Assembly (NCBI GenBank): GCA_029834535.1
Contig: JAQMWT010000057.1
Span: 248,001-312,000, forward strand
Reading direction: 5' to 3'
Source: Chrysophaeum taylorii
Taxonomy: Eukaryota > Sar > Pelagophyceae > Pelagomonadales > Pelagomonadaceae
Length of the DNA: 64,000 bases
Below are positions 1-64,000 of the stretch, piece by piece. Each line of letters opens with the position of its first letter. The first letter of the stretch is position 1. Below the pieces are notes generated by a model. The model was not told the origin of the DNA, searched no databases, and saw nothing but the letters and a program-made list of their open reading frames with translations. Both the position numbers and the translations under genes were made by a program.

Positions 1-265
1 GACGAATATAAGGTCCAAGAAGCTGACGTTTCCATTGACGAATATAAACTCAAGTGCCTCCACGGTTTGTCGCCTGAAAACAGGCACGCCTACCTCAAGG
101 CCATCGCCAAGGAACTCCACGACATTATCCGCTTTGGCTGCTTCAAACTTTCCTTACCCGACGGTGTCTCTCGTCCTATTGACAGCAAGATGGTGCTGAA
201 GATTAAAACAGACTCTGCAGGAAAATACGTCAAGCACAAGGCTCGCCTCCTCGCACGCTCTGGGT
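1..265 (+). mobile_element. Ty1/copia Pol fragment (fossil)
   Basis: An open frame runs from base 1 and matches the start of a Copia reverse transcriptase: an alpha-helical lead-in, then IRFGCF, PIDSKMVLKIK and HKARLLAR, the usual opening of the Copia RT fold. Only about 88 residues are present, and no LTR or other domain is seen to the right, so this is an isolated remnant continuing leftward out of the window. It is broken. It passes directly into an unrelated dispersed repeat at about 258-268. Confidence 0.75.
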
Positions 266-267
266 GA

Positions 268-560
268 ACGTGCTTCCAAACCCCTGATGGCGCCGCTCTC
301 CTCCCGGCATTCTTTTCCGGGCGGGCGTGTTATCCCGATACTGCTCCGGTGGAATGTACGGCCTCGCGTCGTATTCCTCCTCTCCGCCCCGCTGACATCC
401 TCGTCCAACACGAGCTGGTGGACAGGCACTGGAGCCGCTTCCGTCATCGCCGACGACGTCACGTAAAATCCCGTGACCGTGACGAGCTCGCCAAAAGTGG
501 TCACGTTTAAGTCAACGTCAACATTTAACGGTCGTTTGACGTCATCATTTTGACAACCCC
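268..560. repeat. dispersed repeat, partial copy (relative at 23,999-24,327)
   Basis: This stretch aligns along its length with 23,999-24,327, including shared blocks around GCGCCGCTCTCCTCCCGGC, CGGTGGAATGTACGGCCTC, CACGAGCTGGTG and the terminal run rich in TTGACGTC/AACGTCAA. The two copies are clearly diverged, with small indels. No protein is recognised; a minus-strand frame reads into YDARPYIPP-like peptide in the other copy but has no known domain. The TTGACGTC-rich end resembles a terminal inverted repeat of a DNA transposon or MITE. Confidence 0.6.
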
Positions 561-1211
561 TCTCTCTGTGGGGCGTAGGCTAATCCCAGCGCCGTGACAG
601 AGAGAGAGTCACCGGGGGTGCAGGCGAGGGGCTCCTTTTAAATAAAAGAGGAGTCGGCGGAGAGTGCCAAAGGCACGCGGGCGGCAGCTGACCGGGCCGC
701 GAGCGAAGTTTAGGCTCATTCGAGCCGAATGCCACGAAGGCCGCGTTGACAGACATTCTCCTCGAGAGATAGGGCGCAAGCAAGCAATCCGAAGTACGAC
801 CGCCCCTAGTGTGTTGTAAACAGGTCTTTTGGATCCTCGAAAAAGTAAGACTCCGAAAGTGACAGCGACAGCGACGCGCCGTTGCGAAACATGCCGAGTT
901 GGTCGTTTTTTCACCCATCCATATTTCTAGACCATTTTACAACAAAAACTCCAACACGAAAATGAGGAGCTTTGCAATGCTCTTTGCGCGGACGGACGGA
1001 CGGACGGACCTCACTGGTCGACTATAAAGAAGTAGGAAATTGAGCGTGGTTCTACCACCACCACCACCACCACCTAGAGTGAGTCGGTTGGTCGGTAGGA
1101 CGCTGCTGTCTGTTCTGTCTATCTGTCACAGAACAACTACTAGAACGGCGAGACTGCTTCTTCTTCTCAACAAGAAGGAGTTCCGGCGGCATGGTGCCCT
1201 CATCCTCGCCA
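561..1211. other. 3' flank of the ASPIC-UnbV gene
   Basis: No gene is recognised. The tract holds a short GACGGACGGACG run near 1,000, a CCACCA microsatellite at about 1,055-1,073 and, just inside the next gene, a CTC run at about 1,224-1,250. It is probably the 3' untranslated and intergenic region of the minus-strand gene ending at 1,212. Confidence 0.4.
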
Positions 1212-3956
1212 TCAGTGGCAGTGTCCTCCTCCTCCTCCTCCTCCTCCTCCTTTTGTTGGCGTATGGTGAGACGACTCGTGGTTTTCGATGAGCGCGTCGG
1301 CGTCGATGGCGTAGGTGGCGAGGGCCTTCTGGCGCCACGCGCCCGTCGCCTCCTCGAGCTCGATCCAGGCATTGGTGGGGAGGCTCTTGAAGGTCTGGGG
1401 CTCGAGGTGGTCGCGGTGTGGCCAATAAACATGGATCTCTGCCAAATCGCCGGAACCGAGGCCGACGTGGTGGATTTTGACGGGGTTCGCGCCGAAGGAC
1501 GCGGTGTTTCCGACGACCGTGTAGACGGTCTGGTTATGCGTCGTCTCGACGACGAGCCTGGCGCCCTGGCCGAGCCTGTTTGCCTTGGAGCCGACGAGCG
1601 ACACCTTGATCCAGTTATTTTCGGAGTCCCCGGGGTTGAGGTAGAGGGCGTCGGCGAAGAGATCCCCCGTCATAGCCCCGCCCATCGAGGCCGCGATGTC
1701 GAGGTGGCCGTCGTTCTGGACGTCTAAGAAGCAGATGCCGTGGCCCTTTTGAAGATGACCCAAACCAGCCGAAAACGTGATGTCCTCGAAGCTGCCGTTG
1801 CCCAAATTGCGAAGCATGAGGTTGGGCATCAGGCCGCGGAGGTCGGGCCAACCCGTGCCCAAGTAGAAGTCTACGAACCCGTCGTTGTCGACGTCGCCAA
1901 AGTTCATCGCCATGACCCCCGACTGCAGGAGGCGGCGCGGGGTCGAAAGGGAGACGTCCTGGAAGGTGTCGTTGCCGGAATTCAACAAGACCCGAGTCAA
2001 GCCCGTGTCTTCGGAGAGACCCCTCGACTCCAAAACGTGCTTTTCTTCCCACGGTTCTTCGAAGTAGATGGAGTAGAGCTCGCCGGGGTCTGGAGGTCGG
2101 TGAGCCCCAAACACGATATCATCCAGGCCGTCGTTGTTGAGGTCCACCACGGCGACGGGCTGGGAAAAGCGGGGCCCCGTCCCGGGCTCGGCGACGTCCC
2201 TAAACCGTTGGCCGTTTTCGTTGATGTAGATCTGGTTTGGCCCCGCGATCGAAGATACAACGAGATCTGGATACGAATCGTTGTTGAGGTACCCCCACGC
2301 CACGCCCTTGACCCAACCGCAGTCGGCAACGCCTAGTTTCTGCGCCACGTCGGTGAACGTTTTGTCGCCGTTGTTGCGAAAAAGTTCGCACGGGTTTTGT
2401 TCCGCGGCGACAAAAAGGTCCAAAAACCCGTCGAGATCAAAGTCCGCCCACGCGGCCGAGTGCGTGCCCTTCTCGCCCGTCATGTCGCCCGCGCGCCGCG
2501 TGATTTCTTCAAAATAGCCGCCCTTGTTCTCGTACAACGAGTTCGGAAGCAGGAAAAACGGCATCCAGCCGCCTCGTCCGTTGAATAAATCTAAATCCCC
2601 GTCGTTGTCGAAGTCGGCCTGCCGCCCGATATTCCCCGACGGTCCTTGTATTAATTTCGTCTTCCGAGACACGTCTTCGAACGAACCGTTTCTTAAGTTT
2701 TTTTTCATAACCGCCGACCGCGCGCCTCGCGGCCATTGGAGCGCCGTTTGCTGATAAAAATCCATCAAACCATCCTCGTTCAAAAACATGTCTGCGGTCA
2801 CGGCCCCCGTCCCTCCCCACAGATCCAACCCAAGAGGTCCGGCGATGTTCTTGAATCTTCTTCTTCCAACGGTCTTTTTTTCCTCCTCCGACACCAGCAG
2901 CGCCGGCGGCGGCGGGAAAGAAGAAGAAGGTTTTTTCAAACCCAACTGCATCTCCGCGATGAGCCGCAGCCATTTCGAAGCCTGCGAGGAGTCGGAGGAG
3001 AGCCATTTCGTCAACAACTCCGTCGCCGGCTCGCGGTCGACGTGCTGAGCTTTCTCCGACAGAGGGAAGATACAACTTTCCGAATTGTGATGTTTCTGGC
3101 AGTTTCTCGATTCCCCCGACCTCAAGTACCCCACCTGAATCAGCCTCCGAACAAACCGGGATCGCTTGGTCTCGGAGGCCAAGCAATCGCTTTGCTCCAT
3201 GCAGCTCTCGTAGCACAGCTTGAGCAGCTGCTCGAGCGCGACATCGTTCGCGGCGTCGCACAGCGCGTGAACGCTCAAGTACAACATCCGAGCCTCCCGC
3301 TCTTCGCACACTTTCGCCTCTCTGATCTGCGAGAGCTGCGTTTCCAGGTTGCAAAGAGGAGTCGGCGCGAAAAACCGGATCCCGATCTCCCGGTTCTGGA
3401 CGTATTTTCCCGCGCGCCGATCCTTCGCCGTCGTCGGCGCTCTCTCGAAAACCATTGACCCCATCATCCACCGGTAATACCACTTTGGAAACGAGCTCGC
3501 CGGGGCCGGAGGCAACGCGTTCACCAGCGAGACGCGGTCCTTAAACTCGGACATCACGAACTTCCAGAGATCCCATGTTTCGTCTTGATCGACGCCCGCG
3601 AGCTGCGGGTAGAAGTCGGTGTTAAAGAGGGTATAGTTGTCTTGGTGCGTGAGAAAGTGCATGTAGCGCCGCCATATCCCCCGGGCTATCGGGTTCGTCT
3701 CGGGTTTCCACGCAACTCCCCGAATGCTCTTCTCCATTTGATCGATCGTTCTCTTGTACTCGCCCTCGTACAAGATATCATCGCTTCTGTCCGGACACGC
3801 GCCGCCGCCGCACTGCGCGCCAACCGAACCTTCGCAACTAAACGCGTAAAAGTCAGAATGGTCCATCACCAGCATCCGAACCGCAAAGATCGCCACCAGC
3901 GGCGGCGCTACTAGGAAAGCGGCGCCGGCAGACCACAACAGGATGCTGCGCTTCAT
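1212..3956 (-). CDS. CRTAC1-like membrane-anchored FG-GAP/VCBS and ASPIC-UnbV protein
   Basis: A 914-residue protein. I start at the Met at 3,956 because a positively charged MKR and a hydrophobic segment (about residues 4-30) follow at once, giving a signal anchor; an upstream in-frame Met at 3,998 would put an odd poly-Ile stretch in front. Residues about 40-370 are a Cys-containing region of unknown fold. From about 400 to 770 there are at least six calcium-loop repeats of the FG-GAP/VCBS beta-propeller type (DFDNDGDLDLF, DFDLDGFLDLF, DLNNDGLDDIVF, DVDNDGFVDFY, DVQNDGHLDIA). The last 110 residues match an ASPIC/UnbV domain. Family members are secreted or membrane-bound adhesion-like proteins; the ligand is unknown. 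The extreme C-terminus is a glycine run encoded by a CTC microsatellite and may vary between strains. A nested transposon lies about 40 bp upstream of the start. Confidence 0.88.
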   Translation of the reverse strand: MKRSILLWSAGAAFLVAPPLVAIFAVRMLVMDHSDFYAFSCEGSVGAQCGGGACPDRSDDILYEGEYKRTIDQMEKSIRGVAWKPETNPIARGIWRRYMHFLTHQDNYTLFNTDFYPQLAGVDQDETWDLWKFVMSEFKDRVSLVNALPPAPASSFPKWYYRWMMGSMVFERAPTTAKDRRAGKYVQNREIGIRFFAPTPLCNLETQLSQIREAKVCEEREARMLYLSVHALCDAANDVALEQLLKLCYESCMEQSDCLASETKRSRFVRRLIQVGYLRSGESRNCQKHHNSESCIFPLSEKAQHVDREPATELLTKWLSSDSSQASKWLRLIAEMQLGLKKPSSSFPPPPALLVSEEEKKTVGRRRFKNIAGPLGLDLWGGTGAVTADMFLNEDGLMDFYQQTALQWPRGARSAVMKKNLRNGSFEDVSRKTKLIQGPSGNIGRQADFDNDGDLDLFNGRGGWMPFFLLPNSLYENKGGYFEEITRRAGDMTGEKGTHSAAWADFDLDGFLDLFVAAEQNPCELFRNNGDKTFTDVAQKLGVADCGWVKGVAWGYLNNDSYPDLVVSSIAGPNQIYINENGQRFRDVAEPGTGPRFSQPVAVVDLNNDGLDDIVFGAHRPPDPGELYSIYFEEPWEEKHVLESRGLSEDTGLTRVLLNSGNDTFQDVSLSTPRRLLQSGVMAMNFGDVDNDGFVDFYLGTGWPDLRGLMPNLMLRNLGNGSFEDITFSAGLGHLQKGHGICFLDVQNDGHLDIAASMGGAMTGDLFADALYLNPGDSENNWIKVSLVGSKANRLGQGARLVVETTHNQTVYTVVGNTASFGANPVKIHHVGLGSGDLAEIHVYWPHRDHLEPQTFKSLPTNAWIELEEATGAWRQKALATYAIDADALIENHESSHHTPTKGGGGGGGGGHCH

Positions 3957-4055
3957 TATTTCCGAACTCCTGTATACTACTTGTATAATAATAATCACCG
4001 TTGGGAATTCACTTCAGCAAGTGAAGATGAACCACTTCACCTGCCACGCAATATT

Positions 4056-4130
4056 TGTGAGAACTGAAATGGGGATGTGAGAACTATAAAGGGGACGTGG
4101 TGCAGGGGTAAGTGTCATAGCTTCCTCACA
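4056..4130 (-). repeat. 3' LTR of the Copia element
   Basis: A 75-bp repeat opening TGTGAG and closing CTCACA, matching 8,665-8,739. To its right, inside the element, a roughly 49-bp segment containing CAGGTGCTGGAAAAGAAAG is duplicated in tandem (about 4,124-4,221), and each unit again closes with CTCACA. Confidence 0.8.
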
Positions 4131-7100
4131 CAGGTGCTGGAAAAGAAAGAAAAGGAAAAAGGGGTAAGTGAGGTCCTCACACAGGTGCTGGAAAAGAAAG
4201 AAAAGGAAAAAGGGGTAAGTGAGACGCTCACAGAGGAGAAGCTTGAAGGAAGACGTCAGGAAAGGCATTGTGGCAGAAAGAGACAGGAGACATCAGGGAG
4301 AAGTCACGAGGTGAGGTAACGAGCACGAAGCCGGAGGAAGGAAGGAGCTTCCGTACTGCGGGTGAAGATATCGCTATGTTGGAGGTCAATGATGTGGTTG
4401 CGATGATATTCGGCGGTGCTGTAAAAACGAATATCAATATGGCGGGTGCGCCGCGTGAGACATTGGAGACGGACTTGGGTGACGGTGGTTCTGTTATCGA
4501 CATACATTGGTACCGTGTGACGAGGGAGAGCAAAGTCATCAAAAAGTTTGAGAAGCCAAGAGAGCTTAGCAGTAGCGGCGTAAAGAGCGAGCAATTCAGC
4601 TTCAAAAGAAGGGCGAGCAAGTAAGTACTGCGAGCGGGAGCAGTAGGCGATCATAGAGCCAGTAAGGAGAAAACAAAAGCCAGTAGTGGAGTGGCGGTCA
4701 TCAGGGTCGTCGGCCCAGCTGGAGTCGGAATAACCACAGAAAAGAAGGGTAGAAGCGCGACCAAGAATAAGGGCAAGATCCTGAGAACCATTGAGGTAAC
4801 GAAGATTGTGGGATAAAGCGTGCCAGTGGGGTTTACCAGGATTGTGTGAAAAACGCGGACACTGATTGACGGACCAAGTGATATCAGGGCGAGGCATAAC
4901 AGAAGGAAACAAGACACAACGGAGAATACGACGAAAAGGGATGCGTGCCATGAAGACGAGAGCAGGGGAGCCAGGTGCAGGAGAAGCAGCCGCAGAAAGA
5001 GGAAGAGCCATTGGGAGCGGGAGTAAATTCTGGTTTACTGTTGATGAAGCGATGTTCGGTGAGGATTTCACGGATAGCATGGGATTGGTAGATAGCGAGC
5101 TTGCGACGTGCGCGAGCACGCGTAAGGCGGAGACCAACGGAAGTGGGAAGGCCTTGAAAAACGCAAAAAAAAGGAAGCTTGGTAATGGCCAATGCAAGAA
5201 CGGGGGTGCGCCACAAGAAGATCATCAACGACGAGAACAAGGCGCTGAACGACAGTAGACTTAAGCATGAGTGTGTAGCTGCAAGCGTCACCAGATCCGC
5301 GGACGAAGCCACAGTCATTGACGAGAAAGCGTGCCAAATAAAGCCACCAATTGCGACAAGCTTGTTTGCAACCATACCAAGAGCGACGGAGCGTGTAAAT
5401 GATTTTGAAACCATCGGTGGGTTGGCGAGGAGCATAACCTTCGGGTGGCCAGACATAGATGTCTTCGTCAATGGGAGCTTGGATAAAAGCGGAGCTGACA
5501 TCCAACTTATGCAAATCCCAGTCGTGAACAGCAACGCCAGACAGGGGCTTGTATGAAAGCAGAGATGACATCTACAGGACGGTACGTGTCGTGGTAAGCA
5601 ATGCCGTGAACCTGCGTGTAACCGCGGACAACGAGATGAGCAGTGTACGATTTGAAGCGGCCAGATTCATACTTCGTGCGGTGGACCCACTTCAAAGAGT
5701 CATCAAGTAAGCTTCGACGCATGGGGGATCAACAAGGGTGTTAGCTAAACAAAGGGGAAGGAAGACATAATGAACTAACAAACGAAAGCTAACATAAGAG
5801 ACATACAAAGAGTTACAGGAGGAAACAGAAGCGACAGAGGAAACAGAATCGACATTGTGACAGGATGAAACAGAATCGACATTGCGTTGTTGACAAACGC
5901 CAGTATGAAAGTTTGTTGGTTGTTGTAATGCGCTTTGGTCGACTTTGCGCGGTCGGCTCCGTTTGGCTCGACTTTGTTTTGCACTTTCCTCAGGAGGTTT
6001 TGGGCTCTTTGGTTTTGTCGGCTCTGGTTTGCTCGACTTTGTTTTACACTTTCTGTTGTTTTCTCTCTTTTGCACTTTCTGTTGTTTTCTCTCTTTGGTG
6101 CATCGTAGTTCATGAGCTCGTAGAATGGTCGGTTCACGTGATGGGGTGATCAGTCCCAGTGAAACCGTCGCATTCTCATCAAACACAGGGGGCAAGGGGG
6201 CAACAGCGGACAAGGGGGCAACAGCGGAAGAACAGGTGACAATCGGGCAACAGCAGGAACAGGTGACAATGGGGCAACAATAGACGAGAGCTTGGAAGCG
6301 TGATTCGAGAAAGTCAGAACAACGTTGAAGTGCCTTCGGTGGTTGACATTGCAGGAAATCGGGTAAGTGAAACTGTCAGCAAAATCGAGGTCTGAAGAAC
6401 AATAGCGACAAAAGTGCCTGGGATGACGTGCGTTAGACGATTGTGGCCACTGAGAATCGCAGCGGGGCAAAGATAGCGGAAACACAGGCTGGTACATATG
6501 ATGGCGGTGTACCAGACGTCTGATGAGAACGTTGCCTTTGGGCAGATATGTTGTATGGTGACCAGGTTATGACGATGGTCGGAGTCGACAGAAGCAAAAA
6601 CAGGCGTAAACAGGATTGATGCGAACGTGGGTGTTTGGTTGTTGTAGTGCGAGCAAGTTGCCATGGGCACGACCGCGTCCTGTACGCGAAAATGGAAGAC
6701 TTCGGACGCGCCAGCGGTGTAAGGAACGAACACGGGTAGACCAGGCTGCTGTATGCCAGCCTGCTGTGACGTGACAGATAAGAAAGTGGCCCGTTTTCGC
6801 ATTCGCAAGAACGAAGTTACCATATGGGCCAACGTTGGAGGAGCAAGCGGCGAGCTTCGTTCGTCATACTCGAATATACTGCGGTAGAAGGTGGCGATAG
6901 TGGCAAAACATTTGTGGCACGTAAGAACGTTGCAGATAGCGTCGCAGACGTAAGAATATTGCAGATAGCGTCGCGGGTGCTGAGCACGGAATACACTGCG
7001 ATAGCAAAACCGGATTTTAAAGGTCAGAAAAACGGCGAAAAGGCGAGAGTGCGCGAAGGAGAACCACAAATAACACAGCAAAGAAGCGTCTGTCCAGGAT

Positions 7101-8664
7101 CCCGAAGATGAGCGATCCAACCAAATAGGAAGCACGCTGCGCACGCGAAAAATTGACAGGCACAGCTTAGTTGTGGAGGGTGAAATGCGCGATGGAACGT
7201 GATTCGCTGGTTTTACCAAAACCGACAAGCACAACGAGGAGTGGATCAACGAATAGGTGAAAGTGCACAACGGGGAGTGGATCAACGAAGAGGCGAAATA
7301 CAGAACGAGGAGGGGAGCAACGACGAGGGGAAAATACAGAACGAGGGGTGGAGCAACGAATAGCGGAAAGCACAGAACGAAGGGCGCCTGTGCAATGGGA
7401 ACTAAAAACAAAAGCGAGGGGCTTCCACAAAAACACTTTTCCTTCACAAAAACGAGGGGCTTCCATGGGATGGGGTTGTTGATGTGCTTGCGGCAGAAAA
7501 TCGGCGGTACACACGCTGACTTGGAATTATCTTGATTGGCAGAAAGGTGCAAAGATGATAAGATAGAGTATCGGTATGTGGATGTGAGACGTTGGGTGCG
7601 GCCGTTTAAGGCGGTGAAGGGGGTGTAATAGGTGGTGGTATTAAGAAAAGCGGCGGAGTGGAACTAGAATCAGTCAAGGTTGGAGTAGGCATAGGAGCAG
7701 AAAAGGTAGTGTTACTGGTGGTTTTGGTGGGTTGGTGTTGTAACAGTTGTTGGGTGTTGTTGGGTGTTGTTGGAGTCATTGGAAGTGTTGCGCTGTTGAG
7801 AAGAACGGCGATGGTGGGTAGGGCGTTGTCGTGGAATAGCTAGGAACTTTGAAACTTGCGGCAGTCCCCCTTAAAGTGATCCTTGCAGCCGCCAAAATGA
7901 CATTGGGTAGTGCGTCGGAGTCGAGTAGAGCCAGGTTGTTTGGAAAGGGGAGCGTCTAGGGTAGGTCAGTTGGAAGCGTCGGAAGTCGTGGCTGACGACG
8001 CGGCGGATAGCGCGGCGGAAGTGGTTGTGCATGCCATCTAAATTGATTGGTGTTGAACTTGTCAAGGGTACAACCACAGTTGTCGGTACGAAACGCGAGA
8101 CGATGAAACAAAGCCAGTAAGGCTTGAAGCACGATGCACGTAGTCAAATGCGAAGACACACTCGAGGGTGCGTCGGATCAGGTACAATGCCGAGCAACTT
8201 GAACTCCGATGATGAACTTGTTGAGGAAGTTCGCTACGCGATCCCCATGGCCCATGTAGACATCGGTAATGCGCTTGTAAAGTCGCGTGAAGTTCATGTC
8301 GCGGTTTTCATGGATATCAACGTTGTTGCTTGACTTGAAATTCTTCTTCAGAGCAGCGAGATGCTGAGAAATTCTTCTTCAGAGCAGCGAGATGCTGAGA
8401 TGCTAGTCCAAGGATCGTTGGTCGAGATAATGTGATCGCCGGTAGAGATGATCATGTTCGCGACGACGTGTCCATTGGTGGAAAAAAAAAAATGTCGCTC
8501 ACCGCTGAAGGCATCAAGTGTTCGCGAAAGCTTGCTAGCTTGAATTTCGATCGAGGACATGTTAGACGACAACGAACCGAACACGTAGCAATGAACTGAA
8601 GCCGATGAGGAGTCGCCGTGAAGTCAAGCACAGGTTCGATCGAAACGAACGAACACTGCTGCCA

Positions 8665-8739
8665 TGTGAGAACTGAAATGGGGATGTGAGAACTATATTG
8701 GGGACGTGGTGCAGGGGTAAGTGTCATAGCTTCCTCACA
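8665..8739 (-). repeat. 5' LTR of the Copia element
   Basis: The 75-bp partner of 4,056-4,130. It is followed by ATATT, which repeats the five bases before the other LTR, so the pair marks a true insertion. Confidence 0.8.
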
Positions 8740-9233
8740 ATATTGGTGAAGTGATTTGAAGTGAACACGTCACCCTACGTGGCCATCGTGAACCTTTGTG
8801 AAGTGAACGCCACTTTTTTTCTTTTAACGCCAGCGTCGGTCCCTGCCGCGCCCCGTCAGTTCCGTGCCCCCCGCGCGCTATTGTCTCCTAGGTCTGGTGC
8901 TCTTAGATTCATTCGCGTTTCGGGGCGAAGGAGGAGTTACCGTGGATGGGGTTCAGTGTTTCTTACTTTAGGCGATAGGAACGACCGATCTTGGTATCTT
9001 CGTCTGGTTCTTCCTCATCAACCTCCATCTCCAAAAAGCCTTCGGGGAATCATGGTGCTCCCGGCGTGTTTGAAAAACTCGGTCTCGTGTCCGAGGTCCC
9101 TGTTCTTAATCCGGGCCGCCGCAATGAAATTCTTGTTCATGCGCAGTAGGGCAACAACTTTGCCCGTCTCGTCCGCGCCGAGAAACGTGTTTACCTCGGT
9201 CAGGAGACAAGATTTCCAATGCTCAGGTAGCGC

Positions 9234-11448
9234 TCACAGTAGCTCTGCGCGCCATGTGTACCAATTGAAAAAACCCTTAGAGGCTCTCGCCATGTCCGGA
9301 AGGAACCCATACTGCTTCTTGGCGAGCGGTCGATACAGCTTTCCAACGTCGAGCACAGCCAGATCTGTGAAGCCGACTTCAACCTTCTTCTCAAGTTCAG
9401 GATAATGCTCTTTCCAGTTGAGCGATCTCGAGAGCCTGATCCATAGAGTGAAGACCTGTTCAAACTCCACATTGAAATCGGGCATCTGGTTCTCGGGCAT
9501 AACAAAAGAAGGCACGTCGCCACTAATGTCGTCCCAAGCGTCGGGTGCGTCGAGTGCCGCCAAGAGGCTGCGGGCAGGCGCAGGCTCGGAGGGCGGCGCA
9601 GACTCGGAGGAAGTCTTTGCCTTTTCGTGGTGGAATGCAGTCCGTGCGTAAATCAAATATTCTTCCTTGAGCAACTTCCTGGCCTGAGCTCTCTGATTGG
9701 ACGACAGGTGCCGGTAGTTAATAGTCCGAAAGTCAAGAAGGAAGGCAATCAGCTCGCGATCGTTGAATTCGTAGTCGAAGTGACGCACGTAGTTTTCATT
9801 ATTCCCGCAAAACCGACGCTCACATTAGAGAATAGCCCGCTCTAGACAGATTTTGCCGGTCTGGCTGAGGTCGTCAACATCGACAGTCTTACGTGGCATG
9901 GATTTCGCAGTTATGTTCGGGAGATGAATGACTTCTAGCGTCCCAGCTCGCAGAGACTCGATCATGTTGTGCTCGATCAATGCGGCGCACGCCCCCAGGT
10001 ATAAGTGTTCATGTTGCACGAAAACAACAGCCTCATCCGCTAAAGCAAAAATCGCCTCGAATTCAGCCAACGCCACCCATTGCTCATCACTGATTGACCA
10101 GGGTAGTCCAATGTTGGTAGCCGTGTACAGTTTGAGCACGTGGTGCATACGCAGCAAGGACCGAATAAGCTGGTATCGCGCCCGGAACCTCGTCTTATTG
10201 AGGTCGAGCTTGAGCTTGAGCTTCCGCGATTTCCCCGGCTGTAATGGCAAAAGCGCATGCAGATCCTTCAAACGTGTGCCGTAAGAAAAGTACCTGGCTC
10301 CATCGTGGGCACTGTTCAGCAGCTCCTGGCCTGCTGGGAATGGATTAATCACCTGCTTGCCTCTGGATCGCGTCAAGTCGCCGCATGCCGCTGCCGAGAT
10401 TCTTGAGATATCATGCATGTCACACGCTTCGACCTCAACGAAAAAATCTTCGGCGACGCGAATTGCAGCCCGGTCTTGAACAATGGTTGCGGCCGCCAAA
10501 TCGATATCGATTCCCGCACGCTCCGCGACCACAGAACGGAGCACAGAAGCCGTGCCGGAATCGGTTCCGTCATCAGCTGGAACGAGGCCTATGCACACCG
10601 TCTCAACGCGACTCCAATCGGGCCAGATGAAGGATAGGCCAATGGCCTGTCGCTTGAACTTATCCTTGAGTGTCCCGCCGTCATGCAGCACCTGGGCGAA
10701 TGGATTGCCGAACGCCGCATCATAACACTCCGTAACGACGTGCTTCAAGATTCGAACAACAAAACAACGATATTCCGCGTTCACCCATTCAAACAGCGCC
10801 TTTCGAGTCATGAACGAGGGCGCTTGCCTTTCCCGCCACCGCCGCGGTAATACTACGCCTCGATTAGGTTGCGATGATCTTCGTCGTCAAAGGTGCGCTT
10901 TGAAATCCGCTGCGACGTGTGCACGTAGTGACGAGCCGAGAACGCCATCAGGGAAGAGTGTTTTGCCTGGCTGGGCATAGCCATGAAGTATCTCGTAATA
11001 TCCGATTTACCCTTCGAGGCTGCCACAACGCCCACGGCCGTCATAACGCCCTCCTTTTCTTGGTCTCTCTTCTGTTTCGTGGTGAGCTGTTGAAGTACCA
11101 GCTCATCCTCCGGATGCGCGGCCTTGAAGTGGGCAAGAGGCTTGGTCGTCTGCCATGTGCCTTTCTTGAAGTCTCTCGTCACCTTCAGGCGCTCCCAGCA
11201 CCGGATACACACATGCGTCGCCTTCCCACTCACGCGGTCAGGATGATTTTCCTTCAGTCGACGCACGCAGTCCCACACCTCGGAAAAGCCTGGTTGATCG
11301 TCCACTGTTGCCGGGTTTGTTCCACGTCAGCATCGACGTCGCAGTGGGTTCGTTCTTGTGAACTTCCTCCTTCTGTTCCGCGTTTAAATTCCTCCTCATC
11401 ATCGATATTATCCTCCACCTCCAGGTAGCGCGGCTCGACTTCGCTCAT
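9234..11448 (-). pseudogene. hAT transposase with BED-type zinc finger, broken
   Basis: Three minus-strand stretches belong together. 10,853-11,305 encodes a BED-like finger (CIRC ... H ... H pattern in a segment starting SEVWDCVRRL). 9,825-10,811 encodes the RNase-H-like core region, with CDMHDISR, NPFPAGQELL and HFSYG-like blocks seen in hAT transposases of oomycetes and algae. 9,234-9,788 includes IAFLLDFRTINYRHL, corresponding to the hAT LLDPR block. An acidic N-terminal piece reads at 11,254-11,448. The stretches lie in different frames separated by about 36-41 bp, too short for ordinary introns, and the C-terminal hAT dimerisation block is not recognisable. It is therefore a pseudogene with at least three frame breaks. 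Confidence 0.68.
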
Positions 11449-11602
11449 CAGACGGGGTCAGGCCGTCAGCCAAAGTGAATGAACGTGAAGTGAACATTGG
11501 ACTTCGGACGAAAAATTTTCTGTGAAGTGAAGTGAAGTGAAGTGAACCAAATTCAGTGGGGGCCTTTCGGAAGTAGGGGGTTCACTAAATAAGGACCGTT
11601 GG

Positions 11603-12974
11603 TTCCAAAAAAATTCTGGTTCTCGACGACGATGGTGTTTTCGTTCAAGAGTCACACGTTGATACAACTGTCGCCCGACTCGGGAAGTTTGGCGTTCTGT
11701 TGTCCGATCTTGGCAAACCCCCTCTATGTCATTTTCCTTTCAACACGCGGTGATGATCGCTGCTCTTCTTGCTTTACGTCGTTGATTCGGCCGTCGTTGG
11801 CAACAGAGGCCTTGCGAGCGCACTCGTGAGTCGCGTGGCACGTACGAGCTCCTCGACGTAGGGAGCGAGAACGCCGCAGATCGGCTCGGATTCGAGTTAA
11901 GGAAGTCGGCCGAGCGCTCGGAAGGTGTTCGCGCTCGCGAGTCGGATCGGATCACGATCCGCCGTGGAAATGGACTCAAGCGATGATGTCGTCGCGTGGA
12001 TCTCAACACATGTCGACAAAGCACCAGACGAGGAGCCCTCCGAGTTGGCGAAGAGGCAGCGGACTGCCGCGGCTCCGGCGCGGTCGAACGAGAGCCAACA
12101 GCAGCTGGAGCAGCCAAGGAAAGTCGAGGCGCCGGCGCCTCGGCGCACCTACCAAGGGGAAGCTACCGCGGCTCGCTCGCGGCGCTGTCGTCTTCCTGTC
12201 CGTGCAGCAAGATCCGGAGCCGGCCCAAAGACACGGCGAGTAGTTCGAACGAAGATAGATGCTCCGGCTGCTTCTGCGCGAGTGCTCTTCGAAGAGCGTG
12301 GTACGTTGGCGATGGCTGTCGTTCCTTGCAGTTGACCCTCAAGGATCGACCAGCACGCTACTGCGCCGAGCTGGACAATAAGCAACATCGTTGCCAAGCT
12401 TAACGAAGATGTCGAGCGCGAGCTCCTCCGACAGTTTCCTCGTGCTTTACCTTTCCTCGTCGGTCCCTTGCGACGAACAGGGCTTCGGTTTCGTAGTCCC
12501 CGTGCCATCATCATCATCAAGACAAAGCTACCCGACACCCCATACGATGGTTGCGTTGAAGAAAATAATGCGCCCTAAGAAACGGACGCGTCTTGCTTTG
12601 ACCTTTTTTTTCTATAGCGCCGCCGCCTACGATCATACAAGGTCCGACGCAACATCAACCAAGCCCGGTGGCTGACTTGCTTCAGAAACAACTCCAAGGT
12701 CTACGGAGTGGTCAGCGGTGTGGGGCCTGCGCTCGACGAAGAACCGTAAGAGGAGGACCGGACGAGGATTATTTGTGACAGAAAGGGAGGGAGCCCCATC
12801 TCCTTTTAGCGGTCGCGAGAAGTTGATTATAATGCTTGCTTTTGCGCCATAGCCCAGTGCGGAGAATAGCCAAACGAGAGATGCCGTTCGGACAGGAAGA
12901 AATGTCTGTCTGTCTGACTGTCAAGCATGCTCAGACTCTCGTCCGTCAGTTATCGTAGTCTATTGCGCGCCTTT
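11603..12974 (+). other. unrecognised tract with possible plus-strand coding exons
   Basis: No family is recognised. Three plus-strand stretches look protein-like: about 11,610-11,752 (reads ILVLDDDGVF and TVARLGKFGVLLSDLG), about 11,925-12,335 (acidic, Gln/Arg-rich) and about 12,380-12,560 (reads NEDVERELLRQF). A pyrimidine tract and TATAG at about 12,605-12,618 precede a further open stretch to about 12,750 (reads YKVRRNINQARW, ending in a stop). These could be exons of one degenerate or lineage-specific gene, but I cannot connect the frames with confidence. 12,760-12,974 is probably the 3' flank of the minus-strand cpn10 gene. Confidence 0.2.
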
Positions 12975-13397
12975 CTATTCAGGCTTGACGACGGCGGCGA
13001 CGTCCTGGTAACGGATAAAAGAGAAGCGTCTTATTTCGTCGTCGCCGCCGCCAGTCTGCTCGTCGCGGGGGCCTATGCCCCAGGGATATTTGAGATAGAC
13101 GAGATCGCCGGGCGAGAGGTCGTTGGGAGTGACGTGGCCGGCTTCGCCTTCGAGACCCGTTCCAACAGAAACGACGCGGGCGAGATGCATTGGTGGGTCT
13201 TCGGGGACAACCAGGAACAAACCCCCCTCCGACGTCTCGGGCGGGGGAAGTCGTTCGACGTACACGAGGTCGTAGACCGCGTCTTGCCGGAGCAGCTCTG
13301 CGGCATTCTCGACGGCGACGCCCGAGAAGAGCTGTGTCGCTCTCTTTGTCGCCGTCGGCGCGAACCCCAAGCCGGTCGAGATCAACAACAAAAACAT
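12975..13397 (-). CDS. plastid-targeted co-chaperonin, cpn10/GroES family
   Basis: A 140-residue protein. GroES forms the seven-subunit lid of the cpn60 folding chamber. Residues about 42-137 show the GroES pattern: a mobile-loop-like segment PPPETSEGGLFLV (51-63), ARVVSVGTG (73-81), a GDLVYLKY strand (97-104) and the C-terminal IRYQDVAAVV (128-137). I choose the Met at 13,397 because the next residues are a short hydrophobic signal-peptide-like run and then GLG|FAPTA, matching the ASAFAP-type junction with Phe after the cleavage site that routes proteins into red-derived complex plastids. The open frame extends upstream to 13,565, but that part lacks a signal. Acidic and Gly insertions (about 82-94 and 112-122) are longer than in bacterial GroES. 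I infer a plastid stromal role. Confidence 0.78.
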   Translation of the reverse strand: MFLLLISTGLGFAPTATKRATQLFSGVAVENAAELLRQDAVYDLVYVERLPPPETSEGGLFLVVPEDPPMHLARVVSVGTGLEGEAGHVTPNDLSPGDLVYLKYPWGIGPRDEQTGGGDDEIRRFSFIRYQDVAAVVKPE

Positions 13398-13639
13398 CCT
13401 TACCCTTAATTTGAATCCTTGCCCCTCGAGGCGACGTGGTTTTTTGGCAGTGTAGAAATCTATTGTTTTGGTGTGCGAAAAGACAGAAGGAAGTTTCGTC
13501 CTCGTCTCGACGCTGATGGGTCGAGCTCGCACCTCGCTCTCCCGCGCCCTATCTAGCTTGGGCACTATGTATTTTCAGTCTATGCGGCAAGCGCGAGCAT
13601 CAGCACTAATAAGTGTCGCTCTCGTTGCGAGCGCATAAT

Positions 13640-14950
13640 AATAACCAGCTATCTATGTACTGTGATGGCAGCCTGCTCAAGTTCGACGCTTACACAGGAT
13701 GCGCCGTAGTGCACTCTGCCGCCGTGCTCAAATGCCAGGTCTTCCCGACTCGGTGTCCAGCGACTGAAAAACGGCACGTCTTCGAAGGTCTTATCAGCGT
13801 TGGATCTCCGAACAGCGATGTCTCCAAAAGCGCGAAGTCGAGTAAACAACAATATTGGCCTGGGACTAGATCTTCCATCGAGTCGGTGCAGCCGAACATG
13901 TAGTGGCGGTCTACAGCAGGGCTGAGTGCAGTCGACGGGTCCTCGAAGATCCGATGCCCTCCTCCTCGCAACGTGCTCCGCCAAGTCGGGGTCGAGTGAC
14001 AGCTTCTTGACGATGGCGTCAGGATTGTCCTCCAATCCTCTTGCAACCACATCGTGCGACATCTCCACGTATTTGCGCGGCAGCGATTCAGTCGACGCAA
14101 TAACCGCGCTTCAGGAGAACCTGACGCACGCTACCGCGGTAGCCGAGGTGCCCGTCGCCCACCTCTCGTGTTCTGCCGTCGGCGTCGCATTCCGTCGTTT
14201 GCTCGTCGTCGATAAGACTGCGCATCACGTCGGCGAAATCTGCATTGCGCACGATCTGATACGATAGGGGCCGGTTCCGAAGCCGCGACGCCAAGCCCAT
14301 CCCTGTAGTGCGACGGGGCCAACGCGAGGTCGACTACCGAGTTGCCTATTCGCACATGCGAACAGAGCGTCGTGTCGGCTTCCGCAGGACGGAGGACTAT
14401 TCCTTGGGGCCAAGAGCGACCGCCGTCAGCCGAACGAGACTTAATTGTCCGTCCGCGCAGGAGCTCGCCCGGGATGACGCCTTCGCGATCGAGCGCTGTC
14501 GGTACAAAACCCGACGCTCGAGCTTTCTGTACTCTTGCAGGTCGAAGGCGCCGAGTCCGCACAAATTGCTTGGATTCTTAATATCGGTCACGTCGACGTG
14601 GAGGTCACTCGGGTCGGTACTTCCAGCAGTTGGCCTGACCGGTTCTGCTTCTGACATCACCTCATTGTGTACGTTGTCCTCGTCGTCCTCGTCGTCACGC
14701 ACTCCACCGTTGTCCCTGACTGACTTGGCTCGTTTTTTTTTTCTCGCAGCTGGTAGCGGCTGGAAGAAGGCCGTTCGAGCCTCTGCAGCGTCGCCTTTGC
14801 TTCAGCTACCCGCGGCTCCTCAGCACGCTCGTCGCGTTCAATCTCTTCGTTGGTACGGCGCTTTCGCGGCTGAAGGTCCCTCCCCCGAAACATCGTTCGG
14901 TCAGTGGGTCGGTCGATGTTGCTTGCCCGTCGAAAAGTCTTGAGCAGCAC
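13640..14950 (-). pseudogene. decayed, unrecognised coding tract
   Basis: Minus-strand peptides look protein-like but switch frame repeatedly. From the 5' end: a charged segment at 14,657-14,950 (NEEIERDERAEEPR), an acidic one at 14,397-14,702 containing NLCGLGAFDLQEYRKL, then LSYQIVRNADFADVMRSLID at about 14,240, DVVARGLEDNPDAIVKKL at about 14,040 and FEDVPFFSRW at about 13,780. No domain is recognised. CGLGAF plus an acidic/aromatic follow-up recurs on the minus strand near 54,330, with similar DNA around GGCGCCGAG, so this may be one member of a decayed mobile family. A lineage-specific spliced gene is the alternative. Confidence 0.3.
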
Positions 14951-15604
14951 GACACCACAAAATTAATGCTGACGTGTGACGAGCTATTGATTCTGGCCTC
15001 TCATTGTCTAGTGCTGACGCGCGTCTAGCTAAACGAACCAACCAGCGTCGTTCAGGTTAGCTCGTCATAGAGAGAGAGCGAGCTCGCAGAACACAATCAG
15101 CCCCACGTTCTTCGCTTCCCTAAGAAGTCTACCGCCCGAGCGACAGGATTTTAATATGGGCATGAGAGCAAAATGAAGTGGACATGAGGGAGCAACAGCA
15201 AGCCAGCCTGGAAATGTAGTTTCATGGTTTGAAACAAACGCACGACGGTGGTACCCCGGCAGCGCAGGACCTTCGAGATTGCCCTCAATTTGAGACGTCG
15301 GAAGTCTCGAGATCGGAGCAATCGAGCGAGCATCTCGATTAATGCCAGTCAGCCGTCCTAGAGCGCGCTCGTATTGTCCAAAATAAATCTTAATGAGCTT
15401 TGCTTGACATGAGGGGAACGACGTGTTCGATGTCGGATAGACGGCGGCGTGCCCAGCGACAGCACAGCGCTCGCCATCGATCAGAGAGCCATTCCCACAC
15501 ACTCATTTTTCGAAATAATAACGTCGGGAATACTCCCGGAACTGAACAAACCTTACGTGGCCAATCAACTTTTATGCCCTGCCTACTAGTTAAGGCCTTA
15601 CAAG
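14951..15604. other. intergenic, no recognised gene
   Basis: A minus-strand open frame at 15,065-15,502 (145 codons) has no recognised domain and no clear start context, so I do not call it a gene. GAGAGAGA-type low complexity occurs near 15,068. The satellite array begins at about 15,605. Confidence 0.3.
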
Positions 15605-15679
15605 TGCCAGTAAGTTCACCTAGTCCCAATCTCTAACCCCAGTAAGTTCACCTGGTCCCAGTAAGTTCGCCTGGTCAGT

Positions 15680-16525
15680 CCTAACTACTAATCGACAGAT
15701 GTTTGTCTGTTTGTCTGTCCCTCGATTTAGGGTAAGGATCAGGTAGGCGCGACAGTAAGGATCAGGTCGACGCGAGAGCCAGACGAGGCGTCGGAGTTCT
15801 TTTCGGCCGACTAGGTTGGGTCGGAAGACGACGCCTCGCTCTTTACAGTCGAGTTTTCGACTCCCTGACAGCCAACGGCATGCTGGCTTTGAGCGCGAGC
15901 TTAAGGTCTTCGCAATCTCGACCCGTCGCACGGCCACTGCAACGGTACCAGATACGTGATCGATCGTGTCGTGTCACCGAGGCTCCTCCAACCTGTATCC
16001 CTCAAGCCCCACCGACGCCAAACGATCAACAAGAGCCAGGACCAGACGCCCCGCGAGGTCCGCGTCCTCTTGCCCACAAGCCCGTCTTCTGTGTGGTGAA
16101 TATAGTGACCAGGTGAACTTACTGAGACCAGGTGAGCTTACTGGGAGTTTTAGAGTAAAATGAAAGGTTAGCGGCGTGTGCGGATCGAAGCAGCTTAGAT
16201 TGGCTGTGGCGACAGCGACGAGCTCGAAGGAGTGGTGTGAGCACGAGTGGGTTTACGCCGAACTTACTGGGGTTGGAGATTTGGACTAGGTGAACTTACT
16301 GACCAGGTGAACTTACTGGGACCAGGTGAACTTACTGGGGTTAGAGATTGGGACAAGGTGAACTTACTGGCGAAGCCCGTCTTCTGCCACGTCCAGCTCT
16401 ACGTGGCTCTCTGTCGATCGGCAACCTCGAGGATATCCTCTTCTTGGTCGACGACTCCACCCTACTCCACACGTGCTGCGCAATACCGATAAGCCCCCTC
16501 CCGGCGTCTACACGCGCACTATAGG
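15680..16525 (+). mobile_element. Helitron helicase-derived unit A, split by minisatellite
   Basis: The left part (15,680-16,090) opens with the CTAACTACTAATCGACAGATG leader and TTTGTCTG run and carries the CNGTRY-like middle of the helicase, but lacks the ILQAVYGDLADYF block. The C-terminal part (16,371-16,525; CHVQLYVALCRSATSR, then a DILFLVDDSTL frame) sits about 280 bp away. Between the parts lie minisatellite copies and one module, so an originally single unit appears to have been opened by array material. Confidence 0.7.
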
Positions 16526-16834
16526 TTAACTTACTGGGGCCAGGTGAACTTACTGGAACCAGGTGAACTTACTGGGGTTAGAGATTGGGACTAGGTGAAT
16601 TTAGTGACCAGGTGAGCTTACTGAGACCAAGTGTGAACTTACTGGGGCTTTTAGAGTAAACTCAAAGTTTAGCGGCGTGTGCGGATCAAAGCAGCTTAGA
16701 TTGGCGGGGGTGAGAGCGACGAGCTCGAAGGAGAGTGGGGTGAGTGGGTGCGGGTTTACGCCGAACTAAAGAGATTGGGTTTACGCCGAACCTACTGGGG
16801 TTAGAGATAGGTGAACTTACTGGCCTGCACTTGT

Positions 16835-17547
16835 CCTAACTACTAATCGACAGATGTTTGTCTGTCTGTCTGTTTGTCTGTTTGTCCCTCGATTTAGGGT
16901 AAGGATCAGGTAGGCGCGAGAGTAAGGATCAGGTAGGCGCGAGAGCCAGACAGTGATCCACCAAGCCGTCTACGGCGACCTCGCAGACTATTTCCACGAC
17001 CCGCGGCGGCGCTTTCAGCGCGCCATTCTCACGCCCCGTCGAAACGATGTTGTCGATGCTGACAACGCGCGCATGACCGCGGCCTTTTTTTCCCGGAGAC
17101 GAGGCGTCGGAGTTCTTTTCGGCTGACTAGGCTGGGTCGGAAGACGACGCCTCGCTCTTTACAGTAGAGTTTTCAACTCCCTGACAACCAACGGCATGCT
17201 GACTTTGATCGCGAGCTTAATGTCTTCGCAACCTCGACCCGTCGCACGGCCACTGCAACGGTACCAGATACATGATCGATCGTGTCGTTGTCACCGAGGC
17301 TCCTCCAACCTGTATCCCGTAAGGCCCGCCGACGCCAAACGATCACCAAGAGCCAGGGCCAGACGCCCCGCGAGGTCGGCGTCCTCTTGGCGAAGCCCGT
17401 CTTCTGCCACGTCCAGCTCTACGTGGCTCTCTGTCGATCGGCAACCCCGAGGAGATGTACTCATCTGGGTCGACGACTCCACCCTACCCCACACGTGCTG
17501 CGCAATACCGATAAGCCCCCTCACGGCGTCTACACGCGCACTGTAGG
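16835..17547 (+). mobile_element. Helitron helicase-derived unit B
   Basis: The unit reads, in order, AVYGDLADYFHDPR, AILTPRRNDVVDADNARMTA, SEDDASLFTVEF, CNGTRYMIDRVVVTEAPP and INK/TKSQGQTPREVGVL...KPVFCHVQLYVALCRSATPR. These are the C-terminal blocks of the PIF1-like helicase of Helitron Rep/Hel proteins, where the canonical motif is close to NKSQGQT..VG..L..PVF.HGQLYVALSR. The blocks occupy different frames, so the copy cannot encode an intact helicase. Confidence 0.8.
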
Positions 17548-17691
17548 TGGACTTACTGGGACCAGGTGAACTTACTGGGGTTGGAGATTGGGACTAGGTG
17601 AGCTGAGTGACCAAGTGAAACTGGGACCAGACCAGGTGAACTTACTAGGGTTAGAGATTGGGACTAGGTGAACTTACTGGCCTGCACTTGT

Positions 17692-17715
17692 CCTAACTAC
17701 TAATCGACAGATGTT

Positions 17716-17746
<31 letters not shown>

Positions 17747-18410
17747 TTGTCCCTCGATTTAGGGTAAGGATCATGTAGGCGCGAGAGTAAGCATCAGGTA
17801 GGCGCGAGAGCCAGAAAGTGATCCTCCAAGCCGTCTACGGCGACCTCGCAGACTATTTCCACGACCCGCGGCGGCTCTTTCAGCGCGCCATTCTCACGCC
17901 CCGTCGAAACGATGTTGTCGATGCGGACAACGCGCGCATGACCGCGGCCTTTTTTTCCCGGAGACGAGGCGTCGGAGTTCTTTTCGGCTGACTAGGCTGG
18001 GTCGGAAGACGACGCCTCGCTCTTTACAGTAGAGTTTTCAACTCCCTGACAACCAACGGCATGCTGACTTTGATCGCGAGCTTAATGTCTTCGCAACCTC
18101 GACCCGTCGCACGGCCACTGCAACGGTACCAGATACATGATCGATCGTGTCGTTGTCACCGAGGCTCCTCCAACCTGTATCCCGTAAGGCCCGCCGACGC
18201 CAAACGATCACCAAGAGCCAGGGCCAGACGCCCCGCGAGGTCGGCGTCCTCTTTCCCAAGCCCGTCTTCTGCCACGTCCAGCTCTACGTGGCTCTCTGTC
18301 GATCGGCAACCCCGAGGATATACTCTTCTTGGTCGACGACTCCACCCTACCCCACACGTGCTGCGCAATACCGATAAGCCCCCTCCCGGCGTCTACACGC
18401 GCACTGTAGG
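17692..18410 (+). mobile_element. Helitron helicase-derived unit C
   Basis: Same block order as unit B and very similar sequence (both share ATGTCTTCGCAACC where later units have AAGTCTTCGCAACC), suggesting that B and C are sister copies. The helicase frame is broken in the same places as in the other units. Confidence 0.8.
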
Positions 18411-18740
18411 TGAACTTACTGGGACCACGTGAACTTACTGAGGTTTGAGATTGGGACTAGGTGAACTAAGTGACCAGGTGAACTTACTGGGACCAAGTGA
18501 ACTTACTGGGGTTTTTAGAGTGAACGCAAAGGCTAGCGGCGTGTGCGGATCAAAGCAGCTTAGATTGGCGGAGGTGAGAGCGACGAGCTCGAAGGAGAGT
18601 GGGGTGAGTGGATGTGAGCACGAGTGGGCTTACGCCGAACTTACTGGGGTTAGAGATTGGGACTAGGTGAACTTACTGGGACCAGGTGAACTTACTGGGG
18701 TTAGGTGAACTTACTGGCGAACTTACTGGCCTGCACTTGT

Positions 18741-19437
18741 CCTAACTACTAATCGACAGATGTTTGTCTGTCTGTTTGTCCGTCTGTCTGTTTGTCCCTC
18801 GATTTAGGGTAAGGAACAGGTAGGCGCGAGAGTAAGGATCAGGTAGGCGCGAGAGCCAGACAGTGATCCTCCAAGCCGTCTACGGCGACCTCGCAGACTA
18901 TTTCCACGACCCGCGGCGGCTCTTTCAGCGCGCCATTCTCACGCCCCGTCGAAACGATGTTGTCGATGCTGACAACGCGCGCATGACCGCGGCCTTTTTT
19001 TCCCGGAGACGAGGCGTCGGAGTTCTTTTCGGCCGACTAGGTTGGGTCGGAAGACGACGCCTCGCTCTTTACAGTCGAGTTTTCAACTCCCTGACAACCA
19101 ACGGCATGCTGACTTTGATCGCGAGCTTAAAGTCTTCGCAACCTCGACCCGTCGCACGGCCACTGCAACGGTACCAGATACATGATCGATCGTGTCGTTG
19201 TCACCGAGGCTCCTCCAACCTGTATCCCTTAAGGCCCGCCGACGCCAAACGATCAACAAGAGCCAGGGCCAGACGCCCCGCGAGGTCGGCGTCCTCTTTC
19301 CCAAGCCCGTCTTCTGCCACGTCCAGCTCTACGTGGCTCTCTGTCGATACTCATCTGGGTCGACGACTCCACCCTACCCCACACGTGCTGCGCAATACCG
19401 ATAAGCCCCCTCCCGGCGTCTACACGCGCACTATAGG
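18741..19437 (+). mobile_element. Helitron helicase-derived unit D
   Basis: Reads the same helicase blocks, from ILQAVYGDLADYF through KPVFCHVQLYVALCR. A short deletion follows LYVALCR compared with B and C. It shares the AAGTCTTCGC variant with F, G and H. Confidence 0.8.
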
Positions 19438-19802
19438 TGAACTTACTGGGACCAGGTGAACTTACTGGGGTTTGAGATTGGGGTTACTGGGACCACGTGA
19501 ACTTACTGGGGTTTGAGATTGGGACTAGGTGAACTGAGTGACCAGGTGAAACTGGGACCAGATGAACATACTGGGGTTTTAGAGCAAAGGGTTTTTAGAG
19601 TAAACTCACTCAAAGGTTGGCGGCGCGTGCGGAGGCGAGAGCGACGAGCTCAGAGGAGTTCGTGTGAGCTAGGTGAACTTACTGACCAGGTGAACTTATA
19701 TGAAACTAACTGGGACCAGGTGAACTTACTGGGACCAGGTGACCAGGTGAACTTACTGGGGTTAGAGATTGGGACTAGGTGAACTTACTGGCCTGCACTT
19801 GT

Positions 19803-19998
19803 CCTAACTACTAATCGACAGATGTTTGTCTGTTTGTCCCTCGATTTAGGGTAAGGATCAGGTAGGCGCGAGAGCGCGAGAGCCAGACAGTGATCCTCCA
19901 AGCCGTCTACGGCGACCTCGCAGACTATTTCCACGACCCGCGGCGGCTCTTTCAGCGCGCCATTCTCACGCCCCGTCGAAACGATGTTGTCGATGCTG
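19803..19998 (+). mobile_element. Helitron helicase-derived unit E, 5' part only
   Basis: Contains the leader and the ILQAVYGDLADYF...LTPRRNDVVDA block, then breaks off into TTTGTCTG repeats and a segment with TTTAAATGTCGACTGCTAAG (about 20,020-20,100) that recurs inverted at 23,215-23,490. Unit F restarts directly after it. Confidence 0.75.
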
Positions 19999-20103
19999 TG
20001 TCAGATGTTTGTTTGTTTGTCTGTTTGTCTGTCTTTAAATGTCGACTGCTAAGAGGGGGGTGTGTGTGTGGGGAGCATGAAGGATGTGGGTGGGTTTGTG
20101 TCT

Positions 20104-20765
20104 GTCCCTCGATTTAGGGTAAGGATCAGGTAGGCGCGAGAGTAAGGATCAGGTAGGCGCGAGAGGCAGACAGTGATCCTCCAAGCCGTCTACGGCGACC
20201 TCGCAGACTATTTCCACGACCCGCGGCGGCTCTTTCAGCGCGCCATTCTCACGCCCCGTCGAAACGATGTTGTCGATGCTGACAACGCGCGCATGACCGC
20301 GGCCTTTTTTTCCCGGAGACGAGGCGTCGGAGTTCTTTTAGGCAGACTAGGTTGGGTCGGAAGACGACGCCTCGCTCTTTATAGTCGAGTTTTCAACTCC
20401 CTGACAACCAACGGCATGCTGACTTTGATCGCGAGCTTAAAGTCTTCGCAACCTCGACCCGTCGCACGGCCACTGCAACGGTACCAGATACATGATCGAT
20501 CGTGTCGTTGTCACCGAGGCTCCTCCAACCTGTATCCCGTAAGGCCCGCCGACGCCAAACGATCACCAAGAGCCAGGGCCAGACGCCCCGCGAGGTCGGC
20601 GTCCTCTTGCCCAAGCCCGTCTTCTGTCACGTCCAGCTCTACGTGGCTCTCTGTCGATCGGCAACCCCGAGGATATGCTCTTCTGAGTCGACGACTCCAC
20701 CCTACCCCACACGTGCTGCGCAATACCGATAAGCCCCCTCCCGGCGTCTACACGCGCACTGTAGG
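20104..20765 (+). mobile_element. Helitron helicase-derived unit F
   Basis: A complete-length unit without the TACTAAT leader, starting at the CCCTCGATTTAGGG element and ending at the CACGCGCACTGTAGG terminus shared by all units. Helicase blocks are as in unit B. Confidence 0.8.
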
Positions 20766-20906
20766 TGAACTTACTGGGACCAGGTGAACTTACCGGGGTT
20801 TGAGATTGGGATAGGTGAATATAGTGACCAGGTGAACTTACTGGGACCAGGTGAACTTACTGGGGTTAGAGATTGGGACTAGGTGAACTTACTGGCCTGC
20901 ACTTGT

Positions 20907-21617
20907 CCGAACTACTAATCGACAGATGTTTGTCTGTTTGTTTGTCTGTCTGTCTGTCCCTCGATTTAGGGTAAGGATCAGGTAGGCGCGAGAGTAAGGA
21001 TCAGGTAGGCGCGAGAACCAGACAGTGATCCTCCAAGCCGTCTACAGCGCCCTCGCAGACTATTTCCACGACCCGCGGCGGCTCTTTCGGCGCGCCATTC
21101 TCACGCCCCGTCGAAACGATGTTGTCGATGCTGACAACGCGCGCATGACCGCGGCCTTTTTTTCCCGGAGACGAGGCGTCGGAGTTCTTTTCGGCCGACT
21201 AGGTTGGGTCGGAAGACGACGCCTCGCTCTTTACAGTCGAGTTTTGAACTCCCTGACAACCAACGGCATGCTGACTTTGATCGCGAGCTTAAAGTCTTCG
21301 CAACCTCGACCCGTCGCACGGCCACTGCAACGGTACCAGATACATGATCGATCGTGTCGTTGTCACCGAGGCTCCTCCAACCTGTATCCCTTAAGGCCCG
21401 CCGACGCCAAACGATCGACAAGAGCCAGGGCCAGACGCCCCGCGAGGTCGGCGTCCTCTTGGCGAAGCCCGTCTTCTGCCACGTCCAGCTCTACGTGGCT
21501 CTCTGTCGATCGGCAACCCCGAGGATATCCTCTTCTGGGTCGACGACTCCACCCTACCTCACACGTGCTGCGCAATACCGATAAGCCCCCTCCCGGCGTC
21601 TACACGCGCACTATAGG
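20907..21617 (+). mobile_element. Helitron helicase-derived unit G
   Basis: A complete-length unit with leader, helicase blocks and shared terminus (CACGCGCACTATAGG). Closest to D by the AAGTCTTCGC and CTTAAGGCC variants. Confidence 0.8.
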
Positions 21618-21962
21618 TGAACTTACTGGGACCACGTGAACTTACTGGGGTTTGAGATTGGGACTAGGTGAATATAGTGACCAGGTGAACTAACTGGGAC
21701 CAGGTGAACATACTGGGGTTTTTAGAGTAAAGGGTTTTTAGAGTAAACTAAAAGGTTGGCGGCGCGTGCGGATCAAAGCAGCTTAGATTGGCGGAGGCGA
21801 GAGCGACGAGCTCAAAGGAGTTGGTGTGAGCTAGGTGAACTTCCTGACCAGGTGAACTTATATGAAACTTACTGGGACCAGGTGAACTTGCTGGGGTTAG
21901 AGATTGGGACTAGGTGAACTTACTGGCCTGCACTTGTAAGTTCCAAAAGGTGAGGGTAGGAA

Positions 21963-22278
21963 TGCCGGTCCTGGTGCGTGCGAGTGCCCGGGGCTATATA
22001 TACCCCTGTGCTTCCCCATCATAGTGAAACGTGAACATCTGGGGCGAGTCAAGCATGTATGCGAGACGGTGGGGACCCAGCAGACGACGACGCCATCTGC
22101 TTAAGATGAACACATCTGCGTCGGAGATGAACATCCGGTCCTGGTAAGTGAAAGCGCCCAGATGAGGGGGGTCTAGTGTGTGTGCTAGACGATGGGGCTC
22201 CAGCAGTTGGCGACGGCAACTGGTTCGAAATGCCGGTCCTGGTGTGTGCGAGTGCCCGGGGCTAAATATACCCCTGTG
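21963..22278. repeat. central spacer of the array with 50-bp direct repeats
   Basis: Two 50-bp copies (21,963-22,012 and 22,229-22,278), almost identical, open AATGCCGGTCCTGG and contain the near-palindrome GGGGCTATATATACCCC (GGGGCTAAATATACCCC in the second). A third, partial copy of CCGGTCCTGGT lies at about 22,136, and the DNA between them is itself two diverged units (GAGACGGTGGGGACCCAGCAG and AGACGATGGGGCTCCAGCAG). The array orientation flips right after the second copy. No gene is seen. Confidence 0.75.
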
Positions 22279-22542
22279 AGTTCACCTAGTCCAAACTCTC
22301 TAACCCCACTAACCTCAGTAAGTTCGGCGTAAACCCACTCGTGCTCACACCCACTCCTTCGAGCTCGTCGCTCTCGCCTCCGCCAATCCAAGCCGCTTTG
22401 ATCCGCACACGCCGCTAACCTTTGAGTTTACTCTAAAAACCCCACTAAGTTCACCTGGTCCCAGTAAGTTCACCTGGTCCCAGTAAGTTCACCTAGTCCC
22501 AATCTCAAACCCCAGTAAGTTCACCTGGTCCCAGTAAGTTCA

Positions 22543-23213
22543 CCTACAGTGCGCGTGTAGACGCCGGGAGGGGGCTTATCGGTATTGCGCAGCACGTGTG
22601 GGGTAGGGTGGAGTCGTCGACTCAGAAGAGCATATCCTCGGGGTTGCCGATATCGACAGAGAGCCACGTAGAGCTGGACGTGACAGAAGACGGGCTTAGG
22701 CAAGAGGACGCCGACCTCGCGGGGCGTCTGGCCCTGGCTATTGTTGATCGTTTGGCGTCGGTGGGCCTTAAGGGATACAGGTTGGAGGAGCCTCGGTGAC
22801 ACGACACGATCGATCATGTATCTGGTACCGTTGCAGTGGCCGTGCGACGGGTCGAGGTTGCGAAGACTTTAAGCTCGCGATCAAAGTCAGCATGCCGTTG
22901 GTTGTCAGGGAGTTGAAAACTCGACTGTAAAGAGCGAGGCGTCGGCTTCCGACCCAACCTAGTCGGCCGAGGCGTCGGCTTCCGACCCAACCTAGTCGGC
23001 CGAAAAGAACTCCGACGCCTCGTCTTCGGGAAAAAAAGGCCGCGGTCATGCGCGCGTTGTCAGCATCGACAACATCTTTTCGACGGGGCGTGAGATTGGC
23101 GCGCTGAAAGAGCCGCCGCGGGTCGTGGAAACAGTCTGCGAGGTCGCTGTAGACGGCTTGGAGGATCACTGCCTGGCTCGCGCGCCTACCTGATCCTTAC
23201 CCTAAATCGGGGA
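22543..23213 (-). mobile_element. Helitron helicase-derived unit H, inverted
   Basis: The same unit on the minus strand: on that strand it reads ILQAVYSDLADCF, LTPRRKDVVDADNARMTA, then the CNGTRY and KPVFCHVQLYVALCR blocks. A roughly 36-bp segment around GAGGCGTCGGCTTCCGACCC is duplicated in tandem at about 22,939-23,003. It is the only long unit in this orientation. Confidence 0.8.
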
Positions 23214-23214
23214 C

Positions 23215-23490
23215 AAACAAACGCCATCCCTCCTACCCCACACACCCACCCACATCCTTCATGCTCCCCACACACACCCCTGACTGTCTTAGCAGTCGGC
23301 ATTTAAAGACAAACAAACGCCCGTCAGGCATATCCCTCCTACCCCTTAAACCCACCCACATCCTTTATGCTCCCCACACACACACCCCTCTTAGCAGTCG
23401 ACATTTAAAGACAAACACCCACCCACATCCTTCAGGCTCCCCACACACAACCCCCTCTTAGCGGTCGACATTTAAAGACAAACAAACACG
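23215..23490. repeat. short tandem repeat, about 80-95 bp units
   Basis: Three units, each with ACCCACCCACATCCTT, ATGCTCCCCACACAC and CTTAGCAGTCGACATTTAAAG. The same sequence occurs inverted at about 20,020-20,100 inside the array, and a diverged copy lies at about 29,335-29,400. Confidence 0.75.
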
Positions 23491-23544
23491 ACTCGGCGAT
23501 GACCCCGACTAGGTCCCGCGTACTTATCTCTGCCCGTTCGAAAT

Positions 23545-24327
23545 TCTTGTGACATCAAAAATCTTGACTTTGACGTCACGCAGAAAGTGGTCAGATCTGG
23601 GTCACGTCAAAATCAACTTTCAGTACAGCGACTGCCTTCATGATGGTCAAGTCAAAGTCAACATCACGAAAACGAGAAAAGCGGCCGCAAGCGGCCGGCA
23701 GAGGCCGGCAGAGGCCGGCTGAGGCTGGAAACGTCCCACACGCGCAGTTAGCGTCTTCCTCGCCTTCCCTCGTCTCTCGTACCTCCCTCCGCCTGCAGAA
23801 GCAGAAGAAAACACAACAGCGCGACAGCTTTCATGTTGGAGGAAAACCCGTCGTCACCGAAATGTAGCCGTCCAAAGTACCGCTGGTCTTCCTCCTCGGC
23901 ATCGCAGCAGTTCGTAACACGTCGTGCCGCCGCTCGTCGGATCGCGAAAGATGCAGCAGTGCGTCTTTTTACTGCAGTCCGTGCCTTTCTTCGCAAGCTC
24001 TGGGTAATCCCCTGTCAGACGCGTAACGCGCCTCCAAACCCCAGAAGGCGCCGCTCTCCTCCCGGCTTTCTTTCCTGAGCGGGCGTATTATATCCCGATA
24101 CTGTTCCGGTGGAATGTACGGCCTCGCGTCGTATTCCTCCTCCTCCGCCCCGCTGGCATCCTCTTCCAACACGAGCTGGTGCACTGGAGCCGCTTCCGTC
24201 ACGACGTGTAAAATTCCGTGACCGTGACCGTCTCGCCAAAAGTGGTCACGTCAAGTCACGAAATCGTCAACGTCAACATTTAACGGTCATTTGACGTCAA
24301 CATTTTGACGATCTTGACATCAAGGTG
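23545..24327. repeat. MITE-like element with imperfect TTGACGTC-rich ends; relative of 268-560
   Basis: The left end (from about 23,545) reads TGACATCAAAAATCTTGACT then TTGACGTCA. The reverse complement of the right end reads TGATGTCAAGATCGTCAAAA then TTGACGTCA, so the element has long, imperfect inverted ends. The interior encodes no recognised protein; a minus-strand frame at 23,969-24,202 (YDARPYIPPEQYR) has no known domain. The right 330 bp recur at 268-560. It could be a non-autonomous MULE-type or other DNA transposon. Confidence 0.5.
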
Positions 24328-24894
24328 CAGCCCTGAATAGTTATAATTAGCCCGATTTTGTTGGTGACGAGGGTTACCGCCGCCACAGACTAGTTCCTAG
24401 GTGTGTGTGCCCGCTTGATATCCATCCCGTTGAGCTCGGCGCGGGCACCTGGGTTTTTATTTCCTTTGCTTTTCTTTCCTCAGCGTGCGAAAAGATCTGC
24501 GAGCAATGGCTCTGATGGGCGATCGTCTGTCGCTCTCTCCACGGCCAGCGACGAACCCGCTGTCGTCCATGGCGTTGCTGTTGCCATGAGCTACGACCTT
24601 TCTTTCGCGTAGCGTATCCGAGTCGTCCCTGCGAGTCGTCCCTCTTATCCCAGCGCTTCTTCGCACGCCGCTCCAGGGTCCACCGCGCGGCTTGGCGCTG
24701 CGGGCACGAGTGGCGCGGCTGCCGAGTGTCAGTCAGTCAGAGCGGTGACGGCAAGGCACTTCACTATACTTTACTTTACCAAAGATTCATTCTTTTTTCA
24801 CAATGTCCTCAGGTTGGATTCGTTCCCCCCACCCCTTCTCGTGAAGGAAGATAACCGCCGTATTTTTGTCATTAGGTCCGCGCGCTGCTTGCAC
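24328..24894. other. upstream region of the CTFxP repeat gene
   Basis: No gene is recognised. A pyrimidine tract ending CTTTCCTCAG near 24,483 resembles a splice acceptor, so a 5' untranslated exon is possible. Weak direct repeats of GAGTCGTCCCT occur near 24,620-24,650. Confidence 0.3.
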
Positions 24895-27023
24895 GATGCC
24901 GCTGGACGACCTGGAGCGCAAGATCCAGATGGTGATGGCGCAGACGCAACGGCTGCAGAGCGGCGGGAAGCTGTCCGCGGGACCCAAGGTGTCGCCCCGA
25001 ACCGCGGACGATGCGAGCGCCGAGGAGGAGGAGATGGATGGGTGCCCTTCGAATTATGCATGCCCTTCCAAGGTGCAGGATGAAATGAATGGGCACTCGG
25101 AGGAGGAGGTCTCTGGGCTGCCGTGAGTCGCCGTTTCCTGGCGCCGTTATAAGATCGCGACGCAGGCCGCCGCCGGCTTCCGAGACGCCCCCGCCGCGAC
25201 CTCCCGAGGCGCCGAGGTCGGAGAAGAACGGGAGCCGGATGAGGGAGCCAAAGCTGTACGAGCGGGCGGCCGAGATCCGAGGAAAACTCGAGGCACGAGG
25301 GCGCAAGGCGAACGGATTGTGGGATCGGCTGCACGCGGATGCCGCGAAGCGAAGGGTCGAGCGCGAGAAGCAGCCGCGCGTCGACGGAACGTTCGCGCCC
25401 GAGATCACGACGATGGCCCGAAAATCGAGCGGCGAGGCGAGAACCCCGAGGACGGCGACGCTGTACGCGCACGCGCGCGCCGTCACCGACAAGCTCGACG
25501 AGAAGCGCGCGGCCGAGGCGCGCGCCCCGACGGGGTGTACGTTCCGTCCCGAGATATCGCGGCGCGCGCGGTCGGCGTCGCCGGCACGCGGGCCGGGCAC
25601 GCCCGTGCACGAGCGGCTGATGGCGGCGGGCGCGGCGCGCGAGGAAGCGGCGCGCGCTCGCGAGGCAATTGAGGCGAAGAGGCGCGCCAACGAGTGCACG
25701 TTCCGGCCGGCGATCCTGTCGCAGCGGCGGACGGGGAAAGCCGCGGCGGGCGGGGTCGCCGAGCGGTCCGCGCAGTACGAGCGCGACAAGCAGCGGCGGC
25801 TCGCCGCGCTGCGCGAGGCGCGCGAGGCCCTCGCGGTCGCCGAGGCGACGTTCGCACCCCGCATCAACCACGCGCGGCCGCCGCGACGCGAGACGGACTC
25901 GGACGTCTGGGAACGGCTTTCGAACGACAATTCGGTCTACGAGCGCGCCGCGCGTCGCGAGGACGCGCGCCGCGCCGAGATGGAAAGATACACGTTCCGG
26001 CCCCGCACCAACGCGACGACGACAAAGAATTCCGAGGCAGCAGCATCGGCGCACGAGAGGCTGTACGTGTCGTCGCGGGAGCTCGCCGCGCGCGAGAACG
26101 AGCGCCGCGAACGCAGAGAGACGGACGAGCTCGCGGGGTGTACGTTCCGGCCCGCCGTCAACGGGTCGCGCGAGGCGTCGTCCTCGGAGAGCTGGTCGCG
26201 GCTCCTCGACGACGCGCGCGACGTAGCGGCGCTCCGCGACGAGCTCAAGCGCGCGCGCGAGCTCGAGGGCTGCACCTTCGCGCCCCTCGTCGGACGCTCG
26301 CCTGGCCCCCGCGGCCGCGAGACGACCCCCGCGCACGAGCGCCTCGCACGCGACGACATCCTCTCCAAGCACGCCGAGCGCGGCCGGCTCCGGGCGGAGC
26401 GCGAGCTCGAGGGGTGCACCTTCCGCCCGCGCACCGGCCGCTCCCCCGCGCGCGACCCGGGAAAGCCCGTCGTCGACCGCATGCTCGAGGACGAGACGGC
26501 GCGCCGCGCGCGCTCGGTCGAGCGCCAGCGACGAAAGGAGGACGACGAGCGACGCGAGATGCGAGGCCGCGTTTCGCGTCGCGAGCCCTCGGCCGAGCGC
26601 ATGGAGAAACTCGCCGCGCCCCGGACCGCCGACGGCGCGCGCAAGCGCGCCGACCTCGAGCGCCAAAAGCTCCGCGACCTCGACAAGCGCCCCCGCGCCC
26701 GCTCCGCCTCGCCCGCGCGCTCCGTCGACTCGGAAGCCTCGACCGCCCGCCCGCGACGCGGTCGCTCGCCCGCGCCCCAACGCCGCCAAGACGCCGCCAA
26801 GACGCGACCCTCGACGCGACGCTCCCTCGACTCGCCCCGCCGCGAGCGCGACTCGGCGGCCCTCGCCCAACCACCACCGCACCCAAACCACAAGCCCCCG
26901 CGCCCGCCCCCTTCATCGAGCGACCACCCCCCCTACGAGCCCTCGACAACTAGCCCCGGCCCCGCCCTCGACGAGTTCGAGCGCTGGCAAGCCGAAATGG
27001 AGGCCAAGCTCGCCGCGCTCTAG
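24895..27023 (+). CDS. eight-fold CTFxP repeat protein, probably cytoskeletal
   Basis: The gene joins 24,895-25,122 and 25,166-27,023 across a short intron, giving about 694 residues. The first exon starts MPLDDLERKIQMVMAQTQ. The second holds eight repeats of about 50-70 residues, each with a helical (Y/W)xRL...A segment rich in Glu/Arg/Ala followed by (C/G/E)TFxP(E/A/R)(I/V/T): GTFAPEI, CTFRPEI, CTFRPAI, ATFAPRI, YTFRPRT, CTFRPAV, CTFAPLV, CTFRPRT. The C-terminus is basic and Pro/Ser-rich with RSASPA and RGRSPAP motifs. I recall similar short motif repeats in protist cytoskeletal and ciliary proteins, but I recognise no named family; a structural role is inference. A 697-codon open frame on the other strand is a shadow of the high GC content. 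Confidence 0.7.
25123..25165 (+). other. predicted 43-nt intron
   Basis: The donor GTGAGT (25,123) lies exactly where the first frame would otherwise hit a stop (SGLP then TGA). The acceptor GACGCAG ends at 25,165, and the join preserves frame into PPPASETPPP. A nearer acceptor (TTATAAG, ending 25,153) is also in phase and would give 31 nt. Confidence 0.6.
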
Positions 27024-28244
27024 GGCTAAGCTTCCGGAACAAACCACGACGACGACAATAACAACGCGCGCGGCGGCCTCTTTTTTTAAATTATAGCCTT
27101 GGCTATCCTCGCCCCCCGCCGGCGGTGGTTCTCTTCTCCGGGGCCTGTGCTTCGCAAACCCCCCAAGCGATAAAAATAAAACGATAGTGTACGATGGTGA
27201 TTCCCGTCGGGCAACGCCATACTATTATTGCGCGTTGCATCCGGAAAGTACTCCTTCTCCCCAAAAACTTTTTTTTTACCCGTCGTCGTCGCCAACTCGT
27301 ATAGTCTCGTGTAGTAGCATGCTGCATCGTGCGCGTAGGAAATCCGCGCGTTGCCGGATCTGGACAGCGATCTGCGGCAGCGCGATGCCTCGGACAACGG
27401 GGACGAGGCGTCTATGTTGACTGACAGCATTTGCGTGCTCTTCCAGCCGGACCAGGCCGCGCTCCGCTCACCACACAACATGCTGTTGCGGTCGGCGGCC
27501 GGTTCTCAGCCGCACTTCTCCACCACCTACCTCCGGATGCCGGCGACAATGTAGCAACACCGTGCAGTAATTACTTACCTAAACACGTCGTGGATGTGGT
27601 CGACGGTGCCTTCAATGCCGCCTACTCGCTCCAGAATAGCCATTTCCACGTCTCCGGGGCAGCGGAGAAGTCGACGGCGACACCCTTCTCCCAGCGGAAG
27701 TTCCGCAGCTACCTCGATGCTTGGTCCCGCTTCAGCCAAGACTCTTTGATGATCGCGTCTAGTTCAGAGTCGACATTCGCCCGAGGCTCCGCCTTCCAGC
27801 CCGCGACTGCGCGCGAAAAGTACTCCTTCAGTGCTTCCTTCGCCTCCTGAGAAACGGGCGTCGTCCGGCTCTCGTTCTGTGCGGCGGTACTCGTGCCAGC
27901 AGCCGCGCCACCGTCGTAGCCACGCTCGGAACTGTCGGCCATGGCTCGCCTATGACCCTATGTATCGCATCGCCGCCGCCAGTCACCTCCCGCCCGCTGT
28001 CCCGCGAGGCTCACTCAGCGACTTGTGAACCGCGCGGGGGACCTCCCACCCATTTCACTCGAGCTTGTCGCCCATGGCACCTACACGTACGTGCGTGCCG
28101 GCACTCTCCGCTGTGGGCGAACGTGGAGGTCTGGCGCACATACAACATACTGAATTTTAATGAGGTGACGCACTTTTTCCCAGCCTACGAGATTCTCGGA
28201 TAAATGCGGAAATATCTATTCTTGGATTCTTACAGTTTTCATCT
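27024..28244. other. intergenic with a possible minus-strand gene fragment
   Basis: The minus strand at 27,709-27,942 reads a 77-codon frame starting MADSSERGYDGG and containing SQEAKEALKEYFSRAVAGW. Just beyond, in another frame, LRCPGDVEMAILERVGGIEG ends at a good donor (GTAAGT) near 27,572. This may be a lineage-specific spliced gene or a decayed one; no family is recognised. 27,060-27,330 and 27,950-28,244 show nothing I can name. Confidence 0.2.
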
Positions 28245-28268
28245 ATGACTCTCGCGGAAAAGAAAATG

Positions 28269-28312
28269 GAAGTTTCTGGAGATGGAAGCTTCCAGAATCT
28301 TCTAGAAGCTTC
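28269..28312. promoter_or_regulatory. heat-shock-element-like array
   Basis: 28,285-28,312 is a perfect run of six alternating HSE units: GAA, TTC, GAA, TTC, GAA and TTC, each separated by two bases. A further GAAGTTTC and GAG lie just upstream (28,269-28,281), one base out of phase. This is the binding pattern of trimeric heat-shock factor. No heat-shock gene adjoins it; the nearest plus-strand coding is the orphan frame from 28,609 and, farther off, the heliorhodopsin at 30,200. Confidence 0.55.
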
Positions 28313-28608
28313 CAAAGGCCTCTCAGATGCTGGAAAAGTGCGTCAAATCATGAATATTCAAGTGTGTAGTACGCGCGCAAGGCCTCCGTGCTCGCCGACT
28401 GTGAGAACGCTTAGTGTGAGCGCCGGCGTGCACGTTCGTGTTGGTGTCATGGGCCACACGCTCGAGCGGGATGGGCGGGAGGAGACATAGGGCTGAAAGT
28501 GTTGGTGTTCTTTAGTGAAGAGCCGGTGCTGGACGCCCCCTGTCTGGAACCTTTACACGGACGACCCCGTCGAAGTTGACGGCCGCGGCGAACGTCAAAA
28601 AAAGCTGA

Positions 28609-29067
28609 CGCTCAAGGCGGACCCATTGTGGTCTAGAGTTTCAACGCGCGAACATCGGGGACTATCTGCCGGGTGAGAGCCGCAATGACGACAATGGCCG
28701 CAAGGACGACGAAGATCTTGATTTGGAAGACGACGATGACGGGAGAGATGAAGAACAAGATGGTACGGTCTACTTCGATGAGTTTGAAGTTCCTCCAGGC
28801 TTGTTGTTCATCGACAAGACGGCTTCCTTTCTCCGCGAGGACGAAAGATCCCTCTCTATGTTCTACTTTGCTGCTTGGACACCTCGACGACGACCTCTGA
28901 GAGCAATCATGGTGGTTCGGGAGGGTTGTCAAATTCAAGCCGCGGGCCCGGGTCTACAATACGACGTTCAGTGGGACATCAACGCGCCTTGTCAGCAGGG
29001 GCTTAAACTCGAAAACAATGTGGACGACAGTCGAATTCCGACTGTTAAGGCTGGTTGCTGGTGCTAG
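28609..29067 (+). other. orphan acidic coding fragment
   Basis: The frame is open from a stop at 28,606 to a stop at 29,067, with no convincing start Met, so it would be an internal or terminal exon. It reads an acidic segment (EDLDLEDDDDGRDEE) and then VPPGLLFIDKTASFLRED and LQYDVQWDINAPCQQG. No family is recognised. About 60 bp farther on, another frame ends in GADVNETPRQRRRIDDSLFD followed by a stop, so a multi-exon or decayed gene may span 28.6-29.2 kb. Confidence 0.3.
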
Positions 29068-29187
29068 AAGAAGACACTCTCCTCTGCCTCTGCTGGCTCT
29101 TCCCGGCGGCCGCTTATCCTAGATGGTGCCGACGTCAACGAGACTCCTCGCCAGCGCCGCCGCATCGACGACAGCCTTTTCGACGAC

Positions 29188-29256
29188 TGAGGTTCGCAGC
29201 TCTCAAAGCCTGAGGTTCGCAGCTCTCAAAGCCTGAGGTTCGCAGCTCTCAAAGCC
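29188..29256. repeat. 23-bp tandem repeat, three copies
   Basis: Three exact copies of a 23-bp unit starting TGAGGTTCGCAGC and ending TCTCAAAGCC. The first begins at the TGA that would close the IDDSLFDD frame. 29,257-30,199 beyond it holds a diverged copy of the 23.2-kb short repeat (about 29,335-29,400), a second HSE-like cluster with GGAATATTCC and GGAAGCTTCC (about 29,553-29,600), and no recognised gene. Confidence 0.7.
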
Positions 29257-30199
29257 TCAGGCGTTGCGACTGAAACGCTGCTAGCGTTGCAATCAAAGTT
29301 AAACGAAAAACTCAAGCTAGCCACCGAGCGCCCCGCATGCTCATGTTCGCACTCCCTCCCACCCTCTTATTAGCAGTTACCTTTAAAGACATTCCTAAAA
29401 CCACTGAACGCCTTGCGTGCTCACACCACCGCGCTCCCCGCGATGGTGGCGGTCGCAGACACCTCAGTGGACACACCCACGTGTCTCTATTGAGCGTTTT
29501 GGCCACATTGGGCTCAGTCCGCCAGGTGGCCGAAAAGCTCCTCTCCAGTTCTCGGAATATTCCACGGAAACGGAATTATATGGAAGCTTCCGGACACTTC
29601 CAGGTCGGCTGTTCACTTCTCCGGAAATACGCGAGTCATATTTTTATCCGCACGTTGACGAGGCTCTCTCAACCTCGAAGACGGTGAGGAGACACGCAGC
29701 GCGGATCAGAGGGAAGAGAAACGCGTAGGCACGCCAGAGGGGATTTTTTCGCTTGATGACTGCCCCGATCTCTTCCATTGCCTTAGCCGCCGAGTCACCG
29801 TCCGGCTGGGCGACAGCCGCTTCGGGGGGGTGAGGCGAGAACAGCGTTTTACTAGGCAGGGGTGGCGCCCCCCCCACCCCGCGCTAAAGTTTTGTGGCCG
29901 GAAAGTAAGACTCGCGTGCGTGAAGCTCGCTGTGGCAAACGTCCGTCCGTTATCCTCGTCACGCTACCGCAGAAAGAACGCGTCAAAACGGGATAAAAAT
30001 TTTCAATCTACCTCGTAAGGAAAATACCGCTTTAGTAGTTTGCGGCAATTTCGTGTGCAGTACCTAGTCATGTCTCTATGATTCAGAACGAAAATGCTCT
30101 TAAAGTAAGGTGGTGAACGGAACGTCGTCTGCAAATAGGTGGCGAGTCGCTTCAGAGAAACCACCTGTCTGTTGGAGTCGCGCGCGTGGTGGGCCTGTG

Positions 30200-31249
30200 A
30201 TGGAGGTTGAAGATGAGGCTCGACCAAGGAGCCGTCCGAAGAGAGGTGATGACCTTTACGCTATGGTCGAGGAGGCACGTGGTGGCGTCTCGCTTCAAGC
30301 CCCGGGATCAGTGGCTGCGTTGAGGCTGAGGGGGTGGGTGCGAAACGCGCACCTCGCGGTGGGCGTAGTCCACTTGACTGTGTTGATGGCGCTGATCGTA
30401 TTATGGGGCACGACGAACCCCAACAAGGTCTCTGTACATCTGCTCCAGGAGACGTTTCAGCACAAGGACCCGTCTCGACGGTGCGAGTGTCAGCCTGTTT
30501 CGAGTCTCGAAAGTCTCGGCGTAAGACTCAACGTCTACGCGCTATGCATCACTTTCTCCGTGATGGTCGTGTTCACCCACACGTTTTTCGCGTCGGACGG
30601 ATTCTTCACGGGGATCTACACAGAATGCGTCGACGAAGGGAAGAATCCGTTCCGTTGGTTCGAGTACAGCGTCACGTCGACTTCTATGCTTATCATCGTG
30701 GCCTTGTTGTCTGGCGTCCGACAACGCATGATACTCGTCATGATGGTAGTGGCTAACATAGCCACTATGTTACAGGGCTATGTGATCGAGGCCGCCATCG
30801 CCAACGGTGCCGGCACTCTCGAACGCATCATACCCCTCGTTGCCGGCTGGGGACTCTTCATTTCTTGCTGGTATCCCGTCATGTATTCGTGGTACGAGAC
30901 GCTCGACAGCCTCAACGACATCAAGAGTAAGTGCAAGGGCGTGGACACGTTTAGCGACGATGCAGAACCACCCAGATGGGTTGAAGTGCTCATAGTCGCC
31001 ATATGCGTGATGTTCGTCTACTTTGGCATCGTGTCGTTCGTCCAGGTTTGCCACTCTTTCTACGTCGACGATGTTTCTATAATGCGTGACCGCTTCATCT
31101 TCTATGAAATCGTATACATCACCCTCTCCCTCGTTGTCAAAACCGTCCTCAATGTCTGGGCCATGGCGTCCATCTTCTCCACGAGCACCGGCCTCGCTTG
31201 GGTGCGAGAAAAAGCTGCCGCCGATGGCGAAGAGTGTGTCGGTTACTGA
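30200..31249 (+). CDS. heliorhodopsin
   Basis: A 349-residue seven-helix protein, binding retinal by family knowledge. I start at the Met at 30,200, the last one before a cytoplasm-like charged N-terminus; an in-frame start at 30,110 would add 30 residues. Helix 1 (HLAVGVVHLTVLMALIVLW, 51-69) follows that charged region, consistent with the inverted topology of heliorhodopsins. Helix 3 holds the family block NPFRWFEYSVTSTSMLIIVA (149-168) with the counterion-position Glu155, and helix 7 holds YITLSLVVKTVLNVW (306-320) with the Schiff-base Lys314. Both sites align with model heliorhodopsins. It is longer than bacterial members (about 250-260) because of its N-terminus, a Cys-containing loop after helix 1 and a loop between helices 5 and 6. 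The function, light sensing or enzyme/transport regulation, is not settled for the family. Confidence 0.88.
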   Translation: MEVEDEARPRSRPKRGDDLYAMVEEARGGVSLQAPGSVAALRLRGWVRNAHLAVGVVHLTVLMALIVLWGTTNPNKVSVHLLQETFQHKDPSRRCECQPVSSLESLGVRLNVYALCITFSVMVVFTHTFFASDGFFTGIYTECVDEGKNPFRWFEYSVTSTSMLIIVALLSGVRQRMILVMMVVANIATMLQGYVIEAAIANGAGTLERIIPLVAGWGLFISCWYPVMYSWYETLDSLNDIKSKCKGVDTFSDDAEPPRWVEVLIVAICVMFVYFGIVSFVQVCHSFYVDDVSIMRDRFIFYEIVYITLSLVVKTVLNVWAMASIFSTSTGLAWVREKAAADGEECVGY

Positions 31250-31796
31250 TTTCGTCAATTTGCGCGGCACTCTGCCCTCGAAGAGTGACTTCGACACTGG
31301 TTTTTATGCGCGCACCCCTCGTCTCGCGATTTGTGGTCCTACGTCCACCTAATACCATGTCCGCCTTGTCAAAGCCGCGATGCTCGCTAGCATCGAGGCG
31401 CTTCCTCTCCCCCATCGATCGAGCGCCAAATATCGTATATGTGCAGCACGTTTCCTCTAATTCGACGTAGCAGCACTTGTTCATGCTTCGGCGGACAAAA
31501 CGTGCTTCGAAGAGGGATCTAGCGCACCTGGACCTCACGACGGGTCTTAGATCCAGAGGCGAGCCTAGTGAGTGGGGCGTGAGGTGTCTCAGCGGTCTCA
31601 ACAACACCGTAGCGCGAGGGACCGCGTTCCGGCGGGGAGTGGCGAGAGGGGTTTTAATGGAGGAGCCCCAAAAGGTCGCCCATTGGCATTGAGACACGAG
31701 ATGCCGACGACATCACGACTTGACGTGTCTCGATGGGGAGCCAGTGGTTGGTGATGGCCATCACGAACGCGGTTTGAAGAGATTGTTTTGATAACG
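31250..31796. other. intergenic
   Basis: No gene or repeat is recognised between the heliorhodopsin stop and the start of the next membrane protein, which is on the same strand 547 bp away. Confidence 0.3.
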
Positions 31797-32657
31797 ATGA
31801 ACGAAGCAAGCGCCCCCGTCACAAACACGCTTGAAGAACCTCTGCTTAAAGAAGGATCGAGAGGCGCCTTGTTTTTAGCCGACGTGGCGTGGGCGTCAGA
31901 GGAAGCACACATCATGATCGTCAAGTTTTGCTGCCCGTGCATTCACGGTTACTCCGACGAAGACCAACGAGCGTCGCCCGTCATTCGACTCAATCCCCTC
32001 TATTGGGTTGCGATGTTTATCGCCGTGCCGTGCATTTTGAGCGGGCGATGGGTCCACGCGCTCTTCGGGCAGGGCGGACCGTTGCGGGACGACGAGCTCG
32101 ACATCGAGAGAGAAGCGCGAATCCAGTGGATCTATTCGACTGACGGCCCCTTTGCGATGGCCATGATCTTGAGCTTGTTCGAGTGCTCGTACTACTCGTA
32201 CGAAAACGAACTAAACAAGACTTGGGAGTCGGTCTTGTTTGATTTTCTCATCGACGGCACGTACATCGGCGGCAACGTTCTATTTCTCGACTCCATTCGT
32301 CGCAAAAATGTCGCGAGAATTCGCGTTGGCATAGTTGCCAACGCCGCCTTTGCGATTGCGCTCACAATCTTGTTGCTGGCCGGCTTTGCCGTGCGCTATT
32401 ATCATCACTGGACCTTGACGTCGCGCCTGACCTGGACCGTTCGCCTTTTGACTGTTGTCTTCTTTCTCGTCGGCGTCGCTTTCTACAGTCAACTATGGCA
32501 TGCGCACGGCCCTCCCGATTCCTCACCTGTCCCTCTCCTCTCAGCTTCGACGGCGGCCAAGCTCGGCATTGCGGCCGCCGCCGTCATCGTCTGGGGGTTG
32601 CTTCTGTGTGTCGTTACCCTCGGCAACCCGCACTTCGTCTGGTCGGCCGTTACGTAG
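31797..32657 (+). CDS. orphan membrane protein with about six helices
   Basis: A 286-residue protein starting MNEASAPVTNTLEEPLL; the acidic LEEPLL resembles a sorting signal. Hydrophobic segments, in order: NPLYWVAMFIAVPCILSGRW, GPFAMAMILSLFECSYYSY, a weaker VLFDFLIDGTYIGGNVLFL, VGIVANAAFAIALTILLLAG, LLTVVFFLVGVAFYSQLW and LGIAAAAVIVWGLLLCVVTL. A CCPC motif precedes the first helix. The order of charged and hydrophobic segments resembles voltage-sensor or ion-channel halves, but no diagnostic motif is present and I do not recognise the family. Its position directly downstream of the heliorhodopsin on the same strand is suggestive only. Confidence 0.6.
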   Translation: MNEASAPVTNTLEEPLLKEGSRGALFLADVAWASEEAHIMIVKFCCPCIHGYSDEDQRASPVIRLNPLYWVAMFIAVPCILSGRWVHALFGQGGPLRDDELDIEREARIQWIYSTDGPFAMAMILSLFECSYYSYENELNKTWESVLFDFLIDGTYIGGNVLFLDSIRRKNVARIRVGIVANAAFAIALTILLLAGFAVRYYHHWTLTSRLTWTVRLLTVVFFLVGVAFYSQLWHAHGPPDSSPVPLLSASTAAKLGIAAAAVIVWGLLLCVVTLGNPHFVWSAVT

Positions 32658-34724
32658 AACTTCCACGCGTGCGCCGCGTGCAATCGTCTTTCGTTACTGG
32701 GTTGGGAGATTCGGATTTTCCACGGGCGCACTTCACGCTGACCTGGCCGAACAACGACGGGGGATTCGGTCTGGGGAGTGACTATAGAAGTGAAGAAGCG
32801 GCGTGCAAGTTGGAGGCGTAGACAGAAAATTTCCTGGAGGACCTACTCGTCGAGCTTGGCGTGAAGCTTCACTACCTAGAGCCGCATTATCTATCGAGAA
32901 TAATGATCGCCCTTGAGAAATCGCCTCGCTGTTGCGCAGGGGAGCGAAAACAAAACGAAGCTGTTCGTTCGAATCGCAACACCACCAGAGGATGATCGTT
33001 CGGCGAATTTTGCGCATCTTCTTCTAGGATTGTTTTTGGGAAAAAGCACTGCCAAAAAAATTATTCACTTCTTTTCGTCGTTGTCGCTCGCGTGGTGGTG
33101 CGACGAGTCACGTCCCTTGCCGAGCGCCACATACGAAGCCCTAACGCGCTGAAGCTGCAGATGCGCACGGTACCAAGGCTCTGGGAATTTCCGCTGTGTC
33201 GCTCAGGATGCTACTGTCAACGCGCGAGTTGGCAGAAGGAGAGCGACCGACCTTGATACATAGCTCGCCGCAAGCCTTCATTCCGTCGGCGAGGGACGCG
33301 CTCTGCAAGGCGCCAAGAATCTCGTCGTTGACAAGAAGGGACTTGGTCTCCTCGTAGCGCGTCTCGCCAATCTTCGTTTATTGCGGGATCGACTGTATGT
33401 GGAGGCGCGAGCGTCCTCTTCATCATCGTCGTCGTCGATCAGCATTCCACGAGGTTGTGCCAGCCGGTCGTGGCCCTGTTGTGTTCAAAAAGCTCGCCGT
33501 CACGCTCGTACTGTTCATCTTATGGCGCGTAGGACTCGAGGGGGTCGAGCACCTTGGCCAAGGCAACATCGACGCCCTCGAGAGTTTGCCGAGTTCCGGG
33601 GGTTGTTGTGGAGTGCCGAGACTTTCGCGGTGCACGGGCCGCCGCGGTCAGGGCACTCGTCGAGTCCTTGGAGAGTGAAGTCAAAGGACATGATCGCGAC
33701 GTCGCACTCCCCCTCCTTGCACGGCGATCGCGTGGTTCGCTCGCGCAAAAAACAAGATCGATAGATCTTTGAGGAGCTCGGCGATGGATGGCCGGCGGTG
33801 CTCGGCGTTCTTATGGCGCGCGACCGAGGTCGTCGACGAAGCGAGCGTCGCACTTGGACACGAGGTAGCGCGCGAGCGCGGGTCGGTCGTGCGCCGGTTC
33901 CGCAGGTCATCCATATTGACGTTAGCGCTGCCGGCGGTGTGGAGCGCTGCGGCGTTTCCGCGCCGAGAAAACTGTCTCGCGAAATTGCGTAGGCAGGATT
34001 CTTCTTGCGCTCGAAGAACTGCTCGACAACTCCGAAGCGCTCGGCCGAACACGCATGCTCACGCCGTCTCGCGGGTTGGTGGCGAGCTCCTTGGCGAGTA
34101 TTAAAGACTCCGTCTTCGTAAACGTAGAGCGGCGGGAGGGCCGCCGCGCGACAGCAAGTGCCTAGCACTTGGTATGTATCGTCGTCCCCAACCGACAACT
34201 TGGCATTCTTTCGCTTCTTGTATCACTTCTTCAAGGACCAGATCGTCGCCGCAGAGGTCGCGGAGCCCTCCTCACCTCCGTCGTCAACGCCGCCGCGAGC
34301 CTTGGCGAGATCGGCAATGACGAAGAGCACGCGCGCCGAGGGTCCGGCACGACCTCGAGCTCCCGCTGCGCCTCGGACGGAGTACTTGGCCGAGGCCGTC
34401 GCTTCTTTGGCCGACTCGAGTCCCAGGTTCATGCTTCGAGTTTGCCACGTCAGCAGCAGCATCGGCTATTGATTCGGGTTGGGTACCCACCCCAATTACC
34501 TGGTACCAACGCACGCACACCATTTGCGGTGCCATTGGAGCGAGGCGAGCGAGCACACGAGGACCGCGCCACTTTGCTCCTAAACCCCCGGCTCGACCCG
34601 GCTCTCCCTTCCGCTCGACGTTCGGACCCCCGCCAAGCTGAGCTGCTTTTTATCAGCACCCCCGGTCTGCCCATTAATAATAATAATAACCTTTGAGTTA
34701 CCCTGATCGCCGACCGTGTGGTTG
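32658..34724. other. intergenic with an uncertain minus-strand frame
   Basis: A 227-codon minus-strand frame at 33,515-34,198 (starts MSVGDDDTYQVLG; later CDVAIMSFDFTLQGLDECPD) may be a small gene or a decayed one; adjacent frames read kinase-tail-like HRRPSIAELLKDL at about 33,770, but no kinase domain is visible. 34,223-34,462 on the minus strand reads an Ala/Gly-rich frame. Nothing else is recognised. Confidence 0.25.
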
Positions 34725-34925
34725 CGATGGAGGACGGTGCCTCATGAATCCTGAGCCTTGTGAGGGCATCCGCCCTCCCGGCGTAGGTTGGCACCTATTT
34801 GCCTTCCGGGCGGGCCGGTTGGCAGCCGGAACGTTCGCAGTGGGACGGGGTATGGCCGGGGGGCGCAGACGGAAGGTTATCGACGAGTTGGTTGTCAGTC
34901 ACATCGCGGTCTCCTCGTCGCATGG
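34725..34925. repeat. dispersed SINE/MITE-like repeat, copy 1
   Basis: Aligns with 54,730-54,905 over about 180 bp. Shared blocks include GTTGCGAT, GGCGTAGGTTGGCACC (AGCGTAGGTCGGCACC in copy 2), TTCCGGGCGGGCCGGTTG and TATGGCCGGGGGGCGCAGA. No protein, tRNA-like promoter boxes or clear terminal repeats are seen. 34,926-35,135 is the 5' flank of the next gene. Confidence 0.65.
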
Positions 34926-35135
34926 CGACAAGCTTGATGATCACTCTCCGCCGACCCACCTTTCGGCGCCCCTCGTCTACAGGCCCGTGATTCCGGACTG
35001 GCTCCTGTCTTCCGGCCTGGCTCCCATGCTCGGGAGAGGTCTGAAGTTAGTTAGTTACCTTTGAGTTTACTACTCCGAACCCCCCACAATTTCAGGAGGT
35101 TCTGCTTCTTCGATCCTTACCCCCCGGGAGTTGTG

Positions 35136-38100
35136 ATGGCACCCTCATCGCGGAGGAAGCGGTCCTCCGAGGCTCCCCCTATGCGTGACCTGCCCGAGGA
35201 CAGCTACATCGGGTGCCGCGTCAAGCACTTCTGGGAGGGCGACGCGCAGTGGTACGAGGGCCGCATCCTGGACCAGGTCGGCGCGCAGACTTACGTCATC
35301 CGGTACGACGACGGCGAGTACCACGAGGTGATCATCGACACCGCCAAAGAGCTCATGCTGTGCGTCCTCATCGCGAGTGGCCGCGTGTGACAAAACCCTC
35401 TCCTTGTTTTCAGGATCGGACGCGGCGTGTACATGGTCAAGCAACCCGGGCACTGCGCCTGGCCGGCGCTCCACTACGAGATGACGGAAGCGGCCGCGCA
35501 GAGCAACAAGGTGCGGGGCTACGACCCGAGCAAGTGCTACGCCATCTTCTTCCAGACGCTGCAGTACGTGTGGATTTCGCGGGCGCTCGGCGGCGCCCCG
35601 GCGATCGCCGAACCGGGCGCGTTCAAGCGGTCGCGGTGTAAGCGGACGGGCGTTCTCGTCGATCATTTTTCGAGTAACGTGCGCGACGACCCAGAGCTGG
35701 CGCGCGTTTTGGAGAAGCCTGGCAAAAAATCGGAGACCCTCGCCGAGGCCATCGATCTGGCCGAGGCCGAGCTCCAGCTACGCGAGGAGCAGCGCGTCAA
35801 GTGGCGCAAGCACAAACCGTTGCCGCCGGGCGTCGTCGTGGTCGAGTCGGACGAGGCTCTCGCGCTGCCGACGGACTTCGAGGAGGTGGAGGCACCGCAG
35901 CTGCAGCAGGAGGAGGAGGAACCCCCAGCGAAGAAGGTGAAACTAAGCAACAAGTGCGCCGCGTGTGGGCGGGCGAACTGCAACGAGGCGACGAACGCGG
36001 CGCGCTGCGACGCGTGTGCCAACATCTATCATCTCGAGTGCTGGGGAGGGCCCGAGCTCAAGAAGCCGCCCTCGACCTCGCAGCGCGGGAAGCGCTGGTT
36101 GTGTGCCGACTGCTTGGCGTGCGATCGGTGCGGCCGCACCCAGCGCGTCTGCGGCCCGGCGAACAAGGTCGCGCGCCCGCGCCTCGACGTCGTCAATCGC
36201 CACGGCGAGTTCTTCCTTCCGAGCGGCTTGCTGCGCTCCAAGGGTACCAAGGTGGCCTTCGCGAGACCCGACGGGAAGGGCTACTTGTGCCGCGAGTGCC
36301 TCGAGGCCTACAGAACAGGCAAGTTGTGCGCGACGTGCCACAGGGAATGGGACGAAGACGAGCCCCGGATGATCAAGTGCGACGGTCCGGGGTGTCGCCT
36401 CTGGGCTCACGCCGAGTGCGACGGCCTCGACGAGGAAGCGTACGATTCGATCGGCAACGGCACGCACCCCGTCTTCGGACTTGAATTCCTCTGTGCCGCG
36501 GGATGTGCCGTCAAGGTCTCGACGCGCCTCATCGCCAAGCTCCAGGAGCAGGATGAACTCCTGCTATTCGCGCGCCCCGTCGACCCAACCATCGCGCCGA
36601 CCTATCTCGACGTCGTCAAACGCCCGATGGACCTCGCGACCATGCTCGCCAAGGCCGAGGCCGGCGAGTATCGCTCGACGCAGATGCTCAGAGACGACAC
36701 CGAGCTCATGTGCGCCAACGCGGTCACCTTCAACCGCGCGGGCGACCGCTTCTGGCGCGAGGCGTGCCGCTTCTTCAACGCTTCGACCAAGATCTTCGAG
36801 TCCCTCGACATCGATCGAACCCCTCAGCAGGCCAACTCCGAGGAAGGTGCGGCCAAGAGGAAGACCGACCAGACCACCTCGAGGAGGCAAGCCCCAAAGA
36901 ATAGTCAACGCCAGGCTTCTCCTGCCCGCACTCCCGCTGCAAACGCCGCAGAGACGACGGCGACGACAGTGACGACGACGATGGCGATGGCGACTGATAC
37001 GACGACAGCGACGGCTACGATGACAGCGACGGCTACGACGACAGCGACGCGGACGGCCGTCAACGGTGTCCCCCAGGCGGGTCCGCTCGCAGTGCCCCCG
37101 CAGCCCAGCCAAGAAGAAACGGCGCCCAAACCCGCGGCGAGCACTGAGCCAGCAGCAGCGGGCCAAGCAGAAAAACAGCTGACGGAAGGCGAAAATGGCG
37201 CCGCCGCCGCCGCCGCCGCCGAGAAGCCTCGAGAGTCGTACATCCAGCGCAAGTCGGTGCGATCTGCACATGCGGACGTGATCGATCGCGTTCGCGAGAA
37301 TTACTTCAGCACGAGGGCCAAGGAAAGGGCGTCACGCGATGCGACCGTGCGCAAGGACGCGCTCGCCGGGACGGCCGTGAAGCGAGTCCAGCGCGTCGAA
37401 CGCGTCCCGTGCCACGATCCAGCGTCGTGCGTTGCCGTCGCCGAGGTCCGCCTCGACAAAGACTCGGCCGCGCGCGTCCACGCGTGGCTCGACATCTGCC
37501 TGGTGTGCGGCTCTGGCGAGGCCGTTTCGGTCACCGACAGCACATATGAGTACCACGGCCCTCCGGGCGGGGAGTTTTTGTTTTGCGTTGATTGCGGCGA
37601 GGCGTTCCACGCGTTCTGCGCGATGGCGCCGATCGCGACCATGGACGCCGCGGCCAAGCTCTCGTGGCGGTGCCCTAACTGCAAGCTTTGTGAGCTGTGC
37701 GGGCGTTGCAAGCCAGAAGACGAGTCGCAGCTTGTGTACTGCGACTTTTGTGACAAGGGCTACCACCTTGATTGCGTCGAGCCGCCACTCGCTGCCGCGC
37801 CGCCGGGCCGATGGATTTGCGGGCTCTGCGTCGACTGCAAGCACTGCGACGCCGCCGGCCAGGACCCGTCGCGAGCGCGCTGGTCCTCGAGGCAGGACGC
37901 CTGCGCCAGCTGTTTGGTCCACGCGAAGACTGTCGACGCGAGTCGCGCGCCCCTTGGCGGCAAGTGCGCCGCGCTTAATGGCTGTCTCGTCGAAGAACAA
38001 CAACTGGGAAACGCTGTGGTGCCCCTCCCTGGGAAGGCGTGCGCGTACTGCGCGGCGAGGTTCCACGACCAATGCGCGCTCGCTTTCTTGCGCGACGACG

Positions 38101-40309
38101 ATTTCGGAGAGCGCGCTTGTTTGCGCTGCGTTGCGCAGCTCGGGAGTTTGGCGTCCGGCGACCCGTTTGTGACTCACTTGGGGGCCGACGATGCGGCGTG
38201 GCGATGCGCGGTCGCGTGCTCGCGTGTGCAGCGCCGCCGGTTGTGTGCCAAGAAGACGGGGGTGACGCTTACGCCGGAACGACGGAGGCGCCCCATCCTT
38301 CGCGGGTGGACCGAGTTTTTCGAATCATGGGAGGGTGCGCCGCGTGCCAAGATGCTCGACGCCGTGTGTCGCGAAGCCCTTGGCGGCGACTGGACAGACA
38401 CTCGCCAGTGCGCTCTGTGCAAAAAGCGAGGTGACTGCGTCGACGCTGGCCGGCTTGTCCCCGTGCATGACAACAACAACTCTTGGGTCCATATCAACTG
38501 CGCGCGCTGGTCCTCAGAGGTCTACGAGGTCGACCGCTCTATGGTCAAGGTGCGCAACGCGATCGCGAGAAGTCGCACGCTCCGGTGCACCAAGTGCGGT
38601 GGCCCGGGCGCCACAATGGGCTGCTGCGATACCTCGTGCCGGACCAACTACCACTTCCGTTGCGGCGCTGCCGCCGGCGCCGTTTGCGTTGACGGTGTTC
38701 GAGTCCTGTGCGCGCGATGCTATGCCAAAGGCTCCGAGCTTCTCAGTAGAGTCTGCGCCCCGGCACCGGCCGCGCGCCAAATGATACCCCCCGCTACCGC
38801 TGCTGCTGAAGACGCGACGCCCGCATCTACCTCTCCGGCACGCGCTGAGCTTTCTGCTGATGATGCTGCTGCAGCTGCCACAGGAGAGGTGCGGCCACCA
38901 GACGTCGCTGCGGTCAACGGGGAGCTTCACAACAACCCTTCTGAGGATACTCCTGGAAACAAGGACGAAGACGACGACGGCGAGAACGGCTCCGTCGAGG
39001 AAGCTCATGGGCTCCATCGGGTGAACTCGGTGCCGGCGAACCTCGAAGAAACCGCCTCACCGATGGACGAGATACCTGGCGATGCTCCCAGCGCACTACC
39101 CTGCGTCCCGTCATCCGACGCTGTCGACGAGGACCCGGCGCCCGCCGTGGCATTATTGCCACCTGACGATTTTGATGATGACTTCGAAGACGACGAGAAC
39201 GCGCCGCGTTCCAGAGGCGACGGAAAAGACAGTGACCCGACGAAACGAATCAGTCGCGTAATCGACAACGTGGGCGACGTGGCAGCTTCGGTCGTCGTGC
39301 CGTCGCAGCTCGATTTTGAGAACGCAGGCTGCAGACACGACCCGTACGAGTACTTCATCAAACGCCGAGCTAAAGAGGTGCTTGCGGCGGCAGCGGCCGC
39401 AGCCGTCGCCGAGGTGCTTGCCATGAAGAAGAAACCCGCGATCAAAAAACCGCGGGCTGCAGTCAGCAAGCCGCCGCCGCTCGAAGAGGTGGAGGTGGAA
39501 GAGATTACGCCAGAACATGCCGAGTGGCTCGACAAGCGCGTCCGCAAGGCTCGGGAACTTGGGGACGTCTTCCGTATCGGCTCGCTCGTCGTGCATGATG
39601 TCGGTCGCATCGCGCATGTCGGATGCCGCTTTCACTGTAGGGACCGGATATTCCCCTTGGGCTACCGCGCTACGCGCATCTTCTGGTCGGCGACGCGACC
39701 CGCGACTCGCGTCGCCTACGTGTGTGAGATTCTTGACGGTGCGGCGCTCGACGACGACGCAGCCGTTTCGGGAAAGTCTCAACAAGGACACCATCCTGTC
39801 TTTCGGGTCACGGCGCTGGACAATCCCGATGCCGTCTTCCAGTCGGTGTGGAACCCCCGCGGGGCCGTTCGAAAGCTCCATCGCGCGGTCGATATGTGCA
39901 ATGCGGCCGCGTTCCGGAGGCGTGAAGACGGAGGACACTATTCGACGCGCCATCACTTTAGAAGTTACGGTCTTGGCGACGACGGTGCTGGCTTCTTTGG
40001 CTTGTCCATTCCGGCTCTGCGCGCGAGAATCGAGGACCTTCCGAACGCCGTAGCGGCCGCTCTCGACATCAAGCCGGCCCACACGAACGGGCCGGTCCCG
40101 GATGAAGAGGAGGACGACGATGGCGATCCCCTGCCTGTCGTCCAACCGAAGCGCTTGAAAGTAGTCCCACCGACGTCATCGCCAGGGCTTTCAGCACCTG
40201 CGCGCGGAACTTCTCCTGCTGCTTCCAGCGTGCTCGTCGTAAAGCAAGAACCCCACGTAATGTGGCAGCAGCAGCAACAGCTGCAGCAGCAGCAGCAGCA
40301 GCAACAGCT

Positions 40310-40353
<44 letters not shown>

Positions 40354-40574
40354 TGCTGCTGCAGCTGCAGCAGCAACAACAGCTGCAGCAGCAACAACGG
40401 CAGCAGCAGCAGCTGCAGCAGCAACAGTTGCAGCAGCAACAGTTGCAGCAGCAACAGTTGCAGCAGCAACAACAGCAGCAACAGTTGCAGCAGCAACAGT
40501 TGCAGCAGCAACAACAGCAGCAGCAGCAACAACGGCAGCAGCAGCAGCTGCAGCAGCAACAGTTGGAGCAGCAA

Positions 40575-40606
<32 letters not shown>

Positions 40607-42103
40607 ACAGTTGCAGCAGCAGCAACAGTTGCAGCAGCAACAACGGCAGCAGCAGCAGCAGCAGATTCAACAATTGCAACAGCAGATGCAGCAACAGCAG
40701 CAGCAGCAGATGCAGATGTTACATCAAGCTGGGTCGCAGCGCCATATGCAACAGCTCCAATTTTTGCAGCAATTGCAGCACCATCAACCGCAGTTGGCTC
40801 AGCCGATGATGATTCCGCGTCCCATGGCTTTGGTAGGCCCGCCTCGCGGTCTGCCGCCGCGTCTGAGTCTTGATCACGGAGCCTTTGCGAACAACGGCAT
40901 CCCGCATATGCTGGTACCCACCACGACGATTCCACCTCCTCAGAGACTGGTACCCGCGCCGCACTCTGCGTTACAGTTGAGGCCGCCAATTTCGGTGGTG
41001 CGGCCGGCCAATGGGCCCAGTCACAACGGCTTGATGACGAGTACTGCGCCGCCTGCCAGAGCGAGTCCCGCGGTGGCGGCACCGGTGCCGGCGGCGCAGA
41101 GAGCACCAACTATCGCGGAGACGAGGCAAACGCGGCGAAAAAGACCGCAGAGCACCGGGGAAAACGGGGATAGCGGTCAACAGGAGGATGCGCGACCTGC
41201 CTCGTCGAAGCGCCAAGCTTCGGGATCTTCGGCGCCGACGAAGACGTTCAAGCCAAGCCGGAGGCGAAAAACCTCGGGCCTCGTCAACGGGTACACGTTC
41301 TGCTATGTCCAACCGTCGGTGGGGGACGTACTAGGTGCCCAACGCGAGGTCGCGCTCCGAGATGCCGATATTAAACCGAATCCGAGTGGGTGCGCGCGCG
41401 CCGAACCGCGAGATACGACCGACGAGGCCGCGAGAGCGCGCATCACGCGATCCCTCGTGCGCGCTGCGAAAGAGCAGCAGAGCGACGACGTTCCCGAGGC
41501 GAGGCAGTCGCAAGCGAAATCTACGACGAGTGGCGACGCTCTTATTTCGTCGCCGTCACCCTTTAGCGGCATCGTGTCTGCGCTCCAGGAGAATCGCGAC
41601 AAATATCGGCGAATGAAGGCACTTCCCATGAGCGCGCGGCTCGAGGTCCGACGCTCGCACATCCACGGCTGGGGCCTTTTTCTGAAGCGTGACGTGCGCA
41701 AGGACGAGTTCATCGTCGAGTACCTGGGCCAGATCGTTCGCCAGGTCGTTGGGGACAAGCGCGAGAAGTACTACGACCAAGCTGGCTTCGGCTCGTGTTA
41801 CCTCTTTCGGCTCGACAACGATCTCATCGTCGATGCGACGCGCCGTGGCAACGTCGGCCGCTTCATCAACCACTGCTGCAAGCCAAACGGTGTGTCTTGT
41901 CGTCCCAATATTCTCGTAACCTCGCCGCCGCAGCGTATGCGCGAGTCGTCAACGTCGAAGCCCAAGTGAAGAAGATAGTCATCATCGCGCTCGTCGATCT
42001 CCGCGCCGGAGACGAGGTCATGTACGATTACAAGTTCCCGATCGAGGACGACAAGGTCCCTTGCTTCTGCGGCGCGCCCAATTGCCGCGGCTCCATGAAC
42101 TAG
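35136..42103 (+). CDS. MLL/trithorax-type histone H3K4 methyltransferase
   Basis: Exons 35,136-35,359, 35,414-41,889 and 41,934-42,103 join to 2,289 residues. Domains by residue: Tudor-like beta-barrel (about 20-75; CRVKHFWEGDAQWYEGRIL, YDDGEYHEV); PHD fingers at about 254-310 and 378-430; bromodomain (about 445-534; LLFARPVD, KRPMDLATM, NAVTFNR); PHDs at about 769-870; extended PHD with its Cys/His series (about 1,072-1,176; CALCKKRGDCV, CARCY); FYRN from about 1,464 (FHCRDRIFPLGYRATRIFWS) and FYRC (PVFRV...); polyglutamine (about 1,691-1,847); SET (about 2,146-2,271; HGWGLF, YLGQIVR, RFINHCCKPNAYARV, YDYKFPIED) and post-SET (CFCGAPNCRG). It should methylate H3K4 at active chromatin as a COMPASS-type catalytic subunit. 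Domain order follows animal MLL rather than plant ATX. The SET cofactor and substrate motifs look intact, and the splice that joins CCKPN to AYARV restores the family sequence. Confidence 0.92.
35360..35413 (+). other. predicted 54-nt intron in the SET-domain gene
   Basis: Donor GTGCGT at 35,360, acceptor TTGTTTTCAG ending 35,413. Splicing joins AKELML to IGRGVYMV in frame and removes the stop at the end of the first frame. Confidence 0.75.
40262..40730 (+). repeat. polyglutamine-coding CAG/CAA tract
   Basis: About 155 codons, almost all CAG or CAA, with regular Leu (CTG/TTG) and occasional Arg (CGG) interruptions. It lies inside the H3K4 methyltransferase between FYRC and SET. The long Leu-, Ala- or Gln-rich frames on the other strand are shadows of it. 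Confidence 0.95.
41890..41933 (+). other. predicted 44-nt intron inside the SET domain
   Basis: Donor GTGTGT at 41,890, acceptor GCCGCCGCAG ending 41,933. Splicing changes HCCKPNGVSC into HCCKPNAYARVVNVE, the conserved SET sequence, and brings the post-SET exon into frame. Confidence 0.88.
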
Positions 42104-42834
42104 GTGGTGGGCCCGTCAGAGCTCTATTAGGTTTCTTCTGCCTGTATTCGACCGCGTCGTTTCGGAGTCGATTGTCCTTTCCCTGCTTTCGGCTACGACG
42201 CCCGACACCTCGAATTTGTCGCCGCCCGATGGCCCAGACACGCTCCTACCCGATCACCCCAGTGCAGTGTTTCGACGCACGACCGTGGGTCATCCAGTTT
42301 ATTAGCTGCCCGAGAGGCGTGTGTTGCCTTCCCGGGTTGCTCTCTTAGCCATACATCGCTTTATTATAGCATAAAACTCGGCCGCTCTCGAGATGCAGTC
42401 CACAAACGGGGTCCGACCAACCGAGGTTGCATAGTAAGATGGTCGCAAAATTTGTAGGCGGAGACCGCCCGGAGAAAGCGTTCCCGGCCGGGCAAGGGCT
42501 GGGACACAATTCCAAAGCAAGCCCGAAGGCTCGACCGTGTGCCGGACGCCCCCCTCGTGCATGCATGAGGCCACTCAACACGTAAAGCGCCGAGTCGTGC
42601 ATGCTGGACCGCGCTCCGTTGCGGTTGACCAAGCGGCAGTCCGTCAAAGCAAGACTTTGCCGTACTGGTCGAGAACCCGCTGGATGTCGCCAAGAATGCC
42701 ACGCCGGGACAGCGGTACGCGGGCCGGCGACGGCAGCCCGAAGAACATGGCAACGACTTCCGGCTTACCCTCCATTTGTCTATAGGTTATTTCTTGCCGC
42801 AACGTGCCGTTAGCAGTCATCATGGCCAGGCGCA
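42104..42834. other. intergenic, with a small minus-strand frame
   Basis: A 63-codon minus-strand frame at 42,644-42,835 (MEGKPEVVAMFFGLPSPARV) has no recognised family. An upstream exon of the plus-strand LamG-like gene may lie here (acceptor-like TTTGTCTATAG near 42,785, GTTAGCAG near 42,818), but I cannot place it. Confidence 0.25.
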
Positions 42835-43182
42835 ATGTGCTGTTTTACGTTCAATCGTTCATACGAATACAATGGCGAGGTCTGGCCTCCGAGCGTCGCA
42901 CACCTTGCCATTTCTTGGGACGGGAATGCGCTCAAGCTCTTTTGTGATGGCGTCCGCATCGATCCGGCCTCCTCCAAGGTCCACGGTACTCCATTCAAAC
43001 ACTGGGCGAGCCTCGGGTCCTACCGCCTCGACCTTGGTCCGATCGTTGCGCCGGTTTTCGACCTCAAATTATGGACTGTGCCCAAAGTGGACCATCTCGC
43101 GGAGGCCCTAAACGACGACGAAATGCTCGCGGGCAACGACTTGGACTTCGATGCTAACGGCCAGAGAGACGACGACGCTTAA
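42835..43182 (+). CDS. LamG/concanavalin-A-like domain fragment
   Basis: The frame of 115 codons reads VAHLAISWDGNALKLFCDGV, DLGPIVAPVFDLKLWTVPK and an acidic tail ending NGQRDDDA. The WDG..LKLFCDG block is typical of the beta-sandwich of LamG-type lectin-like domains (usually HLA..YDG..L.LYVDG). About half of a normal 150-200 residue domain is present, so upstream exons are missing from this call or the gene is truncated. 43,183-43,696 downstream holds a GAA microsatellite at about 43,588-43,620 and no recognised gene. Confidence 0.4.
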   Translation: MCCFTFNRSYEYNGEVWPPSVAHLAISWDGNALKLFCDGVRIDPASSKVHGTPFKHWASLGSYRLDLGPIVAPVFDLKLWTVPKVDHLAEALNDDEMLAGNDLDFDANGQRDDDA

Positions 43183-43696
43183 TGTATGATCATACCGGTA
43201 GTTCTTCGACCTGGGCAGCTTGGCCAGGCACTGCGAAGGTGGATGGACGCGCAAGACTGGAGGGTCGGAGATATGTACATGTTTTCGGCCCTCTGATATG
43301 TTGCTATGTACACTCCTGTTGTTTTTTGCGAGTGTGAAGCGCAGCATCAACAACCACAACAACAACATAATGATTAGAGTCCTGCGCGAGAAAGTCCTCG
43401 CGGGAACGTCCTGGGGTTTCGCGATAGCCGGGGTCGATTCGGTATGGTTATGTGGCGGGCTATTTCATTGCTATAACCATGGCCTCTTATTGCACACACT
43501 CTTATTGAACCTCGGCATGGAAATAAATCGGAGAATGGAAATCGTCCAACCTCTTCTGAGACGTAGGCGGGTTAAATTAAAGACGACGACGAAGAAGAAG
43601 AAGAAGAAGAAGAAGATGATGATGGATGATGATGACCATGAAGGTGAGAGACTTTGGAGAGAGTAGGGTCGGTGAGCTATATGGTTCAAGTTCGAG

Positions 43697-45298
43697 TTAG
43701 ACGACGTCGGCAGACCTTGAATTTTTTGAGAAGGATTCGAGGTCGACGTCGGCTTTGGCCGCATCCTCGTGCGCCTTGTCGGATGCGTCTTGTGCGAGGG
43801 TCTCGCTGTCAGCGTCGCCTTCGCCGGCCTTGAAGACGGCGAGCGTGGTCGCCCCCGTCATGAGGGAGGAGATGGCCCAAATGGACCTCGGGCCAAGGAG
43901 CTGGTAGACGAGGAGGTAGGTGCCGAGAGCGACGAGAGAGCCGAGGGTAGTGAAGGCAAAGAGCGAACCCTGGAGGTGTCCCTGGCTGCCGTGTTCGACG
44001 TTGGTCGTGAGGAGAGCCGTGAGCGAGGGGTAGGCGCCCCAGGCGACGGTGGCGAGAACGACGAGGATGAAGATGACGACCTCGTTGTAGCCCCAGGGGT
44101 GGAGGGCGAGGGCGACGCAGCCGAGGGTGGAGGCCATCCCGAGGACGGCGATGCCCCTCGCGTGTCCAAAGTTGGGGACGAGGAAGAACTGGATAGACAA
44201 GATGCCGAGACTCGGGGCGAGCGTTATGGTGACCAGAAAGGCCGTGCTCGTCTCGGCGGCCCAGCTGTAGAGGGCTTCGCCCCAGAACAAGCCGAGGTCC
44301 CAGATGCCGGTCAGGATGAAGTAAATGGCAAAGTACGCGAGCGCCAAAAGGGTCGAGCGGCGCGTCGCGAAGATGAGCTTGATGGCCATAGCTTGGACGC
44401 GGAACGATTCGGCGACTTCGGCGCGGACCGTGACGTCCGCGTTGTGTTTATCGAGGGGCGAGGTTTCGGGGAGGAAGATTGCCGAGTATAGGAGCGACGG
44501 GAGGAGCGTGACGCCGGCGGTCGCCATAGCGATTACGAGCGACGTCGATCTCAAAAAGACGAGGCCGAGGACAAAGCCGAACATGGTGCCGAGGCCGGCG
44601 ATGACCCATACCGTCGTGAAGGCGATCGAGAGTTCCTTGCGGATCTTGAGGCCCGGGTGGTCGTCGTCGGTCAGGCTCCAGTAACTGGCGCCGGCGGGCA
44701 CCGCCGTCGAGACTTTGGCGTCGGCCGTCGTGTCGCGGCCGCAGAGCAAAAAGGCTTCGCACGAGTGGACCATGGTGACGTGGTCAAACTGGAGGAAGTC
44801 GCCGCTGACGACCGAGCGGATAAATCGCACGACACAGTTGTCTGTCTTGTCTCCGGGATACGCTCCCGACATGACGCAGTCGACGACGATCGCGTTGCAC
44901 GTCGACCACGTCGAATCGACGCTTCCCTGGAGTATCCCGACGCCAATCCACCAGTACCCGTTGGGCCAGCACAACATCAGGAACGTCGCGATCAGCACGC
45001 TCGTCGCGAAGAGGAGCACGGGTCTCCGGCCGATGCGATCCGAGAGCGCGCCCCAGAACGGATTCGAGAGAAACTGGAGCGCCGCGTACGCGACCCACTC
45101 GAGCGTCGCGAAGGTCGCCGCGGTCCCGGTCGAGTACCCGCCCACGCGAATCAGGAGGTACGTGTACACCACGTTGTAGGTCCCCCATCCCGACGACCCG
45201 AGGAATTCGTACAGGTAGACCGACATTCGCGCCGCGCGCAACCGCTTCACGAGCGCGCTCTGCTCGGACTCGTACACCTTTTTCGTGTCCGGCCGCAT
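43697..45298 (-). CDS. MFS transporter
   Basis: A 533-residue protein from the Met at 45,298 (MRPDTKKVYESEQ); an in-frame start at 45,421 would add 41 polar residues. About twelve hydrophobic helices are present. The loop between helices 2 and 3 carries the MFS signature NPFWGALSDRIGRRPVLL (GXXSDRXGRR type). A long loop after the first helices contains several Cys residues and would face the lumen or outside. The second half holds FLVTITLAPSLGILSIQFF and HGSQGHLQGSLFAFTTLGS, similar to the TetA/MFSD14-like branch. The C-terminal tail is acidic. The substrate is unknown. It lies 177 bp downstream of the FkbM-like gene on the same strand. Confidence 0.8.
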   Translation of the reverse strand: MRPDTKKVYESEQSALVKRLRAARMSVYLYEFLGSSGWGTYNVVYTYLLIRVGGYSTGTAATFATLEWVAYAALQFLSNPFWGALSDRIGRRPVLLFATSVLIATFLMLCWPNGYWWIGVGILQGSVDSTWSTCNAIVVDCVMSGAYPGDKTDNCVVRFIRSVVSGDFLQFDHVTMVHSCEAFLLCGRDTTADAKVSTAVPAGASYWSLTDDDHPGLKIRKELSIAFTTVWVIAGLGTMFGFVLGLVFLRSTSLVIAMATAGVTLLPSLLYSAIFLPETSPLDKHNADVTVRAEVAESFRVQAMAIKLIFATRRSTLLALAYFAIYFILTGIWDLGLFWGEALYSWAAETSTAFLVTITLAPSLGILSIQFFLVPNFGHARGIAVLGMASTLGCVALALHPWGYNEVVIFILVVLATVAWGAYPSLTALLTTNVEHGSQGHLQGSLFAFTTLGSLVALGTYLLVYQLLGPRSIWAISSLMTGATTLAVFKAGEGDADSETLAQDASDKAHEDAAKADVDLESFSKNSRSADVV

Positions 45299-45475
45299 TC
45301 TTCTTTTTTGTTTCCCAGGTCGATCGCCGCCCACTAATAATAAGATCTCCGACCGACCGCCAGCCTCGTAGCTATCGGGAGGACGACGACCACCTCCGTG
45401 CGTGACCTCAGAGTGAGTCACACTTGACGTGGATCCGCAACGGATCGCTTCTCTTTGTGGTTGGTGGTCAGTCAG

Positions 45476-47134
45476 TCAGACAACGGGCGCTAGTTGCGAG
45501 ATAAGGTGGTGCCACGCCGCGTCTCCCCGCGCCACGCAGGCGACGTTGCTCCACTGGCGGATTTCAAAGGCCTCGTCCCAGCAGCGGCTCGACAGCCGCC
45601 ACAACACGTCGCCCGGACCCTGGAGAAAGCACTCCATGTCCAAGGCGGTGTCGAGGCGAGCCACGACGTCGCCGAGCGCGTGGGTTGCCCACGCTCCTCG
45701 GAAGTGGTACTCGAACTGCAAGAATCGCGTCGCGGCAAGGGTAGCGGAGGCGCCGGCCCCAAGAATCAATGGATCCGCTCCTTCGGCGTCGACGAAGAGG
45801 GCGTCGAGGCGAGGAAAAAAATCGCGGCGGCCGAGGAGGAGAATTTCGTCGAGCGACTCGACGCGGATGCGCTCGAATGATGATTCGTCGGCGTGTCCGC
45901 CTTGGCAGTCGGCCGCGCACACGGCACCCACTTCCTCGCCAGCGGCGAGCCTCGGGAACCAGGCCTCGCCGCGTTCGATGCCGGCGGCAATTTGGTGAAG
46001 AACGACCGTAGCCGACGACTCTCGAGCATTACTCTTCGTCCAGCGGCTCCCATTCTGTGTGTTCTGGAAGCCGAAGCGACGCAGGGCGGCTCGCAGCAGG
46101 TCGACGTTGGCGCCGAGGGGCTCGATCAGGTGCGCCTCGAGGACCGACGCGCTGCCGGGAGCGCCGCCGTCGTCGAGGCAGTCCCGACACCACCCGCACG
46201 CGTAGCGCGCACCGAGGTCGCGGAGGACGCGGCCCCAGGCGCTCGGCGAGACGCCGAGGTCGGGCGCGAGGATGCCGAGGAGGCGCGCGAGGCCGTACCC
46301 CTTGTTGGCGCCGACGAACGCCACGCGCGATACGCTCGCGTCCAATATCATATCGAGAGGTCGCGGGCAGCCGAGAAGAGCGGCAACCTCCCAGGAGTCG
46401 CGATCGCCGACCACGGCCGCGCGCTGCGCCGTCCAGAGCCGCGCCTGGTGGCGGGCCTCGACCTCGTCGCAAGACGCGGCGCGCGCGACTCGCGCGTCCA
46501 AGCCCGTCCGCGTCGTCGCTCTCACGACGAGCAAGTTGGGGTCGGTCGTTTCGAAGGGACCGCGCGGTGGCCGCCGAACGACGAGCGTCGCGAACCCGTC
46601 GTCGAAGCGGCCCACGGCGACGTCGTAGCCGGGCGCGGCAGCGCGCGTCGGCGTCGCGAGCACGCCCGTGTTTCGACGCAGAGCACGCATGCTAGCGTCG
46701 ATATCGCACGATGCGTCCACGATGACAAAGTCGTACTCGCCGTCCACATCGCCGCATACGCGCACCGGTTCGCGCCCGACGACCCGGGCGACGGCGGCGA
46801 CCACCGCGTCGTACGTCGTCGACCGAGTCTCTGCGAGCGTCGCCGCGAGCGCCGCTGCGGCCGCCTCCACGCACGCGTCCTCGCGGCACACAGCGGCTGC
46901 GGCTTTGGGGCCGTGCTTCGCGACCACCGCCCCCACAGCCCGCCGCGCGAGCTCGACGGCCGACATTCCCGCGACGGGAGACGCGGCGAGCGCGGCACGA
47001 GCGCACTCGACCAAGCTCAGAGGCGCCGCTTCCGTTTCGATCGTGCACACGAGCTCCATCGTGCCGTCTACCGGGATTCCCACCTCGAACGTCCTTGCGT
47101 ACGCCACGACGACGAACAACGCTGCGAACATCAT
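45476..47134 (-). CDS. secretory protein with FkbM-type methyltransferase domain
   Basis: A 552-residue protein. Residues 1-14 (MMFAALFVVVAYAR) form a signal peptide. The N-terminal 250 residues are Ala-rich with scattered Cys and are not recognised. From about 271 the fold of FkbM family SAM-dependent methyltransferases is visible: the nucleotide-binding VAFVGANKGYG (271-281), the acidic strand HLIEPLGANVDLL (about 335-347), then VVLHQIAAG and RVESLDEIL, and near 447 LFVDAEGADPLILGAG, equivalent to the family KIDVEG...VL.G block. FkbM-type enzymes often O-methylate sugars or small molecules; with a signal peptide this one probably acts on glycans in the secretory path. The substrate is unknown. 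Confidence 0.72.
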   Translation of the reverse strand: MMFAALFVVVAYARTFEVGIPVDGTMELVCTIETEAAPLSLVECARAALAASPVAGMSAVELARRAVGAVVAKHGPKAAAAVCREDACVEAAAAALAATLAETRSTTYDAVVAAVARVVGREPVRVCGDVDGEYDFVIVDASCDIDASMRALRRNTGVLATPTRAAAPGYDVAVGRFDDGFATLVVRRPPRGPFETTDPNLLVVRATTRTGLDARVARAASCDEVEARHQARLWTAQRAAVVGDRDSWEVAALLGCPRPLDMILDASVSRVAFVGANKGYGLARLLGILAPDLGVSPSAWGRVLRDLGARYACGWCRDCLDDGGAPGSASVLEAHLIEPLGANVDLLRAALRRFGFQNTQNGSRWTKSNARESSATVVLHQIAAGIERGEAWFPRLAAGEEVGAVCAADCQGGHADESSFERIRVESLDEILLLGRRDFFPRLDALFVDAEGADPLILGAGASATLAATRFLQFEYHFRGAWATHALGDVVARLDTALDMECFLQGPGDVLWRLSSRCWDEAFEIRQWSNVACVARGDAAWHHLISQLAPVV

Positions 47135-47973
47135 CTTCTCCTAACCCCACATTTTCGGGAAGAAGCCGTTGTATAGAATAAATTCGCACGACATTGTAAA
47201 CCCTCGCTCGCACATCGTAAGTAAACCCTAGCTCACTTCACCAATTTCACTTCACATTTATATCCCGTAAAGTATTCACTTCACGTTTACTCACCACAAG
47301 AAGGCGTGAGGCCGCTGCTCTACCTAGAGGCGGAGGAGGATGCCAATGATGAGAAGGAAGAGGCGCCGGCGGAGTTCACAGAAGGAGGAGCGCAAGAACG
47401 AGCTGGCTTTCAGAGGCGTATAATATGCCGACGTTAAACGCACCCAAGGGAAGTGGGCGAGCAGCTATTTCTCAGCTCAAGACTCTTGTTGCGTTGTGGA
47501 GTCTCGGGGAGTTGCGAAGTAGTAGTACCACGACGATGGTTTGTTTTTACAGGTCGACTGGTAAGAGAGAAGGGGGTTGAAGGTTTGGTGCGTCGTGTGG
47601 GGAGACACACGACGATAGTTTTTTAGTAATTTCGCTACTACGAAAACCGCCAGGTCGTCATTGACGTCAAAGCGGGGGTTCGCGCGCTCCACGTTGCGTC
47701 GTCGAAGCTACTAGCTTTCGGCCCGTTTCCTCCGCGAGTCCTCCTCCTACCTTGTCCCGTCGCTGGCTTGCCCTCCCCTCGGCAGTCAGTCGTCGGCTTC
47801 GTATGAACAAATAAAACCCGAGACAAATAAATCGCCTGGGAGAGGCGAGGTCGACGAAGAAAGAATATGTACAAAGAAGAGCTCGTGGAGACATATTTTA
47901 CATCAAGAGAGCGGTCGCGTAGCCATTTGCGGTCGGTCGGTCGGTCGATCGATTGATCGAGTCGGCCGTCGTC
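47135..47973. other. intergenic; TTCACTTC cluster
   Basis: 47,230-47,290 contains four TTCACTTC-type motifs in about 60 bp, like the subterminal repeats of the hAT element at 4.0-11.6 kb, and may be a small non-autonomous relative. No gene is recognised in the rest. Confidence 0.35.
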
Positions 47974-49335
47974 TCACCGGCGGTCTAGCGGCGGTGCCGC
48001 GGCGCGATGGGCGAAGAGCGCGAGTACGACCGCGGAGGTGGACTGAATGGCGAAGCTGTAGCCGAGGCGCGTCGAGTTGCGGCGGAGCTCGTCGGTGGAG
48101 AGCCAGTTGGCGTCCTCGAACCACCGATCCAGCTCGCCGCGGACGAGGGGGTCGTGCGTGTAGTCGGAAACGGCCCTGACGTTGGCGCTGGGGATGTGGG
48201 TAAAGTTAAGGTAGACCTCGCTCAGCTTGAGGATGGTCATCCAGCCAGTGGCCTCCATGGCCGAGAAGGCGACGACGTCGCGCTTGGTGCGACCGCCGTG
48301 GGGTAGGCCGAGGCCCTCGTGGGCTTGGTCTATGAGTTCGGCGACGTAGGAGCGGGCGAGCTCGTCGAAGGGCGCGCCGTTCCAGTAGGTCGTGCTCGTG
48401 GCCTCGGAGCAGAGGCGATAGGGCCAGACTTTGGGCTTGTTGCCATACATGGCGCGGCGCGTCTCGTATGCTTGAGGCCAGGCCTCGTCGAGGCCGGTGG
48501 AGCTCGTCCAGTACTGGCGTTCGAGGGAGGCGACGCCCTCCGGCGTCTCGGGCAGGAGCGTCGCGTGCGCGGCCGCGGCCTCGAGGATTTGGTCGGCGAG
48601 CGAGGGTTCGTTGTAGAAGGAGCACCCAAAGTCCCCAAAGAGGTCCCAGCGCTCGTGGAGCGAGCACGGTACGCGCGCGCACGCTTGTCGTTCCTTCACT
48701 TTCTTTTCGGAAATTCCGGCGACGTCGTATGGCTCCGAGGCCCAGAAGCACCGCTGGCAGTCCCAGTTTGTGGCGAAGGGCGAGACGCAGACGTCCCCGA
48801 GTCTGACGATCTTGCTCGGCGCGGCCTCGGCGTGCGTCGAGCAGTCGTCCGAGTCGAGGAGACCCCCGAGCGCGGGCGACCCCCCCGCGGTTCCGAGGAA
48901 AATGATCTCGCGAACGCGGTCGCCGTAGGCGCGCAGGAGGGAGTCGAGGCACAGGGCAGCCCGCGTCGCGCCAATGCCCGTTGTCGCGAGCAGCACCTCG
49001 AACCCCGAGAGTCGCACGCGGTGCGCGGCGACGCAGAACAGCTCGGACGCGAGCGGATCCGGTCGGGACTCGCTCGATTCGTCGAACAGCACCCGCGCCT
49101 CGCCGAACCCGCCGATCAGGTCGCCCGGGTCCGCGGAAAGCACCAACGATACGCGCTGCCTCGACGCCGGCTCCCGGGCGTCGGCGTACAGGGTCGACCA
49201 CGACAGCTTGTTGCCGGCCGCGTTAGACAGCGTGCCCTCCCTTGTCTTGAGCTCTGCGAGCCAGCACACGGCAACGCCGCCGCCCAACACGACCCCACCT
49301 ACCACGCACGCGACCACAAACCGCGACGAGCCCAT
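47974..49335 (-). CDS. secreted or membrane-anchored nucleoside-phosphorylase-like protein
   Basis: A 453-residue protein starting MGSSRF and then a hydrophobic segment (about 7-27), a signal peptide or anchor. LLATTGIGATRAALCLDSLL and IIFLGTAGGSPALGG match the N-terminal sugar/phosphate and GxAGG region of the PNP/UDP phosphorylase and MTA/SAH nucleosidase superfamily; near the end VAFSAMEATGWM and VRAVSDYTHDP match the catalytic MEA and RxISD-type Asp blocks. Several Cys pairs in the middle fit an extracytoplasmic protein. Similar secreted forms include plant bark storage proteins. It may salvage extracellular nucleosides or have lost catalysis; I cannot tell which. It is longer than typical family members (about 230-300) because of a central insertion. 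Confidence 0.68.
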   Translation of the reverse strand: MGSSRFVVACVVGGVVLGGGVAVCWLAELKTREGTLSNAAGNKLSWSTLYADAREPASRQRVSLVLSADPGDLIGGFGEARVLFDESSESRPDPLASELFCVAAHRVRLSGFEVLLATTGIGATRAALCLDSLLRAYGDRVREIIFLGTAGGSPALGGLLDSDDCSTHAEAAPSKIVRLGDVCVSPFATNWDCQRCFWASEPYDVAGISEKKVKERQACARVPCSLHERWDLFGDFGCSFYNEPSLADQILEAAAAHATLLPETPEGVASLERQYWTSSTGLDEAWPQAYETRRAMYGNKPKVWPYRLCSEATSTTYWNGAPFDELARSYVAELIDQAHEGLGLPHGGRTKRDVVAFSAMEATGWMTILKLSEVYLNFTHIPSANVRAVSDYTHDPLVRGELDRWFEDANWLSTDELRRNSTRLGYSFAIQSTSAVVLALFAHRAAAPPLDRR

Positions 49336-49847
49336 TCTTTCCGATCCTCACCGCGTCAATCGCGACCCCATCTATCTATCTTCTTCTGAAGACGCAAAAA
49401 CACGACGTCAGTGCAACGTGCAATGATAGATAGATACCCCTCTGGGCCCCCAAAGCTAGCACAGTCTACTTACTGCCCCCCCCGTGACCATTCGCCTGCG
49501 CCCGGCCTCGGATTCGTACAATATCTATTTCTATACCTATCCAGGGGGCGACGCCACCGCCGGAGCACACGATGTCACCGAATACACGAGCGAGCACCGG
49601 GGATGCTTCGACGAAAAGTCACTAGTGCCCTTCCTTCTTCCTGCCCCTTATTATTATTACTTACTATCCAGAAAGGTACGTTCATAACCATTTCAGGAAA
49701 CTTACTTATTTATTAGGGTAAGAATCACAGAAAAACAAGGGTAAAGCTACTGATGATGGCTGCGCGATGATGATGATGAACAACCGGTCGGTCGGCTAAT
49801 TCGTTTGTTGTGTCGTCGCACTCGGTGGCTTCAATCATTCACCCCGA
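49336..49847. other. intergenic with small open frames
   Basis: A plus frame at 49,484-49,687 (VTIRLRPASDSYNIYFYTYP) looks protein-like but is short and unrecognised; it could be an exon of the gene that follows. Nothing else is seen. Confidence 0.25.
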
Positions 49848-50303
49848 ATGAGCACTCGATCGTGCCGCAGGCGATCGCGAGCGACAACATCGGGCTACTT
49901 TGGCTCTCTGTTCGAGGGTAAATCGTGGGAACTGTTTCTTTGCTCGACGCCGGATCCCGCGGTTGACGAGGACTTGGACATCGTTGAATTTATAATCGAC
50001 AGGTCTCGACGTCCACTAGCCGATACCCGTGGCAAATCTACCTCGGCCGACGGCGCCAACTCCTCCAACGGGACGCCGGAGTTGTTCGCGCCGGCCGACT
50101 CGGTGCAGCAATGGCTCGCCAAGACCTACGCGCCCTGCGCCTGTGGCGCCTATATCTATGTCGTGCTGTTGACCTGGCTTGGCGCCGTCAGACCCACCGA
50201 CTGGTCCAATGGCGCGGCCTGGCTCGCGGTCGCCTCAACACCGCTCGTTTTTACCCTCCTCTTGGCGCTCGCCTTGCCCGACCATGCTGTGCGCGGTAGC
50301 TAA
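49848..50303 (+). CDS. small hypothetical membrane protein
   Basis: A 151-residue frame. The middle is acidic (PAVDEDLDIVEFIIDRSR), and two hydrophobic helices follow: CGAYIYVVLLTWLGAV (preceded by CAC) and AWLAVASTPLVFTLLLALAL. The extreme N-terminus (MSTRSCRRRSRATTSGYFG) is basic, and the true start or an upstream exon could differ. I recognise no family. Confidence 0.4.
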   Translation: MSTRSCRRRSRATTSGYFGSLFEGKSWELFLCSTPDPAVDEDLDIVEFIIDRSRRPLADTRGKSTSADGANSSNGTPELFAPADSVQQWLAKTYAPCACGAYIYVVLLTWLGAVRPTDWSNGAAWLAVASTPLVFTLLLALALPDHAVRGS

Positions 50304-51103
50304 CTCCCCGGGGAAGTAGGTAGATATGCAGACTATAGAAAGATCCCCATCTTACGCGTAAATGTGTGTGCTGGGAGATTGTGGTAACAACTTTGAGCGC
50401 CCTCTTCATGACTCCCTACTACGTAGTACAATGACCTGGCTATTAGAACGCGAACGCTGCTTCCCAGCGAGCCCGCTGTGCTGTGAGAAGAAGAGCCAAC
50501 ATCGCCGTGCTTGTCGTCGGCTTGTGCTTCGCAGCAGGTGTGCAAGCTCCCCTCCTACACCACACCGGGGGAGGTTTCTTGCTCGGGCTGCCTAATACGT
50601 CCCCCGGGTTGACAAATAATGAATTAGGTAGTAATAATAATAACTCACAAATCCTCTCTCCGAGCCAGCGGCCGCTCCGCGCGGCGGGTTTTCCACCAAG
50701 TTCGCGCTCAGGCTGTCGTTGTCTGTTGTGTGGCGCGGTGACCCCACATTCCAGAGCACCCGCCGCGATAAATTTTACTTTATTTTGATTAAAAAATTTA
50801 CCCGCGCCGGCTCCTGGCCTCGTCCTGAATCTGTCTGGTCTCTGTGGCCTCCCGATTCAAGCGCTTTCGGTTGGCAAAACGGCCGGCCGAGATTTGTGTC
50901 GGGTCCTCGGTCAACGGCCCGATTTAATATTTATGAAGTGTCGTTGAAGTGAAGGCAATAAATGTCAGTCAGAAAATGCCCTTAATCCTTTGTGTAACCG
51001 TATTGGCGTGACCTTTTTTTTTAGTTGTGCACACAACCTTGAAGCAACTCGCCCGGGGGGGTTCAGGTGGTTGAGTTTTTGGTAGTGTTGTGCGTGGCGG
51101 TGC
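50304..51103. other. intergenic
   Basis: No gene is recognised. TAATAATAATAA low complexity occurs near 50,630, and there is a T-run near 51,015. It is presumably the promoter region of the MYB gene. Confidence 0.3.
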
Positions 51104-52861
51104 ATGTTTGTCATCTCCTCGAGCGAGGGCGACGAGAAGCAGAACCGTATCGGTGTGTCGGTGAGCAAGTCGTCGTTGTCGTCGTCATCGTCGTCGATGG
51201 CAAAGAATGGAGGTCCCGCCGTGTCGGGAGTAGGAGGGAAAGGCCGAGGGATGATTGATTTTGCTTCCAATGGTGAGCGTCGCGTTAGCAGCAGCATGGG
51301 TGGTCGCGGTGGCGGCGACACCAACAGCGGGGAGGAGGACGTCGGGCGAACGATGCTGAACTTGCAGACGTCGGGGAAGCACCAGCCGCAGGAGGAGGCG
51401 CGATCGATGTCGTCGTCGCACGAGGCGGCTCGCGCGGACGACGGCGGCTCGGAAGCGGTTTTGGAAGCGTCGCGCGAGGCTACGAGCGATCCGCAGGCGG
51501 CGGCGGGGGGGGTGTCCCCGATGGTGACGACGCGCGACGACGTGGTGTTTGGGGGCATCCGCGGCGCGGGCCATCACGTCGTCGCGGGTCCGGGAGCGGC
51601 GCGCGCGGTCGAGGGCGCGGACGACTGCGACGACGAGGACTACGAGGACGACGACGAGTACGAGGCGGAGAACGACGAGGAGGGGGGATCGGGGAAGCGC
51701 AAGGCCAAGCCGCGACGGTGGACAGATGCCGAGGACGCGGCGTTGTGCCAGGGGGTCGAGCGGTACGGCGAGCGGCGATGGAAGCTGATCGCGGCTGGCG
51801 TCGGGACGCGCGATCACATGCAATGTCTCCAGCGGTGGAAGAAGGTGTTGAAGCGCGGGCTCAACAAGACCCAGTGGACCACCCACGAAGACGCCGTCAT
51901 TCGGCGCGAGCTCGAGGCCCACTTGTACGAGCACGGCGACTCGTCGTCGATCGATTGGGTCGCCGTCGCCGCCAAGCTCCCGCTCCGGAGCGTCAAGGAG
52001 TGCCGCGAGCGGTGGAAGTACTCGCTCAGTTCGTTGGCGGTCCACTGGACACAGAGCACCGACGGCCGCGACGGTCCCTCGTATGCCTACGGGAGCGGCC
52101 TCCAGCCGACGCTCGTGGGACGACACCCCGCGAATCCGACGGCCGGCCTCCGCGGGCCGCCCCATCACCCGCAGCAGCGCCAACCTGGCCCCCCACCCCC
52201 CGCGGGGCCCGCGCCGCGCCTCGACGCCACCGGGGGTGCGCACCCCCTCGACGCCACCGGGTCGCCGTTCCCGTCGTCGGCGCACCTTTCCCCCGGCATG
52301 CAGTCCCCCCCGACGCCCTCGCTCCCTAGCCGCTACGTCAGGCCCCACCATCCCCCGCACTGGCGACCGACCGAGCGCCTCGGCGACGAGATCGAGCGCC
52401 GACTCATCCACGTCGAGTCCGTCATGGAGAGCTTGATGCGCGAGGTTGCCATGTTGCGCCACATCGTCCTCGCGACGCGCTCGGTACGCGACGACGCGAC
52501 CGGAGAACCCCAGCAGCAACAAAACGGTGCCGCCAGCGTCGTCCAACAAGGCGCGACCGAACCCTCCGACGCATCGACCGCCGCGACCCCGGCCAACGGC
52601 GGGCAGCCCCCACAGGCCTCGCCGCAAGACACCTCCGGCCGCCGTTCGCTCGCGCCTCAGCCGCCCGCGCGACCGCCCACGGCCTGGGGACACTACCACG
52701 GCATGGACGTGCAGCCCTCCTTGCCGCTCTCTGCGGGCCACGGCCTCTACGACGACCACGGACCTAGTGCCTACGGCCCGGCCTTCTCAAACTTTCGCCA
52801 TTACGACCACTTCGCGCGACCCCCGCCCCCCGACGGGGCCGAATTCTACCAGCAAAACTGA
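51104..52861 (+). CDS. two-repeat MYB (SANT) transcription factor
   Basis: A 585-residue protein. The N-terminal 200 residues are Ser/Gly-rich and acidic (DDCDDEDYEDDDEYEAENDE) and end in a basic KRKAKPRR, a likely nuclear signal. Two MYB repeats follow: about 205-250 (RRWTDAEDAALCQGVERYG ... LQRWKKVL) and about 257-306 (QWTTHEDAVIRREL ... ECRERWKYSL), each with regularly spaced Trp residues. A Pro-rich region and then a predicted coiled coil (about 425-460; IERRLIHVESVMESLMREVA) suggest dimerisation. The C-terminus is Gln/Pro-rich. It should bind DNA; targets are unknown. I start at 51,104; a downstream Met before AKNGG is an alternative. The long frame on the opposite strand is a shadow. 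Confidence 0.82.
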   Translation: MFVISSSEGDEKQNRIGVSVSKSSLSSSSSSMAKNGGPAVSGVGGKGRGMIDFASNGERRVSSSMGGRGGGDTNSGEEDVGRTMLNLQTSGKHQPQEEARSMSSSHEAARADDGGSEAVLEASREATSDPQAAAGGVSPMVTTRDDVVFGGIRGAGHHVVAGPGAARAVEGADDCDDEDYEDDDEYEAENDEEGGSGKRKAKPRRWTDAEDAALCQGVERYGERRWKLIAAGVGTRDHMQCLQRWKKVLKRGLNKTQWTTHEDAVIRRELEAHLYEHGDSSSIDWVAVAAKLPLRSVKECRERWKYSLSSLAVHWTQSTDGRDGPSYAYGSGLQPTLVGRHPANPTAGLRGPPHHPQQRQPGPPPPAGPAPRLDATGGAHPLDATGSPFPSSAHLSPGMQSPPTPSLPSRYVRPHHPPHWRPTERLGDEIERRLIHVESVMESLMREVAMLRHIVLATRSVRDDATGEPQQQQNGAASVVQQGATEPSDASTAATPANGGQPPQASPQDTSGRRSLAPQPPARPPTAWGHYHGMDVQPSLPLSAGHGLYDDHGPSAYGPAFSNFRHYDHFARPPPPDGAEFYQQN

Positions 52862-54729
52862 GAGATTCGTGCGGACTCTTCTTCTTCTTCTTCTTCTTCG
52901 ATGTGTGACACTTCTTGCTGGACGTTCGCGCCGCTCCGCTCGAACGCGATCTTTTCTTTATCGATCATCTTTTCGTTAATATTTCGTGTATGTATTCCTT
53001 CCTTCTCGGCGTTGCAAATCTGCCTCGGCGCGTCCACTCTCTCTCTCTCGTCGTATCATCCACTCGTTTTGCTTTCGTTTCTTTCGCCCTGTCGCATCCA
53101 ACTCATCAAAGAGCCGCCTCCACGTTTATTCCGGACTCCTGAGATCGCTGCTCCGCCGCTGCGTGTCCGACCGACCGCACACCTGGCGGCTGCGGTTCCC
53201 TGCCACGACGGGCGCATCTCAAAAGACATGGTCAACGCGCGCAAGCTGCGACACACCCTGGTGTTTCGTTTCTCTTTTATTCGAAGCGCAGTCATAGTCG
53301 TCACCACCTTGGGCGTTCTAGAATCCATCATCTTCTACCTTGTCTCGATCTTTGGTAGCCCCGTGCACGCGTGCATATAACGGACTGATGCCGACACCGC
53401 CGCCGCATCGCCTACAATATTATTTACCATTTTTAAATATACACATTCGACGCGCCCGTTGCCGCCTTCTCCTCCTAATCTGGCTCTGATTTTGTATATA
53501 GAGCTCTCTCTTGGGATTTTATTGTTTTGATGATAGAGATCTCTCTTGGAATTTTATTGTTTGATGAGGAAAGGGAAAAAAAAAAACTTTCCGTCTTCAA
53601 GGCGGACGACAGGTCGAGGCTAGATCTTGATCGCCCTCTCCCCCCCAGTCGAGAAAAAATCGCCAGAATGGGATTAAGCATCAATGAGGAGCTCATGACC
53701 AGGCTTCAGCCGTAGCCTGCTTAGTACTTAGCTGAGCCCACTCGACAGTCGGCTGCCGTCGTCTTCCTAACGCGCTGCCGGTGCTTGCCAGCGGCGATCG
53801 GGTCGCTCTGTTTCGAGCGGCAGCAGCGCTTGCACCGTGGGTCTTAGTGTGTTCCCTCGTTGCCCTGGTCGTGGCATCCGGGTGGCGCTCGCGCGTCGAC
53901 GGATTCGACCTGAGCGCTGCGTCTACAGGGGGCGCGTGGATGACCTGGATGTCGGGAACGAAGGCGCGGCGCGAGTGCTGGGACAATGGCTCTCGAGGAG
54001 CAGACGCGGGGGCAAGAATGATAGTGTTGTTTGTGGCCGCCACGGTTATTTATCGAAATATAAATCGTCGTCAGCAGTATTGTGGGCCGGTTCTTCCTTG
54101 TCGACTGAAGCCTAAGCGCTGGTTGCTCGACAATTGGATTTCGGAAGAGCGGCGAAGGGCGAGCTGGCTCGCGGACGGCAGGCCTCTCCTAGTGATCGGG
54201 AGGGCTTGAAGCGAAACGTTGTTGTCCCGGACTATAGACTTTGAATTTGGCGCAAGTGTGGCGATGGTCGAACCAACGTTGAGGATGCCGAAACCGACGT
54301 CAGAGCTGCGAACTCCCCTTGTTTGAAGGCGCCGAGACCGCACGCGTTACTGGCAGCCCCGCCGTGGACGAGGTCAATCCAGCAGGGCTCCGCATGGAGC
54401 AAGCCCGGGCGGCTCTGCTCCCTGCGTCTTCTCGTGGTCGACAACATCGCGCTCCCCGTTATCGTCGCCGTCACGGCGCCGCGATGACGGTCAGTCGGGT
54501 GCGGCATCGCCTTGGAGTCTTTTCCTCGGCTCAAATAAGTGTCCCCGCTTCTCGGCGGAATCCGCCATTCCTTCGCTCGCCCGTGTCACGCTTGTCACTT
54601 TGACTATGCCTTCGTGCGACGCTTTCGCTGCACCACATCCCTGATGATTGGCATGGTCACTTGTTGTGCGTTACCAAACCGCGCCATACAAATTTGCTCA
54701 TCTAAAACCTTACCCGCATCGCAATCCTC
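52862..54729. other. intergenic with unrecognised frames
   Basis: A TCT microsatellite follows the MYB stop (about 52,878-52,899). Plus-strand frames at 52,901-53,380 and 53,781-54,209 are hydrophobic or Arg-rich without recognised domains. A minus-strand frame at 54,232-54,534 contains NACGLGAFKQGEFAAL, similar to the NLCGLGAFDLQEYRKL peptide at about 14,540, so a decayed relative of the 13.6-15.0 kb tract may lie here. Confidence 0.3.
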
Positions 54730-54905
54730 AGTTGCGATTGAGGACGTTGCCTTTGAACCAGCTCCCAGCGTAGGTCGGCACCAGTTCGCCTTTCGGGCGG
54801 GCTGGTTGAAAGGCTGAACCTTCGGAGTGGTACGGGCTATGGCCGGGGGACGCAGAAGGAAACGTTAACGACGAAGTTGGCCGCGAGTCCGAATGTGCGC
54901 GGTCT
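54730..54905. repeat. dispersed SINE/MITE-like repeat, copy 2
   Basis: Relative of 34,725-34,925 in the same orientation, diverged by substitutions and small indels. 54,906-55,430 beyond it holds no recognised gene and may include the 3' terminal repeat of the adjoining retroelement, which I cannot delimit because its partner lies outside the window. Confidence 0.6.
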
Positions 54906-55432
54906 CAAAAACGAGGCGAAGATAGTTCACGTGCGGCCGGGGTCTCAACACAAAACACTCTGCAAATTCCACATACCAACGAAGACATGATATTCCCTCC
55001 CTCAAGGCCGTGACAACTGGCGACAGACCATTAACTAGCCCTCTGATGCCCGGTGACTCGTATGGCGGCACAGAAAAATAACCTTCCCGACCCCCGGGTG
55101 ACAGACAAAGGGGGCACTCACCGACTCGTCCTAGACCTCACTGAACGAGGAAAACACGGACTCGGGGTCGGATATGCTCGCCACACACCTTGCACACGCA
55201 CACCAAGCCTCTCAACAAGATGGAGAGATGGTATATGATAGCAAGAATGCTACAAGAATACTGCAAGAATGCTTCTCACAAGAGAGAGGTATGATTCTGA
55301 AGTATGATGTCACTAGGAAGATAGGGAAAGGCGTCCCGTTGAACGGGTCTCAAGCCTCGAGAGAGGGGGGGTAAGCCTTAGCGGTCAGGAGTTGCCGCCA
55401 CAGGACTCCGCTGGTGAGAACACGAGCTGCCC

Positions 55433-55855
55433 TCAGCGAGTCCGGCGAGAAGCACGAGCCTTGGCTGAATGAGCGTCTCGGGAACGAGTCTTCTTGTAGA
55501 CACGTTCGACGACAGGTTCAGGAACGCGTCCACCACGCAAAGTGAACTTAGGAATCAACGCATCGATCTCATACGGGGCGAAGTCGGTGACACAAGGAGT
55601 GGTACTGTTGTTGACCTTGGTCTTGTCGGTGAAACTGCGACCGTCCACGTCCTTGTATTCCGGCTTAAGCTTGCGAGTAGAGAGATGTGAAGTAGGCTTG
55701 TAATAAGAAACCTTGTCATGGGGACCGAGATCAGCATAGAAATGCAGAGCGACTCGCTCCTTCACAAAACCATAGGGTTCATAAACTTCAGCGACATAAA
55801 TCTTCTTTCGCCAATCGGACCGTTTATTATCCGGAATCCGAAAGATAACGAACAT
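55433..55855 (-). mobile_element. C-terminal extra region of the gypsy-type element
   Basis: About 140 residues after integrase: FVIFRIPDNKRSDWRKKIYV, then ALHFYADLGPHDKVSYYKP and a basic tail. The opening is beta-rich and reads like a chromatin-reader or BAH/Tudor-type module attached to an integrase, by analogy with chromoviruses, but no named domain is certain. Confidence 0.45.
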
Positions 55856-55868
55856 ACCATGCTTGTAA

Positions 55869-58800
55869 TCATCCCGAAAGGTCTCCTTGGGCTTGGGGCA
55901 CAGCTCGATCGACCACTGGAGAAACCATCACAGGGGTAATCTGACTAACATGAACACAACGGCGTTCGGGAGGAGAATCAAGAGACTCAATCCTGTAAGT
56001 GACCGGGGACAAGCGTTCCAAAATAACGAATGGACCGCGCCATTCCGGTCGAAGCTTGTTCTGAAGAAAAGGGATGTAGAGCAGAACATGTGAACCTTCA
56101 TACTCCACATCAACATGGTCCGCATTGTAGGCGAGACGTTGTTTACGAAGAGCCTTCTCGCGAGCTTCGTTCACCGTAGCGGTATAGAACTTCAGCCTCT
56201 CGCGAGTCTCTGCCACAACATCGGAGCGAGTTTTCGGCAGGCGGCGGACATCAAGATCCATGATCGTGTAATCGGTTGGCAATAAAGGCTGTCGGTTAAG
56301 ACGAAGCATGAAAGGTGAGATCTGAGTCCCCGGAATAAATTTGCGATTATTACAGAAAGCAATGTACTCCGCGAATTCGGGCCATTCCGTGATCTTGCGG
56401 TTTTGAAGGCACGCACGGAGGAAAGCCTTGATAAAGCGGTTGACCCTTTCCGCAGGATTAGCCTGAGCATGATACGGAATCGTGGTACTATACCGAACAT
56501 TGAAAAGATGACAAAACTCTTCCATCAACTTGTTGGCGAACTCTTTCCCATTGTCGGTACGAATCCTCTGAGGTAGATAACCTTTGAGTAATATATTCGC
56601 GACAAAAGACTCGAGGATTGACTCAGCAGTCTTATGGTGTAGTACGTCAAGAATCAAGAAATGAGAAAATGGATCAAAAAAAACAATGAGATATGTCTCG
56701 GGACCAGCACTGGGCAAAGGTCCAAACAAATCCATACAAAGGACGACACAATCACCATCATACACCGGTTGCTGAAGCAGACCTGCTCTCTTTGGTTCAG
56801 GCGTACGAGCTTTCTTGCTCACTATGCAACAAGCAATGTAAGCACCCACCTCATTAGACATATGAGGCCACCAAAAACGTTCAAGTATCGACTGCACTGT
56901 ACTTTGACGACCCATATGACCACCATTGAGAGGTGTGTCATGGTACAATCGGATGATGCGCGTCCGTAAAGTTCGGGGTGCGACTATCATCGGGTGCAAG
57001 TCGGGTGCGGCACGGTAGAGAACTCCTTTCACCACTTGATAGCGATAATTGGCTCCGTACCGACGAAGAGAATGGCCCTGAGCCATGCGATAACGAATGT
57101 CCTCGCAAGTAGCATCAGTGATCTGCTCTTTGGCTATCTCTTCCAAAGTCAAATTATCCGGAATCTTGTCGATGTACTCTTGGTAATCATCGGCATCACG
57201 GAAAATACTAGGCTGGGTCTGAAGTCGTTGCTTCTCACGTTGTTTCGTAGCATGAGACGTGACCAATTGCATCGGATCATCGAGGTCTTCCTCCTCTTCC
57301 TCCACAGGCAACTCAGTCGTAACAAACGACGGAATGACATGGCACCCAGGTAAAGGTGCTCCTTCATCATCAACAGAACGAGGGAGTTCTTGGCACACTA
57401 GATACGCGTGGTTCAAGGGTTCACCAAACTCGTCCGTCTCGATGACATGATCTATAGGATTGCGAGAGCGACAGTCAGGGATGCTCATTCCCGGCGACTT
57501 CCCTGGCTTGTAACCCAATTCAGGATCAAAATTGGCGAGCCGCATCGCCCATCGAGCCAACTGCCCAGACGAGTGCTTCGCCTTTCGTAAAAACGTAAAG
57601 TTGCGATGATCTGTTTCAAGGATCGTCTTGTGACCTTCAATATAAGAGCGAAAATGCTCAAGAGAAAGAATAACTGCCAGGAGCTCTAGCCGGCGAGGCT
57701 CATAGTTCCGCATCTCTTTCGGCACAGCTCGGCTCCAATACTCAATTACTCGTTCCTCTCGTGTCACCTTACCGGTTTCGTCCTTGATTTCCACGAGCTG
57801 AAAAAGATACGCACCCAGACCATCCTTGGAAGCATCCGAGCGGATCTGAAAAGGAAGATCGTAGTCAGGATGATAAACTCCACGAGAATCCACCAAAGCT
57901 TCGATGATCGTGTCCCATGCCTTTTGGCACTCAGGCGTCCATTCAAACTTAACGCCTCCAAGACACAATCCCCTAAGCGGCTCCACAATCTTCGAATAAT
58001 TCTTCACATATCGGCGGCAATAGTTGCTCATACCAATGAAAGATCGAATCTGGGTCTTCGGGGACGTATTGGGCAACGTACCAGGAATCGGCATCTGCTG
58101 CAACGCTTCTAACGTCTTGGGATTCGGCTTCAAGCCTTCCGGAGTCGAAACATGTCCCAAAAACTCGATTTCATCCTTGAGGAGGTGGAACTTCGAAGTT
58201 CGTCCACTATATCCTCGCTGTGCTAAATGGCACAACACTTCAATCAAAACTTGTAGATGTCGGTGGAGTTCATCCGATCCCATCATAATATCATCGACAA
58301 ACGCGACCAAGTCCTTATACGTCCATGTGGACAAATCGCTAGCCATCTGCTTACAAAAGAGAGCTCCTGCTGTTTTTATTCCTAGAGGCAAGCGCAAGAA
58401 ACTATGGGCTCCAAGTGGACTAACCATCGTAACAGCGTCCTGAGCAGCGGCGTCCAAACGTAAGTTATGATAACCCCATCGAATATCAATGCACGTCCGC
58501 CAACGGCGCATGGCAATAAAAGCCAAAGCATCATCTTGACGAATATTCGGCCAACTGTCATTGACAAGCTGATCATTGAGCTGACGCAAGTCAACTGCAG
58601 CACGAAAAGCATTCGACGTCCCGGCCTCTGCTCCCTTCTTAGGCAGTATCAGTACAGGGAATCCCCACGGAGAGTTCGCCGGTCGGATGACTCCATCGCG
58701 ACACCACTCAGTGATCTGCTTTCTGACACACTCGAGCTTTGCTGGCGTCAGCCTATAAGGCGTCATCTTGATCGGTCTTGGTTTGCGTCTTAAAATCGTA

Positions 58801-58970
58801 GAGAAACCGGTGGCGAGTCCACGGGTCTCATAATCGGATCAAAGAAAGCCCACGCGTATTGCACGCAGTGGCTCAACATCATCTTCGCATCATCATCCAC
58901 ATGCGGGTTGTCGGGAATTCCCAGATCTCGAACAACCTTTTCAACTTCTTCCTTCATAGGAATTACGACT
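55869..58970 (-). mobile_element. reverse transcriptase, RNase H and integrase region of the gypsy-type element
   Basis: RT shows GVIRPANSPWGFPVLILPKK, AAVDLRQLN, LPLGIKTAGALF and the FVDD box (LVAFVDDIMM). RNase H shows IRSDASKDGLGAYLFQ and ETDHRNFTFL. Integrase shows NGGHMGRQSTV at the zinc-finger position, MDLFGPLP, IRTDNGKEFANKLMEEF and NPAERVNRFIKAFL, the DDE core. These are standard Ty3/gypsy Pol blocks in the standard order. Confidence 0.9.
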
Positions 58971-59068
58971 TTCATCGCATCATTGTCCTTGACGTGCTCG
59001 GGAGTCTGCGGTAACGGTACACTGCCCGCATCGCGCGGCGTATCCTTCCATGGCACATCGAACTTTTC

Positions 59069-61804
59069 TTAGTATTTGAACCTCTCCTCAGGGTGGCTCT
59101 TATTGATCTTTTCACCTTTGACGCGTACATTCGGCTCGCTCCTTACTTTCGGCTCCTGTTCAGGTTCAGGATCCGGCGGAACGTCCACTTTTGATTGTCG
59201 GGGGGGGGCAGCAGAAAAAGCATGAGCCGTCCCCGGCGCATCTGTTGGAAGCGGAAGCATAGGAACTTCTGGCGGTTCCCATTTAGTGGGATCCTGGAGA
59301 TCATCTTTTGACACCCACTTAATGACACGAGTACGCGAATTTAACAGCGGAATCTGTACGTGACGAAAGGTGGTGTCAGAGATTCGCAAATACTGCTCAA
59401 AGGGTCGATCTGTCGGGCTCAACGCGGTCGGCAGGACTTCGCCACTTTGGCGGAAACCTCTGGTCACGGAGTTGTGCAGATCGACTGCTAAAATCGCAAG
59501 AGCATCTGAAGGGACGACAGACGCTAAATGTTTGAACGAATCTGTCTTAGACAAGCTAGCCCAATCATGATCCACCGGCATCGTGAGCAACTCGGCCGTC
59601 ATCTCGAGAGTCAAAGGCTGAGTGTCCGAGCGATGCGGTCCCAAACGAAGAGGAACTCGCGTAACGGTGTAAGCCGTATCTGTTGCTTCTCGGGACGAGC
59701 CAAGATTATTCAGCTGGAGCAGGTGGCGTTCATGAGCATAACCTAAAGCTGCAGCAAATTTTTGTTGCATGTTCACACATGTTTTCGGAGCCTCTTGCAA
59801 ATGCAGTGGGTGACTGGAAGCCAACAATCGCACGCGAGAGCTCATCAGAGTGGGCGTGATATCATGAAAATTGACGACGTACACGTAAGGGTGTAAGCGC
59901 GCTATATACGAAATAATGGACGCCTCCTGTTTAATCAGCCACATCATGAAGCCAACCATTTTGCACAGCTTCATCGTCCAGTTAGTGGCCGTAACACCCC
60001 TGCCAACATCTCTGGATGTCAAGTTGCAGAGTGCTGAATGAACGCAGGGTGGAGACGCTATACACATCGACGATGACCATTCCGTTTCAGGCAAATAAGC
60101 CTTGATCAACCGGAGGGTCAAGTCATATCGTCCGCAGAGCGTGTGCTGAACCACAGGTATCTTCGGAGAATTCTTCTGATGAACCTTGTTGGCAGCTGTT
60201 GAAGAGTCAATAGCAAGGGCGACTCGAAACGACGTCCCGCACAACTCGTTCGCTCGTTGCAGTCCTAAAGTACTTCCTCCGGCGCCGCTAAAGAGCATCA
60301 CAACCTTGCGATACGTGATCGGCACCCAGTGGACCTTTTCAAACCTTCGGCGAATCTCGCCTTCTGTAACTTCTCGGCATTTCTTTTCCTCCTCGTCAGT
60401 TCGTCGGTCGAAATCGTCGTTACCGAGCGATTCTTGACGAGAATTCTTCTTCTTATCGGCAGAAGGAGACGCCTTCTGCACTGAGCTCAAAAGCATCGGT
60501 TCGGGAGCCGCATCGCCTTGAGTCAGATGGCTTGCGACCGAAACAGTGAATGATAGGTTAGCCTTGTTAGATTCGGCTTCACCATCCTTCGTTAAATCGT
60601 CGACCGTCTCAGCATTCAGCTCGTCATCAAAACGAACAATATCGCCCAAAGCAAGGACTTCACCTTGAGTAATCACGGTCGGCACATCCTGGGTAGAGGA
60701 TATCGCCACTCGAGCTGCGAACTTATCATGATCCTCAGGAGAAGAACACATTCCATCGACTACCCCGAGTTGCTCGTACCCAGAGGACGTAGCAACGAAA
60801 ATTTGCCCAGTTTCCACGGGCTCTGAAAGAGCGACTGGCACGCAGTAGGTGCGCCCAGGCTCGACCTTCATCGTGCGTGCAGCATAGGCTATCACTTCAT
60901 AGGCATCGCTGTTCGAACTTTGAGAAGGCGTAACGGGAGGGACTCCCCAAGTCGTCGAAGCTCCCGCTCGTTTCTGCGGTGGACGCCGGAGGTCTTCAAT
61001 CTTGCACAAGCGAGCGTAGACTCGGTTCTCAACTGTGCTCATGCTCTGTTGCATCGCATGTTGCTGTTGCCCATAAACCTGAACTACCACGGGATAGCTC
61101 TCGTCATAAGTTGTTCTGAACGTCAAAATCGTAGAATCGACTCGTCGGTCCTGCACCTTCAACTTCTTGCGCCCATAAGCGACTTGTGTGCGTAGAAACG
61201 CAATGCGATTCCGCGGGTAGTCCACTATGGCTCCCAACACCCGAATATCGCGCGCTCCCAGCAAAAATAGATGATTAGTATCGGCCACAATAGCAACAAC
61301 TGGAACGGCGACGTCGTCCGCAAGCGCAATCCGCAATGCGACCCATTTGTGGATAGTCGTCTTGTTCAATCTTGACCCGTACAGGGTGCGCTCGACTGCA
61401 AGATTGCCCCGGTCAAGGATGATGCTATCCTTTTCCAGTTTTTCAACCATCCCACGACAAATATAGGAGACATCAGCCATTCCATCCACGCCTAAAGGCG
61501 TTGCAAACTTCGGCCCGTCTCGTCGTCTATAAATATGACCAACTATGAACGTAAGTGTATCAGGGTCCAGGCAACCGATGGTGATGAGGTCTTGCTCAAT
61601 CTTTTCCCCATCGCTCGGCGACAGTGCAGTGTGATGATATCGTATCTCCGGTTTCGCATCGCCCGGCATCTGCATCGTCACCGCTGCTATATCTGGCGTT
61701 CGACATCTCGCCGCTGAATCTATATTGGCGCTCGCCGCTTCGGCTGCTTCCTCATTCCCCAGTTTCGCTGACAACAAATTCTGACACTCTTCAATCGGAG
61801 GCAC
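59069..61804 (-). mobile_element. protease and DNA cytosine-methyltransferase-like region of the gypsy-type element
   Basis: The first 200 residues resemble a retropepsin: TPLGVDGMADVSYI at the active-site position and LLGARDIRVLGAIVDYPRN as the flap-side LLGxDxL block. From about residue 500 (near 60,307) a C5-cytosine DNA methyltransferase fold is visible: motif I VVMLFSGAGGSTLGLQ (501-516), an AIDSS strand where motif II lies, motif IV CIASPPC (582-588) with the catalytic-type Pro-Cys pair, and an SSRVRLLASS block like motif VIII, ending by about residue 790 (near 59,440). Cytosine methyltransferases inside retrotransposons have been reported in dinoflagellates and in the charophyte Klebsormidium. 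Whether this copy acts cannot be judged here. Confidence 0.82.
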
Positions 61805-62114
61805 ATATACTTCCTCCTTTATCTCTTCTGGCTATCGTCGTTTCTCGTCCATCAAATCGGACATTCCCGTCAACTTCTCCTCCATCGGCGCCGCTGTGGT
61901 CTGCTCTGCTGCGACCAAAACGGTATCGGCTAAAACATCGGCTAAAACGGGCTCGACATCGGCTAAAACGGGCTCGGGGGGAAAAGAAGACGTCGTCCCC
62001 GACGTCAACTCAAAAGGCCTAACGTCATCATCGTGAACTGCCCTGCAAGACATGCATGTGGTATGTTGCTCCTGTTGCAAACGATAGCTGCTCGTCACAG
62101 CGACATCGGCAACA

Positions 62115-64000
62115 TCATCGGAGACTCGGGCGGGGCGCGCCGTCGGGTAAAAGACAACCCCCGACAATGGCGGCGCGTCGGCCGTCGCATAAAGATTGGA
62201 ACGCGAAAGTTGCGCTCGAATGTCCCGAACTATCCCGATATCTGCCTCCGTCATATTCGTCATCGTAATGTCGATGACGTCGGCGCCGGCGCGAATTGCG
62301 ACTAGAGCTCCGGTGACGGCGGGGACTCGGGCTGCTTTGAGGAGTATTGGCTTTTCGATCAGGGCTCTGGCTTCGATGTCGTCGCGACGATCGTCTAGAA
62401 GGTGATCGTCCGTCTCGCTGTCGCGTAGAAAACGACGTAGTATCCTTGATGTCTCTGACCTCGCTCACCATGGTCGCCATTGTGGTTCCAAGATCGGAGA
62501 GGGCTGTTTGAATTTCATTAGAAGGCTCCGATCCGCGCGTGGCGTTCGCATGAGATGCATCATCACGCTTCGCCCAATCGGAGCGCGATATGGGTTGCTT
62601 CTTCTGCTTACGAATACGCTTCCACATCGCACAGTAGTAACGATCCGGATCGCGGTTGCAAACCACGCGATTTCCGTGTTCATCTTCATCGTGGGTGGTC
62701 CAGAAGAACCCACAGTGCGGGCACGTCCTCTTGCCCCACAAAAAAGGATCTCGTAAGATCATCTGATCCGCATTCCCAGACGGCCAATCCGCATCTTGCT
62801 TGGCTTGTTGATCGGAGGCCATAGCTCGACCTCCCCGCCCTCGCGGCGGTTTATTCGATTTCGGATTAGGAGGGCCTTGGTCCTTCTCCTCCTCCATCAA
62901 CTTTCGTATGTCGTTCTCGAGTCGCGTGATAAGCGCCACCATCGACTTAAAAGTCAAGTAACTATCAGGATGTCCGCTCCTCATAGTCCGCACACGGGTC
63001 CTCAACTCATTGGATGTCAATCCACGGATAAGCTGGTCGAGGATATCGACATCATCCATTGTGCGGCTGGACACGGAACAAAACTCCAAGGCTTCTGATT
63101 GGAATTTAGTACAATACGTCTGGACGTGCCGCTCCCCTGACTTCTTCGGAACTGAAGCCTGGGTGACCTTCCGCAGCTTGTCGAGCAGCTCCTGCTGCGT
63201 GCTCGGAGGTCGGCAAGTCGATCTAAAATAATCCAGAATTTTATCACAATACGTCTTATTAAGACGACGGATGCGACGAACCGAGGCTCCATGCTCTTCA
63301 TCGTCAGTATCCAATTTCAAGTAAAACGACGGACCGTGCGGTAGCTCATCGCAGAGCTCCTCGTATTTCTGCAAGTGTTCCTCAAAAATTGGTGCAACGG
63401 TGTCCCGTAGATGCACAGGTAGTAGGTAACGTAATTTCTCGACCGAGTAATGGTCATCTGCTAAAGTATGCATCATCGCCGCCGAATCCAAATTGAATTG
63501 CCGTTGGTCTCGGCCGTCGATGACGAGTTTGAAGTTGTCAGGCTTCAAACTGGAGGTGGGTCGACGGGATCGGCTCAAGTTGCCCTTTTCGAAGGCGTCC
63601 GCAACCGTCTGCGATATTCCCCGCGATAATTCCCGTAAAATTTTCGTACCTTCATTCTCAACTTCCGCCCTACCCTCAGTCTCCGTATCGACTCGGGGCG
63701 GAGGTTCATTCCCCGTTTCAGTGTTCCTTTCCGGTTCAGACGGCCTCACGGGCGTTTCCGGTTCGGGTCGACTCACGGGTCGTTCGCGGCTACTCTCCCG
63801 ACGCGTACGTTCGGCTAACAATTCGTCTCGTTCACGACGAAGTCTTTCAACCTCTTCACGTAGGGTCTTCGAGGTCTCAGTCTCTTGCTGCAAAGCATCA
63901 ATGAGCATATCAGCTTCTCGTCGAGCCGCTTCCTCTTTCGCTTCAGCCCTTTCACGACCAAAGAGCTCAGCTAATCGTTCATTTTCGCGACGTCTCCGCT
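62115..64000 (-). mobile_element. gag region of the gypsy-type element
   Basis: A coiled-coil N-terminus rich in Glu/Arg (KTLREEVERLRRERDEL) continues past the window edge. A gag-like helical core follows (YLLPVHLRDTVAPIFEEHL, ILDQLIRGLTSNELRTRVR), then a C..C..H type block around CPHCGFFW, and a basic Arg/Ser-rich tail (RRHRSSSRNSRRRRRH) probably binding nucleic acid. Confidence 0.75.

Follow-up and report, generated by a model that had tools for sequence, protein, structure and literature searches.

Retrotransposons that carry a DNA methyltransferase have been described in several lineages. In de Mendoza 2018 (PMC5890265), the consulted sections report LINE and DIRS elements of Symbiodinium that bear a DNMT and, in Klebsormidium nitens, KnitGypsy-Dnmt3, an LTR Gypsy element with a DNMT3 domain in its Pol ORF. 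KnitGypsy-Dnmt3 is reported there to have conserved key residues, a Ka/Ks below 0.2 between copies and repeats arranged as in DIRS elements, and the same sections suggest self-methylation of the cDNA for DNMT-bearing retrotransposons (PMC5890265). A 2025 paper (PMC12344493) cites DNMT-bearing retroelements; the families named in the sections consulted are LTR Copia and DIRS. For Ty3/Gypsy and DIRS elements that encode DAM and DCM, another paper, citing others and lumping both enzymes together, names stramenopiles, red and green algae and charophytes, as far as its consulted sections go (PMC6338049). Within the sections covered of the open-licence literature searched, no Gypsy-borne DCM outside charophytes was described by name. 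Gypsy-borne methyltransferases are already known as a kind, and retroelements with working versions are known too. The precedents in dinoflagellates and Klebsormidium that an earlier note on the present DNA had named agree with the Symbiodinium LINE and DIRS carriers and the Klebsormidium Gypsy carrier in the consulted part of PMC5890265.

The element described here was found in the window, the whole stretch of 64,000 nucleotides of Chrysophaeum taylorii DNA that was analysed. It lies on the minus strand and extends past the right end of the window. The following parts were assigned to it:

62118-63998, minus strand: gag-like ORF of 627 aa, open at the window end; called gag by its position and basic C-terminus only
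61835-62464, minus strand: ORF in a shifted frame that links gag to the next ORF; ends at an in-frame stop (61832-61834)
59072-61831, minus strand: 920-codon ORF with the protease-like stretch, the linker and the DCM-derived domain; from the open frame and codon score
61187-61594, minus strand: protease-like stretch, DGMADVSYI ... LFLLGARDIRVLGA; recognised by eye only
60572-60934, minus strand: linker stretch resembling the region between protease and reverse transcriptase of Ty3/gypsy Pol; by eye
59069-59071, minus strand: in-frame stop after the 920-codon ORF
58793-59068, minus strand: pre-RT segment, in the frame of the 920-codon ORF and following the stop at 59069-59071
55872-58838, minus strand: Pol with reverse transcriptase, RNase H and integrase, in a frame changed relative to 58793-61831; from Pfam and the Ty3 match
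55436-55927, minus strand: C-terminal Pol extension, after a further frame change

In Pol, the Pfam models RVT_1, RT_RNaseH, RT_RNaseH_2, Integrase_H2C2, rve and Integrase_p58_C were all matched above their cut-offs, with reverse transcriptase, RNase H and integrase in the Ty3/gypsy order, and the best solved relative in the PDB was Ty3 Gag-Pol (E 6e-68). By eye, the integrase zinc-binding region (56811-56834, minus strand) reads ACCIVSKK where a CxxC pair is expected. Pfam searches gave no match for the pre-RT segment (58793-59068) or the C-terminal Pol extension (55436-55927), and none above the cut-off for the gag-like ORF (62118-63998). For the protease-like stretch, no protease was matched in Pfam, and the PDB search with 61142-61651 returned no match at E values up to 10. 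The putative active site of this stretch (61460-61495, minus strand), judged by eye, has DGM in place of D[TS]G. Catalytic residues may have been lost in both the protease and the methyltransferase, while the reverse transcriptase keeps FVDD.

The coding frames were evaluated with a codon model trained on Pol (RT-RH-IN). The frame given above was the best of six in all nine other element segments tested. It scored 0.4 to 26.5 there, whereas the best wrong frame scored -17.8 to 7.5; a host flank scored at most -17.4 in all six frames. At 61835-62300 the model favoured the shifted frame (7.4, compared with at most -16.4 elsewhere), the pre-RT segment (58840-59068) scored 16.2 in its own frame against at most -6.5 in the others, and the Pol extension (55436-55900) scored 26.5 against at most -2.4 in the other five. 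The 920-codon ORF scored best in its own frame in five of five segments tested, narrowly so in two (5.6 versus 4.0 and 8.7 versus 7.5), and when it was divided into 15 blocks of 60 codons, its frame outscored the other two of the same strand in 14. The coding frame of the linker stretch (60572-60934) was also backed by the model. GC content was 49-54% in the element segments compared with 58% in the rest of the window.

This copy of the element is broken by two in-frame stops and three frame changes. The LTR search found no direct or inverted repeat of at least 30 bases in 52000-64000, and the 5' end of the element lies beyond 64000. The 3' LTR could not be delimited because its partner would lie beyond 64000 as well. 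A 119-bp direct match with 82% identity joins 34775-34891 and 54762-54880, the second just beyond the 3' end of the Ty3-type element. Scans requiring exact short peptides found no relatives in viral contigs (DCM segment and Pol) or genome contigs (Pol), in sets of mostly prokaryotic and viral DNA that say little about eukaryotic copies.

Several other features were observed in the window. On the plus strand, a 381-aa ORF (30104-31246) matches heliorhodopsin (PF18761, E 2.5e-24) and contains SLVVK, which we take to fit the SxxxK retinal-lysine motif. A 2192-aa ORF (35391-41966, plus strand) with a bromodomain, four PHD stretches, FYRN and SET corresponds to a Trithorax-like histone methyltransferase, and a long glutamine-rich tract was noted in it by eye. 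This neighbour of the element indicates a eukaryotic host. A block of repeated units at 15600-23600 accounts for 91 of the 96 self-matches of the window longer than 60 bp; these are 78-99% identical, both direct and inverted. A 75-bp direct repeat with 97% identity (4056-4130 and 8665-8739), possibly the remains of LTRs, flanks copia-like remnants recognised by eye (4304-7663, minus strand), of which 4307-5221 had no Pfam match.

The DCM-derived domain and its motifs were placed as follows:

59375-60355, minus strand: DCM-derived domain, aa 493-819 of the 920-codon ORF; from a sub-cut-off Pfam score, PHROGs, our own profile, the motif chain and the predicted model
60260-60304, minus strand: motif I, VVMLFSGAGGSTLGL; from our own DCM profile
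60044-60055, minus strand: motif IV, SPPC with the catalytic cysteine (aa 596); from our own DCM profile
59861-59899, minus strand: place expected for motif VI, RLHPYVYVVNFHD; ENV replaced by NFH in the motif chain and by DIT in alignment A3
59822-59842, minus strand: SSRVRLL, probably not motif VIII; favoured by the first block test and disfavoured by the second
59651-59749, minus strand: candidate motif VII/VIII remnant, ALGYAHERHLLQLNNLGSSREATDTAYTVTRVP, in which PQxRxR would read SSREATD
59483-59623, minus strand: candidate motif IX and X remnants, TQPLTLEMTAELLTMPVDHD and SFKHLASVVPSDALAILAV; from the motif chain and spacing

As the earlier note had described, FSGAGG (60275-60292), SPPC (60044-60055) and SSRVRLL (59822-59842) follow each other in this order in one minus-strand ORF, upstream of the Ty3-like Pol. 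FSGAGG is present as the AdoMet-binding motif I (FxGxGG), and its spacing of 83 to motif IV lies within that of the references (median 74, range 63-95). Our own profile was built from 93 canonical DCMs picked for FxGxGG, PC and ENV. It matched aa 509-597, which cover motifs I to IV only, with 40.9 bits (E 1.2e-11); the highest control scores were 3.3 bits (1000 shuffles) and 4.0 bits (the 573 other window ORFs of at least 60 codons). From motif I to motif IV the DCM-derived origin is demonstrated at the level of sequence, because the profile score stands far above both the shuffles and the window ORFs.

Three PHROGs families, each a DNA methyltransferase, were matched with E values of 4.8e-7, 5.9e-5 and 0.017. 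Pfam PF00145 gave 17.7 bits with the whole ORF and 21.5 bits with the segment, both under the curated cut-off of 22, and the NCBIfam search gave no match. In a single-sequence search of the PDB, five matches were returned (E 0.64 to 1.1), headed by an unrelated enoyl-CoA hydratase (0.64), with three DNMT2 chains next (0.66, 0.75 and 0.83) and a kinase receptor also included. Methyltransferases made up 16 of the 20 tblastn matches listed in plasmid records (each weak, best E 0.01) and 13 of the 20 listed in phage records (weak, best E 0.05, some phages appearing twice). In alignment A2, neither PPC nor ENV was present in a plasmid protein from Paenibacillus (L019:1492-2475) whose annotation is DNA cytosine methyltransferase.

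The comparison with DCM profiles that the earlier note had proposed was split, with significant matches to PHROGs and our own profile (best E values 4.8e-7 and 1.2e-11), a score under the cut-off in Pfam and nothing in NCBIfam. The lack of a significant match, which that note had named as a refutation, holds for the Pfam cut-off but not for PHROGs or our own profile. Its placement of a DCM-like domain in a Ty3/gypsy element agrees with the motif I-IV homology and the Pol match (E 6e-68), with the protease part of that statement standing by eye only. DNMT3 enzymes have a motif IV with a single proline, SPC. By this criterion the SPPC of the present domain speaks against DNMT3 ancestry, and its motif IV is apparently of a non-DNMT3 type.

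The second half of the domain is more divergent: HMMER found nothing significant after motif IV, and 108 of 2000 shuffles outscored the query there. Ordered motif blocks placed motif VII/VIII at aa 694-727, motif IX at aa 737-756 and motif X at aa 765-783. The chain of VII/VIII, IX and X scored 16.9 against a shuffle maximum of 10.9 (Z 4.6), and the chain with motif VI added scored 14.2 against 10.4; each was reached by 0 of 1000 shuffles, a count that is favourable since block boundaries and smoothing were re-chosen between the two block tests, the first version being unsmoothed and the second smoothed with wider blocks. The IX-X pair alone was reached by 4 of 1000 shuffles, and the single blocks had p values of 0.035 (VIII), 0.027 (IX) and 0.178 (X, not significant). 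In the first block test motif VIII had been put at SSRVRLL, with p 0.073 alone and the chain reached by 2 of 300 shuffles. In the second, aa 694-727 was better than SSRVRLL as motif VIII (p 0.035 versus 0.211), and we favour this placement because the GY of motif VII agrees and MAFFT puts the segment alike. The VIII-like reading of SSRVRLL in the earlier note was thus shared by the first block test and lost to aa 694-727 in the second.

The two placements differ in what would be left of QxRxR. The better-scoring one, SSREATD, lacks the Q and the arginines, whereas SSRVRLL keeps RxR without the Q. With the favoured placement, GNAVPP reads ASVVPS and the IX-X spacing of 29 is ordinary (reference median 28, range 25-246), while the spacings IV-VI (58, references 37-58) and VI-VIII (60, references 37-54) are odd. 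With SSRVRLL as motif VIII, the IV-VIII spacing of 67 falls below the references, which start from 74. The target-recognition region would have 9 residues on the favoured placement, compared with 69-174 in the 93 references, and with SSRVRLL there would be 78 residues from VIII to IX compared with 87-192. Whichever placement is taken, none of the 93 references has so short a region.

From SPPC to SSRVRLL, motif VI, the ENV with the catalytic Glu, was absent in all three frames of the minus strand; the best motif VI block there scored -10.8 and the reference minimum is 15.9, and the second block test did not find the motif as a block by itself. Alignment A3 has 56 columns in which 80% or more of the 43 references agree. 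Up to aa 600 the domain keeps 12 of 21 such columns and beyond that point 11 of 35, and other residues stand in place of E, N and V of ENV and of the P, the Q and the two arginines of PQxRxR. On either motif VIII placement, ENV is demonstrably gone from the predicted protein. That the second half is also DCM-derived is supported but not certain, the evidence being weaker than for the first half, and the same strength applies to the view that QxRxR and almost the whole target-recognition region are lost.

AlphaFold with the single sequence gave no usable model (pLDDT 34). When guided by an alignment of 43 DCMs it gave a model with pLDDT 74 and pTM 0.74, in which residues 219-242, around motif VIII, had pLDDT below 50. 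In Foldseek with this model, the best 50 of 118 matches (E at most 0.001) were all C5-methyltransferases, with DNMT2 first (E 2.6e-7); TM by query length was 0.34-0.54 among the matches listed. Since the DCM alignment imposes part of the fold, the model is partly circular and counts only as compatible with a DCM fold.

The DCM-derived segment has no stops over 327 codons. When 20 DCM genes were mutated at random in 25 runs each, until equally few conserved residues were left, the mean was 9.0 stops, and 0 of the 500 runs had none. As the simulated decay was never free of stops and the segment is, the divergence most likely arose while the frame stayed open. An open frame is no proof of function, because the segment lies upstream of the reverse transcriptase and stops in it would silence the latter. 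At 1.20, the CpG observed/expected ratio of the element compares with 1.24 elsewhere in the window; CpG is thus not depleted and no trace of methylation-driven decay is seen, although a young copy could look alike.

The domain is most likely inactive as a methylase, because ENV is absent, QxRxR appears lost and the target-recognition region would have 9 residues. It was accordingly filed as a DCM-derived domain and not as a methyltransferase, since some defining features of a C5-methyltransferase were not found in it. The earlier note had considered an element that can methylate DNA; the absence of ENV, the target-recognition region, short on either placement, and the undepleted CpG speak against this.

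Taken together, the locus is probably a disabled Ty3/gypsy copy from a lineage that captured a C5-cytosine methyltransferase, the remains of which it still carries in frame before the reverse transcriptase. The capture would have put the enzyme into the polyprotein just upstream of the reverse transcriptase. The captured enzyme would then have lost catalysis, so that the domain no longer methylates DNA, and its frame would have been kept open at least by its position upstream of the reverse transcriptase in the polyprotein. At most, the domain may act as a spacer or as a module that binds AdoMet or nucleic acid; the parts that survive best in it are motif I and the PPC loop. Methylation of the cDNA of the element by the domain is unlikely. 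This reading is drawn from one copy, and other copies may carry an intact domain.

A special case of this reading, which we regard as tentative, is that the remains are a pseudo-methyltransferase under selection that binds AdoMet, cDNA, RNA or chromatin while the element retrotransposes or integrates. The frame open through deep divergence, the codon usage matching the coding frame of the element and the better preservation of the motif I-IV half are consistent with it. The position upstream of the reverse transcriptase, however, suffices to keep the frame, and a single copy yields no dN/dS.

Alternatively, the DCM of the element family might be active and methylate the family's own cDNA, in the manner proposed for SymbioDIRS-Dnmt3, with the motifs lost in the present copy only. 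Motif I and PPC are intact and this copy is broken elsewhere as well; in the consulted part of PMC5890265, retrotransposon DNMTs are under purifying selection and some are active in yeast. Decay of a single copy should nevertheless have left stops, as it did in every one of the 500 simulations, and the target-recognition region is short although its frame is unbroken. CpG is not depleted either, though a young copy would show no depletion. We therefore consider an active family unlikely.

A chance resemblance to DCMs is very improbable: the Pfam score under the cut-off, the empty NCBIfam search and the single-sequence PDB E values of 0.64 or worse would fit it, but our own profile with its shuffle and ORF controls contradicts it, as do the PHROGs matches and the tblastn lists rich in methyltransferases. 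It is equally hard to credit that an assembly error, which the earlier note had named as a possible refutation, fused a DCM-like locus to a Ty3 Pol at the stop and frame change between the DCM segment and the reverse transcriptase, since a single 920-codon frame holds both the protease-like and the DCM stretch and continues past the stop into the pre-RT segment, the GC content sets all element segments apart from the rest of the window and the codon usage matches that of the reverse transcriptase.

The preferred reading, a disabled copy with the remains of a captured methyltransferase, can be extended to a more specific and rather doubtful proposal. In it, a Ty3/gypsy lineage beyond the known carriers would have captured a PPC-type (non-DNMT3) C5-methyltransferase that is now a selected, non-catalytic part of Pol binding AdoMet, nucleic acid or chromatin. 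If other copies confirm the locus, gypsy elements would have captured a DNA methyltransferase once more, this time apparently one of another type. The locus would also be a case in which catalysis was lost and the domain retained, which separates self-methylation of cDNA from other reasons to carry the fold.

Compared with canonical C5-methyltransferases (PF00145; M.HhaI, DNMT1, DNMT2), the present domain has motifs I and IV and their spacing in common; it is without ENV, and its QxRxR and target-recognition region appear lost or shortened. With Ty3 Gag-Pol the element shares the order of reverse transcriptase, RNase H and integrase, but it adds a DCM-derived domain before the reverse transcriptase and has, by eye, a protease site that is not D[TS]G. 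SymbioDIRS-Dnmt3 and SymbioLINE-Dnmt are likewise retrotransposons with a captured DNMT; according to the consulted sections of PMC5890265 they have DIRS and LINE backbones and conserved key DNMT residues, whereas the present element is of Ty3 type with an integrase and appears to have lost the DNMT residues. KnitGypsy-Dnmt3, as described in those sections, is alike in being an LTR Gypsy element whose Pol polyprotein ORF includes a C5-methyltransferase domain. It differs in being DNMT3-derived with conserved key residues, while the present element has SPPC as motif IV, has no ENV and is represented by one broken copy.
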